From assembly GCA_037043015.1 (NCBI GenBank), contig CM073325.1, positions 12,317,001 through 12,381,000 of the forward strand: a stretch of DNA of 64,000 bases. The letters are read 5' to 3'. The notes under the pieces were generated by a model. It was not told the origin of the DNA and did not search any database. It saw only the letters and a list, made by a program, of their open reading frames with translations. Source of the stretch: Bryum argenteum (Eukaryota; Streptophyta; Bryopsida; Bryales; Bryaceae). The translations under genes and the position numbers were made by a program. Of the stretch, positions 1 to 64,000 are shown one piece after another (position 1 is the stretch's first letter; the number at the start of each line of letters is the position of its first letter).

Positions 1-1800
1 AGCTGCATATTATTTTGTGAGTATGGTTTTTTCATTACATTTAAGATTTTATGATTATGGGTATAACATTCATTCTAGTGCAAGGGAATTTGGTTTTTGT
101 GCTCTTTCTCTTTTGTAGATATAGGGCAATTTTCACCATTGCAAGGCTATAATTTTGAGCCAATATGATTTGTTTGGTACAAGAATTTTTTTGAGATGAA
201 GGTAAAAAAGTCTCTACTTAATTTATCTTATCACAGTACGTTTGTTGAAAACATTGTTTTCAACTGAAGTGAGATTTTGAAAGTTTTTTCAATACTACTA
301 CATTATGATCTCACAAGTGAAGTCTCATAACTCAAATTTTGATTCACAATAAGCCTACTACATGATTGCGAGATTGACATCCTATTGGCTAACTCTCATT
401 TACATCTACAACATTTCAAAAATTTAGGGGCTCGAACTTAAATTGTAAGAATCTAGCTATCATTTCTAGCAAGGTGCTCAGTAATGACTCAATTCTCGGC
501 ATGAAGAATCTACGGGGAAGTTACTAGTGCAAGTAATTTTTGTGCATGGAGAGAATCAATGAATAAGATAAAGCAAGTGGAATTTTTGGACTCTTCTGCA
601 GTGAGTCATAAAGTCTCAAAGTTGGATATATGCATGTTTCTAAATGTGCTATAAAGTGATACCCTATAATGTTTGCAGCGAGTACATGGTACACCTGTAT
701 GGGGAAGCTATCATGTACCTATGAAGGAAGATTATTATAACTCCATTGTAGAACCTGCTTCATTTTGTAGACCACTGGGAGCCCTCATTTGTGGAGCACA
801 TGCAAGGTGGTTTGAATGACACTCTGCCCCTGCAGGTACAGGTAAATATTTAAATCAGATTACAAGGCCGGTACTGTCAGCAAATTGAAATTACCCAACA
901 CAAATGGGTCCGCTCTGTCATTAATTAAATTTGATATTGCCCATTAAAGCACCCTAGTCAACTAATCAAAAATTGATTAGTTGGTAAACGTCAATCTCCG
1001 ACCCATGTGTACGATGTTTTAAGTTTTTCAAGGACAGTGTGATTTTGAGATGTTCAGAATGGGTACATTTGAAGGTGCTGCCTTGTGTTCTGTGGATCTC
1101 TTCAATGAATTACACAAGATTTTGTGTGATCATGAATAACCAAAGATTTTCTCTTGTCCTCCTCGAACTTATTCTATGGTTGAAGCACCTATTTTTGTGC
1201 ATTTGAGGGGTTCGTTATACTTGAAGTGAGGGGATCAGTGAATTAGTGTGTTTTTCCGGAGATTAGTAAACGGAAAAGACACAATTTTCTTATTTTTGTG
1301 ATATTTTTTAAACATTCACAAATTGAATTTTAATTTTTAGACGTGACTATTATAGGTATACCTAAAGTGGATCACCCTACTAGATGTACGAAGAACATGC
1401 AATTTCAAGAAAATTTTCATACTGATAAGACTGTAGACTACTCAAATACGGGAGCACTTAAGTTTAGGTTTTTTTACCATGATGATATATATAGTGCAGA
1501 TTGTGAATAGTATAGATGGGTATTGAACGTTCTGATATTATGTGTATTACATGCAATAAAAAATTATACTATATGATTATCCTCCTCTTGTCCCTTGAAC
1601 TCAAATATGCAAGTATAAGGCCTTATATCTTTGGTTTCTCAATTCCTAAGCCTCACATTGGCCCAATTCTTTTTCCCATTGGCTTCCCTTTAAGGTTGTT
1701 AATTAGAGTAGGTGAATTATTTGCTTGTCCATCGATAAATGCCCAAAGTTAAGGCTGCCGACCCTGCCTCGATTCTTTCCATGACCAGACGGTACGAGGA
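1..1800. other. Unassigned AT-rich intergenic DNA
   Basis: I recognise no gene, transposon end or RNA gene here. A small perfect hairpin with 11-bp arms (CAACTAATCAA / TTGATTAGTTG) lies at 959-983. The only open frame of note (1516-1752, 78 codons) has no recognisable similarity and is probably chance. The distal part may belong to the promoter of the acyl-CoA synthetase gene. Confidence 0.5.
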
Positions 1801-2068
1801 CACCCAGTACTATAATGAACAGCCTTGTCAACATTAATGGAGGACGAACACGTACCACAACACATCTACCAGTCTCAGATCTATGAATCCAACCGGTCAC
1901 ATCTACGTTTTAATGACCCATCCATTTGGCGGGGCTGGCTTCGTCTCTCGCACCCCGACACACTTTCGTGCTTTCGAGCACTTTCCTACCGATGCTCCAT
2001 TTTCCAAGCCCATCGTTGATCCTTTCTCAGCTCATGCTCTGAATCTCGCCACTTTTTCTTTTCCCATT

Positions 2069-2805
2069 GTAAGTTGACTGGTCCGATTTGGCATAGAGTC
2101 GAGGAAACGCGGGCTGAATTGGTCCAAACGATCGTTTCTATTGTTAGCTAACTGGATTTGCGATTTTTTCTTGGTACAGTAACGAATTGCTGGTGAGTAC
2201 GAAAACAAGATTGCTTCAGGTTTGATACGACGCTTGCCTTGCCTGGTCTAGATTCAGATAATTTTATTTTAGTCAAGAATAATGTGTTTTAATGGTTGGA
2301 AATGGAGCTTCTAGTGGACATTTGCTTGAAGAGCACGGAGGTGACTTTTAGTGATTAGTTTTGAAGCGAAGAGAGTGTAATATCAGGTTTGAATCGAGAA
2401 AAGCTGGTTACCAGGGATTTCTGTTTCTTGGAGCAACTATCTCAGATAGTTTCTTGCAGTTGAGTGTCTTTTTGCAGCTCATGGATGACGGCAGTGCTTG
2501 TCTGAAGATTGGCTGTATATGTGATCAGTCTATGGAGTAGATGATGTGAAGAGTTTATATTTAAATTTTAGGAGTGCACCACTGGTTTTCTTGAGAATTG
2601 TAGGAGTTTAGTGTATGAAAAGTGTCTGATTGTTGATTTATGGAGGGGTTGCAGTGAGCGTATAGTTTCTTGCAAGTATCTAACTGGAGTGACACCGTGA
2701 TTGTTTCTTTTAGACGAAAGTGGAAAAGCTAATTTGTTTTTTCCGTGCTACTATGCAACGCTTAATTTAACTACATCTGACAGTCGATGTCACTGCTTTT
2801 TGCAG
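2069..2805 (+). other. Probable 5'UTR intron of the LACS gene
   Basis: A strong donor (CCATT|GTAAGT) at 2069 and a pyrimidine-rich acceptor ending TTTTTGCAG at 2805 frame a 737-bp intron that ends 77 bp before the LACS start codon. A 5'UTR intron of this size is common in plant housekeeping genes. The transcription start is not visible, and the leader exon would lie somewhere within about 1800-2068. This is inferred from splice signals only. Confidence 0.5.
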
Positions 2806-2882
2806 CGAGTGTTACGAACGGAAGTAGAGAGGGTGGTGGCAATTTATCGAGCTGAGGAATAGAGTGAAAACATTAGTGCAGA

Positions 2883-5800
2883 ATGACGACGAGATACATC
2901 GTGCAGGTTGGGGACGGTGTGCCTGCCAACGGTGATGCTCCATCTAAAGGACCTGTTTACAGAAGCATATACGCGAAAGATGGATTTCCGCCTCTTCCTG
3001 ATGGACTTGAGACCTGTTGGGACCTATTCGCGTACTTCTCTACCCTTCTCGTCTTTCCCTCAGAACGCCATGCCCACCAGACTTTGTTCACCTCGAAAAA
3101 CCACGCCATTTCTCAGACTTGAGTTCTGCTTTTCAAGAACAATTATAACGTTTTCCTGCAATACTCACTCTGTTCTGGTTAAACTGTCCGGAACAAGTAC
3201 TCTCTTTAAGTGCCTGATTGAGGGAGTTGTGCAGTGGAGGCATTACTTTGCAACCTCCACCTATTTCTCCGTCTTACATTTTCTCAGAGTCAGCAGCTCT
3301 AATTCTCCCTCTTAACAAATGTTTATACAGCGAGCTCGTTCAACATAGAATGTCATTAACAATATTGCATGCTGTCATGCGGGATCTCGTGAAATTACGA
3401 GAACTGATGAACGACATAACACGTGATTATGCAGCCAATCCGTTAAACGTTCTCCGAACAACAATATGCTCGGAGTTCGCGAGATGAAGGATGGAAAAGT
3501 AAGTATCTAGTGGTACACGCTGAGAAATCTGAACATTCTTCATTTTCATTGTTGATCACCTATTTCGATTAACTTCTTCTGCGTAAGTGATTAATTGCTG
3601 GAAAATTTTCTAAAGTTAAGTAGATTGTTCTGCTGTTGGCGATGAATTTATATATGATGGGTCTTTAATATATTCAAAAATGAAAATATCTGATTGCAGG
3701 CAGGCAAATACGTGTGGCAAACCTATCAGCAAGTCTATGACAATGTTATCTGCATAGGTGCGGGAATGCGTTACTTGGGAGTGAATCCTGTGAGTTGAAC
3801 TGCTGCTCAATTTCCGTTAGTATTAGAGTGTTAAGTCAATGATTTGCTATTCAATGAAGTCCCGGATCTGTTCTCCACCCTGCAAAAATTCGATGTTTCG
3901 AAACCTTAGAAATACGTTTCTTCGTACGTTTCTGGATGGTTTTTTGTTTTGATCAACTTGCGTATGTGCAGGGGGGCCGTTGTGGAATATATGGCTCGAA
4001 CTCTCCAGAATGGTTCACTACTATGGAGGTACATTTGTTCCGACATCCTTTACATGCTGGTACTCCGAGTGGATGGGTTTAATTTGGAAACGAAGGCAGT
4101 ATCTCTACTATATTTTTCAAAAAGTATGCACTTTGTTTGACAGTGCCTGCTATAGGTTCTTGATTCGGATTCTTTTTTGCAATCTTGGAACTTATCAGGG
4201 TTCTTGAGATATTCTAACTAGTTGGTGTGGTTCTCGTTTGTTGCAGGCTTGCAATGCGCATAGTATAGTCTGTGTTCCTCTTTACGACACTCTTGGTATG
4301 CCTCTATCACGTTTTGACCCACCCATGTACACGTGCAGAGACAATTCCAGTGGCTATATGATTTACCGGTGGTAACTTTTGGAGGCATCAAATTGTGTTC
4401 TAAGAGCCTGGCTGTTGCAAGTCTGAAGTGTCTTAAGTTTCACCTCATATGAGCACATTGCCGCGTTGCTTACAAGGGTGCTTTTCGGTTACTACAGGAG
4501 TAACAGCAGTGGAGTACATCTTAAATCATGCTGAGATTTCAGTTGCCTTTGTGCAAGAGACTAAACTCCCATTGGTATGAACCTTCAGCCGTGGAATGTT
4601 TATTTTGTTAGTCCTTAGTGTAAGATGCCATACAACAGGCTTCAGACTTACATTAATGAACAGCTAACGATCTCATCTTGACTGCGCAGATGATCAAGTC
4701 GCTCCCCAAGTGCACGGAATTCCTGAAAAGTAAATTTGCGCCTTTCCTTCTTAGAATTTGATACAATGCAATATCCTTGTCCTTTTAGAAGCTGTTACAG
4801 CCATTCGTAAAAGCTTTGGTCCTCTCTAATGTTGCGGTCTCTTGGTTATGATCTGTGATGCTTTATCTATAATCGTGACATCTGCACTCACGTGCACTCA
4901 AATATTAAAGATCACCGGAAAATTAGAGGTTTCTGAATTAGAAATAATAAGTGTTTCGTATGTCTGAATGATGCAGCCGTGGTTAGTTTTGGGAACATCT
5001 CCGATGATCTAAAATCTCAAGCGCAGGATGTGGGAGCCAAGGTCTACTCATGGGAGGAATTCTTGAAGCTAGTGAGCTATCTCTCATTCTGCACCACTGT
5101 ATACGATGCAGTTTTCTCTTATGAATATGCTGAAACTCTCCAGTAAATTTATGCCTCTGCAAAACAGCCAAGTTGCTGTCGATCTGCATAGAATCTGTTA
5201 TGGCTGTCAGGATGTTTGTATCATGTAGTGACCTTTCTTGAAGCTCAATACAGAATGTGAAGACAAGCAAAGAAACTAATGTGCTGGTTCAGTCCGCTCC
5301 TACTGTAGTAATAAATATCAAATTAATGAATAATGAATATTTTCCTCTTATGATCTTTCTCGCCCAGCATGGGAGCACACTTGCTTTCATAATTTCAACG
5401 TCAAGTCTGGGTTGGAACCGATCACTTTTAGAGTTTCCAGGGAATTACCAGGAATTGTTATTCAGTAGGTCAGAAGGAGCTGATCAAGAAACTTCTGAAG
5501 GCCTTGATTCTGATAATATTTTGTTGATTTCGTAGGGACGCAGTAATCCTGTTGATTTGGCACCACCAAAGAAAGAGGACCTTTCAACGATCATGTACAC
5601 TAGTGGCACCACTGGAGAGCCAAAAGGCGTGATTTTGACTCATGAAAATGTTCTGGTCACTATTGCTGGTCTTAATCATTATCTGAAATCTCTCAACGAA
5701 GTGGTGAGCGTCTGGTTTTCGACTATTCTCTGTTACGGATTTGTTTTGTAGATTTAGAAAATACTTAGTTGTTGTTTTCATATGTTCAGGATACTTGCTT

Positions 5801-8800
5801 TCTATTCTCCTTTTCAGCCTGAGTATATCAAACACTAAAAAACGCTTGCATTATCGACAAGGGAGAGTTTTGACAATGGTTTCATACATGCAGATGGATC
5901 ACAACGATGTTTACTTCTCATTCCTGCCTTTAGCTCACATCTTTGACAGAGTAGCTGAAGAAGTGTTCGTTTTTGTTGGTGGTTCGATCGGATTCTGGCA
6001 AGGGGTATGTGAACCAAGTATTGAGAATCTTGAATTTGATTATGTTCAGGTTCTTCAAGAGATGTTTCATCCCGCAAGAGTAGCTCTAATTCAATTAACA
6101 GACTTTACTTACTTGGGCAATTTGTTTCCCTAATGTAGGATATCAAGAAGGTGCCTGAAGACATTGCAGAATTGAAACCAACATTGTTTGTTGGTGTTCC
6201 TCGTGTCTTTGATAGACTCACTGCTGGTCTGCTCAAACTTTTAAATACAATTTTTACTTTCATGCTCGTTGACATGAAAGTCGAGTGCAATTTGGACATG
6301 CTTTTATGTTTCAGCTTGAAATCTCTTCGAATCCAGTGAATAGTATGTTTAAAAAATGAGGAGAAATAGCAATCGACGTTTTCGAATCATTGATTGCAAG
6401 ACTTTTGATTATTTTAGAAGATGATACTCCGGCCTGGAAACCAGTTGACATGAATGAAGTTCCTTCAATTTGTGTTCAATTTGGACATGAAGTGATTTTA
6501 GGAGTCTTTCATTGTCCTTCAGCTACAATATATACCAGTTTTGTTGGGATGTGGAAAGACTGGAAACAACTCCTGACATGGATATGTTAATTGTGGTAAT
6601 TTTTCAGGTATCCAAGCCAAAATTGCTGCCGCAGGCGGAGTAAAGAGTACGCTCTTCAGTTTGGGTTCCTTCTGGTGAGTACGTTGGTTCTGTTTTGTAG
6701 CACGGAAATGAGCTGGTTCTTGGAATCGGCTGTTCCGGTTACAGTACTGTAACCGGGCACTTAATGCTTCGGTGTTCACTTCTGCAATTTAGAGTAGCTG
6801 TTAGATCGTTCTTAACGCTTGATCTTGAAAAACAGGAAACTGATGTGGATAAAGATGGGCTTCAAACAAGACGTGGCATCGAAATTATTTGATAGAATTC
6901 TATTTAATAAGGTTCGATCGGTACATCTCTGGTGCAGTTTCTTGTGATGTGTTCTCCTGCTATTGTTGGTTTTCGGGAGATAACTATGGATGGTTTCGGT
7001 TGTCGTTTTATTAAGCAGCGGATTCTGAATCTTGTAGGTGAGAATGGGCCTCGGTGGACGTGTGAGGCTTGTCATATCTGGAGCTGCCCCGCTGTCCGGG
7101 CATGTAGAGGAGTTTTTACGGGTGATTATGTGTGCCCCTGTTTTGCAAGGTTATGGTAAGCACACATGACTACATGCCACTTTTTTATTCACATCTTTAG
7201 ACGGCCTGCCTGCACTGATTTTTTTGTCATCTCTGTGTTGTCTTAGGTTTGACGGAGACATGTGCTGCCAGTTTCATCCAAGTTCCGGACGTTTTCTCCA
7301 TGAATGGAACTGTGGGTCCTCCCCTATGCAATATTGATGCGAGGCTAGAATCTGTTCCGGAATTGGGTTATGAGGCCTACGAGGAGAACAATGCTAAACC
7401 ACGAGGAGAAATATGCATTCGTGGAGCTACAGTATTTTCTGGTTATTACAAACGCCCTGAACTCACCGAGGAGGTTCTGCAGGATGGCTGGTTCCATACT
7501 GGTACGTTTTCTTCATCTTCGAACCAGTAAAAGCTTTTTACCGCTACATAGTGTGCTAGTCACCTATCCCGTAGCTTTCTCCAAGAGTTTGGTCTTAAAC
7601 CATCACAATCATTCTGCTGTTCTTTCTCGGGTAGTGAGTTGTTACTGGATTTCGGATTTCCGTTGCTGAGATTTGTCCCGGCATTGTGTTAACACATTAA
7701 ATTCAGTTGATTATGTCATTCTTGCCAAGATAACAGCGTTCTGAGTGGCAGATACATTTTGCAACTCAGCCGGATAGTGCTGAAAGAGACTGCTAATACA
7801 AACATGTAATGTGTGTTGTATGTTTCAGGTGACATTGGGGAGTGGCAACCAGATGGTGCAATGAAGATTATCGATCGCAAGAAGAACATATTTAAGCTCT
7901 CTCAGGGAGAATATATTGCAGTTGAAAACCTTGAAAATGTATACAATGAGTCTCCTTCTGTTGATGGGGTACGTGCACCACCCATTGTGCTCTAATTTAC
8001 AGCTCTCAACCTAAAGTGTTTCTCCGTTACCATCGATTACCTTGGAACCAAGTTTGACCTGCACTGTAGTTTTAAAATGCATAATTACACCACTCTATGG
8101 CTATTCTACATGGTTCTTGTCTAGTCTTGTTTTTCAGCGATGTTGTGGTTATGCTTCCATGCAGTACTGTTCTCTGTATAGATTCTAATGGTCTCTTGCC
8201 TCGACTACGCAGATATGGGTCTACGGGAATAGTTTCGAATCGTCCGTGGTGGCTGTAGTAGTTCCCAATCAGCAAGCACTTGAGGATTGGGCCAACGCCA
8301 ACGGAGAGAAGGGAGACTTTGCCTCCTTATGCAAGAGCTCTAAAGCAGAGGAGTTCATTCTGTCAGAGCTGAATGCCATGGGCAAGAAGAAAGGGGTAAG
8401 GATCTTGCTATAACTTGGTCTTAAGATGTTCATTTGTTCTTGAGGCAGTACGGGGTCAAAGATCTGCCGAATCACTTTTCTAACCTGCATATAGCATGAA
8501 TTGAACCTTGAAAGATAAGAGTGCTTTCACGCGGATGGTTTTGGCGTACGTTTTCTGAAGCTTTAAGTGAGGTTATTCACAGCAGTGGCCACTCCTCACT
8601 TTAACCACTCTAGTTTATCTGTTTTAAATGGAATCCTTAGTCATGCACCAGTAGGATATTATCGGCAACTTTGTCGTCTATGTTGCGTGAGTAAGTTTAT
8701 GAAGTACACTGCTGAGCTCTTCTATGCATTGATGACAGATGAAAGGATTTGAGTTCATTAGAGGAGTGCACTTGGATCCTCAACCATTTGATGTAGAACG

Positions 8801-9159
8801 TGATTTGGCCACGCCGACCTACAAGCTAAAACGACCGCAGCTTCTAAAATTCTACCAGGTATCTGACCTGGACTCAATACTTGCGCAATAACATACCTAT
8901 GGAGCACAGGTGTCCGATTTTTTTTAATATTCTCTTGCATGAACACACCATTATTCAGTGCGATACTGTAAAACTCGATTAGCTCCAGGCTTGGTTCATA
9001 AACTGTCTTAAGTACTAATTCATGTAGTTGCGCTCTCGATATTTTACAATTTGACAATGGAAGTAGCTTCCGGCACGACTCTCTAACAGAACTTTGTAAC
9101 TTTGATATTGCAGAAGGAGATTGATGCTTTATATGTAAAGATAAAGTCAAAGCAATGAA
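2883..9159 (+). CDS. LACS: Long-chain acyl-CoA synthetase (LACS4-type), 19 coding exons, 663 aa
   Basis: Activates long-chain fatty acids with ATP and CoA for lipid, cutin or wax synthesis, presumably on the ER. Coding exons: 2883-3031, 3435-3498, 3700-3789, 3972-4028, 4247-4295, 4498-4574, 4690-4729, 4977-5071, 5536-5703, 5894-6004, 6139-6226, 6608-6674, 6836-6911, 7038-7155, 7247-7501, 7829-7968, 8213-8395, 8739-8858, 9115-9159. The phases chain without a break to 663 aa, the usual length of plant LACS1-5/LACS4-like enzymes. Visible motifs are the P-loop [10 protein letters not shown] (about 229-238), QGYGLTE (414-420) and the fatty-acyl-CoA signature running from DGWFHTG (from 496) through IDRKKN and GEYIA. 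The C-terminus SKQ is not a clear peroxisomal signal, which argues against the LACS6/7 class. Exon 11 uses an unusual GTCTGC donor, supported by phase. The gene is tail to tail with POR. Family call near certain; isoform uncertain. Confidence 0.95.
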
Positions 9160-11384
9160 GGATTTGAGATGAATCATCGGAGGTTGCTATACTTGAATAT
9201 TCCCAGTTCTCCAACCCTTTTCCACGTACAGGTTCTCTCATGCGAATATCAATAACTTGGTCGAAGTGTGTAGACATAAATAGTGGCGATACCGCATTAT
9301 GTTGCCATGGGTACAAACTTTAAGCCGTTAGATTGCAAGGCAGTTCTGTTCTTTTGCCTTTCGACACACAATCCTTGAATGCACTTGCTGCAGCTTAACT
9401 GTAGCATTACATTCACTGCCCGTCCTTTTTCATTCGCAATCTGGTTAGCGGTTTCCTGAGTTTTTCTTGAATAGTTGTACCTGAGGTGTTTGCATCTTGT
9501 CAGGGGTACCGTTAAGGATGACGATTACATGTACTATATTAGAATCTGCATGTAAACCTTGTATGTAGATGAGATTTCTTGCTAAGAGGGAATTAGTTTG
9601 GTTTCTGAAGATTTTTCTTGTACAAATCGTAATATTAAGTACAACGATCATTCTGGACTTGTGTTAGGAATCTTCCACATGATTAGAGCATCCCTTAGTT
9701 AAATATATAATATATTTCAATATTTGGGATAGGGGTTTGTCTTTTAGTGAAACAACCTTTCGGGCCTTTGCAAGGTGTTTCTTGAACTATTATGTCACAA
9801 TAAAATATCGGATTTATTGCCTCAAACCTAGATTTGAAAATTGTTGTTTTGGAAGAGAGAGAAATTGAGCTCAAACAAATATTTCAACTATACGGTTGAA
9901 CAGCCTATTCCTGAGCGCCTTCCTAAAACTGAACTCTATAGGCCCATATTAAACCGAGCAACCTACCACCCAAAGTGGAGCTCATTAATAACTTGCCTCT
10001 TACACAAATGCCAGGTGCTTTCCTCTCACAAGGTGGTTCTTGTCCACATGTGGGTTGGTGTGTGATGGACATTAAGGAATAAAACCCACAGTTTAATGCC
10101 CCACCTATGCCCCATTATAGGGGTCTACTTGTCTCCCACTTTGGAGATTTATAATAAATGGAGAATTATTAAGAAAATTATGATGGAACTTGGACTAATT
10201 TAATACTGTACTTGCTAATTTGAGGGAAAAAGTTCATGCTCTAATTTTATGAAGAACTACAAGAACCCCTTAAATACTCGGGAATAGGCAGGTTGACCTT
10301 AGAGGGACTATGACTTTTCCTCAATTGAGAAATTCAAGGATACAATTCTCAATGAAAATAATAAATGTGTAAAAATATACTTGACTCATTTAATGCCTCA
10401 CTTTATACAATCACATTCTTTCAATTGTCACCAAACCCTGGGGAAGGAATGTGCACCTCAAAAATCACACATCATTGTCATTATCACCTTTGTCATTAGA
10501 TCATGCAACACTTAGTGTAGATTGTGACGTGGGAATAGAAAAAGGTGAAAGAAAATCTTTTGAGTGTGAAGAGCAATATAGAGATCATGAAAGATGAGAA
10601 CGTATTCCACCATTGATATCATTGATAATCCAAATTAGGTCATTGTGTCAATACCATACCTCACCTTTGTTATTGAAACAATTTGTTACATTGCTACGCT
10701 TAATCATAATTGGCTCCACTTCTGATTCAGCCAACATGCCGATTTTGAAACATTGACCAGTCATTCCAAATGATGCTCCAATACAAATATGAGGTTCGCA
10801 ATCGTGATATTCCATTGTGTGAGGACACATGATATCATTTTAAAAGTGTGTGACAACTATATGTTTTTATATTATAAAAAGGTTCAAAGTGTAGTTGGTT
10901 ATCTCAAACGCAAGAATTTATAGTATTTACAATTCCAAAAATGCACTCAACACTGATGAAGGTTATTGGAGTAGTGTTAAATAAGGTACAAACAAGTATA
11001 CCAGAACCCAATGGATAGTCACGAAAGAGCCCAAAATGACCAGTTTTAACTGATATTCATGTGCACACTATGTAACCATAGCCACAAGATCTTTTACACT
11101 ATCCTAAGCCGTCACAGAAAATTTGAACACCTCTTGCCGTATCCTAATCCTAGTTAGAGAGGCGGTCACGGCAGTGTCCGCTCCTTCCCATGTATATTCT
11201 CCACCAGAACAGGTCTTCACATTTGCCCTTCCTTCGGATCATGCATCACAAGCCTACCCATACTGTACTGTAATCCCCATTCGGTTCTCCGTGGGTGTAA
11301 ACCGGTTGCATAGATTCTCAAGTCCTGTTCCTACAGTTATAACCCCAGCTCGTATGATAAATATAATGTTCAAAAGTTAGGAAT
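9160..11384. other. Spacer between the 3' ends of LACS and POR
   Basis: AT-rich DNA between two convergent genes. It must hold both 3'UTRs. A possible AATAAA signal on the plus strand lies near 9797, rather far from the LACS stop. I recognise no transposon ends or protein similarity; open frames here are 60-75 codons and carry no motif. Confidence 0.5.
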
Positions 11385-13912
11385 CTAAGCTAAGCCAATC
11401 AGCTTTTCACTGACATCCCACAATTTCTTCGCCTTCTCGGCATCGCTGGCCTCCTGAGAGAGCTCGTTCTCGAACGAGTTTGAGTTGCTGTTCCAACTCC
11501 AGTAGACACCCGACTTGTTCATGTTGGGATCGCTCACGACCTGAGAGAGTATTGAGTCAATACAAAAGTAATGGATTTTCAAGGAAACAAAGTATGATAA
11601 ACAGATTCCAGTGCTCCAGGGCACTTGACTATCAGCGATGATGACAAGCAAAATCGGCTGGAGAATTACCTGGGCCAATCTCTTGCCAGCGTCTTCCTCT
11701 GAGACGTAACCTTTCGTAATGTACTTCTGGAAGGGTGGGAACAGAGTTCGGAAGAGTTGGTAGTGCTCGCGGAAGAGTCCTGTGGTTGCAATGCACCCAG
11801 GATACAATGACGAGAAGACCACACCTGTCTTCTCGTGGAACCGGCGGTGCATCTCCTGCATGGTCAGCATGTTGCAGACCTTGCTGTCTTTGTAGGCCTT
11901 CGCACCATCGAATTCACCTCCATCAATCATCACAGAGGCTCGGACTCCATCCAGGCCGCCTGCAAGCCCTCGTAAGTCACCCAGGTTGGCCTTGGGTGGG
12001 ACATTTCCAGCTACCGTGTTCGTGTTTCCTGCAATGATTCAATAAAGTCCTCAGCCTCCAGCACATTGCACTGTCCGGGCCATAACATCAGCATCGAGCG
12101 TTTGAAAGAGCACAAATGATTGGAAGCGTACCTGTGATTGAACCCACGATGATCACCCGCCTCTCGGTATCGTTCTCCTTGTGCTGGATATCCTCCATCA
12201 GCAGATTCGCCAACAGGAAGTGGCCGAGGTGGTTGGTGCCCACACTCAACTCAAATCCATCAGCAGTGTACCTGGGCTCCTTCGCGGTGGGCAGATAGAC
12301 AGCAGCATTGCATACTAGGACGTCCAGAGGACGACCTGAACGCCGAAAATTCTCCACGAATTGCTTGACGCTGTTCAAAGAAGACAGGTCACAGTGCATC
12401 ACAGTGTAGCTGTCCTTGGGCATGCCAACCGACTTGGCGGCTCGCTCAGCCTTGAGGAAGTCTCGGCATGCCATCACCACGTGCCATTGACCGGACTCGG
12501 CGAGCACCTTCGCGGTAGCAAGACCGAGACCCGAAGAAGCACCGGTGATAATAACAGTCGACTTGGTGTCTGTCTTCTTCGATGCCGTGGAGTTCTTCGT
12601 CTCAGCTGGCGCTGCGACGCTCTGAGCCCGCACGGGGGCAACCAGTGGCTGTCTTGGTGTAGCCTGTTATTAAAATCTCGTAAGTAAAACACCGATATTC
12701 ATTCACTCCTCTTTCGGCATGAATCACAAAGCCGATAGCCATTAACTACTAATCATTCATAGTGGATCTTCGAGAATCGAACTTTTTTTGACTGCCAATT
12801 GAACACTGCGATGTACAAGGCAATCAAATTGGAATGGGCTGGCGTGCCAAGAGAATTCTGGCACAAGTTAAATGAGCTGGAGACACAAGCTGATTAATAT
12901 AAAAAACAGATATTGTAAGATAGCAGATTCCCTCTCTAATGACTGTATTTGTGAAATACTGAAGACAGAGATTGCAACAAAGAAAGCATTTCATACCGAG
13001 TTCACGGCCCTGAGGACTGCAGACAAATCCTTGCACGTGGACAGCTTAGTTCCAACGAAGGCTGATGCCGGCACATTGGCGACACCCCCGGAGGCAGACC
13101 TCTGCACAGAACACAAGATCACACAACAATCAGTATTTAGATCTCTTTCGCAAATCCCTGCTCTACCGACACGAACTCAAAACTCAAGAAAACAACAGGA
13201 GGCAGCATTTCAAATGTAAATAGCAGTAGTTCATCAAAGAGGGGCGTTCACACAGAAAAATCCTCCGTGCGACAAAGATAAAACCCGTCCCCCCAAAGGC
13301 TATGCTCAATTACTACATCGAACATCCTCTTTCTATCCCCGGGAATGACAACGACTAAAGTAGACGTCGCAATCTTCAAGAACTTGCGAACGAAGATAGA
13401 ATTGGAAACTACTCAAACTAACTAACTCAAAAAAACCCATGCAAGATTTCAAATTCCACTCCTAAACCCTACAGCCATTCAAAGCCTGAACAACACGGAC
13501 GCAAACGCTGAGCTTCTCTCAAGCTCAATTTCCTTGTAACGACAAACAAATGAACAGAGTAGAAAAAAAATCTCCACAGAATAGGATTCAAAACACGTAA
13601 AGCAAGTTAGCATCAAGAATTTCTTTCATCAAGTAATGGCGCAAGAGGCTACATTGCCAAAAACTCATCGAAATGCATCTCCGCCAAACACAAGCTCAAA
13701 AGCCTTTCATCAGGTAAGTTACAGAGCGTCAGAACAGAAGCTTCCAGCTCTAATACAAAGAACGTGATGGGCAGCTCTTTCAACCCGGCATACAAACTGA
13801 AAGAGAAAATGCAATTCTACATCAAATGAAGAGGCGATTGTTTCATTACCTGGACGGCGATGGAGCTGAACGAGGAGGAGACAGCGACAGCGGCAGCAAC
13901 GCGGGCAGCCAT
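11385..13912 (-). CDS. POR: NADPH-protochlorophyllide oxidoreductase (light-dependent POR), 5 exons, 404 aa
   Basis: Reduces protochlorophyllide to chlorophyllide in the plastid using NADPH and light. Exons in coding order: 13912-13850, 13101-12997, 12663-12132, 12028-11670, 11540-11385; phases join perfectly to 404 aa, the family's normal length. The start ATG at 13912 opens an Ala/Ser/Val-rich chloroplast transit peptide encoded by exons 1, 2 and the start of 3. The short-chain dehydrogenase core follows: nucleotide-binding TGASSGLG at 96-103, [21 protein letters not shown], and the catalytic YKDSK with Tyr279 and Lys283. The POR-specific segment ([13 protein letters not shown]) and the C-terminal VYWSWN region are present, separating it from other short-chain dehydrogenases. 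No damage is seen, so it looks functional. The convergent neighbour is LACS. Confidence 0.97.
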
Positions 13913-14145
13913 GGCGACGAGTCTACCGAGGTTGTTGCAAACAAACAACAGCAAGCGAGCTAAACCTGCTCGACGAGCAAAACTAGTATGGATACCTTAT
14001 CTGCTTTGCACGGCCAAGGGCCCTCTTTCCCCGGCTTTGAGCCCGGTTACCTTTATCTACGTAATTCTAGATTGTGGTAGATGATGGGGGAGAGATCTTA
14101 GCCGGGTTGTCGATTGGGCGGTAACGAAGGCATTTGATTGGCTCC
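13913..14145 (-). promoter_or_regulatory. POR upstream region with GATA/I-box and CCAAT motifs
   Basis: On the minus strand upstream of the POR ATG there is an I-box-like GATAAGG (13995-14001), a second GATAAAG (14051-14057) and two CCAAT boxes (14113-14117 and 14137-14141). GATA/I-box elements are typical of light-regulated photosynthesis genes, which suits POR. No clear TATA box was identified and the transcription start is unknown. The motifs are seen directly; the function is inferred. Confidence 0.45.
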
Positions 14146-17100
14146 GGAAACGCAGCTATTTGTGAACCATGAGTTAAGCCAGCATGGAGAGCAGCCAAGT
14201 AGGCGTTGTGATTGGTCGATGAACATTTGTATTGTGTTCGTGTTATCCATTTTCATCATTGCATTTCAACTTGCCGGTCTAGCCTATGAGCAAGCCATGA
14301 GATTCTTCTCATCATTGCATTTTAACCCTTGAACGCTCAAGAAAGCTCGAGGGGCTTAGTTTCAACACCTATGTAGCTCTCACTGTACTCAACTTTTCAC
14401 TTATATTTTGATGTCAAACTAGTCACCTTTTTATTATGATGTATTCAAAAAGTGAAATTTAAAATTCAAAGCACAATTTGTATGAGTGACTTTGTGCTCT
14501 ATAAAGATTGTGGTAAATTAGTTGGGGTTGTTGTGAGAGCGTGAGAGCGCTCTCTTGTTTAAGTGTTGTTAATAATGACTTTTATTAATGAAGTGTTTGC
14601 AAACCATGACATCCTGAGATAAATTGATGAATATACAATGATTTAGTTTTGAATACAATTTGTATATTAGGGGTTAGTTGTTGCAAGGCCTTTGATGCGA
14701 CGTTTAAGACTACTTTAAGCTTTAGGGTGTGGAAGGACTAGAGGAGGAAAAATTCCCCCTAGTGGATCCAATTGATGATGGAGAAGAACTAGAGGAGGAA
14801 AAATTCCCCCTAATGAATCCTAAATTAGAAATAGGGTTAGTTGTTTAAAATAGAATTGAGCGTTTTACCATATGCTTTCTACAACTAGTCTTTGATGTCC
14901 ATATTGGGTTTCAAATTTGATTGTTGTAAGTCTCATCCATCTAACCTTGTGGTAGCATGTGGGGCTACATCCATTGATGAAGTGGTTGATGGAATGGAGG
15001 CTTCAAGGACGGAGCGCGTGGAGTGGCGGTTATTCATCCATGAAGACTTTAGTTAGGGCTTAAGCCTTAGTTAGTTTTTAGGGTGAGCCGCCTTTTTCGC
15101 AGCTCACATTTTGTACTTAATAGCTTGTTTCCAAGCTATCATAAACCACTCAATCTAGTTAGAGTATGAGAAGGAAGGCCATGGGCCTCCTTCTCCTCCA
15201 TCTTGTTTGTCTCATCAATATCTTGTTTGTCTACCTCTTCTTCTTTGTAATGCTTAATTAGAGTAGGAGTAGGGAGGCAGGTGGACCTCCCTCTCAATTT
15301 TGTTTCTCTTGATCTCTTCTTGAATTGCTTAGTTGTTGGTAGAAGGAGGCCGTGGGCCCCTTTCTCTCAATTCTCTCAATCCCCATCAAATGTCTCTCGG
15401 TCTTTCCCCCATTAGTCGCTTAATTCTTCTTCAAATTGATTGAGATTTTTGTGGTAGGTAGCTTGTAAGTAGAGCTTTCCAACGATACTAAGCATGCTCA
15501 AATCCGAGTTGTGAAGAGGGAGAAATTGGCTTCCAAAGTCGGGGTGTCGAGAACGGTTTCCCCCCGGCAGTGAACAAATCAGCTGTGTTCAAACAACAAT
15601 CAGTCACGGAGTTTTTTCCCTATGCTGTTGAGATTTTTAGGGTAGATAGAGCTCCAAAAGAGCTTTCCAGAGGTATATGGTATGCTCCGATCCGATATTT
15701 AGAGAGGGAGAAATCGGCTCCCAAAGTCGGAGTATTGAAACGGTTCTCCCCTCAGCATCCGGCCGGTGGTACTTTTTTTCTTCTTTTCTTTCTCCCTCAT
15801 TCTCTTCTTTTCTCCTCTTCGCTCTTCTTCTTCCCTTCATGCAATCTTGTTTCCTAAAATCCCTTGTAACCAAAGGCCACTCCATAGTGGTTTTTTGGCT
15901 CACAGTTGTGCATGACCTTGTAGGAGGTTGCAAGCTCATCATTGATTGGCCCAAGTTCAAAAAGTGCACTATTCATGATGCCCAAGTCCAAAAGATGTTG
16001 TGATCCAATTTTGGACTGCCCGTTTCAATCCCCATTGGCGTTTAAGAAATAACTTGTTGGGCTAGCCGAAGAGCAAGTCCACTGAAACTGTGATGAAATG
16101 CTCCAATAAACTTCTCACAAACAATGTCTGCGGATAGTCCTTATTTAGTCATTATGCAAAGAAAATGTATGTGGGGTCTCCGCAACAAGGTTTCAACGTA
16201 ATGGTTGTCATAAGTCTCACGTTATTTAGTGAATGTAATTGATGGGTGTAGGCCATTGAATGCAATTGAAACGAAAATTGGTTGGTCTCGGTTAAGCGAA
16301 AAGTGGACTTAAGAAATTACAATAGTAACACAGAGAGAGGAGTAAAGTATCATGTCTTCGACGGAGCGATTTTCCAAAAACAACATCCTCAATCACTTGA
16401 TCGAAGTTGGGTTTATGGCTCGTTGCGTATGGTCTAAGGAATGATGCTCAAAAATCACCCAAGGCCAAAAGTCGCATGATAGTAGGGCTATTAAAGAGGT
16501 GTATCTCTACTATCAAATTTTAATGTATCGAGGGTGTACAATTTGAAAAGTTTGATTTTGGATCCCCATAAGAGTTCCTGTTAGATTTCTTGTTATATTC
16601 TCTTACGTGCCCAATTCGCGGCACCATGACAACTCTCACATTGTTCTAACTAATGCAAGAAAAAATCTCTTTTTGTGAAAAGTCACTTTCTTATTAAAAC
16701 TCTTGAAGACTTATTTGAAAAAATAAAAAATTCATATAAAGTCACTCCACGTATGAAATATCAAGAGAGTAAATCGGATGGGTGAGAGTTGAGTGAGTGT
16801 AAAACAAGGCAGGAGAATGTAAAGAGTGGCTACTTTTGGCGGGTTGTAATAGTCTCTTATTGAAATATCTTGAATGGATCAATCACATGAGAGAATATTT
16901 GTTAGCAACATGACTGGTTACAATTAGCTCAGAAAGATGAGTTGACCCATTGGCAGGACCCCGGGTTCCTTGGTAAATGCCATCTCTTCATAACTAGATG
17001 AAGGGTTTTAGAAATAATATCGCTTTTCAAGAATCTCCTCATTGAAATGTATTTTAAAAAATAGTTTTATTTTTCTCGAGAACTTATGAAGAGGTGCAAC

Positions 17101-17162
17101 ATTTGAAGTTGCTTTTGGAAATCTTTGGAACCCTAGCCCACTCATATGAGAGATGCTTTATA
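14146..17162. other. Repeat-rich spacer without recognisable genes
   Basis: Two local direct repeats are visible. A 30-bp-class repeat (CTAGAGGAGGAAAAATTCCC) starts near 14738 and again near 14791. A diverged pair of about 100 bp lies at about 15473-15570 and 15655-15770, sharing GAGCTTTCCA and an 'AAAGTCGG' core. 15100-15460 has repeated pyrimidine-rich lines (CTTGTTTGTCT, CCTCCTTCTC). The segment at 15962-16045 is also found at 54636-54720. It looks like old transposon debris, but I cannot name a family. Confidence 0.5.
15962..16045 (+). repeat. Dispersed repeat, copy 1 (partner at 54636-54720)
   Basis: The stretch beginning ATTCATGATGCCCAAGTCC and continuing through ATCCAATTTTGGACTGCCCG matches 54636-54720 at roughly 80% identity by eye, in the same orientation. 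The family is unknown; it may be a fragment of an older mobile element. Confidence 0.6.
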
Positions 17163-17307
17163 TAGAGAGTCAAGTTGTGCATTTGGCCGAAGGACAACAA
17201 AAATCCTCTCAATGTGATTGGTCCATTTCTTATAATTTGGAAAATGGACCAATCACATTAAGAGGATTTTTGCCGTCCTTCAACCCAATGCGCGACTTGA
17301 CTCCCCA
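17163..17307. repeat. Foldback hairpin, about 60-bp arms
   Basis: Two arms of about 62 bp (17163-17228 and 17241-17307) are imperfect reverse complements, about 80% by eye, around a loop of some 12 bp. The inner part (AATCCTCTCAATGTGATTGG against its complement) is almost perfect. It could be a small MITE or a precursor-like hairpin. No target duplication is obvious. Confidence 0.7.
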
Positions 17308-18257
17308 TAAAATGCGTCTTTGATTAGTTATTATATTTAGCAACCTCTTAAATCCACACCCGTCCACATCAATCTTGTTGAATGTCTTTGCTATATTTTG
17401 CTCTCGACCACACCATAACAAAAATTTAAATGTATTATTTGTAGGTGAAGTACAAAAGTTGCTAGGTTTTTTTTGAAAATGTGGTTTTTTTTAAAAGTCG
17501 TGTTATTGCAGTAAAGGACGCTTTTAAATAGGAGTTGAGTAGATGGCGAGGTGAGTAAGAGGGCTTGGAAAGACGGCTACCTTTAACCCCTAATTGTCCT
17601 TGAAGCCCAAAACGGGTTTTTGCACTTTCGGGCAACCTAGATGAAGTAGTTAAAAGTAATATTTTTGCCTAAGATTTTTACTAGGTGCTCCTTATACTGC
17701 AAAGTGTATGTGGTAAAATTTGCAAAGTCAAATTTCAATTTTAAAACCTTCATCTAGAAATTTTAGGTTTCAAGTCAAAAAAGTGCATCTTAAAAAAGTA
17801 TTTTTTTTGAATTTTTTGAATTTTTTTGAAATATGTTAATTACTAAATCAATACCCAAATTTCAAAGTGATCCAAGTCAAAAAGCTTACCAAGTTTAGAA
17901 GGGTAGCCTCCAAAATTTTCAAAACCAATCTTTGCAATGCCCAAAACAACTTGGGAGACAAACTTTGGATGTTATGATCTCTCAAACGGTAAACATCCAA
18001 CGGTCAAATTTTGTAATAACAACTAAAAAAAGTCTTAGGTACAAGATTTTACGGTTGGAAGTTTTAAAAAAGGAAAAAAAAAATCTGTTCACACCCCGGG
18101 GAGTGCATAGAAGTAGATAATTAGTAAGTAAACTTTGTATAGGTTTATGTATGAAACTAATGACTCCAAAAAGAGATATCCATGGTACATCTGATTCAAG
18201 TCGTTCTCTGGGAAATGATTGTAGGTTCCAATATTTGTAGCGGAGGAGGTTTTCACC

Positions 18258-18659
18258 ATGGCAAGTCTACGACGCAATGTGCTCCTTGTTGTCATAGCTA
18301 TCATTATGTCACCTTTGCTAATTGATACCGGACAACAAGGCGTTATGTTCGTTCAAAATGACTTTCCTTATGCGATGCTCTTTCTTGCGTGCAACATAGA
18401 CGATGCATTACAACTAAATACAATCTTAGCACCCCACAAATTGGAGGTGTTCATTTTCCATCTTGATGACATTACATGGGTAGGATGTGAGATAGTTTCA
18501 CATGAACCTCTAGTGTATGGTGAATTCACATTGTATTACAAGGATCCATCCATCCAAGTATGTTATCCGAGTTGCAAGTATTCCGCAAGTACCGAGGGAA
18601 TTACACTAATTGATATTAATCCACCAAAAATATTATCTTGGCAACGGTGGACCTGGTGA
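18258..18659 (+). CDS. S1-like (SPH) secreted protein, copy A, 133 aa
   Basis: Small intronless gene of the plant self-incompatibility S1/SPH family. Residues 1 to about 24 form a hydrophobic signal peptide. Four cysteines at 45, 77, 102 and 106 match the family's two-disulphide pattern, with the characteristic W-V-G-C motif and a C-x3-C-x-Y ending before a final G-I-T-L strand. It is about 55-60% identical by eye to copy B at 20606, with the same cysteine positions and nearly equal length, so the frame has been kept. The start ATG lies in CACCATGG. An AATAAA signal follows near 18763. The gene lies inside a long inverted repeat, which suggests it was moved or captured. In poppy the family gives pollen recognition ligands; elsewhere the function is mostly unknown, and none should be assumed here. 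Confidence 0.7.
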   Translation: MASLRRNVLLVVIAIIMSPLLIDTGQQGVMFVQNDFPYAMLFLACNIDDALQLNTILAPHKLEVFIFHLDDITWVGCEIVSHEPLVYGEFTLYYKDPSIQVCYPSCKYSASTEGITLIDINPPKILSWQRWTW

Positions 18660-18726
18660 CCTCAATCTTGCTAGGAGTAATCCTTGTAGGTTTTGGTTTT
18701 TAGAATAGATCTTTGTTGTAGTGGTG

Positions 18727-18780
18727 TTATTAATTAGATGATGATCCTTTACAAAACCTCAATAAAATATATATTGGAGT
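18727..18780 (+). terminator. Probable polyadenylation region of S1-like copy A
   Basis: CCTCAATAAAATATATATTGGA follows the stop by about 100 bp and is conserved at the same place after copy B (CCTCAATAAAAG near 21112). The conservation between the two copies supports a real poly(A) signal. Confidence 0.5.
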
Positions 18781-19500
18781 GAAGATGTTGAAAAGTCTCT
18801 TTCTTCGCTTGTGGTAACTATTATCATGCATGTGTGTTAACTTGTTGTATCATTAGGGTATTCATTTGTGATATTATTGATAGGTTTATCTCTAAATCTC
18901 TTTGTGTGTTTTTGGAGCTTGAAACCTTGAAACTGTGGTTTTCTATCTCTATGCACTCTCGAGAGTGTGAAGCAAAATTTTAATCGTAAGATTTTATTAG
19001 GAAGCCTATTTTTAGTCACTGGTCCAAAAATTGACTGTTGGATGTTCATCATTTGCAAGAGTGTAACATCCAAAGTTTGTGCAAAAGTCTTTACTGAAAT
19101 TTCTAAAAACTTTGAAGCTTGCTCTTATAAATTTTGGAGGTTGCCCTTGTAGAATTGGTAATTTTTTTGACTTAGGGCTTTTTGGAACTCAAATAGTGAT
19201 TTGGTTATAAACATATGTCTAAAAAAAATTTAAAAAAGAAAAAAAGAAAAAAAGAAGTTTTTTTCTGCCCACCTAGGATGTGAAAACTAAATTTGCGTTA
19301 AAAAAACTCTAAAATTGGAATTTGACTTTGCAATTTGTAGCACACACCCCTTGTAGTAAAGGGAATACTTAGTAAAAACCTTAGTCAAAAATATAAATTT
19401 TAACCCAAAAACCTAGGCTACCCGAAATGACAAAAAGACCATATTAGGTTGCAAGGATAGTTAAAGATTAAGATGTTTAAATTTTCTTCTCACTATAAAA

Positions 19501-20470
19501 ATATCAGGCTACGTATGGCAAGTTGGCAACCCATTATTAAAATATCATCATGATGATAATTACACGACCTCCATTTTTATTTATTATTGGGATTTGTAAA
19601 CATCATCGAGATAATGAGAATATGAAGGGTCGTTTGGCAACCCAATATTAAAATATTGTGATTATTACATGTTACTGTGATTTGCACATATCATGATAAT
19701 GAGAATACAAAGGGTTGTTTGAAAGGCAAACAAATATGAAGAGTAGTTTGGTAAAGTGCCGAGGAAAGGCAAATAATAAGTTTAGGGCTTAAAATATTGA
19801 CCTCCATTTTCAATTCCTACTAGTACGCCCACAAGGCGTCGCCTCACTTATACAAATAGTTTTTAGTATTTTTAGGACCATAAATACTTTGAAAGTCGAT
19901 ATCTTGTGACTTGTCGACCCGTTTGCGATCCAATTGTTTTTTAACATTTCTACAAAAAAAACCTTTTGAAGACTTATTTTCTAAGATAAATCTTATCTAC
20001 TAGGACAAACACTTATCCAAAATATTGAAATATGTCTGTTCAGCTAAGGCTTGTCCACTATATAATCTTGTGGGATTCTCCATGTGCTTCTCATAAGCTC
20101 TTCTCTTCCGAGTGCTTCTCATAGGCTCTTCTCTTCCAAGTGCTTCTCATAAGCTCTTCTCTTCCAAGTGCTTTTCACCTTCTCGTACGTTCTTCTCTTC
20201 TTAGTGCTTTTGATTCTTTTATATGATTTGACTGAATGCTTTTGGTATAATTTATCAGCCATCTTCTTGTTGTGATTTATTTGTGTTTGTATGAATACAA
20301 ATAATTTCAAGAACTTATCTTCCTCATTTTTTTTCCCAACTTGACATAGCACAACATTGTCTAAGTTTTGTCATGATTTTTTATGTATAAAGGTCGCGTG
20401 TTGTTTATTTTTGTAAAAGCATCGTTTTTTAGTCTAGTTGTGAGAGATATTTTTTAGGCCAAACATGATA
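19501..20470. other. AT-rich spacer between S1-like copies
   Basis: Contains two related blocks with TTGGCAACCCA-type motifs and ATTAAAATAT (about 19523-19600 and 19628-19720), probably a decayed MITE or tandem copy, and the 28-bp minisatellite listed separately. I see no gene. Confidence 0.45.
20084..20205. repeat. 28-bp minisatellite
   Basis: About four tandem copies of a 28-bp unit beginning GTGCTTCTCATAAGCTCTTC. The first three are nearly identical and the fourth is degenerate. It lies upstream of S1-like copy B. Confidence 0.85.
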
Positions 20471-20605
20471 AACTATATCATACTTTCTCATATTGTTAAA
20501 ACTAATGGCTCTTGAAAGCAATATCCTTGGTACATCTCATTAACTCTTTCTGTCAACTGTCAATGATTGTAGGTTCGAGTATTTGTAGCAAAGAAGGTTT
20601 TCACC

Positions 20606-21010
20606 ATGGCGTTTCTACGACACATTGTGCTCCTTGCCGTCGTAGCCATGGTTGTGTCATCTTTTCAAGTTGATGCTGCACAAGTAGGCTTTGTGTCCGT
20701 TCGCAACGATTTTCCCAGCGCGAAGCTTTTTCTTAAGTGCAACATAGATGCCGCAACAAAAGCCCAAGTAATCTTACGACCTCATGGAGTAGACAAGTTT
20801 GAATATTACCCTGATGACGTTACGTGGGTAGGATGTGAGATATATGCAGCGCAACCTCCTGTGTATGGTAAATTCACATTGTATTACAACAATCCATCCC
20901 TTCGAGTATGTTACCCAAATTGCGAGTATGCTGCAAATAGCGATGGTGTAACATTGATCGGTCCACGGCTTAGAGATGCGGTCACATTACCTTGGCAAAA
21001 AAGAAGTTAG
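20606..21010 (+). CDS. S1-like (SPH) secreted protein, copy B, 134 aa
   Basis: Intronless gene of the plant self-incompatibility S1-like family. A clear signal peptide (about 1-25, ending VDA-A) precedes a small beta-rich domain with cysteines 45, 77, 102 and 106, the W-V-G-C block at 74-77, the F-T-L-Y-Y strand and a D-G-V-T-L ending, all typical of S1/SPH proteins. The product is presumably secreted. The 5' flank (about 20470-20605) and 3' flank to about 21257 are homologous to the flanks of copy A 2.35 kb upstream, so the two arose by duplication of a segment of about 780 bp. No long inverted-repeat arms surround this copy, so B is the better candidate for the ancestral locus. Family call by motif only. 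Confidence 0.75.
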   Translation: MAFLRHIVLLAVVAMVVSSFQVDAAQVGFVSVRNDFPSAKLFLKCNIDAATKAQVILRPHGVDKFEYYPDDVTWVGCEIYAAQPPVYGKFTLYYNNPSLRVCYPNCEYAANSDGVTLIGPRLRDAVTLPWQKRS

Positions 21011-21257
21011 AGACCTCTTTCATGCCAAAAGCAACCTTTGTAAGTTTCGGATTATAGAGTAGATCTTTGTTGTAGTGGTGTTATCAATCATTACACAATG
21101 GTCTTTCTTTTAACCTCAATAAAAGTTTATATTGGACTGAAGATATTTCAAGTTTTTATTTTTTATCTTTTATTTTATTTTTTATTTTTCAAAATCATGC
21201 ATATGTGTCAAGTTGTTGTATAGTTAGGGTATCTATAAGTGACATTACGTGTAGGTT

Positions 21258-22250
21258 TGAGAACCTAAATTGATGCAATGAATTTAAGAACACGGTGTCA
21301 ATCATAAAAATCACAAAGCAAAGATGTACAAATGTTCTAACTTATAGAATTGAGAAATTGTTTATGAGGTGGAAGTATGCTACGGTCACTACACTTTGGA
21401 GATAATAATTAGTACTCTTTCAGGATCTTATAGTTTCACGTGACATTATTCATCATGGGCTAAAGGTAGAAATATTCCTAACTAGTGTAACTTTATATTA
21501 GCATTAAGAGAAGAAGTTGGTTTTTTAAGCACAAGCAAGTAGGAAGATTGAAGTGGAGAAAATTCTTGACACAAGTGGTTCATATGGGAGCAATTAAGTG
21601 AGTTGAAGAGGAGAAAGTAAACCCTTTCATGCTCCACAAGGTCTAATTCTAATTCTTATACCACTTTCGTTTTTCAACGTGGAGCGTCAACAATCGGTAC
21701 AAATTTGTAAATAACAATGAGACTATAAGGCTATTGAAGTAAATTTCCAAAATTCCGTTTGCCCAAACCTAGAATATGACCACCAAACCTCATAAAGAAA
21801 TTAGTTACTTCTTGCCCGTGCATTCAGCTTATACAATGATATCAAAAGCTTATTTTCTTAATTTTAAGAAGAAAAAATGTACCATGCACCCAATATAGGC
21901 AACCATGTCAAATGCTTATTCTCTCAACCCTTGTAGAACAAAGCCTTTCATATATGACAAGCATGTACATTCCATCACGTCAAATCACTACACCATGTAT
22001 ACATCAAGTACATTTTCTTATCCCCTCAAAATACTCACTAAAGAACTCCATATTGAGACTTTTGGTGTATATCCTAAACACATTCATTCCAAAATGTAGG
22101 TTTCCAACTAGCTTAAATCATGTTTGCGATCAACAAAAAAATAAATTAATGTAGGGATACACTAAAATTGCAAATTGAACAAGAGACCATTTTTGGGTCT
22201 CTTGTTCAGCCATGTCAAATCCCAAACAAGCACCCATCCTTATAGTGGAG
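21258..22250. other. AT-rich spacer between S1-like B and the FAD oxidoreductase
   Basis: Must hold the 3'UTR of the minus-strand FAD gene. A short palindrome (AAGAGACC...GGTCTCTTG) lies at about 22180-22205. Nothing else is recognised. Confidence 0.45.
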
Positions 22251-25200
22251 TCACAAGAAGGGAGAGGAGAGACCCAAAGAGCGAGCAGCTTGACGGATTC
22301 CTTGCGCGGCGGCTATTCCAGCAGCAATATGAGCTTCGTTCTCTTCCACGGGCACGACCTCCACCTGCGCGGTGAGCCCGAGTGTAGAAGCGGCAGCGTT
22401 CGCGGCCAGCAAGCCCGTCACCAAGGCTTTCTCTTGTGACAAACCGCGGGCTCCATGCGCAGCTCCGGGTCCTTGCTGCAACCAGTCACCCGCCATGAAG
22501 ACGTTCCGGAAGCTTGTTGTAGTGGACGGCATGTGTTGGTGCGAGCCTGGTCCGAAGAGTGTCACTGCTCCCTTGAAACGAAGGACGCTGCTGTCGAGTA
22601 CTTGAGCCCCTGCGAATCCTGCCTCGCACCTCGCCAAATACTCTCTCATCACCTGCACAATCCCACGCACACTAACTTAATCCTGTCCTTTCCGACATGC
22701 TATGCCTTATCCTTGCAACCGGAGCCCACTTTCAGGGAGGTCAGAAACCAGTAAAAAAAGTGGGCAAGTACATGTGGAATTGGGCCGTTTAGGCCAGAAG
22801 TGAATGAGGGTACAATGTTCCAGGACTTGGAACAATGGTGAAATAATAGAGTGTGGTGATGATATTTCAACTGATACAAATTTTGGTATGGGAGAATGTC
22901 ATCTGGTTTAGTGCCATTGCCCATTGGAGCATTCTAGGATGAGAGTCAAGAGCTTTACCTTGTTGATGACTGCATCATCTGAGAGTGGAAGGAGCTGATT
23001 AGCGTGATAGAAGTCGACCTCAAGAACGCTTCCAGGCTCATCAGCGAATTCGTCCTGCAAGATGATGGAATATGGTATCAGTTCAGATTATCGATTCTCA
23101 GTACTAGGAGCATCGGTATTAGTGATGAAGAGGCCAAGTCTTTACTTGTAAGGCATTTAAGTCGAAGAGTGTGGCTCCAGTGGTGGGCTCAAATCCAGCA
23201 AGCACGTTCGATGGATTCTTCAATGGAACACGTCGATCGAGCCATAACCGAGTCGCAAGTACATCAACGGTGCCCAGATTCGAAACCGTTGCAAACTCGG
23301 GTCGCCCTGCCAGAGCCGGGGACGAAGCTACAATTCTCTGCAACATACAAAAGGTCACTTCTCAAAAGTACCATTCCTCGTTTTAAGTTTTTGAGTTCGA
23401 TTGGCATAAACCTTACCTGCATTGCTTGAACGCCTACTGCAAATACCACCACATCCGCATCGTAGACTGTGCGTTCTCCATTCCCATCCACTGCACAAGC
23501 AGAAAACATGCGCATATAAAAGCTATGGCATATCTGTTACATAACGACTCTTCCATTTCTGTTATTATCTGTTGCAATCTTTCACTGAGATGTGATGTTT
23601 GAGCTTCGACTAAATTGCATTCTTCATCAGAGTGAACATTATTTTTGATTTAATCTGGTGATATCCGAAAAATTGTGCTTGCAAAACTTCCGTGAGATCA
23701 AGCATATGTTACATGCAAAAGTATCAATATAAGTCTCGTTTTGTTCTAATTTAATGATGACCTTGAGCTGATGATTTATGAAAGGGTCAAAGCACTTACT
23801 GGCAACGATTCCCGTAATTTTGTTGCTTTCAGCTTCATGGACAACATCGACCACACGATTGTTACCCAGTACGCGGCACCCTTGTGACTTGATAAGCTCA
23901 AGCCAGGGCTTGAAGATGACCTCTGCCACCGAGCCTTTACACCAGCAGACGTCGAAGTCTGCTTGGTGAGCCAATACGTAGTAATACAACGCTCCAAGAG
24001 CGGCAGCCGCTGATAAATACTCGCTCACAACCAGCGTCAGTTCGTAAACCACCGCCACAAAACTTGTGTACCCATAGAAAAAGCAAAGAGCATACCTGAG
24101 AGCTGTTCCCCAGGAGCGAAGAGAGTCACCAGGAGTATTGGTTGCAGAAAATCACGGTAAAGCTTGGCCGATACTCCTGCTTTGCGGAAAAGCTCCCTTG
24201 CCGTCATTGCATCGTACTTCGCATACGTCTCTTCGTCCTGCAAGCATGCATATGTGAATCTCGTGGCGCTAATAGATGCATTGGAAAGTATAAGATGTTG
24301 CAAAACAGAAGAGACTGGGATTGATTGTGGGTGCCTGAGAAGATCATACTGCGTCGAATTCAAGAAGGGCTTGAATGAGTGGCAGTGCTGTAAGCCGATC
24401 CACCACCGATAAATTTCTGTCACCAGAGAATTACACCCACTCAGACACCAACTTCGATAAACATGCCAGGGCCAGACAGACTGCCAAACATTCTCCAGTA
24501 GAATCCTGAACCCTAAACCCTGAACCCTAGATGCCAATTCACAGTCTTGATTGTCAACTATCTCAGGCTTCACGATACTCTCACAGCACTTATGTTGAAT
24601 CTACCCACTTTTACAAACCGGTCACATTTTTGCTTTGCCTTCAGTTACTGGCAGAGGTAGGGTTTAAGCACCTGAAATACGGTGAAGTGTACAAGAAGGA
24701 GCCCAGTGGAGTGGGAAGCCGAGGAAGAGCGTTGAAAACGGGAGCCTCCACTTGAATTCCCTCCGGCGAGTAAAACGAACTCATGGTCCAGTCTGTGAAC
24801 GGCCATACCTGCCACCGCAAAAACTCGTTGAATGCAATACATTCCCCAGTGAATGCTTTCAACGGCGAATGGTATTGAGATGGGACAGGATGTGGGAAGG
24901 AGAAGCAATGCATGGGGTTCATGGATAGTTACAACGTTGAGCTCTTTCAAGAGACTGAAGATGTTGTGGTACTGCCACCTGCACCATCCCCACATAAGTC
25001 ATTGATAAACGCGAGGAAGACAGAGCGAGCCCAGAAGCAAGTGGGGTTAGCTCACTGACCAGAAACCTTTGAGCCCTGCTTCTACGGGTCTGCCTTGCGC
25101 AGTGCGGAAGCCGGTACTCAGACCCCCTGGCGACGGCGACGCGTCCAAGAGCGTCACACTGAGACCGAGCTTGGAGAGCGCATGGGCAGCTCCGAAGCCC

Positions 25201-25599
25201 GCCCATCCTCCGCCCACCACCACCGCCGTGCGCACGTTCCCAGCCTCGTCAACACTCGCCCTGAATGAGCACTAGAATGAGCAATTGGCTCCAATCTCGT
25301 AACAGCTGAATGCAAATTCCACTCTAATCATACCAGAACTCACTGAAAAATCACAGTGCAGGAATGCGTGGAGTTCAGCAGATTGACTCGCAGCAGCCCT
25401 GCGGAATGAATTCTGCACTTGATCCTTACCTAACTTTCTCGCTTTCATTGTTGGGATTGACTTTCATTGAGAGTGTGCAGGATTGAGTGTACCGTGTGGT
25501 GACTGTGCTCTGTTTCTTCCATCTTTGCCTAGCGCATTGGGGTCGGAGAGGGCATTCTCGATTGGTGAAATTGAAGTGCTTGATCGGCAACCCCGCCAT
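22251..25599 (-). CDS. Plastid FAD-dependent amine-oxidase/phytoene-desaturase-like oxidoreductase, 11 exons, 578 aa
   Basis: Exons in coding order: 25599-25430, 25260-25060, 24978-24933, 24808-24672, 24416-24350, 24237-24096, 24009-23800, 23490-23417, 23337-23146, 23054-22959, 22652-22251; all phases fit, giving 578 aa. Residues 1-60 are basic and Ser/Thr-rich, like a plastid transit peptide. The dinucleotide-binding GGGWAGFGAA (73-82) follows, then a PGGLS/GF block, LPRLPTPLG, and a C-terminal FAD-contact segment AGDW...HGARGLSQEKALVTG (from about 499), as in the carotenoid desaturase/isomerase superfamily. It is not canonical PDS, ZDS or CRTISO. I take it to be one of the uncharacterised cyanobacterial-type desaturase-like proteins of plant plastids; substrate unknown. 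Exon 2 uses a GTCAGT donor; exon 3 could end 3 bp earlier. The first-ATG choice is tentative. Confidence 0.88.
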
Positions 25600-27256
25600 G
25601 ACAGCTACTGCTACCCGGAGCTCGCTCTTTGCCAATGTGCACTGAGGAATGCGGGGCGTACCCCCTCTGCTTGGATATTGCCAATTGGCCAAATTCGGGA
25701 CGAGCTGCGCGGCGCTTTTGATGATTGCGAAAAGTTCCGTAGGAGGCCACGTGAGCCTCAAGCTCGTAATCTCTTTAGAATCTTAAGCTCACTTGTGGCT
25801 TCAGAAGGCAGCTCAGCTGGTTCCGAGCGGATGGGGCACTCGAATAACCGAAGCACTGTCGGTGAGGATCTGCCTGCATTCGAGGAGTTGGTGTGCACCA
25901 GTGTAGCGCCTAAGATTCAATGCCATTTCAACCTGAAGTTTGAAATGTTGAAATATGTTCAGCAACCTACCAGCACAAATACAGGTGTTCACTTTCAAGG
26001 TCATACTGTTTTTATTCTACAAAAGCTGGTAATGCAATGTAACATCAGTCCAAGTTTATTTGAGTTGTTTCTAAAACATGTTTTAGGTGGGGTTGTCAAC
26101 TAAGATTTACTAGGTATTGTCCTTTACGTAGATGTTATAATGGTCGAACAGAATAAATGAGGGGCTAGAGTTTTAAGAGGACGTCATGTTCTAGTAAAAT
26201 AGGTATAATTTAGAGAAAATCACATACTTTTTTTTTGTGTACGTAAAGAAAATCTTGAGTTTCAAAGTTCCAAGATTTATAGCACATGTTTTTTCTCAAG
26301 AAGCTTAAGACAGATTAATTCATTTTGAACTATTTGAGTATATTTGAGTATTGTGAACATAATTTTCCAAAATTTAATATTTAAGTAGCAGATTTTATTT
26401 CCTTACAGAACCGAAAGGAAGTGAGGGTACCAGTTAGTTGCGAAGACGCAATATGAGGCCTGCGAATCCAACATTCAGCTTCAAAACCGCTCATTTTCTA
26501 CTAACTCATGTCGCATCTACGGAAAGCACGGTTCAAGGAGTTGGGTTTTCTCTTTTAGATTCGTTAAATTTGCCAGTGAGTGTGGATATGTGTGCCACCC
26601 CAACTCGTACACATTAAGTGTTACAATAGTTGAGCAAAACAAATGAAGCCGACAACCTTGTGTGCAGCAGAATCGTTCGTAATCTTGTTTCTGTGCTTTC
26701 TTGTGGTGGAATTTAACCGCAAGCTAGCCGATAGCGCTTGCGGAGGGAGGTTTACAAGAGCAACCTATCAATAATCGAGTTTTGGACGCTATGGAAGAGA
26801 ATATCAGTTCCAAAGTCACTACTAGAATATGGGGCCTTAAGCCATGTTTCAAAGCAACTTCTATGCCAAGATGCAATGTCACAGCCATTCGACGTTGCTT
26901 CTCGTGAGAAACAACCATTTCCCAACCGTTACCAGAAAAGCCGTGATTACTGTAAGTGGTATGATTTACTTCTGGACCTGGTGATTTCAAACTCGTTTCT
27001 TCTTCAAATAACCTTACATTGGCAACGACAATCTCTTTAGGGCAACAATTTGTACAAATGTTTTTACATGGTGGCATTTACCAACACTAGATAATTTGGG
27101 AAAAACTGTAAACGCTTTTTGGGTTTGCAACGCACAAGTCTAGAGTTTGCATTGTACGCTCCTAACGCAAAATGAGGATGACATTGTCGATTCTCATCAA
27201 GAAAATTTGCAATGTCTGCGACGTTTGGTGGAAGCACTAACACCTGTAGAGACATT
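25600..27256. other. Upstream DNA of the FAD gene plus unassigned spacer
   Basis: Holds the presumed promoter of the minus-strand FAD gene. A 206-codon plus-strand frame at 25483-26103 overlaps FAD exon 1 antisense and shows no family features. Minus-strand 26724-27077 is open for 117 codons without recognisable motifs. I see no RNA gene or transposon ends. Confidence 0.45.
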
Positions 27257-27558
27257 ATTTAGTAGAAAATGGCACTAAATGTGACGGCCGTAATGACTTG
27301 ACCGTAATGACACAAAGAGTCAGTTTTAATTGTGCTTCTAATAATATCAAAATAAATTATGATATTTGTCACTTTTTCTCAGATTGTTTTGGTGTAATAA
27401 GCATACCACACCCTAATAGATAAGTAAAGGAAATAAGAAAAAGTGACAAATATAATATTTTATTTCAATATTATCAAAAGCACAATTAAAATTGACACTT
27501 TGTGTCATTACGGTCAAGTCATTACGGCCGTCACGTTTAGTGCCATTTTCTACTAGTG
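27257..27558. mobile_element. CACTA-like MITE, about 302 bp, with ~120-bp terminal inverted repeats
   Basis: The two halves are near-perfect inverted repeats (AAATGGCACTAAATGTGACGG... against its complement), joined by about 60 bp of unrelated sequence. Read from the right the end is CACTAGTAGAAAATGG, which fits the CACTA (En/Spm) terminus; the left end has ATTTAGTAGAAAATGG, so its terminal bases have drifted. No clean 3-bp duplication is seen. A non-autonomous element is likely. Confidence 0.7.
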
Positions 27559-27688
27559 AGAAGAAAGCGTTTATATGCATGTATGTTCTTGCATATCATA
27601 ACCCTTGTGAGGTTGATGGCAGTGAAGAAGATTTGAACAAGAGTCGGAGAGTGACTTTCTCACCTAAGCCAGTGAGCCTCCCACTCTG

Positions 27689-28384
27689 ATGCAGAGTGAA
27701 TATGAAGAGCTTTGGAGTTTGTTAGAGGGCGAACCAACTCCAAAGAGAGTTCTTTTGTTGAAGAAGGCGACTGGAAGGTACAATCGGAGACGGCGAGATT
27801 CTGACAAGGAGAACAAAAACGAAGTGGAGAGGCTCAAAAACTTGTTAGTGGAAGCAGAAGAGGCTCAATTGAGAAGATCGCAGTCGATGTTTACTTTTTC
27901 TCGAAGTAACAGTTCACAAGCACATGGCGATAGAAGTAAGAGAGGAGTAGGTGATGGTGATGCTATTTCTAAACAAAGAAAACTGTCGAAGGGGAAGGAC
28001 AAGATTCTAGCCGAGCGAGAAGTGTCACAACATTGTCAAGGAAGTGCCAAGGTGAGAGATGTTCCTGCTGTCGAAGTAGATCATTTCAACATGCCGTGCG
28101 ATGCATATTGGGAACACGTACAACAACACGCTTTTTATCAACGTGCGTGTACATTTCCATGGCACGTAGAGTGGTCAAAACAATCACTTGAACTGAAAGC
28201 AAATATCATTAAAGGAATTAGGTCTTTTTATCCTGGAAATTGGAAGTCGAAGGACATTTTGGAAGCACTTAGGAAAAGCATTAGAGAAAAGCGAGCTCAA
28301 CTTCGAGCTGGATTCAAGATTTTTAATGACCCATATCATCCATGTACAATTGAGTCTTGGCAAAAAAATCTTGAAGGATACTGA
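27689..28384 (+). CDS. Orphan ORF, 231 aa, charged coiled-coil N-terminus
   Basis: I do not recognise this protein. The N-terminal 60 residues carry R/K/E-rich helices (RYNRRRRD, NEVERLKNLLVEAEEAQL) that suggest a coiled coil and possibly nuclear targeting. A Ser-rich linker follows. Residues about 135-230 look like a compact domain rich in aromatic residues (PCDAYWEHVQQHAFYQRAC, FYPGNWKSKDILEALRKSI). Downstream, plausible coding sequence (EDPKKKEFSKVISEKARERI) continues in another frame to about 28480, so the gene may be frameshifted or spliced. It lies 130 bp from a CACTA-like MITE, so it could be a relict transposon gene, or a lineage-specific host gene. Codon usage looks coding. Confidence 0.45.
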   Translation: MQSEYEELWSLLEGEPTPKRVLLLKKATGRYNRRRRDSDKENKNEVERLKNLLVEAEEAQLRRSQSMFTFSRSNSSQAHGDRSKRGVGDGDAISKQRKLSKGKDKILAEREVSQHCQGSAKVRDVPAVEVDHFNMPCDAYWEHVQQHAFYQRACTFPWHVEWSKQSLELKANIIKGIRSFYPGNWKSKDILEALRKSIREKRAQLRAGFKIFNDPYHPCTIESWQKNLEGY

Positions 28385-28499
28385 AGATCCGAAGAAGAAG
28401 GAATTCTCTAAGGTTATCTCTGAAAAGGCTAGAGAGAGAATTGTATTGGGGCAGCAAAGATTATTCTACGACATGTGGTAGAAGTGGCTACAAAGGCAT

Positions 28500-29591
28500 T
28501 GTCTCAAAATTTGTAAGTTTACATTTCAATTTTTGTGATTTTGTGAAGGGTGTGAATATATCCTCAACTTGTTTTAGTTTTTGCGGGTAAAGAGTTTCGG
28601 CCTACACCAAACAAAGCCGAGCTTGATATTGCTAAAACATAGGGCTCGAAGAAGTTAAAGGATTGTACTAGCAAGGAACAACCATCGCGGACTTACGGAC
28701 TCATCTGCTCGCCCATTTACATATTCGAGCTTATTTTCCAATATCAGGCGCTTCCTTATTTTAGAGAGCTTTAATTTCTTGAGATCCAGTATGTATGTAG
28801 ATCAACATACTTAGGTGTGCTTGGAGGCGGTTTGGTGTATTGCGTGAGTGAATTTTGCCATGCCGCTTTGTTTTATGAAGACTTGATTTGCACTTTGTTT
28901 TATGGAGATTTGATTTGATTTGCGCTTTGTTTTCTGAAAATTAGATTTGCGCTTTGTTTTATGAAGATTTCATTTGATTTGCGCCTTGAGTTATGAAGAT
29001 TTTATTTCCGTGAGATTTCTACCGCCATAAGTTGGAAGTTCTACATATTCTTATCATAAAGACTTGATTTACACCTTACCTAATGTCAATAAATTGCAAT
29101 CGATTGAAAATTTGTTTGGAGTTAGAGGACAGTTTTGAAGTTGTGACTTGTGCTCTTATGCTCGAAGGATTGGAGCAACTTGAAAATGCACTCTGAGTTC
29201 AAGTGATGATGGTTCCTAAGGTAAAACATCCCTTACAATGTTTTGATATTAGCTGTAGAATTCTTTTAGTTGTCACTTCAAGGTTCACCTCTCTTACAAC
29301 CATGTTCATAACCATGTGAACAATGGGATTGCAATCTTTGTAAATTATCAATCATCACTATAGTCCATCCAATTGTCCATGATTGAAATGTCTGCAATGT
29401 CCTCTTCTTATGTTTATGTGCGCTAGTGTTTATTGTTAGCGGTGTTAATTAATGATTTCATAAACATTTAAGGATAGGTAATTGAGCACTTTATACTTAC
29501 AAGTTTCAAGAAAGACGTTCTTTTGAGCAATGGGTACTTTGTTGTATGATATCTTCAAAAGCCTTGTGAAGATTGCTCAATTAAGCACTCT
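28500..29591. other. Spacer with a minisatellite, no gene recognised
   Basis: Apart from the tandem repeat at 28861-29010 I see only AT-rich DNA. No open frame with recognisable features. Confidence 0.45.
28861..29010. repeat. ~35-40-bp tandem repeat, about four units
   Basis: Degenerate tandem copies of a unit reading roughly TTTGCGCTTTGTTTTATGAA followed by GATTTGATTTGAT. Units vary by substitutions and small length differences. Confidence 0.75.
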
Positions 29592-29844
29592 AACCTCAAT
29601 TCTATTAAATGGCATTATACGGGTAAAATGGCACACCTCAACTTTCTGAAGTGTAGCTCAAAAACCATGTGATATAACAGAATTTTAAGGTGATATTAGG
29701 AAAAATGAGTGACGATGTATATAAAGAAGTGATATTACAAAAAATGTGATATTACAGAATATATCATTTTATATGAGCACAAATGTAAGATCTAGTGTGA
29801 CGAAATGGCACATGGCATAGTGCCATTTTAACGGAATTGGGGTT
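29592..29844. mobile_element. MITE, about 253 bp, inverted termini AACC(T/C)CAATTC
   Basis: The left end AACCTCAATTCTATTAAATGGCA matches the reverse complement of the right end (AACCCCAATTCCGTTAAAATGGCA). Further internal inverted similarity includes AAATGGCACA / TGTGCCATTT. The target duplication is unclear. The family is undetermined. Confidence 0.6.
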
Positions 29845-31075
29845 CTCTTCTTATGCCAGCTTCAAAAAAGAGGTTCTTCTGAGCAGAGGTGAAGGGCAGA
29901 GGGAAGCGTTGGGGAGAGTGACGATGGAGGAAATGGCGTTCAGTTTACCAGTAAGATTGAAATCCATGTAACCCAAAATACGGTAGCATTTGCACACAGA
30001 TGCAAGAGTAATAGACTAATGTTGGAATGTTTCAAGTGTTGGGTACCAATGCAAGTGGGACGAAGGAGATAGTGCAAGCGAATGTGACGGATTGGAGACC
30101 CTGGATGAGTGTTACTTCGAGCCGCTGTCGTCTTGTTCCATTGTTGACGCTTTAATTTTGGTAGCAACTTGGAGGTCTCCCCTCAGAACTTACTCAGAAT
30201 TCAAGGTAAGGCTCACTCTGTTCGTGGCTGCTAGTTTGCACAAGGATGAGAAGAGTATGATAATAACGTTAAGACGTAAAGAATGTTTATCAGAAACCGA
30301 TTGTTTATCAATCAAACTTTTACAGCGGAAGATTGTAAGCATACTTCGTGCTTTTTTTCTTTCTGAGATCAGAATATTTTCTAAATATCAATCCACGAAT
30401 AAGGCTATCTGAAGTGAAACAACCTTACTTCCCCTTCCCTGCCAACTTATAACCGGTACTCATACCATTGTACCATTTATGGTTTCAAGAGCAGATTTGT
30501 TGAATTGGGACATTTTGAAGAGATGTAGAGATTCTCAGTGCTTGAATGTATTAGAAAATATGAAAGATTCCAATAACACAAACGTGTTACATGCTTAACT
30601 CTTAGATGTGCTTTGTGCCAATATTCAGTAAATATATTCAGTATATTGTATGGAACTTCGAAACTTTGGAAAGTCATAACTTCTTCATTCAAAGTCTGTT
30701 TTTGACAATTTGTTGGGTTTGATGCCCGTTCAATTGGTAAAGATACCGGATCCATCTAAGATGAGATTGATTTATGGCGGACGCTTTTTGTGCAGATCTG
30801 AATGTTGCCACATACAACAGCGACATAGTGTTGCGATGAGGGATGAGGCAACACGAGAGCTTGCCATTTCTAACGCACGCCACGCCGCTCAGGTTTCACG
30901 AACTCTTGAAGCGCGTCAACGTACATCTCCACCAACTTCTACTACTGGTGGCGCGCGCAAAGCTCCGCCTCCATCGTTCGCCCTACAATTTGCACCCTTT
31001 GGGAGCTTGACTGACGCCGCCAGCTCTCTTCCAGAGCCAATCCATTGCACTAGGCAAGCACACAATCCTCATCCC
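29845..31075. other. Spacer with possible exon-like remnants
   Basis: Near 29922 an ATG starts a short frame (MEEMAFSLP) running into a GTAAGA donor, and 30710-31114 is open for 134 codons with a GC-richer, coding-like stretch (30840-31050). Neither can be tied to a known family, and I cannot build a gene from them. They may be remnants of a decayed gene. Confidence 0.3.
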
Positions 31076-31540
31076 TCCACTAAACCTCCCAAAATCTTGC
31101 AATCGTCTCTATGAGGGACACTTACCCTACCCTTGTCTAAATCAACTTCTTCAAATACTGCGACAATCATATCGGTGTTCTGATCATTTTCCAGTCTCCT
31201 CCCGAAACCTCAAATGCAGTAAAGTCACCATATCCATACCTGCAATGACAATCATGGATCAAGTTTTCCAATATTTGTGTGTCTGATCAGTGCCGCTCAA
31301 CCACAATCTCTATCTCTCTCACTAAACCTGCCAAAATATTGTAACCGTAACCTCGCAAAACCTCCCGATGAGGATGTATTACCCTACCCCTGTCTAGATC
31401 AACTTCTTCTCAAACGTCGATCCAATGACAATGTCCTTACGATATTTCAGTGTCTCCTCCCACTACAGAAAAGTCACCACTCCTATGTCTGCAATAACAA
31501 TCATGGATCAGGTTTTTTCGACATTGGTGTCTGATCGATC
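31076..31540. repeat. Diverged tandem duplication, two units of ~215-230 bp
   Basis: Units at about 31076-31288 and 31308-31540 share ordered blocks: CACTAAACCT, CTACCCTTGTCTA / CTACCCCTGTCTA, ATCAACTTCTTC, AAAGTCACCA, and ACAATCATGGATCA close to each 3' end followed by GTGTCTGATC. Identity is roughly 70% by eye. Confidence 0.75.
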
Positions 31541-32333
31541 AATGCATGCGCAGGGACAAGTGGGGGGAAGCGAAGCTATCAAGTGACGAGACATTCCTGC
31601 AGACAACGGAGGAGTTGTTCCACCGACACCACGACGGTTCCCAGCGGCAGATCTTGCTGAGTACCGAGGATCCGGCGACGATGCAGCCCTTTGCCAGCTC
31701 GGGGAGCTGGAGCGTGCAGTGCACGAATGTAAGCCACGGCGGGGATCTTAACATTGGCCCTGAGGCATTCGCGGCCATGATCAGGTGGGACGAGGAGTTT
31801 CTAAACAGTTTGTTGAGCTTGCAGCTAGCGCTCGAGTGGGATGGGTTTGTCAGTGCTATTTCTTTGAACTAAAATCACCTCATCGATGAGCCGCGGTCGC
31901 AATATCACCGCGTCTATGTCGATGTTGACCAGGGATGTCGGGTCTCGGATTATTCGTGGTAACCATGGGGGCCTAAACCCGAGGGTCAGTGTACCCGTTG
32001 CCGAGGGACATTGTACTTAAAGCCGGGAGTCATTTGCTTGACTCTGAGAGGAAAAGCCTCAAAACTTAAATTCATAAAAGTAAGAATCTGTTTTTATTGC
32101 TAATCTGATGCATTATTCAGAATCAGTCAAAAAGTGCATGTGTAGCAGGAAACTACTGTACCAAACCATAAAAAGCTTATTTCAGTACAATCATTGGCCA
32201 GCCCTAACCATGCTTTTAGGGCGCTCACTAAATCCAATATGTGTTCTGGATCACCGTATTTCAGTGCTACGAGCGTTTTCCGGAGCCCAGGGAAGGGATG
32301 GGTAATGAGCCTTTTTTATGTAACTATAGGCAT
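31541..32333. other. GC-rich coding-like stretch without a recognisable gene
   Basis: 31546-31872 is a 108-codon open frame with markedly higher GC than its surroundings, and another frame of the same DNA (around 31600-31740) also looks coding. I cannot assign it. It may be a decayed exon of a host gene. 32040-32333 is plain AT-rich spacer leading to the Harbinger target site. Confidence 0.3.
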
Positions 32334-32732
32334 TAAGAGCATCCCCAATAGTGGGACGACAATGAGACACGCCAAACGAGATTGGCGGGCTCCCCGGGAA
32401 TCAGCATGGGCGGGGGAGCATTAGAGGCCCCAATTGAGGCACGTCAACAGCTACGGGAGAGGATGGTTTCCGGCTGATGTGGCCAACAAGCCCTGCCATG
32501 GTGGCAGGTCCTTTATTGCGCTCTTTCGGGCTGAGAGCAAAGCCAAAGCTCATGATGGCTTCTCTGCCGAAACGTTGGAGCTCCTGCTGGCTTCTCTGCT
32601 GAAACTTGTTTAACCGGCCAAGGGCTGATTGTTGAATAGTGAGCTGAGAGGATTCAATTTGGTTGGTATTTTTAATCTGAAAGTCTGAGACAACCATGGA
32701 GTCTCACGTGGGAGGGTGAGCTCGAGAGGAGT

Positions 32733-33900
32733 TTGGGATTTGACATTGGGTTTGAAGAGGACATGGAGGATGAGCTTGAGGATGACCTATTTTTGCAGAT
32801 GGTTGAAGGTGTTTCAAGTGAGCTATTGGGTGAGCCGGTGCACAAGCCCAAAACAAGAGGTAGTGTATATGGAAGGGAATATGTTTGGTGTGATAGAGAG
32901 GTATGTCACAATCTTCTTTTGAAGGATTATTTTTGTGACACTCCTACATATGGCCCAAAGAAGTTCCGGAGACGATATAGGATGCGAAAGGAACTTTTTA
33001 ATACCATTCATAATGAGTACCGCAAATTAGGAGAATCTACTGTGCAGGAATGCTTGACTCGGTTTGTAGTTGCAGTTAGAGGTTGCTTTGAGTCTATTTA
33101 TTTAAGGCAGCCTACACGGTATGATATAAAGAAGCACATGGCTATCAATGAGAAGCATGGATTTATAGGGATGTTTGGAAGTCTGATTGTATGCACTGGA
33201 CTTGGAAGAATCGTCCTATGGCTTGGCAGGGTCAATTCCAAGACAAGGATAAGAATAGAAGCATCATCTTGGAAGCTGTGGCAGATCAAAACTTATGGAT
33301 ATGGCATGCTTGTTTTGGCTTGCCTGGCGGCAACAACGACATCAATGTCTTGGATAGTTCCCCGTTTCTTTTGAACCTCCTACGGGGTGTTGGTGTGGAC
33401 ATCACTTTCAAGGTAAACGGTCATGTTTATCCTCGATACTACTTTCTGGAAGATGGGATTTATCCTCCATGCATGCGCATGTTTTGTGCAACCCATTCAT
33501 GAGCCCTAAGGTGAGATGAAGGAGCATTTTGCCAAATGCGAAGAAGGTGCCCGCAAGGATGTTGAACGGGCCTTTGGAGTGTTGCAAGCAAGATGAGAAA
33601 TTATCAAGAATCCTATGCGGAAATGGGATTTAGGGGTAATTGAAAACATTATGTTGGCATGCATTATTATGCACAACATGGTTTTGGAGGATGAGAAAGG
33701 TCTCCATCTTTAGCCATTTGTTGACATGGGCGGACCATCCCATAGCACTCCTATCCCATTTACATTTCGGGATCTACAGGATGGCAATAAGGAGGTTGAG
33801 AACGTTGAGAGTTGAGACTCACTTTGCCTTGCAAAATGATTTGAAAGATCATTTGTGGAAACTTAGAGGAGAGAGAAGGAGACGTGGTTTAGGACAATGA
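32733..33900 (+). pseudogene. PIF/Harbinger transposase (DDE nuclease), frameshifted
   Basis: The N-terminal part (32733 to about 33190) has an acidic leader, then DREVCHNLLLKDYF and FRRRYRMRKELF, the usual start of plant Harbinger transposases. The nuclease core continues in the next frame: DCMHWTWKN supplies the first catalytic Asp, GNNDINVLD the second, and DVERAFGVLQAR the catalytic Glu near 33560-33595. The reading frame breaks near 33188, just before the first catalytic Asp, there is a stop right after VLQAR, and the C-terminal part to 33900 is in yet another frame. All three catalytic positions remain readable, so decay is moderate. A relict, unless spliced in a way I cannot see. Confidence 0.88.
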
Positions 33901-33989
33901 AAATGTATGTCTACAAGTTGTGAAAAGAATCTGGCATTCAAGTTTAATTCTTGTCCAAAAATTTTGAAACTATACATTTGTCCATCTCA

Positions 33990-36900
33990 AATGGGAGAAT
34001 GATGAGCATCAAAGCCAAAAGGATTTGCAACATGGTACATGGGAGGGGGTTGTGCAAAGTGCTGTTGTCTAGGCTCTACAAATGGTTGTGCAACTACTGA
34101 AGGCATCCTCATTTGTTGTGTGTCGGGGATGCCCTGGGAATCATCCCAATCATCGACTTGAGCAGCATCTGAACAAAAAAAACATAAGCAGTAGAATTAC
34201 TGAAGGCACCGAAAACAGTGATAGCAGACTTGAAACAGATAACATAGCAAAGGAATAGAGACTTATAGAGGGTCATGAACAGAGTGCCGGCCTTCCAAGT
34301 TAATTACTTCGGGTTAAATTCGATGTGGAGACTGACTACATGAGAGGATAGAACCAGCAAAGACGAACGAGAAAAATTGATATTGACTTGATCAGGTTTA
34401 GACTCTAGAGAGGCTAATCGAAAATTTCAAAAGAAAAAAATAAAAGAAAATAAAAAATAAAAGTTGAACAGGAAGAGAGGAGGAATACAATGATCAAAAC
34501 AGAAACAGGAAGAGAAAGCTCTTGGAGATTTTCTTTAAAAAAAAAAAACAACAGAAATAGAGTGTGAGAAAGCCCATAACATGAGACGATAGAATGAATT
34601 GCAAGCCAAATCGATTCGAAGTTCTAGGAAGGCTGATTGAGAATGCAAAACAAGAATAAAATAAAAAGAAAAACAGAAGGAGAGCAAGTGCTGCCTTTTG
34701 AAGAATGTGAACCCCAAAATCTCTCTTAGAATAAGGAATGTGCGACCACTCATCAACTGAATTCCAGACTACGAGAACATTTTTCCCATTGGGCTTTCTG
34801 TCTTTTAAAACTTGCAAGAGCCCATAGCAAGAATTTGATCACTCCTCTACATCTACATTGAAGTGTTGTACTCCTCCATCAGTTTTGTGAAAGCAAGGTC
34901 CATGTAGTATCGCAACCAATCAACCTTGCTTGCAAGCATTGGGAGTTTGGGACGTGCAGCTCTCATGATGATGTTTTCCGGCACCAATGGCAGTGCTCCA
35001 ATAAATGTGCATGCTTGTAACAACCCTCTAATAGGTTTATTACCAACTCACAACACAATTTAGCTAGGAAGACAAAACCCATAACTTTATTAAGCTCAAC
35101 CTCCCAACCATAGAGAAGACCTCACCACCAAAGAGAGCCTCTACCTTCTCACCCCCGAGCTTATATATGAGTTCCTTCCCAAAAGGAACTACAGTCTATC
35201 TTAGGCTATGTTCCAAAGTCTAGCCTATTCATAAATCATTTTATCTTCTTTACTCCTATATTTAGAGTAAAGCTAATTCACTACTATCAGTAGTCTAATT
35301 CTAGTGTACCTCATCTTGAGTTGTCTAACTCTTGTACACATGTTCTCAATCTTGGAGTGGTCTGACTCCAATGCACTAAATATAGAGCTGTCTAATCCCA
35401 GTGCACATGTTCTCAATCTTGGAGTGGTCTGACTCCAATGCACTAAATATAGAGCTGTCTAACCCCAGTGGACATGTTCTCAATCTGGAGTTGTCTGACT
35501 CCGGTCCATCCATCCTCAACTGAGAGTTGTCTGACTCCTTTCATCCTCTGCTTACACACTGTCCAATGTGATTAGAAGATTTCATTCATCCATCTATCAA
35601 TGTACGTTACCTTACAATGCTGATTGATATTATTCTCTTGTTAAGGTTTACATGAGGGCCATGTGTACGAAGTGCTACGAAGAAACTATGAGAGAGGATC
35701 CATGGCAACCAAAAAAGAGACATAGAGACATGAAAAAAGAAAAACACCGAGGTTTGATTGAAACAAAGAGAGGCTGCAAGAAGGTGGAACAAGCACCACC
35801 CAAAACAAATTCAACAACTGCGATGGAGAGAGTTTGAAAAGGGAAAAAAAATGGAATTCGGTGAAGGTGAGTGAGAGAATTAAATAGAAGAAAATGAGGG
35901 AAGCTGAGACACTGAGAGGGAGGGTTGAAAAAATTACGTCGCAGATGGTCGTCGGGGACTCGAGGTCAGGGAGGCCTCCGGTGAGAGAGAGTTCGTGAGG
36001 GGCGTCGCGGCCATGGCGAGGGTAGAAGCCGTGGCCTTGGTTGGAGTTGGTGAGGGCGGGGGCTGCAAATCCAATGCAGCCGCTCCGGGGGTGGTCGCTT
36101 GCAGCTGTTGCCGCTTCCTGCTTGGCTCCTCCTTCGCTCTCTTGCGAACCAATTTCTCTGCAGCTCTTTCCTGGAGCAACTTTTCGTGATCAAGTTTCTC
36201 CTTCTCAGCGACCCTTCTCTCCTGCTCCATCCTTCTTTTGATGCGCTCAAGCTCTTCCTTCTTCCAAAGTTTGAAGTACTCTGTCATCAAGATCTTCCAT
36301 GGACATCCAAAAAATGGACATAGTTGCGTGATTTGCCACCGCCTCTGCTTTTCTCATGTTAGCTGCAGCCATTTGTTCAGTCGCACGAGCCGTGGACTTC
36401 AAGATGGCCTCCTTCCTCTCTTGTTCCGCAATGTCGGCCTTCGCAGCTTTGTTACTCTGAGGGCGTATAGGGCGGGATTGAAAAGTCTCCTTCGCCACAA
36501 CGACGACTTCCTCCTTGCATGGGGCTACCTCGGCGGCATCACCGCAACGGCTGCCCACCTGTGCTTCGACCTCCGCAGGTACTGGCAAAGCCCTCCCTCG
36601 CGCCACACTCACAGCAGCAACCCCTTGCGATGAATTCTAACGCTACAGGTCCATTGGTGCTTGCCACCATCGCGACACCTCCTTCAGAATGTGCCAAAAA
36701 TGCAAAAACAAAAATGTGTGCTGCTTGGGATGGCGGTCCTTGTTATATTCCAATGCTCTCTCCAACAAATCCTCTGCTCAAACCCCAGAATCGCTAGAAT
36801 CTGTGACCTGCTTGTACACACCTACAAATTTTGCAACATGATGTTTGATGTTGCCCCACTTAGTCTCAAGAGACCTAGCAGGACGGGTTGGAGCAAATCT

Positions 36901-37074
36901 GGGTTTGTTGCAATTGAAGTGTGTGGTGATGCGCTCCCAAAACGCCGTGTTGCGTTGCCTTTTGCTACACACAGAATCCTGCGAAACATCCAAAAAACTC
37001 CTGCACAAGCATCTCTCCTCATCACCTATAAAGTTCTTCTCCTTCTTCCCCCTTCCCGCCTCAGGAGTTGCCAT
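33990..37074 (-). pseudogene. Harbinger accessory gene: Myb/SANT-like and NAM-associated protein, broken
   Basis: From the ATG at 37074 the minus strand reads a Myb/trihelix-like DNA-binding region (FWERITTHF, LETKWGNIKHHVAKF) that ends in a stop near 36781. A NAM-associated C-terminal region follows at about 36612-35934 (RPIRPQSNKAAKAD, then EYFKLWKKEELERIKRR). Further exon-like pieces lie at about 34995-34850 (LPLVPENIIMRAARPK) and 34173-33990 (acceptor TTCAG then DAAQVDDWDDSQG). Several frames are involved and a solo LTR interrupts the gene, so it is dead. In intact elements this protein binds the ends and helps the transposase. Confidence 0.75.
35016..35616. mobile_element. Solo LTR, 601 bp, inserted in the Harbinger element
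   Basis: The segment starts TGTAACAACC and ends TTACCTTACA (TG...CA) and is flanked by a perfect 5-bp duplication ATGCT (35011-35015 and 35617-35621). This is what recombination between the two LTRs of a retrotransposon leaves behind. It contains internal near-identical tandem units of about 67 bp (around 35355-35490, with GGTCTGACTCC) and a TATATATG stretch near 35162. No partner LTR or internal region is present in the window, so the family cannot be named. It is younger than the Harbinger element that holds it. Confidence 0.88.
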
Positions 37075-37262
37075 GCTGGAGGTTGACTTCTTGATAGCGT
37101 GGGAAAATGTGTCCCCTCAAGCTTGACGAGACCGGGGCTCCTTTGGAAAGTTACGACAAAATGGCGTGGGAAATGGCGCTGCCATTGGGGGGGTAGACAA
37201 GGCCGCGGGCCCGCTCAGTGCCGCTGGCGGGGTCCGTTGCCGCCTTATTGGGGATGCTCTAA

Positions 37263-37668
37263 GTGCCAAGGAATTGGCTTCCAAGGGTAATTTGGGGTTG
37301 CAGACCTCAAATTTGAATTCAAAATTACCAAAAACGATCTTGGGCAGGGAGGTCCAAACGGAGAATTCTACAAATTTTGAAGAAAAAATCCTATTCGCTG
37401 ATGGGGGCTCCGAAAAATGCTTGTAGCAGTGAAATACAGGGCCCTTGTGTTCTCCTTTGGAGGTGGGGCCCCAGTTTTCGGTTTTTCAATTTTTGACCCC
37501 CTCAAGGTCATTTTTTTGAATTTTTTTTGAAATTTGGGGTCTACACCCCCATTTTATTCTTAAGGGCCTCTTCTAGGAATTTAAAGGGCTTATAAGCAAA
37601 AAAAAATCGGAAAGCCTTTATTAGCCTCCCTCCATATTTGGAAATTCCAAGGGGAACACGGATTGAGT
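37263..37668. other. Spacer right of the Harbinger element
   Basis: AT-rich DNA with poly(T)/poly(A) runs. I recognise nothing in it. Confidence 0.4.
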
Positions 37669-37917
37669 TTAGTGTCCGGCTGCTTTTAGAATGTCTTTTA
37701 ACCGATTATCATAGCTATTTCTTGCAACTAGCAACCTGACTACACTACCGTTGTTCACAGTTTCTCTCAATCTTATATTGTCCAATATTGATAGATAGAT
37801 AGAAACTCCGGTCCTTTCTAAGGGGCCGGCGTGAATGAAGTGTCCGTTCATAATGCTAAATTCCCGATGACCACCAGACAAGGGGAAATTAGAACAATAC
37901 GATTGTCCAATATACAT
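37669..37917 (-). repeat. Dispersed repeat with conserved peptide, copy 1 (partner at 55391-55582)
   Basis: The minus-strand frame reads PLSGGHREF...GHFIHAGPLERTGVSIYLS and the copy at 55391-55582 reads PLSDGHRF...RHFIHAGPVNRTGVFIYLS in the same orientation. Nucleotide similarity is clear over about 100 bp (ACTCCGGTCCT...GGCCGGCGTGAAT). The conserved peptide may be chance translation of a conserved DNA repeat. Because the second copy lies 3' of the LINE, this could be the tail of a related LINE, but that is inference. Confidence 0.55.
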
Positions 37918-38279
37918 TCATATAGGAGTAAAGCTTGAATTCCATATTTGGGCTTAATTGACATACTTCAATCATGGTTATGATTATTTCATACTTGTGT
38001 GACGAATCTTTCTTGTACATTTTCTTTCATACATTTACCGTTCTTCAAATATCTGATATGCATGATATGAATGACATGACATAGATCATTAAGTAGCCAA
38101 AAAATTTAAATACGGAGGAGAGTAACCTAGACTTCGATACACCTCATAAGAACTATTTTTTGAGAATTTAAAATTGAAGGAGGTTATGTCAAACCCAAGC
38201 AGCCCGGGCAAAGGTTTGAGTACCAATTGATCCAAATTGGTCTAGTAAGACCATCAGTTCCTTCCAGTCAATTTCTGAG
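37918..38279. other. 3' flank of the MRS2-type gene
   Basis: AT-rich. It must include the 3'UTR of the minus-strand transporter gene. No other feature is seen. Confidence 0.4.
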
Positions 38280-41200
38280 TCAAATAAAATCATAGTATCT
38301 GCACCAACCCAGAATAATAGCAGACAAGAAAATACTACCTGTTAAAGACCATGAAACTACTTCCCAAAAACGCACAAATGGCCCCGGTTCAAAAAGAGGT
38401 ATTTCTATGTTCATGCCAAATACCCCAGTCAAAGCTATAGAACAACTTATCACAAGAGTTGATACGGCTAATATGATGTTCAATTTCAATAACTTATTTT
38501 GATGATCATCGAGCATGATTTTCACATAATCTTCCGTGTCATCAACAGCCTCCTTTACCTACACATGAGCAAAGTCTACATCTCACTTTTAGAACATAAG
38601 ATCTCCCTCTAAAACCTCAATTACTAAAGATAAAAATACACCAAGATATGAATTTTCATCTACACTAAAAATATTACAAACATTAGTTTGGGATTAGATA
38701 TCTAAAACTTAAATATATGAAGATGATATAATCAAATGAAATGTAATTATATGTTGAATTTTGGATACATTATTTGGTGTTACACCCTTCAAACTAGGTC
38801 GAATTGTTTCAATTACAAATAGTTTGAGAAATATTTATTTTTGCACACAAGGGGATAACAATATACCGATGCCACATGTTGTACAATCCTATCAATAAGC
38901 ACGAAGTAGGCCTCCAATAGGCATTCCAAGTCTTCTACATCCCTTATCTTGACATTGGACATGCGAGTGCTACCCAACCTTTGTAGCGATTTTGCATTGT
39001 TTTCATGTAATGTCACAAGTTTCAAGTGGTCCCTATTTCAATAAAAAAGAAAACTCATCTTTATTAAGAACAAAACCAAAACTAGCTTAAAGCCTTCTAA
39101 TGGTAATGTGAGTATATTAATTTGTAATGTTTAACACATCAAAATGACGACCCTATTCGTCATTTCAACAAATTTTGAAGATTGTACACATTTTGAGTTG
39201 AGGCTTATGTTCCATCATGTAACTCTTAGAAATATAAGAATATTTGAAGCTCTTTGATCCAATGTTTTAAAGACACTATTCATCATTTTAAAATGGTATA
39301 CCTCATCCAAATTGCTTATATGCTCTATCGAATATCTACAAACACGATCTCGTGCATATTACACTAATAGAAAGGTGTGGTATTTCCACAAAGCTCTTTA
39401 CTCTTTACGTGTCTCATTCCACTCAACTTGGTGGAAATACCTAACTCCTCCACTAGTGTCATTCTTAAGAGTGGTTTATGAATGTTGTGCATTTTCCAAT
39501 ATGCATAAATGTATCAACCGTGTACGTTTTGTAGGTGGTAACGCCAGTGTATGCGGCGGAGAAGATCCAAGGTCCTTTTGTTTAGAATGATCGTCAATCC
39601 TATATTTAGAATCAAAGTGCATTAATGAGAAAATGGGCATAAAAAATAGCTTGGAAATTCAAAAGCTTTCAAACGAGTGGAATAATAATCTGAATAATAT
39701 ATGTAAATTCATATTTATGTATATTATATTCAGTGAAGATTAAGTCTTTCTTAAAACGACATGAGAGGACCTTGGTGGGCTCCTTTTGTTTGGTGAATAC
39801 CACCGCTTTGCCGGTCTAACAATGTGCATCGAAGGCACGGGATGGTCCATGGAGGAGGGATGGTTTGGCGAGGAGGGATGATCCGGTGAGGATGCGGGAT
39901 GGTCTGGCGAGGAGAATGGATGGTCCATGGAGGTGGGATTGTCCGTGGAGTTGATGTCATGGCCGTGCTCAAGGGAGGCCTCACTTGAGGCATCCTCTTG
40001 GGAGACGTTGGAAGTCGGGGATTCATTGCTCGTTTCCTCTATCAACTTTGCCGTCAGATACATTTCTGCCATGTCACCATCGTCGTCTAGGAGATGTTCA
40101 AGCTCATCTCTCACCTTCAGTTTCCATTCCCAATTGTATGTTCAATTTTAGCTTTCAATACTAAAATGGAAGCTTATCTACATGACTATATGACATCAGA
40201 TGCAGATGAGAATGGGTGGACAACATGAGAGTTAGATCCCTATATATGGCTATAAGTATCTGTTAGTATCGTAGGCATTAGGGGAGGATTGGGGTGTTGG
40301 AATGCCTAAATTAGAAATTGGGTGTTTCCAATAAAGTACATTGGTGCACATCACAACACTCTATTTCTTGCATGTTTGTGTGTGTGATCTCCGAAACCCG
40401 CTCTGTCTGTACCCGCTCTGTTAAAGTTAGTGGCGATATTGGCATGGCGTCATGATGTGGGTGCCACTTCACGTGGTACCCACAAAACCCGGATTGGTTC
40501 AAAGTTTTTGATGTCAAATCAAGTAAAGGACATTTGAAATGACCATAACTATTTTGTGACGAAAAAATTAATTTTCAAGCCAAAATTACTAGACATGTTG
40601 AGACCCCAATTCTCATGTAATGATTTTGTGTATGAATCTTGAAACATTGATATAATAGGTCTTTTTAAATGATTCATTAATGGTGAATTTTCACTAGATT
40701 ACTCTAACTCTGACAATAAGTGCATTCATGAATGGTTATTATGCTCATGTGGTGTATGCATAATATTTTCTCCATAAATATCTTAATATCTTATAGTTAA
40801 CCATGTTGGCATTTATAGATGAGTATTACATGTTTTGAACAAACACTAACCCGATGAACACGGCCTGTAATTTGCACCAAACGATTCTTTACATGACGAA
40901 CAATTTCCAAGTTCGTTGCACTAACATGCAAGGTCAAGTCATCCAAAGCATTTTGAGCATTTTCTGCCAAGGTACATGCCTTCTCACACCCCCATACAAC
41001 CAGTAATTAAAAGGCAAATTGTTCCCACATGTAAATACAAAAACATACTTATGGAGTTTGCACATATAGGCATCACGCACACGTTGATGAGCATAAATGA
41101 ACATAAAAAATGCTCTCAACAAATTTATTGTAAGCAAATTTCTATATCTCAATTATAAAGGAAAATTGGACGTTCATAAGGTATACCTAGATTAAGTCTC

Positions 41201-42571
41201 ATCTAAGACTTGTACCAACATCTCAAGTAATTATAACTTATTGCTCACATTATAACACATCATGTAAAACTATTCTACATACAACCTCAAAAAAGACTTT
41301 TTTTCAATGATAAAATAAAATCTAAGAGTATGCAATCAACTCAATATTCTTAGTGCAAAAAACATACACAGTAGGTTTACTACCCCACAATGCTTTAAGA
41401 AGCATGACGACCTCTCTCACTCACTAAGATAAAGCCATGACAAAAATTGATATGAAATACTCTTTTGCTTGCAAGGCATTAGAGAAGATAACCTCGGAAT
41501 CAAGATGGTTACAAGCAGCTTCCAAGCAAGCCTCCAATGCTTGAAACTCGAATGGCAAGGACCGGTGATAACCGTGTGCTCCACGCGTAGGTGTAGCATC
41601 ACTGTCTTCACGATCTTGAGGGTGATGTGTGCAGCTTGGGTCATTGTGGTTGCATCGGGATCCATCGCGGGTGGGCTTGCATCACATGGGAGAAAGTTAG
41701 CCAACTCACAAAACCCTCTCAATCAATTCAAGGCAACATCCAAGCGAGCTCTTGGACACTCTTTGCAAACAAAGCCCAACACTCTTCGCAAACAAAGCCC
41801 AACATAGGTAAGGATGTGTTGATACTCGATAGCGACAACCTAAGTGGCACAAATCTTACGGTGAGGTCATGAATTTTGTCGCCATGCTACAATTTTGCCC
41901 GAATGCGGGATACACACCCGACAATGCATTGGATGTTGCCCTAATTCTATAGAAGAAAGCTGAGATCCCTACCTGATTGCTTTGGTTGGAAGGGAGGCGC
42001 AATCGGAGCTCTTGCACAAACTGGGCCACTCGTGGGTTGCTGGAATCAAGGAGGAAAACTTCTTGAGCGGTGATGATCGTCTTTATGTGCTCTAGGTTTA
42101 CCACAATTGCATGCTCGCGACCCAGAATTGTAGAAGGGTATGAAAGCACCGGGTCCAGCACTCGAAGATCTCGGGCTGGCAGATGCGCTTGCCGCATAAT
42201 CACACTCTTTGTCACCTCCATATCCTGATGGAAGGAAGAAAAATATTTGTCCCCTCAGGTAGCAAGATTAGATTGAAGTCGATGCACGTAACCATGCATG
42301 CAGCAATACAATCACAAGTGGAAGATGTTTCCCTCCTTAATATATCGGGTATGGTGGTGTTTTGAGACCAAATCAAAAGCTGTAAGTGCTAATTAGAGAA
42401 TTTTTAGGGTTGCAGAGAAAAGAGCTGCAAGAATTGCAGAGTGGTGACCTGGGAGATACCGTGCATGTCAATGTGGAGCCAGACTCGTTTCTCGGCTTTG
42501 TTTCTGCCATATGCTTTTTGCCCTTGGTGCCCATCACCCTCCTTTGCGACCACTCTGTTTCTCATTGTCAT
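38280..42571 (-). CDS. MRS2: MRS2/CorA-type magnesium transporter, 7 exons, 491 aa
   Basis: Channel-forming Mg2+ transporter of the plant MRS2/MGT family. Exons in coding order: 42571-42449, 42224-41973, 41675-41493, 40979-40851, 40114-39771, 39032-38867, 38558-38280; phases join to 491 aa. Family blocks in order: ARDLRVLDP, YPSTILGRE, IVVNLEHIKTIITAQEVFLLD, LPFEFQALEACLEAAC, VRDELEHLLDDDGDMAEMYLT, LLEAYFVLID, DDTEDYVKIMLDDHQNKLL. The C-terminus has two membrane helices, with the diagnostic GMN at 447-449 closing the first and a FLSAIILGW helix in the second. Oddities: exon 5 adds about 30 residues of tandem S-S-P-D-H-P repeats (about 292-321), and the donors of exons 1 and 5 are GTC rather than GTA/G, chosen because only these keep phase. 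Membrane (plasma, ER, plastid or mitochondrion) not predictable. The start ATG at 42571 is the first in frame. Confidence 0.93.
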
Positions 42572-43713
42572 TAAATTGGGAGAAGAGATCAATTGCTTAG
42601 ACCTGATTTTGAAGGTTGCTGCATGTCTCTATTCGGTGAATTTCGAACTCGAATTTCCTGCACTCATCCTTTTCCTTTGACATACTGCAACTGCAGGCTT
42701 CCTCAGAATCCGTCGTTGTGGTTGCTTACATTGAGAGAAGATGCCCTAATTGTGTGATACTCTAATGTGCCTCTTTATATGCACTATTGCTTGCATCTTT
42801 TATAGTAAGAGTAGCAGGAATAACTGTATGTGCACATCAACATTCGGAGACTTCTGTCCAATATTTATTTCTTTTCTAAAAATGACTTTGATAACCTAGT
42901 TTACAAATTTTTGAGATTTCACTTCGGCATCACCCTTAGGCTTTAAATTACGTATTTTTGGAGATTTCGATATCATTTTTGAAATTTAAACAGTTTGTTA
43001 TTGTTTTAGATCAATTTTAGAGATTATGTTATATTCCATGATATGCCCATTGGTTTTTTTATCAATGTTTCCAAGAAGAGTTATTAAATCATTTCAGGAC
43101 CTCGTTAGTCGTTACTGCAATTAGGGTTTTTGGGTACTACTCTCCACTCTCTGGCTGCACTAGTTGAGGTTCTTCATTTCATTTCACAAGTATTATTTCA
43201 TTGGAATATTGTGAACATATTCTGAATATATCAAAAGCATGGAAGTTAGCTAATATTTCAAATTGGCCCCAAGGCTCTATGAATTGACCCTATGACTTAG
43301 TAAATTCATGACCCCATGACCTTGTTTTTCGTTTTACAAAACTACCGCAAGGGCTTTTATATAAAGGAAAATTGGCCCTCACTTGATTAATTTTTGATGT
43401 ATTCTTAAAGCGTCCCTAAAGAATTGCTTGCAAGTTCCTTGTGGGCGGCAGTCTCTGCTTTAGCTCCGAGCTCCAGGCTGATTCGGCGAGACTGGGAATC
43501 GAGATCCCTGGTCGAGATCTTACCCCTCAGAGTATTGTATAATATGGTATACGACATTGCGAAGTAAATCGTCAATAAGTCGCGGTTGACTGCACGAGTA
43601 GAAAGTTATCAAAGTATATGGTACATGAACTGTGCAGTAAGCGTAACTCATTCCCATATAAACGACAGAAGGTAACTGTTTCAACTTCTGCATGGCAATA
43701 GCGTCTACGATTT
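42572..43713. other. Upstream DNA of MRS2 and spacer up to the copia insertion
   Basis: Presumed MRS2 promoter near 42572-42900. A minus-strand frame at 43520-43717 (65 codons) runs up to the copia target site without recognisable features. Nothing else is identified. Confidence 0.4.
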
Positions 43714-43718
43714 CCAAC

Positions 43719-43855
43719 TGTTGGTATTAAGAGTCAAGCTCAAAGAGAGCAAGAGTGAATTGAGCAGCGAATTAAATACACTCTGTGGTACACAGTTGTG
43801 AGTACCATGGTTATGGGATTACCCTAAACCTAATCTAAATATAAAGATGATGACA
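43719..43855 (-). repeat. 3' LTR of the copia element (137 bp)
   Basis: Begins TGTTGGTATT and ends GATGATGACA on the plus strand. It matches the LTR at 53608-53744 at 135 of 137 positions. The polypurine tract (ATTGAGAGGGGG on the minus strand) abuts it on the inner side, which fixes it as the 3' LTR. Confidence 0.95.
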
Positions 43856-46800
43856 CCCCCTCTCAATCTGGCAGAGTATCTGTCGGAGTGCAGATCTGTG
43901 TTTTTGTTGTTTTTGTAGTGTATCCTCAATCGGCGGAATGGATATCTGTCGGTGCCGATGGGTCGAGTTGGTGTTGACGGTGGTGTGGGCCGTAGCGAAA
44001 CTGGTGACTCTTTCCTTCGGCGCGATTGCAGAAGGTGTAGAGAGAGTTCTTGCGCGAGGCCAGGGGCGTCCTCTACGAGTGCCGCTGAGGCGTGCTGAAG
44101 GAGCAGGTGCGATTGTACACCAAGAGAGGCAATTTTCTCCTGTAACCCTAGGTAGGGTTTACTTCCTATTGTCTCTTGCTTCGAGGAATGATTGTGTCGC
44201 ATGTGTTGATGTCGTGTAGCTTAATTTGCAGGCTGATTCTGTCAATGTTGTGAGATTATCGTTGATGCTGCTTGCGCTCGAAGTAATTGGACAATTGTTG
44301 TTAGGGTTCCTCGCAGATGGAGAAGGAGGTCATTGCTGGTGCTGTGCGTGTGGACGTGACTCGTGTGAGTGTAACCTGGGGAAGAATCGAGAAGAAGACT
44401 CGGGTTTTGACATCAAGAGGTTAGGATCTAAGAGGTCTAAGGTATATGCGGTTAAAAGGGGAAGGAGACTTGGTATTTTCAGAACATGGGATGAGTGTAG
44501 TGAACAAGTACTAGGGTTTAGCGGTGCTTAGCATAAGTCATTTAGGACTGTAGAGGAAGCAGAATGTTATCTAAGAGGGATTTGATCTGTTTTGTAGGAA
44601 AGATAAGCTAAATAGGTTCAAGTTGTTTCTATGTAGTTCAAATTTTATCCGCCCAAGAGGCTTTGTAAGAATGTCAGCGGGTTGTAACGCTGTGCTAATG
44701 AATTTGAGACTTATTTCCCCCTCTAGCACACGTTCTCTTACAAAGTGATGGTGTATCTCAATATGTTTGCTGCGTGAGTGAAAGACAGGGTTCTTTGCTA
44801 ACTTGATGGCACTCTGGTTGTCACAGAAAAGCTGAATTGGAGGAGTGAGAGAAGAGCTAATGGTGGTATTAGTGTGATGTACAGGGGTAGGTAGAGGTGG
44901 AAGAACCTGCAGCTCCTGAAGTAAGCGGGAAATCCAAACACCCTCTTGTACGCCATCGCTCAAGGCTCTATACTCCGACTCGGTGGAGGATCGTGACACC
45001 GTGAGCTGCTTTTTTGACTGCCAGCTGATGGAGCCACCGGCCGCGATGAAAAGGTAAGCGCCAACGCTCCTTCTTGTGTCTGAGCAGGTTCCCCAATCTG
45101 CATCGGTATACCCTGAAATTTGCAATGGTTCATCGTGTCTGTAAAGTAGACCATGATCCGTGGTCCCTTTTAAGTACCTCAGAATGTGTATGGCCGAATC
45201 GAGATGTGCTTGTTGAGGGGCTGACATATATGAGGCTATGCGATTCACTGCAAATGAAATATCAGGCCGAGTTATGGTGAGAAAAATCAGCTTGCCTACG
45301 AGTTGGGAATAGTACGTAGAGTCTACTGACTCTGTTCCTGTGTCTGTGACGAGGGACTGGCCTGCTGGGAGCGGGACTTTAGCGGCGTGAAGACCCGGGG
45401 GGAGAAATTGGTCGATGATAGATGCTGCATAATCTCGTTGATGAAGGAGTATACCTTCAGGTAAATATTCGAATAGCACCCCTAGGTACTTCTGAATGCG
45501 TCCCAGGTCCGTCATGGAGAAGGTAGCTATGAGAAATTTTTTGATCCATGATATGAGTTTCGAGCAGCTCCCGGTGATGAACAAATCATCGACGTAGAGC
45601 ATCACAAGGAGGATTTGATTTTTTTGATGTAGATAATATAAATTCGGGTCAAAGGAGCTGCGGTGAAGACCCATATTGCAGAGAGAAGAATCAATGCGTT
45701 CGTACCACGCACGGGGCGACTGCTTCAAGCCGTACAGGGAGCGTAATAATTTGCAAACCTTGTGTTCTTGTCCCTTGATTTCAAATCCTGGAGGTTGTTG
45801 CATGTATACGTTTTCCTTGAGAATGCCATGTAGAAACGCCGTTCTCACATCCATGTGGTAAATCTCCCAGTTATTGGTTGCAGCTAAGGCCACAGTAGTA
45901 CGAATGGTTACCCATTTGATCACCGGAGCGAACGTCTCCTCGAAATCGATGCCTGCTTTCTGTTCGAAGCCCCTTGCGACAAGGCGAGCTTTGTGAGTAG
46001 GGGACGAGCCGGGAAGACCAGGTTTGGTGCGATAGACCCATCTGCAGGTGATGGGGCGAATGCCAGGTGGTAAGTCTTCGAGCTCCCAGGTATGGTTTTC
46101 ATAAATGTTGTCAATCTCTTTCTGCATCGCTTGCTTCCAGTGTGGTTCGCGAATTGCTTGCTTAAAAGTAGGCTCAGTGTGGTCAGAACCTGAAGGATTG
46201 GGTTCGGAAATAGAGTAGATTGATACAGGATGACAGTCAGGAGTCAAAGACGATAAAAAGACATAGTAGTCTCCAAGCTTTATGCTTGGAGCCCGGGTTC
46301 TAAGACTGCGTCGGGGAGGGATGGGTACTGGCACGGGGGTTAAAACTAATGGCAAGGGTTGTGCTGTCACAGGTTCACGGGAGCAGACTGGAGAAGTGGG
46401 AGCATTGGACAGCGGGGGAGAAAGGGAGTCTGAAACGGGAGGGAGTGATATAGGTGACGAAGGTTGAGGGAACTCAGGGAGGAATTGTTGGGGGTTTTGA
46501 ATTTCCAATTCTTTTTGAGTGGAGAGAGGTTGGGTGCTATCTAGGGGATTGTAGTGGTATGTAGGTGGTAGGACTGGAAGCGTAAAGCTAGACTCGTTGA
46601 AGACTACGTCACGACTAATGATTATTTTTCTAGATACTGGGTTGTAGCAGCGATAGGCTTTAGATTGTTCATCATAGCCTAGAAACACTGTCGTGAGTTA
46701 CCGAACCGAAGAGACCAAAATTAACTCAATTTACCCTTACAACCTAGCAAGATGGTCCACCTTCCGGGTAACGTTCCACGGAGATTCTATGAAGTGTGAA

Positions 46801-47867
46801 GACAAGACGAAATCCGGATTGATCACCGGGTTGACGCTACAACGACCAACACGTTCTAGTGTACCGGATCAGGGAACGCAAGAGTTTAGACCTGACTGGT
46901 TCCTTAACCCAAAACCCCAGGGTGACCGGTTGATTCTGATCCGGTTGCTCCCCCAACTAAACTATTACTTTGACCGGTTAGGGCATGTTAGTGAGTGATG
47001 ATTTAATTTAACCTCCGTAAGTCCTTGGAGGGGTTCTCCCTGTAAGTTTTTAACAGAGCACGGAATGGGCACTCTCCTCCGGTTGATTAGGGTGACTGAG
47101 TTTCACCTATACTCGTATCCTTCTCTCTCTCTACCCGGGTTCCTCCTTTACAACTGTCGCTACCGTCGGGTGATTTGTTTAAACGGTAGGTCACACCGGC
47201 AGCTGTCCGGTTCTCTCCTTCTCTCTGGGCGACACAACTTGTGATCCGGTCTGCAGTGAGTAGCATCCCACTACCCTGCCCACGAGATTTCTACTAACGT
47301 ATACTGGGGGTTAGCTGGCACCCGGGGTTACGTGCAACTCCCGTCGTGGACTTTCCTCACCCGAATATCCCATCCGGGGGGTGGTTATGAAGGGTGGCTT
47401 TACTCGCCAGTCCCAACTCCTCTGTCCAGTCCGGTTGGAATCACAACCCCCCTTGGCACTCGCTAAACACCTCCAGGACGCTCGGACTCCTCTCACTGGG
47501 ACCTCTTACTGACGGCGTTACTCCTCCGGCTATCCCCTCCTCGGATATCTCAGACTCGTAACTACCAGACCAACAAGGGACTTCCTGTCTGCCCACAACC
47601 GGTTTTCAATCCTCACTTTACACAAAATACCAAGCAAATCACTCACACATGCACAAAGAAAGACGCAAGGTTTCGATGCAAATTGAACCTTTACTCACAG
47701 AGGTGGATCGCAAAAGACCCGAAGGACTCCGCAGAGTCTTCGGTAAATCTGAGGGTTCCGGATTTCCGGAAACCCTATCGTATCCGAATTCCCGGCCTCC
47801 GAGATTCCCGGGTGAGTGGCCAAAAGGGCATCTACTATTTCTAGCTACCTCTAACCTAACTAATTTA

Positions 47868-48890
47868 TTAATTAATATCTTCTTCCGGCGGCGTGGGGCG
47901 GCTCGAGGGGTCTGGCGGCGGGGGTATTCCTCCTGGGAGTGCCTTTCCACTCGCGGGGAGGGGAACCTGCCTCTTTGATCGACCCGAGTGTCGATGTAAA
48001 ACCTCGGGTTTCTTGTGTCCTCCGCTCTTCCACCGTCCCGGGAGTGCCTTCAACTTCGATGGAGGGGGCACGGGTTGGACTTCCACTTCTTCCCGAGGGA
48101 CCACGGGCTCCTCTTGCTGCTTCCGAGGGGCCACGGGTTCATTCTGCTGGTCCTGTTCGCCCGGATCTCCCACCTCGTTGACTTGGGCCTCCGGGTGAGG
48201 TACTACCTCCTCAACCTGCTCGGGGAGTCCTGCCTCTTCTCCCGTGACACCGTCCACCGGATTCTCATCCGGTTGTTGAGAGGGGTTAACCTCTCCTTCT
48301 ACCGCCTCTTCCACCTCGGAGGGACCAGGTAGCCCTACTTCACTCGGGATGTCACCTCCCCGAAGGGGAGTTACATCTCGGTCTTCCTCTCTCCTCCTCC
48401 GAACGCCACCATCAATCGGGATCCCCTCTCTTCCGAAACGGGCGGGGACACTTCCTCGACCTTCATGGGCACCGCCCCTCCGTGGGCACCTGCGGGGTGC
48501 GAGCACCTCCTCTTCCGGAAGGGCTTCCTTCATCTCCACGTGGGGGGGCCCCGAGAACCTTCCCGTGAGGGTTCGGAACTCCTTGAGGCACTGGTTGATA
48601 CCGGTTGCGTGCCTCCTGAGCAACTCCAGGGATTGGGGAGACTCGCTAATCCCAATCCGGGCATCGTAGAAGGTGGCCTTTGTTTGGGCCTCGGCATCCG
48701 GTTGCGGCACCTTCGAGGATGGAGTGCAACACCGTCCTGTCAATATTCTCGCAACCTCCGGAGTGCGACCTCCCCTCTCTGTACAACCCTCTCCCGAGGG
48801 CTTCCACCTCCGGATGCGCCTCCGTGTCCGAGGGGTCCAGTTCACATTGGACTCCCACGGATGCCTTCTCCTTCGGCCGGGCCTTGACAA
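47868..48890 (-). CDS. Low-complexity Pro/Glu-rich frame of the nested element, 340 aa
   Basis: A second long frame of the nested element on the same strand, downstream of the 394-aa frame. It is rich in Pro, Glu, Arg and Val with no recognisable domain. In such GC-rich DNA long frames occur easily in all frames, and the opposite strand is open too, so its reality is doubtful. It may be the tail of the element's coding region. Confidence 0.3.
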   Translation of the reverse strand: MSRPGRRRRHPWESNVNWTPRTRRRIRRWKPSGEGCTERGGRTPEVARILTGRCCTPSSKVPQPDAEAQTKATFYDARIGISESPQSLELLRRHATGINQCLKEFRTLTGRFSGPPHVEMKEALPEEEVLAPRRCPRRGGAHEGRGSVPARFGREGIPIDGGVRRRREEDRDVTPLRGGDIPSEVGLPGPSEVEEAVEGEVNPSQQPDENPVDGVTGEEAGLPEQVEEVVPHPEAQVNEVGDPGEQDQQNEPVAPRKQQEEPVVPREEVEVQPVPPPSKLKALPGRWKSGGHKKPEVLHRHSGRSKRQVPLPASGKALPGGIPPPPDPSSRPTPPEEDIN

Positions 48891-49394
48891 GACTCACTCC
48901 ACCTTCTCCCTCCTTAGCCGGGCCGTCTCTCGCCGCATCTCCTCGGCTAACTCCGGATACCTCTCTACGTTGGGGGTCCGAAAACCCGCTCGAGTCGCGC
49001 CAGGGAGGTGAACAACTGTTCATTCTCCCGATCTACCTCCTCCATGGCTAACCGAATGGGGTGGAGGATACCCTCGCTGGGTATCCGGTAGTAAGGACGG
49101 GGGAGCACTGGGGTAGTGTTTCCCGTCCCGGGGGTCACAACTCTCCCCGTGGGACGACTCGGGGCCGCCACCGATCTTTGGGTGGCGGGGGCTGGTCGCT
49201 TCTCTGCTCTCCGTAACTCCGGCCGGGGAGGTGTGGTCCTCTCCGGAGTGTCTTCCTCCTCCGTGATAATCAGCCTTCTCTTCACCTTGGGCTGGCTCTC
49301 CGGGATCGGTTCTTCTACCGGAGTAGGGGCCGGATCATGTATCGGTGCGGGGTCCGGACTTGGGGCCCGCTCCTCCTCGATGGCCCTCGGTGAA

Positions 49395-50579
49395 CTACCG
49401 GACTCGCGACCTCTTCCTCTTCTTGGCCTTGCGCTTGGGTTGGGTACCCTCCCTCCTCGGGGTCTCTCTCCGGGTGGAGGCACCTCCGCATTGGTCCCTG
49501 CGCTGCACCACCTCCTCGTCTCGAGGTTCCCCGCTCTCCGGGGAGGGGAGTCGGACGGGAGAACGTCTCCTCCCAAAGCCCGTCGTGTCCTTCCTCCTCA
49601 CCCCTCGGGATGGTCTTGCCTGTCGAGGTGGGGCTTCCTCTTCTTCCTCTTCCTCGTCGTCTTCGTCCCGGTCATCCTCCTCCGCAGACTGGTCTCCACC
49701 CGCCTCAGCTATCTCCTCGGCCCTCCTCTGTTGGGCTCTTGTCCTCCGGATGAGAGGGACGACCTCTTCTTCTTCCTCCTCTTCCTCCTCTGCATTTGGC
49801 ATGAGCAGGGAGGGCATCGCCTGGTGAGTCCGGGTAGGATTCACCCGACTACCTTCTCCTTCTTGAGTGGCCACCCGAGGTGCAATGCTGGGTCCGGCTT
49901 GGCTGGGTCCCACCGCTCTGGCCTGTCGAGTGGCTGGTTCCGGTGACCCCTCCAGGTCAGTGGCCCGGACTTCCTCCATCTCGTCCTCGGACTCGGAAGA
50001 GGTCGAGCCCTGCGGATCCCCGGATGGGAGGTCGTGCTTCTCGTGCCAGTAGAAGATCTCCCGGTCGGTGAGGATGCCGTACCGTTGATAGAGGTGGAAG
50101 ATGTAGGGGGCCAGTGGACACCCTTTCTGATTCCCGATCTTCATCACCTCTCGCTGCACCACCTCGCTGATGATATGGTGCCACCCGACCTGCATCCGCC
50201 CATCGTAATTTGCCAGGATGGCCTTCATCAGCTTCACGGTGCAGGTGGTTGGCTTGTCCGGGCTGAGGATGGGGAGGAGAAACCGGAGGAGGCGCATCAC
50301 CCGGGGGTCCTTGCAATCCTCCGGTTTGAATCCATCCTTCTCTGTTGGCCCCCTGCGGAACCGGTTCCTCAACCCGTCGTCTCCCTTCTTCTTGATGTAG
50401 CCGATTGGGGAATCCGGGAACTTGTAGGTTGCCCTCCAATGGCGAGGCCCCCAGTTATCCGTCTTCCCCCTCAGGGGGTGCGTCACGTACATCTCGGGGA
50501 AGCGGTGGGTGACGGTCTCCTCGATGATGGCCTGATCCGCCAAATCCCACGGGCATCGTCTGACCGGCGCACACCCCAT
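49395..50579 (-). CDS. Plant-transposon-type protein of the nested element, 394 aa
   Basis: Largest open frame of the nested GC-rich element. Residues 1 to about 190 form a folded-looking region (HRFPEMYVTHPLRGK, FLLPILSPDKPTTCTVKLMK, ANYDGRMQVGWHHIISEVV, CPLAPYIFHLYQRYGILTD) whose pattern resembles the plant 'putative transposon protein' domain (PF20167 type): T-T-V-K-A-L, then a G-x-x-x-x-V-G-x-x-I helix, then P-Y-I-x-L with a tyrosine-rich end. The C-terminal half is low complexity: two runs of glutamates and arginine-rich patches. I see no catalytic triad, so a structural or gag-like role is as likely as a transposase. Family assignment by eye only. Confidence 0.55.
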   Translation of the reverse strand: MGCAPVRRCPWDLADQAIIEETVTHRFPEMYVTHPLRGKTDNWGPRHWRATYKFPDSPIGYIKKKGDDGLRNRFRRGPTEKDGFKPEDCKDPRVMRLLRFLLPILSPDKPTTCTVKLMKAILANYDGRMQVGWHHIISEVVQREVMKIGNQKGCPLAPYIFHLYQRYGILTDREIFYWHEKHDLPSGDPQGSTSSESEDEMEEVRATDLEGSPEPATRQARAVGPSQAGPSIAPRVATQEGEGSRVNPTRTHQAMPSLLMPNAEEEEEEEEEVVPLIRRTRAQQRRAEEIAEAGGDQSAEEDDRDEDDEEEEEEEAPPRQARPSRGVRRKDTTGFGRRRSPVRLPSPESGEPRDEEVVQRRDQCGGASTRRETPRREGTQPKRKAKKRKRSRVR

Positions 50580-53500
50580 CCGGAGGAGGTCCTCCTCGCC
50601 TCCGCCTCGTGCAATGAAGTTCGGGCACCTGCGGCTTCACGGATTTGAGGGGAATCGGCATCCCGGGTCGCCATGGGACGACTTCCCTCCTCTTCGGCAT
50701 TGCTCCGGTTCTCCACTCCTGCAGCTGCCCCGAAATACTCTCTCCCTGCCTTCCCGGGATCGACTCGGTAGAAACCCTACTTCCCGAAACCCTAACCTCA
50801 CGTAACTTCGCTTTTCCAACTCCGCGCGGATTGCCGAGCGCTCAAGATTGCTCGATCTCTCAAAACGCTGGACCGGAATGGCCGAGAATGGAGGCGGCGC
50901 TCCTAATAACAACAAACCGGAGTTCTCCTTCCGAGACATCATCACCCCGCACTCGAGACGTACACCGGGAATTACCCCGGTCATCATTGAGCCGCCGGTG
51001 GTTACGCTTGGCGCCCGCGAAGTTTCCGGCCCTTTTCTCCGGTCGACCGCGGCCCTGGCCATCAATCCGGTAGGAGAACCGCCCATCCAGGCATCTCAGG
51101 GTATCAGCCGGATATCAATACGGGTATCCGGTGGGCTCTAAAATCCCCTAAGGTTAGCCGGAGGAATCCTAACACAAAATTACTACCTACAAACCGGTTT
51201 AAGCAGACCGATTTTTATTTCCACTTGCTAAAATTACCCTTTTACTCCTAATTAATTGCTAAAAACAAAAATATTGGAGAACAGGGTTCAACAAACAGAG
51301 TAGGGATAGCTTTAGGATCTAACTTGTTTCGTTTTTCTTGTGGAATGTGGCAGAAAGCGATACAACCGAGGACACGAAGGTGAGAAAGGTCAGGTTTCTT
51401 ACCAGTAAAGGCCTGTTCGGGAGTTTGAAGGTTAAGCGCCCTGCATGGTAGGCGGTTTTGGACGTAATTGACGGCCTTGGCCACCTCGTCCCACAGGAAG
51501 CGAGGGATCCTGGTACCTGTCACTACGCTTCGAATTCTTCCAAGAAGTAACGGTTTCTCCTCTCTGCAATGCCATTTTGTTGAGGGGAATAGCCTGCTGT
51601 AAGTTGGTGATGAATTCCCTGGGAGGCGCAGAAGGTAGTGAACTCGGTGGAGACATACTCGCCACCCCTGTCAGTACGGATTTCTTGGATTTTTTGGTTG
51701 GGTGTTTCTACTAGATTCTTGAATTTGAGAAAATAGGAGAAGGTTTGGGATTTTGCTGTCAAGAAATAAACCCAAGACTTTCTAGAATAATCATCTATAA
51801 AAGTAAGTATGTACTTATTGTTGTTTCGTGTGGGAGTGGGAAGTGGTCCGCAGAGATCGCTATGTATGAGCTGTAGGGGTTTATCGGTGAAGGTGGTCCT
51901 CAGCTTCGGAAAAGGTGTGCGGTGGCACTTCCCGAGAGTGCAGCTATCACAATGGCGTTTCAGGTACGGTATTTTTGGAATACCATTTACAAGGTTTCTG
52001 TTGCTGAGGTGATAGAGACTCTGGCGATTGATGTGAGCTAGCCGACGATGCCATAATTCTGTAGTCTCTACTGAGACTGTTTGTGCGTGGGTTGCAGATA
52101 AAACTGCAGAGGGCTTCGGAGGCTGTGCCGTTGCTGTAAGCTTATAGAGCTTTGTACGAGCGTCACGATTGGCCTGGAGCAGTACATTTTCTAGAGTGTT
52201 GTCAAAGATGAGACATTGCTTTGATGTGAAGATAATCACGTGACCTAAATCGGCCAAGGTCCCCACTGACAGAAGGTTTGTTTTCACACCAGGAACGTAA
52301 AGAATGTCTTTGACTGCCTTTATTTTTGAGTCAGAAAATCGTACAGTACCCTTGTTCTGAACTGGAAGAACTTGTCCTGCTGCAGTGCGGATGCTAGAAA
52401 TTTGGGAGTCTGTGAAGTCTGATAGAATTCTATCATTCCCAGTGACGTGGGAGCTAGCACCGGAGTCTAAAAACCAAGGATCTTCGTCATTCGAGAAAGC
52501 TGCCATGCAAGCGTTGAGCTGAGCCTGATTGTCATTCTCCTCGTCCAGTTCATCTTCCTCTTCATCAGGTTCGTCCTCGATAGCAGAATAGGTGGTTGCT
52601 GGTGTTTTGAGTTTTGAGAGTTAGATCTGAAGATCGCGGATCTGCCGCTTGACTTTCGTTACTTCACAGTCAGCTTCTGAGTGTCCCGCCTGTCCACATT
52701 CCTTGCAGGTGCGGTAGGAGCCACCTGTACGTCCGCGTCCTCGGCCCCCTCTGCTTGGGCGTCCAGCTCTTTGGTCACGGTGTTGTGGAGGTCGATAGAA
52801 GCTGCTGCGTTGCATAGATAAGACCTCCTCTGAATCCTGACTCTTGTCTAGGATTTGTGAGCTTTCCTCATGTAACATCAGTCCTTGCAACTCAGAGAAG
52901 GTAGGACTCCTCTCTCTACTTTTCTGTATTGCTTTGAATGTGGACCAGCTTCTTGGTAAACTTGCCAACATCTGATCAACAAGATCCTCGTCTTGGACAA
53001 CTACTCCTAGACTGGCTAGTTGACTGATAATGGAATTAGTGTCTTCCAGATGTGAGTCTACCGTTTTTCCTTCTAGCATTCTAAGAGAATACAGTCTCTC
53101 TTTAAGTGCTAGTCTCCTAGAAGGTGACCGAACATCATACATCCTTTTAAGAGTATTCCAGATCTCTAGAGGATCTGAAAGGTGCATGATATGAAAAATG
53201 ACATGGTCTTTTACCGTTGAAATCGAGAATGCGGCAGCACGAATCTTGTGCTCGCCGGATTTGTGTACTGGCCGAGACGTTGGGCCGCTGCGAAGGCCGA
53301 GTCGTGACGATGGTATTGGGCTGTGCGATCCTGCTGCGACATTCTGCTGCTGCGGCGCTGAAGTGGCTACGGTGGCTGCGGATTGTGACGAAGTGGCGCT
53401 AGAACTGGCCGATCCGGAGGTAGGCTCAGTTGTAAAAAACCGCCAAAGATTTTCCTGCATCAGTAGCATCCTAACCTTGTAGCTCCATAACATATAGTTC

Positions 53501-53607
53501 TTTTGCCCATCAAGTTTAGTAGACTCAGACATATCTCTAAGCAAGGAATCCATTCTAACTGACTCAATTGGATCTGATCTGTGTACCACAGAGTAGCTCT
53601 GATACCA

Positions 53608-53744
53608 TGTTGGTATTAAGAGTCAAGCTCAAAGAGAGCGAGAGTGAATTGAGCAGCGAATTAAATACACTCTGTGGTACACAGTTGTGAGTACCATGGT
53701 TATGGGATTACCCTAAACCTAATCTAAATATAAACATGATGACA
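53608..53744 (-). repeat. 5' LTR of the copia element (137 bp)
   Basis: Same length and ends as the other LTR, two differences. The tRNA-iMet-type primer-binding site begins directly inside it on the minus strand, which fixes orientation. Confidence 0.95.
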
Positions 53745-53812
53745 GCAACGTGCCACTCTAGCCTTGTTGCTGTACCCTCGGTCTGCGGCGAAAGAAACTA
53801 ACAAATTCTTAC

Positions 53813-54258
53813 TAAGGTAGGAGTCGTGAAAACCGTCCAGCCCCAAAAACCGCATAGTAGGTTTATGGGTAGGGTCTGTAGAACCGTCCGTTCATGGTAA
53901 ACTGATAGGTTTTAGGAACCATCCACTGTTTTTAGCTCAAACCATGCATACTGAACGGTTTTAGACAACTCCTATGTCAATTCCTCAAACCTAGTTTGAT
54001 TCATTTTGTGACATTCAATCTACAGTTTTCGGAATACAACCTTGCAAAAAAGCCAGCACTCTATGTTCGGGTAGTGGGACTCCTTAGACTCGAGATTCAA
54101 AAATTCATAGGAAATTATAGGATTACTCAAAAAATGTTTTTTTTTTTGGGGTGGATTTGCACTAGCTTTGCAGACCATCGAAAAATAATTAAAATTTTAC
54201 ACCACTATTCCAAGTATGCAAAGCTGAAATTCAGACGGTTTTCACCACTCCTACCTTA
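53813..54258. mobile_element. MITE, about 446 bp, TIR TAAGGTAGGAGT
   Basis: Inverted termini of about 25 bp, TAAGGTAGGAGTCGTGAAAA on the left against the complement of TTTTCACCACTCCTACCTTA on the right. Short GAACCGTC and ACCGTC motifs recur inside. If the outer TA is the target duplication this would be a Tc1/mariner-type element; TAA/TTA would suit Harbinger. It lies only 69 bp from the copia element, so several insertions cluster here. Confidence 0.75.
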
Positions 54259-54453
54259 ATGGAGAGGCAGGCTGCCCAGTCCCGCCTGAAGAATCTAGTG
54301 CCGGTGACGGCGTGCCACCGCCGGAAGGTATCGGAACCGTTAATCCCAGTGGAGATTGATATTCCACCAGAGGATGGTGATAATCAGGGTCCGAGAAGGT
54401 TTTGTGTCATGCGGTTTAGGTCGCCTACTTTGCATTATCATCCCGCATTTTGA
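54259..54453 (+). other. Short GC-rich frame right of the MITE
   Basis: An ATG directly after the MITE opens a 64-codon frame (MERQAAQSRLKNLVPVTACH...) with coding-like composition and a possible exon end near 54389. No family is recognised and no continuation is found; downstream DNA is a minisatellite. It might be exon 1 of a gene wrecked by insertions. Confidence 0.25.
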
Positions 54454-54640
54454 CTCGAAACATACCCAAGAATCACATGGAAATCGCCCAAGTGGATATC
54501 ACTTGATACCTATTATCATCCCGCATTTTGACTTGATACCTATTATCGCCCCATTATCATTGACTTGATACCTATTATCGCCCCATTATCATCCCGCATT
54601 TTGACTTGGTACCTACTATCGCCCCATTACCATCTTGCAT
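54431..54640. repeat. Minisatellite with ATCATCCCGCATTTTGACTT units
   Basis: Irregular tandem copies of about 30-45 bp made of the modules CATCCCGCATTTTGACTTG and ATACCTATTATCGCCCCATT, in about five or six repeats, the last ones more diverged. Confidence 0.85.
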
Positions 54641-54720
54641 TCATGATGCCGAAGTCCAAAAATGTTGTAATCCAATTTTGGGCTGCCCGTTTCAGACACC
54701 GTGAGCGTTTGAGGGTTAAC
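54636..54720 (+). repeat. Dispersed repeat, copy 2 (partner at 15962-16045)
   Basis: Matches 15962-16045 in the same orientation (ATTCATGATGCCGAAGTCC ... ATCCAATTTTGGGCTGCCCG), about 80% identical by eye. It directly follows the minisatellite. Confidence 0.6.
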
Positions 54721-54852
54721 AACTCTTGTGTATTGATTGTGGTGTACAGGTCTAGTACTGTTTACGGTCTCGTAGCTGCTCATGCTCCACATGCTATTTA
54801 TGGTTTCCTCGCTTTTCTAGCTCTTCCACCTCTCTAAGATATTTGATGCTTA

Positions 54853-55240
54853 GGGCGCAGTCACATGTGAGACCCGACCCCGTAAAATGGATCGGGTCTC
54901 AGAAAAGTAAGCCACTCACATGCTCCCCAACCCAACATTATAATCACGGGCTCCGGTATTATAATTCGGGCTTGCCAAGGGAAGGTGGCAAGCCCTTGAA
55001 ATTAATATAGAACCCGTATTATAAAGTTAGTGTGTTCTTTTGTCACATTCCCTGACAAAATGACAAAATTGCTATTTGACATACTCCCTTTTGACATATT
55101 CCCTGACAACTTGTTATTTCAATTAATCATGAATGAACATGGGAAGTGACCCGTAATGTTCACCCTGAAAAGTGACCCTTCAAAAAATATGGGTAGCTAC
55201 AGTGAAATTATGGGGTCGGGTCTCACATGTGAGTGCGCCC
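54853..55240. mobile_element. Tourist-type MITE (PIF/Harbinger), 388 bp, TTA duplication
   Basis: Terminal inverted repeats of about 30 bp (GGGCGCAGTCACATGTGAGA on the left, complement of TCTCACATGTGAGTGCGCCC on the right) are flanked by TTA on both sides (54850-54852 and 55241-55243). GGGC-type ends with a TTA duplication are diagnostic of Tourist/Harbinger MITEs. Its termini differ from those of the Harbinger at 32.3 kb, so it must have been moved by another family member. Confidence 0.9.
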
Positions 55241-55390
55241 TTATTGCTACACTACACCACATCAGTAATTTATAGCTTTTTCTATCTCTTCAATTATTCA
55301 CCGCTTATCTCTCGATACCACCCATATCAGTAAGTTTTATTTTATTTTTTTACACAAATATATGGTTAACTTTAGTGCGGGAGAAAAAGA

Positions 55391-55582
55391 TCATGATACA
55401 AGCTCATGGCTCCGCCAATTCATGTACCAGCGGCGGCCTCCAGTCTGCAACCAACTTCCCCACGATTCTCCTGCAGATAGATAGATAAAAACTCCGGTCC
55501 TATTTACAGGGCCGGCGTGAATAAAGTGTCTGTTCGTCATGCCAATGAACCGGTGCCCATCGGACAGGGGCCATTGATGCAC
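55391..55582 (-). repeat. Dispersed repeat with conserved peptide, copy 2
   Basis: Partner of 37669-37917, same orientation and shared minus-strand peptide HFIHAGP-x2-RTGV-x-IYLS. It lies about 400 bp beyond the coding end of the minus-strand LINE, so it may belong to that LINE's 3' tail. Confidence 0.55.
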
Positions 55583-55984
55583 AACTACTCACCCCTTTCG
55601 GGAATAGACACTATAGTAACCAGAAAAAATAAAATGATAAAAATAAAATAGAAAAGGAGGGGAACTCCGGTAAGGGTTATATGGGGGTATATTAGGTGGT
55701 TTGGGTGTGTTTATGGACGCCAAGCCATAATTCCAGATTGATTGGGAAGGAAGATTACATTGTTACTAAACGGTCCGGGTTCGATTCTCGATGGATCCGT
55801 TTGAGCGTTTATTGTGAACAACATGGTTTGGTGCTGCTGGTGAATTATTCATAGGCAGGAGAGTTGTGCCAATCAATCGGCCCCGTCCCAACTACCTGAG
55901 ACAAGTGTGACTTTACTGTGGGAAGTAGTTTGCGCCATTACCCCAACTCCTCTCCTTTTGTTGGGTTAGGTTATTGTTGGGATT
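55583..55984. other. Sequence between the LINE coding end and the dispersed repeat
   Basis: Probably 3' untranslated sequence of the LINE. A GGTTCGATTC motif (55778-55787) resembles a pol III B box, but no matching A box or tRNA fold is seen. No clear poly(A) tail marks the LINE end, although an A/T-rich run lies at 55330-55355. Confidence 0.35.
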
Positions 55985-56253
55985 GTTTGGTTGTTTTCTA
56001 TCTTTCTTTTGTGTAGGATAATTGACCCGGCGTGTTGGATGGCTATGGTATTTATCTCTTGGAATGTTCGTTTTATGCAAGTTTTCGGTATTTCGAATTT
56101 ATCTTCGAGTATTTTCATTGATGGCTTGTGTGTAGTGCCTCTGGCACCTGCTGTGATGACGATCAGTGGGTCAACTTTCCATCCTAGGTTGCGGATATTG
56201 TCAATGAGTGGTTGGTATTTGTCTATTTTGTTACTAATTGTTTCTTGTGGGAA

Positions 56254-57430
56254 TCATCGTTGTTGATATGTGAATTCAATGAATTGAATTGTGAGGTTGT
56301 CTGATGGTTGTGATGGAGGGTCGTTTTTGTGTGGGAGTCCTTTTACGCATAGGATGTCTGGTCTAAGTCTGGCGTTGCAGTGACATCTTTGTTCTGTGCA
56401 ATTGCATTGTAATAGCCATGTGGGAACTGTGTTTTCTTGAGGGTTATTATTAAATGTGCATGCGTTCATGAGAATGTAGCATCTGGATTTCTGTGATGAT
56501 AGTATTAGTTTTCTTAATTCCCATACGGCTTTGTTATGACGTTTGCATCTGATGGCGTGTATGTGGTGGTGTCCGCATTTGAGCAATGCATGTAGCCATG
56601 TATCGACATCTGAGGAGTTGCATGTAGAACATGTGATTAAGGGGAATCTTTCTCTGCCAAAAAATAGTTGTTTCCTTGCGTTTCCCATGTATTGGCCTGT
56701 ACGGAGTTTTAAAATAGTTGTTTTTTGGGAGTCTGAAGTCATAGGATTCGACCAGTATGTGTTAGATAATTCATTATCAATGTCCGGGTTTGTGGTCCAT
56801 TTGTTAGTGTTAGGGAATCGGGAAGCAAGTATTTCAAGGTTGTTGTCGTAGTCGTATTTGTGTAGGTATGTTTGGAGACATCGAACTGGGCCTTTGTCCG
56901 GGCGAGTTAGGGGTCTAGGCCATGCATATTTTTGGTAGTAGAATGGTGTTGTGTGTGCGAATTCGTGGGGTTGTGTGGCTATTGAGTATTTTTTCGTGGC
57001 GCCTGCTTTTGCAAGTTTATCTGCCTGTTCATTGCCAGTGATGTTGATATGTGCTTTGACTTTGTGAAATATAGTTGGTTGTGTGCGGTTTTTGAGTAAT
57101 TCAACCATTTCTGCCATGATACTTTTGTCGGCATGGTTGTGGTGTGCGAAGGGTTGTTGAATATGAGTATTCAAATTGTATAGACAGTTGATGCAATCTG
57201 TAAAAATGTATGCTGGTTCGTTGGGATATTTGTTGTTTATTAAATGGAGTGTTGTGTATATAGCCATTAATTCTGCGCAAAATCAGGTTTGAAGGCCAGG
57301 GAGTCTTACACATAGTTGCATGTCCGGTTTCGTGGAGTTGTAAATACCGTATCCGGCTTTTTCTTTTTTCCAGTGGCCATCTGGGGCTTCTTTTGGCGGA
57401 ATGAAGGAGCCGTCCGTATAATAACTAAAT
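56254..57430 (-). pseudogene. LINE RNase H and C-terminal CCHC/RPD region
   Basis: RNase H block with three acidic positions (YYTDGS, IFTDC, QADKLAK) and its His (VKAHINITGN), interrupted by a frame change near 57280. Downstream come C-S-T-C...H...C and RHN, then RPD. Similar sequence runs on beyond the stop at 56254 to about 56000 (KYQPLIDNIRNLGWKV), so the protein originally ended there. Confidence 0.75.
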
Positions 57431-58769
57431 TGTGGTTGGAATTTTAATATCGGGTTAATTACGAATGATGGCATGGAAGGGACGTGTGTGGTTGAGGGGT
57501 TAGTTGTCGTTAATGAGGGATATAGTTTTTTATTCCATTGTTTGTTTTTGTTGACAGTGGTGTTGAGTGGAGTTGGTGGAGCCTGTTGTATGTAGTATTG
57601 TGGTATTTGCATGGACATTATGGCATTTTTTATGTTATTTATTTGCTCGGGTGTACCAATATGGTTATTTTGATGGTGTATGCACATGATGGAAATTGCA
57701 AGCGGCTCCGTAGTTGGTTTGTATTTTTGTGGAGGTGCTGGTATGTCGTATGTAATGGTATCGGCTGTGAACTGTGTGAAGTAGGTTATCACGTGTGTAT
57801 CAGGAAAGGGACCATCGTATGGGGTTGAGTTTTGGTACCAATTTGTATCTGGGATTACTAGAATGGTAATTGCATTTGGATCATGTTTGGCTGCCAGTCT
57901 TGCCCAGTGGATAGCTTGTTGGGTTGCTTCGGTATTGTGTGGGTGTGCGTAGTGATGAGATATTGTCCGTTGTTGTCATATAGGTGGGCTGATTCTTTGT
58001 TTATTTGTATGGTGGGTTTGTTAGAGATAATGTCTTTTTCTGGGTTACTTTCTTCAAAGTGTATTTGTGTAAGTGGGGTAATTGATGGTGGTGGTATGAA
58101 TCTAGTGTCTTTGTGTTGTGCTTGCGTGAAGTGGGTGCTGATCAGGTTGGTGTAGTGAGCATGTTGTAATTTGGTGTAGTAATCTTTAAGAAGTTGGAGA
58201 TTATGTTCGATAACTATTGGGTGATTGAAGGAGAATAGGTCTTTTTGTTGGAGTCTTTTATGATATGTGGTGCTGTTGTGATGCCATTCGCAGAGGTATG
58301 TGTTGTAGGTTTTTGGTACTTTGTATTTATTTTTTGTGGTAACATTTTTATGGTTTATTATTTTGATTATGGGAAAGTTGATTGGGTTGTTTTTTATTTT
58401 TGGTGGGCATATTAGGTGATTTGTTTGTTGATCGTTAGGATGGGTTGGGTTGGGGTGATATCTTGGAAGTAGTTCTGAGTTGTCTGAGATATATAATGGT
58501 TTAAGTGTACGAGGCGGTGGGTGATGGGTGCATGTATTTGGACAGTTTAGGGAGCATTTGGGTTGGCAAAATAATTTTTCAGCTATCTCTAGCGCACTTT
58601 TCACAAGTCTTGATGGAGTTTTATGGTAGATTGCGAAGTCGGTTGGTAACATGAGAGTTGTACCATTTGGGAGGGAAATGTGTTTTATTTCGTGGATATT
58701 GTGTATTAAGAGTTTGTGTATTAATTTGATTGATAGTACAGGGTTGAGATGTGGGAGTTCTATTGTGGC

Positions 58770-60257
58770 TTATTCTAACCATTCACGTTCAAGTTTGGTT
58801 TTGTGTGATTGAAAGTTTTCGTTAGTGCATTTGAGGTGTATACCCCCTTCTTGTTTCAAAAGGAATAGTATTCTTGTGATGGGAGAGCTTATACAATCGG
58901 AGGATTTTATTCTAGGGATGTTTTCTGCGCCACCGTGTTTGGATAGTATGTGTTGGATGAGACCTCTGTATATGATGCCTAATCTGCCCTGATAATTAAG
59001 AGCATTTCTGAGTTGTTCTCCTATGCAGCGTAAGTATGCATTTTTTAGTGAGAATGCTTCTAGCCCAAATAGTTTGTGAGGGAGTTGGGTTATCACGTTT
59101 GCTGTACATTTAGGCAGGCCACATATTGTTTTTTGGATTCCAATAATTTTTTTGTCGAGTTTGTTGATGGTTGGAAGTAAGAATGGCACTGCATAAAAAC
59201 TGTAGGCGATGCCAGCTCGTATAACAGTGTCGACCATATTGATTTTTTGTTTAATAGTTGCAGGGCATTTCGTTAATTGTTTACATTGGTCAATTAGTTT
59301 ATTTGTAGCGATGTGTGTTTGGATCTTCCATTTTAATGAGGGTACCATATGTATACCAAGGTAGACGTATGGTTCATTTTGGTGAAGGATGGGGATTGGC
59401 TGGTTTCTGTAGGTGATGTTGTGTTGTTGTAATAATTCTTTAAATTTATCTGGTTTTATTTTTGATTTGTTGGGGCAGCCTGTAATGGCACATTTTTGCG
59501 CACTGAGGTCCATGCCTGCCCATTCGCAGAATTTATCTATTTTGTATATTTGGGTTGTAATGGATTGGAGGGTGTTGGCAAGTCCTGCTAAGTCATCAGC
59601 GTAAGCAGCAGCAGTAATATTTAATTTCGACGTACCAAATGCGTAGCCGTTGTTTCCTCTTTGTAGCCATCTAAGTAGTGGTTCTAGAAATATAAGAAAT
59701 AAGTAGGGACTTAATGTATCACCTTGAATGGTACCTCTTTGTATTGGGATTGGTTTAGTTTTGCCAAAATGTTCACCTGTGAATATTGTGGAAGAGTTTG
59801 AGTAGATATTTCCGACCAGTACTACTGCGTCTATAGGGTATCCCAGATCTTTCATTATTGCGAGGAGTCGGGCGTGGTCTAAAGAGCCAAATGCATTTTT
59901 AAAGTCTATATATAATATGTAGATGTCTTGGTTTGTGATTCTTGCGTCCTCTAAGGTCATAGGTAATAAGTTGTATTTGTCTGTTTGTGCTTCTTTACTC
60001 TTTCGAAAGCCTTCTTGGCTATCATGCAGTATTTGGTGTCTTTCGCCATATGTTGAGAGTATAAGTGTGAGAGTACTGGTGAATAGTTTGTAGATTGTAT
60101 TGGCTAACGCTATGGGTCTGTAGTTTGGTAGTACTGAGGGATCGCCTTTTTTGTATAATAAGATGGTGAGGCTAAGTTTCCAGGATTCTGGTATTTGGCA
60201 TTGTTTGTAGCAGTGATGAAAAAACATGGATAATAGCTTATGGAAGTTATCAGGCAT
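58770..60257 (-). pseudogene. LINE reverse transcriptase segment, 495 codons open
   Basis: The best-preserved part of the LINE. All RT blocks are readable: KKGDPSVLPNYRPIAL (block 1/2), GFRKSKEAQTDKYNL, the catalytic YIDFKNAFGSLDH (Asp), QGDTLSPYLFLIFLEPLL, YADD with the paired aspartates, and the thumb region FCEWAGMDLSAQKCAI. No stop interrupts these blocks, so the element may have died rather recently or the segment escaped damage by chance. Confidence 0.85.
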
Positions 60258-61540
60258 ATTTTTTAGAATGGAGTTTGAAATTCTGTCGGGACCTGGTGCT
60301 TTGTTGTTAGATAGTTGTTTTAAACATAACCCATATATTTCTTCGTTGAAGTATTCATGTAGAGGGGTTTGTGGATTGCCCCTTTTGTCTATTACGAATC
60401 CATCTAAATCGTGCCATGGGTATTGTCTAACGCTACATGTGCATAATGTTGGGTGTTGGGGTTGATGGTAGCACGTTGGGACTGTGGGTCTGTTGCTTTG
60501 TGATTGTTGTGTATGTATTTCAAGTGCGATGTCGTCTGGGTTAGTTAAAAGATTGTTATGTCTGTCTTTGATACAGTCAAGTGGTGGGGTGTCTTGGTGT
60601 TTGAAGACTTTTTTGTTTATTTTTTTGGACTTTTGTCATATAGTTGTCTGTATTTTGTGATAGCTTTTTTAATGCATGTTTGGGTGTATTTTGTAGTATT
60701 TTTTCGTGCTTGTTTGTTTGATGTCTTTGCTATTTCGGCTAGGGTTTTAATCCATTCTTGTATATTGGAGGATTGTGGGGGGGGTGGTGGTATATTTGCG
60801 TGGGTATGATTGTTTAGTTCTTCTAATATGGGGTGGTTCTGCCAGTTGGGGTTGTTGTTTGTGATGTATATAGCTTTGCGTATTAAATGGTAGGTAGCTA
60901 GGCATTTTTTCCATTGTTTTTGGTTTTTTCTTGGTAAAATTCCCCCCTGATCTGTTGTGCGAGGAGTTAAAGAAGGCAGGGGTGGTGCGCTACAAGTGTC
61001 TTCGATGATCTTGGATATATGTTTAATTAGGTGGTCTAGTTTTTCACATGTTGTTTGCCATTGTGTATCTGTTAAGTGGGTATTTGAGAGAAGAGAAGTA
61101 ATGTCGTTGATTTCTTTTGAGTTTTCTTCGTAAAATATAGTCTTGAATTTATCTAGGTTTTCTTGTGGTATGGGATTCAGAATCCTTATTGGTTTATTTG
61201 TAGGTTTTTGTGGGGGCCTTGCAAGCAGCGTGTTTGGGGGTATTTGGAGAGTAACTGGAGAGTGGTCTGAATTAAGGTTATGTTCCGTAATAGTTGATGA
61301 TATGTATAGACTATTGTGGGGGGTTTTTATATAAAAGCCGTCAATTAGGCTCGTTTCGTTGTAATTTTGGCCTCCTTGTCTGGTATATGTAGTGTTTGTT
61401 GGTACGTACGTTAGTTGTAGGGTATTTATGAATGTTCGCCAGTCTATATCCTCGATTTGTGGTGGGGATGTGTTTGAGTCGTGTTGGCGACCTATAAGAG
61501 CTATGTCTCTATTGAAGTCTCCGCAAAGTATTTGGGTGTG

Positions 61541-61553
61541 GTTAGGGTTTAGG
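61541..61553 (+). repeat. Two telomere-type TTTAGGG units at the LINE 5' junction
   Basis: TTAGGGTTTAGGG lies exactly where LINE coding similarity stops and the GC-rich foldback begins. TTTAGGG is the usual plant telomere repeat. Two units can be chance, or microhomology used at the truncation junction. Confidence 0.4.
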
Positions 61554-61907
61554 GTTGTCAAATCGGTCGACATTCGGGGTAAACCTAGTCCGCGGACGTA
61601 GTCCGGACCATGTCGACCGGGACCATAGTCCGAACCATGGTCCGGGGTAAATGGGAGTTACCCGGTCCCTGGTAACTTCTGGGGCCGTTGGATCATCCAC
61701 CTGGCTACATCTCAGCCGTTAAAATTTGATCCCGGTCGGCCGACCGACCTCCGGCCGCTCCGTCGATCGCGCGCGGCGGCCGACCGTAGTAGATCATGGC
61801 CGTCGGATCAATTCCCAGCGCTTGCGGGCGTTGGATCGGGCCGCCGTCCGCATGCCCGACGGCCGCCGGATCGGCGCGCGCCGGCGGATCGGGGTCGGGG
61901 TGGTCGC

Positions 61908-62090
61908 CCGTCGCCATGGCGGTCGGGTCGGGCCGGCCGCCGCCGCGGCGGGGTCGGTCGTGGCCGCCGCCGTGGCGGTCGGGGTCGGGCCGGCCGTCGC
62001 CATGGCGGTCCGGGAGTCGGGCTGGCCGTCGCCGTGGCGGTCGGGGGTCGGGCTAGCCGTCGCCGTGGCGGTCCGGGGGTCGGACCGGCG
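61908..62090. repeat. GC-rich minisatellite, ~36-bp units
   Basis: About five copies of a unit like GGCCGTCGCCATGGCGGTC followed by a (C)GGG(A/G)GTCGGGC spacer, forming the inner half of the foldback's left wing. Confidence 0.8.
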
Positions 62091-62126
62091 GTCGGCAAGG
62101 CCGTCGGATTGGTCGGTGGTCGATCT

Positions 62127-62461
62127 GACTGCCTGCAGTGGCTCTTTAAACTTCAAATGCCCATAACTTCGTCAAAAATTATCCAAATCGCTTATTTAAG
62201 ATGTTTTTTGACATCTGAAAAACATGTAGATGCCAAAAAACATCTTAAATGCACAATTTGGATTAGTTTTGACAAAGTTATAGGCCTTCAAAGGCCGTCA
62301 AACCTTCAAAGGTTTACAACTTCGTCAAAACGTATCCAAATTGGATGTTTAAGATGTTTTTTGGCATGTACATGTTCTGTAGATGTCAAAAAACATCTTA
62401 AATGTTCGATTCGGATAAGTTTTGACTAAGTTAGGGGCATTTCAAGTTTCTGCAGGCAGTC
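62127..62461. repeat. Double palindrome core of the foldback
   Basis: Outer arms GACTGCCTGCAG / CTGCAGGCAGTC are perfect. Each inner unit pairs (AC)TTCGTCAAAA with TTTTGAC(A/T)AAGTT and TTAAGATGTTTTTTG with CAAAAAACATCTTAA. A transcript could fold as one long hairpin or as two ~120-nt hairpins, a possible source of small RNAs. Confidence 0.85.
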
Positions 62462-62545
62462 ACATCGGCCGCCGACCGATTTGCCGACCGATCCAACGAC
62501 CGCCGACCGATCCTACGGCCCACACCCGGTCGGCCTCTAGCACTC

Positions 62546-64000
62546 CCCTCTCTCCCTCTCCCCTCTCTCACTCACAAGCCCTTCCTCTCCTCTTCTTCCT
62601 CTCCTTCAACGCATTTATGAACTTTCTATTTTGGGGATCAGACATTAAATTCTTTGCCTAATTCAAGGCATGGACCCACGTGCCATATTCTTTGGGGAAT
62701 GTTAAGAAGATTTCATTGTAATCTATGAGAATGTTTTATTTGAATAATCATATGGCCTTGGAGATATATGAAAGGTTGAAATTTGACATGTGACCTTAAG
62801 ATCCTACGGTTGAGTCTTTTATATAATGCTTGAATTGAGGCTTTTTTGGGCCTCAAGTAGAAGAATATTATTGTGGAGAATATAGGCAATTTTGCATCAA
62901 GGATCTTTAGGAATTAAAGTCTCTCTATTTGAACTAAGACATAAACTAGACTCAAGCCACTTTTGCTAATTTCTCAATAATTCACATACTCTAATAACCC
63001 CTAAAGATCCAAGAAAGCCGAAATGGCTTTTTGGGATTTCCGCAGGGAAAAAATTCAGCCAACTTTGACCATTATAATCTCAAAATTGGAGAAATATCAA
63101 TGGTTCAAATTCGACATTCAAGTAAAGGGTCAAGTTAACTTCAAGATCCTACGGTTGGATCTTCTTATTAATCCTTAGATTGAGTTTCTTTGGGCCTGAA
63201 CTAGAAGAAGGTTCTTCTTGATAATTTAGACAATTTTGTATCAAGGATCTTTAGGGGATAATGAAGATCAATAAGATGTTACTTACTATTTAACGCATAT
63301 TATAGTTTTACAACTGTAAAAAGAAAATATAAAGATCTTTACATTTTGTGTATTTAAAATTACCTTTTCTTTCTTTTTGTCCAAAGAAGGAATTTTAGGA
63401 ACATGCCTCATATTCAAATTCAACCCAGGGGGCATTTAGTATTTGAGTGTAAGTTTTTAAAGTCCTTTGACAAAAATGCTTAATATTATAGGGGTCGAAC
63501 AAGATGAATAGAAAGTATCTAATTGAGGCTAAGAAGAGGCTTCTACAAAGAATATTCTTATTCAATACAAATTTGATCGCCATATCAATCAATTGAAGTT
63601 AATATTATCCAATTGCGTATTAAAATAACATATGAGTCTACAACTATAGGAACAAGTATACTAATATTACAATGCTATATATTATAAAACTAGTAGTTTT
63701 TTGAAATTTTATTTGGCTTCGGTTAAAATTATCATTATTTATTATCATGGAATAATAGACAATAGAAACAAATTCTTATTTGCTTTGTATAAGTCATTTA
63801 AAAAGTATTCTAATTATAATGTGAAGAGAAATCATACTAGAGAAGATAAAAAATTATTATGTACGCAATATAAATAGAAAACCTTACACTTAGATAAAAC
63901 TCAAGTTTAATCATAATCCAAGAATGCTAACAAAAATATATTATAAAAAAATTATAGGGTACATGATGTCTGTTAATAAAGTAATGTAGGATTAGAATTT
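62546..64000. other. AT-rich DNA without recognisable genes
   Basis: Apart from the repeat pair listed separately I see nothing. 62540-62610 is a C/T-rich stretch of CTCTCC and TCTTCC type. No coding frame longer than 80 codons has recognisable features. Confidence 0.45.
62763..63256. repeat. Diverged direct repeat pair, units ~153 and ~167 bp
   Basis: Units at 62763-62915 and 63090-63256 share, in order, AAGATCCTACGGTTG, TTGGGCCT, AGAAGAA, CAATTTTG and ATCAAGGATCTTTAGG. Overall identity is about 70% by eye. Confidence 0.75.

Follow-up and report, generated by a model that had tools for sequence, protein, structure and literature searches.

The window copy and its features

The stretch analysed here (the window), 64,000 nucleotides of Bryum argenteum DNA, carries on its minus strand part of a LINE with two predicted endonucleases, one of the apurinic type (APE) and one restriction-like (RLE), together with reverse transcriptase (RT) and RNase H. 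Its features are:

55475-61548, minus strand: 3' portion of a putative dual-endonuclease LINE copy, by blastn against the natural copy C10:7747873-7759399
C5:12385770-12386919, same strand as the window copy: upstream pieces of the window copy
61549-64000, no strand assigned: start of a putative later insertion of about 7.2 kb that extends past the window, placed from the coordinates of the copy's pieces
61253-61548, minus strand: C-terminal half of the APE, CGDFNRD ... SDHSPV (Pfam Exo_endo_phos_2)
59349-60143, minus strand: RT core, RVT_1 (Pfam 4e-27)
57941-57952, minus strand: deletion of about 356 nt with loss of most of the PCIF1-like domain, an alignment break at natural-copy positions 8004/8361
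56998-57423, minus strand: RNase H, interrupted by TGA 57283-57285 (Pfam RNase_H 4e-8 for the second part)
56575-56631, minus strand: CCHC zinc knuckle, CX2CX9HX4C, directly before the RLE, from the sequence
55969-56364, minus strand: putative RLE core, RPD ... E ... KX2KY ... GWKV, with one TGA at 56254-56256, from its sequence signature
55475-55965, minus strand: 3' UTR with the terminus GGACCGGAGTTTTTATCTATCTATCT, a short TATC repeat in place of poly(A); the end string recurs at 14 of 29 loci, the window counted

An earlier note on this DNA had placed the element at 55985-61560; with the 3' UTR and the short TATC tail included, the span was corrected to about 55475-61548. The elements named in that note were all present and all on the minus strand: CGDFNRD, SDHSPV, RT (RVT_1 4e-27), RNase H (RNase_H 4e-8) and CCHC-RHN-RPD-E-KxxKY. 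The copy has in-frame stops at 58770 (TAA), 57283 (TGA) and 56254 (TGA) and a frame break near 60620-60635. On the half APE domain Exo_endo_phos_2 scored 1.2e-5 and 25.6 bits, just below the Pfam cut-off of 27.4. The note had called this APE a remnant. Half a domain is indeed what the window holds, yet another part of it was found further along the same strand and the APE seems to be split by a later insertion, not decayed. The window copy begins at APE residue 185, residues 83-184 were matched at C5:12385770-12386075, and the region upstream of these at C5:12386278-12386919 on the same strand. Because additional APE sequence is found roughly 7.2 kb beyond the window part on the same strand, the copy as a whole seems to be interrupted rather than a 5' remnant. 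Its true 5' end is outside the window. Neither Rfam nor tRNA scanning gave a match in the window.

An identical 3' end string was present in 14 of the 29 loci searched, the window counted, each with different flanks; the other 15 were without the exact string, and the flank comparison covers the 14. The TATC repeat was found at 13 of these 14 ends, with L038 being a variant. Site-specific insertion was rejected because the 14 readable 3' flanks differ. A direct-repeat search for a target-site duplication at one copy, with one 5' side read, found none. L009 is the window copy itself, and L015, which is without the QYMG marker, was dropped from the 3'-end comparison and from the RLE alignment work.

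The family in the host genome

The search of the host genome for fuller copies that the earlier note had proposed yielded more complete copies, e.g. C10:7747873-7759399. Host marker sequences indicate a land plant. The RNase H-RLE end gave at least 118 genome matches and the RT was found at no fewer than 71 places, in both cases over C1-C11; contamination was rejected on this spread. Six RT places lie within open frames of 2,227-2,941 codons, and in two copies (2,613 and 2,941 codons) the N-terminal, APE, RT and RLE matches share one open frame. In one natural copy the order is ORF1, 2A-like CGDVETNPGP, APE, RT, PCIF1-like domain, RNase H, zinc knuckle and RLE.

The complete APE of one natural copy matched Exo_endo_phos with 9.3e-8, above the cut-off, and that of a subfamily B copy with 6.3e-5, below it; a PDB search with the APE had no hit at E 0.01. 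RNase H starts at YYTDGSF in the window copy, and a whole RNase H in another copy matched PF00075 with 1.7e-12. Between subfamilies dN/dS was 0.07-0.11 for the APE, 0.08-0.12 for the RLE, 0.05-0.06 for the RT and 0.12-0.21 for the linkers, with subfamilies A, A2 and W represented by 8, 3 and 1 copies and saturated (nan) dS values, including all A-B and A2-B ones, left out. Both nucleases look to be under purifying selection and seem to be maintained in working order. With this and the many copies, the earlier suggestion that a single land-plant LINE carries endonucleases of both types was borne out.

The 2A-like motif of the natural copy occurred in 0 of 200,000 shuffles, and the first Met stands immediately after it. 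CGDVETNPGP fits the 2A motif (D/G/C/N)(V/I)ExNPGP (PMC12846837) in an open frame; it was read in one natural copy only, and its activity is predicted. In the single copy examined for this, no ATG precedes the 2A-like site in the ORF2 frame; ORF2 may therefore arise through a frame shift from ORF1 and then be released at this site. ORF1 itself gave one chance-level match in a PDB search (E 0.73). APE-type LINEs with 2A sequences were reportedly described by Odon et al. in 2013; the 2A-like motif is common to both, while the moss family adds the RLE and a plant host.

The PCIF1-like domain was above cut-off in two other copies (PF12237 4.5e-13 in subfamily B and 2e-11 in subfamily A) and matched PCIF1 structures weakly (E 0.022). 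At the position expected for NPPF, which we take to be the catalytic motif of PCIF1 methyltransferases, there is HTHNPE or HPHTEE; the printed alignment stops short of the site. Neither of these predicted modules, 2A-like or PCIF1-like, would be expected in a LINE. The open-access literature searched contained no report of PCIF1 in a retrotransposon, and a general open-access 2A search had none of a 2A-like site in a plant LINE among the matches listed.

The C-terminal module and the reverse transcriptase

The C-terminus of the window copy shows, in order, CCHC, RHN, RPD, E and KIDKY, and about 200 further residues lie C-terminal of the knuckle. The full ordered CCHC-to-KxxKY pattern, which was composed with loose spacings after seeing the sequence, occurred in none of 200,000 shuffles made from the C-terminal protein of the window copy; taken separately, the CCHC portion appeared in 697 of them and the PD-E-KxxKY portion in 42. 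The RLE alignment (alignment A2) comprised the window, 10 of 30 genome loci and 2 further loci, with stop-bearing or truncated loci omitted and some open ones also unused. The full pattern was present in 12 of its 13 rows, the exception being L036 with RHT replacing RHN. The four knuckle ligands were invariant in all 13, and so were PD, E, both K and Y of the RLE. KX2KY is given as the signature of LINE-type RLEs (PMC5678591), and the RLE signature is also described in PMC10499050. The E-to-K spacing is 16 in the family versus 17 for D1009-K1026 of R2Bm (PMC10499050), and the knuckle is one residue longer than the CX2-3CX7-8HX4C described for LINEs (PMC5678591). On this ordered and constrained signature the C-terminal module looks like an RLE.

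With the family RT profile the best match among solved structures was an R2 protein (4.7e-39). Two R2 chains were the top PDB matches, and R2Bm scored lower than the L1 chain. The RT alignment (alignment A1) consisted of the window and 10 of 30 RT loci, stop-free. The RT phylogeny proposed in the earlier note was carried out as an unrooted tree of 12 sequences, in which the RT fell outside three R2s (98.6/98) and outside the L1Hs+L073 pair (94.9/94). The APE LINEs of this tree are human L1 and one rumen LINE only, with plant L1 and I absent, and the R2, R2Bm and L1 rows are the stretches aligned in the profile search, just 302 residues for R2Bm.

According to the earlier note, an RT grouping firmly with plant L1 or I clades together with a C-terminal module that matched no RLE profile would refute a Dualen-like LINE. 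Only part of this was observed: no R2 structure in the PDB was found with the family RLE profile up to E 10, but the RT did not cluster with either of the two APE LINEs in the tree.

Relationship to known elements

Taken together, we consider the window to contain a broken copy of a land-plant LINE family whose ORF2 would encode APE, RT, a PCIF1-like domain, RNase H and a knuckle with RLE, with a probability of roughly 0.8. Such an element would use target-primed reverse transcription for its movement. The initial nick would fall to one of the two nucleases, most likely the APE because the insertion flanks share no sequence, and the RLE, kept beside the RT by the zinc knuckle as in R2, may open the target or cut the second strand. 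Two unrelated endonucleases in one LINE are familiar chiefly from green algae, and dual-endonuclease LINEs have been read as a link between RLE and APE retrotransposons (PMC4640811). In the open-access literature searched there was no report of an RLE/APE LINE in land plants or moss. A multi-copy land-plant family would be a tractable system for the role of two nucleases in one element, and it presents a plant LINE with a 2A-like site as well as a PCIF1-like domain.

The odds are about even that the family truly belongs to the Dualen/RandI clade and came down from green algal ancestors. By description it shares with Dualen/RandI the combination of an APE with an RLE, the RNase H (PMC4640811) and a tandem non-A 3' repeat, which all 8 green-algal RandI families tabulated in PMC3747384 have, and its RT lies between R2 and L1Hs+L073; the land-plant host is a difference. 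LINE/Dualen, for which the earlier note had named Chlamydomonas, is also annotated in cryptophytes (PMC12747079). Among the open-access matches listed, with most subscription journals and Repbase outside the scope, there was no report of Dualen/RandI in land plants. Against membership stand a comparison made by description and an RT just 25-26% identical to that of L072, the only further element found with both nucleases, with weak grouping (61/67).

L072, on a probably eukaryotic contig in a marine Verrucomicrobia MAG, has a single frame of 4,174 codons with the order APE-RT-RNase H-RLE. It resembles the moss family in domain order and in a collinear RLE end, for which z was 3.2-5.9 with the aligned part reaching from E onward only; the RLE match was weak (hhalign E 0.026, probability 1.9; BLAST E 0.23 and 0.086). 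In contrast to EFT plus KX2KY of the moss family its RLE has EFK, and it has MYND fingers, no PCIF1 match in Pfam and an APE match below cut-off.

This deep divergence would suit a separate dual-endonuclease lineage or a horizontal gain from another eukaryote, which we regard as possible but rather doubtful. The extra 2A-like and PCIF1-like modules of the Bryum argenteum family point the same way, and these and ORF1 are putative differences from Dualen/RandI. No donor was found in three viral and one genome collection scans, and viral contigs yielded no relatives with RT, RLE and L072 as queries; this weighs little because the collections contain few eukaryotes. Tentatively, the family may be its own deep land-plant dual-endonuclease lineage, distinct from algal RandI, with an ORF1-ORF2 fusion split by 2A and a captured PCIF1-type domain. 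If so, both nucleases and a module derived from RNA methylation would act in one retrotransposition machine.

The C-terminal zinc knuckle, the RLE with KX2KY and two R2 chains as best solved RT relatives are a likeness to R2/NeSL. Yet those elements have the RLE as sole endonuclease, a single ORF and mostly site-specific insertion, whereas the moss family has an APE, RNase H, a second ORF and differing readable flanks. Plant L1 elements have two ORFs, APE, RT and RNase H, all of which the moss family shares; RNase H in plant L1 is also given in PMC4640811. The family differs from them by its RLE and a TATC end versus poly(A). An APE as sole endonuclease and an RT in the L1 clade were not found, the RT lying outside L1Hs+L073 in a tree without plant L1. 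A plain plant L1 was rejected on the RLE and this RT position.

More generally, the family could be an ordinary APE LINE, e.g. a plant L1 with RNase H, whose C-terminal region merely resembles an RLE so that the second nuclease is unreal. A CCHC knuckle likewise closes the linker of APE LINEs (PMC5678591), no R2 in the PDB was picked up by the RLE profile, and R2Bm ranks below L1 with the RT profile. We consider this improbable in view of the roughly 200 constrained residues after the knuckle (dN/dS 0.08-0.12, with PD, E, K and KY invariant), the absence of the RLE pattern from the 200,000 shuffles, the exclusion of the RT from L1Hs+L073 (94.9/94) with two R2 chains as top PDB matches, and the TATC tail in place of poly(A). 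A fusion artefact, in which an APE-type LINE and an RLE-type one would be nested in each other, might be suggested by the insertion splitting the window copy, but it is hardly credible and was rejected on the shared open frames of the two copies with 2,613 and 2,941 codons; the domain order recurs in other copies as well.

The window copy and its family

The LINE pieces named in the earlier note were all present on the minus strand of the window, as judged by Pfam and by reading of the sequence:

55475-61548, minus strand: window copy, comprising the four parts below
minus strand: RVT_1, Pfam 4e-27
minus strand: RNase_H, Pfam 4e-8
minus strand: half domain of the apurinic-type endonuclease (APE), Exo_endo_phos_2, Pfam 1.2e-5, slightly below cut-off
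minus strand: C-terminal module CSTCNSSDVDTWLHALLKC-RHN-RPD-E-KIDKY, one TGA separating E from K

The frame of this copy is broken near 60620-60635 and interrupted by stops at 58770, 57283 and 56254, and about 356 nt of the PCIF1-like region between RT and RNase H are absent near 57941-57952. Yet the APE is not the remnant it had been taken for, as its missing residues 83-184 lie further along the same strand. By the numbering of the natural copy (C10:7747873-7759399), ORF2 residue 185 is the first in the window copy. When residues 1-184 were searched against the genome, residues 83-184 matched C5:12385770-12386075; in a second search the region upstream matched C5:12386278-12386919, both on the strand of the window copy. 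Because window base 61548 is C5:12378548, the gap between the pieces is about 7.2 kb. The simplest reading is that the copy was split in its APE region by a later insertion, most of which lies beyond the window. At its junction (window 61549 onward) the apparent insertion carries AACCCTAAACCCTAAC, telomere-like units. Strand asymmetry was extreme at window 56001-62000, with a plus-strand GC skew of +0.30 to +0.39 and an AT skew of about -0.3; the coding strand is rich in A and C.

The search of the host genome (258.8 Mb, 25 contigs) yielded the fuller copies that were sought, with six RT places in open frames of 2,227-2,941 codons; in two copies the matches to the N-terminal part, the APE, the RT and the restriction-like endonuclease (RLE) share one open frame, of 2,613 codons in one copy and 2,941 in the other. 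The RNase H-RLE end gave at least 118 matches (118 of 643 candidates scored) and the RT at least 73 in at least 71 places (71 of 626), window included. Searches with the N-terminal region of ORF2 and with the N-terminal half of the APE gave at least 150 matches each, i.e. every scored candidate, some being pieces of one copy. Identity to the window was 96-98% in the RLE end for subfamily W, about 80-87% for A and A2, and for B 60-64% in the RLE end and 69-73% in the RT. Contig C1 (44 Mb, roughly a sixth of the genome) carried 14 of the 31 RVT_1 matches listed at E 1.5e-36, perhaps from a local burst of one element.

The window also contains exons of protochlorophyllide reductase (TIGR01289, 1.5e-88 and 2.9e-76, each exon alone below the whole-protein cut-off), AMP-binding exons and a Copia element. 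The host genome gave 5 matches to SAM_LFY, 4 to zf-FLZ and 33 to DHC_N2 (dynein heavy-chain exons), which jointly we take to mark a land plant with flagellated sperm.

Two nucleases and a PCIF1-like domain

The family is a dual-endonuclease LINE of a land plant. On the combination of two endonuclease types in one LINE, the earlier note was borne out by many copies with APE and RLE, both of them constrained; the family may belong to the Dualen/RandI clade. A subfamily A copy exceeded the Pfam cut-offs for Exo_endo_phos (9.3e-8), RVT_1 (1.3e-28), RNase_H (1.7e-12) and PCIF1_WW (PF12237, 2e-11), a subfamily B copy those for RVT_1 (3.7e-27) and PCIF1_WW (4.5e-13) with two APE models just below (6.3e-5 and 2.7e-5). 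Nei-Gojobori dN/dS between A (8 copies), A2 (3) and W (1) was 0.07-0.11 for the APE, 0.05-0.06 for the RT, 0.11-0.16 for the PCIF1-like part, 0.07-0.13 for RNase H (A-W value saturated), 0.08-0.12 for knuckle and RLE and 0.12-0.21 for linkers, comparisons with B being saturated at silent sites; within A it was 0.10-0.28. From these low values, the source lineages kept both nucleases and the PCIF1-like part under constraint.

The ordered pattern CCHC-RHN-RPD-E-KxxKY, composed after the sequence was seen, occurred in 12 of 13 aligned rows, locus L036 failing at RHN only (RHT). It occurred in 0 of 200,000 shuffles of the window's own C-terminal protein, whereas 697 shuffles had the CCHC part alone and 42 had PD-E-KxxKY alone. 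According to the accessible text, LINE RLEs have a knuckle CX2-3CX7-8HX4C and are PD-(D/E)XK variants in which the lysine has moved to a helix, where it forms the first K of KX2KY (PMC5678591); the R2Bm residues are D996, D1009 and K1026 (PMC10499050). The family shows CX2CX9HX4C, then PD, E 27 residues later and K 16 past E within KX2KY; the corresponding spacings of R2 are 13 and 17. The family thus matches at the diagnostic lysine, while its PD-E loop is longer and its knuckle has one extra residue. The likeness to R2 did not extend to the profile search, in which the family RLE had no match to an R2 structure in PDB at E values up to 10.

PCIF1 proteins in PDB were matched weakly (E 0.022). 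The catalytic motif of PCIF1 is NPPF; because HTHNPE or HPHTEE stands about there in the family, catalysis by this domain appears doubtful. A search of open-access papers for PCIF1 together with retrotransposons found no report of such a domain in a LINE, as judged by the titles and abstract beginnings of the papers listed.

RT placement and a second element

The family RT profile matched three R2 sequences in PDB best (4.7e-39 to 7.2e-36), followed by 8c8j (8.2e-20), presumably human L1, and 8gh6 (5.4e-18), presumably R2Bm. The RT phylogeny (unrooted, 12 sequences, with Dualen, plant L1, RTE and I absent) placed the family outside human L1Hs plus the rumen LINE L073 (94.9/94) and also outside the three R2s (98.6/98). 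It grouped weakly (61/67) with L072, an element from a marine Verrucomicrobia MAG contig. The original description of Dualen is reportedly that of Kojima and Fujiwara in 2005. The RT of Dualen is placed as intermediate in the accessible part of PMC4640811, like that of the family in our small tree. The available portions of PMC4640811, PMC8226300, PMC3636483, PMC12747079 and PMC3747384 report no Dualen/RandI in a land plant.

L072 came from one scan of genome contigs (2 relatives among 42 candidate stretches). Its 4,174-codon frame (1-12525) combines RT and RNase H with MYND fingers, an APE match below threshold (0.0046) and an RLE-like end. From E onward this end is collinear with the family RLE (z 3.2-5.9; 2-20 of 2,000 shuffles as good, five rows), with weak matches by hhalign (E 0.026, probability 1.9) and BLAST (E 0.23 and 0.086). 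By its parts, L072 is likely a second dual-endonuclease element, probably eukaryotic DNA in a Verrucomicrobia bin. The best ten matches of its RT in the host genome were family places; for L073, 4 of the 8 best lay outside the listed family places, presumably in ordinary LINEs.

Ends, insertion and ORF2 expression

The 3' UTR end GGACCGGAGTTTTTATC was found in 14 of 29 loci, window included, with differing flanks; the 3'-end comparison covers these 14, the other 15 being without the exact string. A short TATC repeat is present at 13 of the 14 ends, locus L038 having a variant. In the accessible text of PMC3747384, all 8 RandI families of green algae are listed with tandem non-A 3' ends, and 224 of the 233 L1 families of flowering plants with poly(A). 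Insertion of the family does not look site-specific. Beyond the architecture, constraint, copy number and ends established from sequence, the family would move by target-primed reverse transcription. The APE may nick the first strand, because the insertion flanks share no sequence, and the RLE with its knuckle might open strands or cut the second strand as in R2.

ORF1 of the natural copy, read as a contiguous stretch, has 601 codons. The first part of ORF2 has 480 codons, contains CGDVETNPGP and is strongly basic over its first 260 residues (K+R 27%, D+E 0.8%). In another frame 2,157 codons with APE, RT, PCIF1-like domain, RNase H and RLE follow; this break is probably damage of the natural copy itself, because two other copies keep the parts in one frame. 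In the one copy read (L069, C10:7755400-7759399, minus strand, within the natural copy) ORF1 overlaps the ORF2 frame by 19 nt. Because this frame lacks an ATG upstream of NPGP and its first ATG stands directly after CGDVETNPGP, ORF2 could be made by a shift from ORF1 across the overlap and then be released at the 2A-like site. Alternatively, the same ATG right after NPGP may initiate ORF2 instead of a frameshift. Expression by frameshift plus 2A in a plant LINE is thus possible from this copy. The 2A-like site and the PCIF1-like domain are unexpected additions to a dual-endonuclease LINE. Natural StopGo is reported absent from plant viruses in the available part of PMC12846837, and, by its title, one of its references deals with 2A sequences of APE-type LINEs in animals and in other multicellular organisms.
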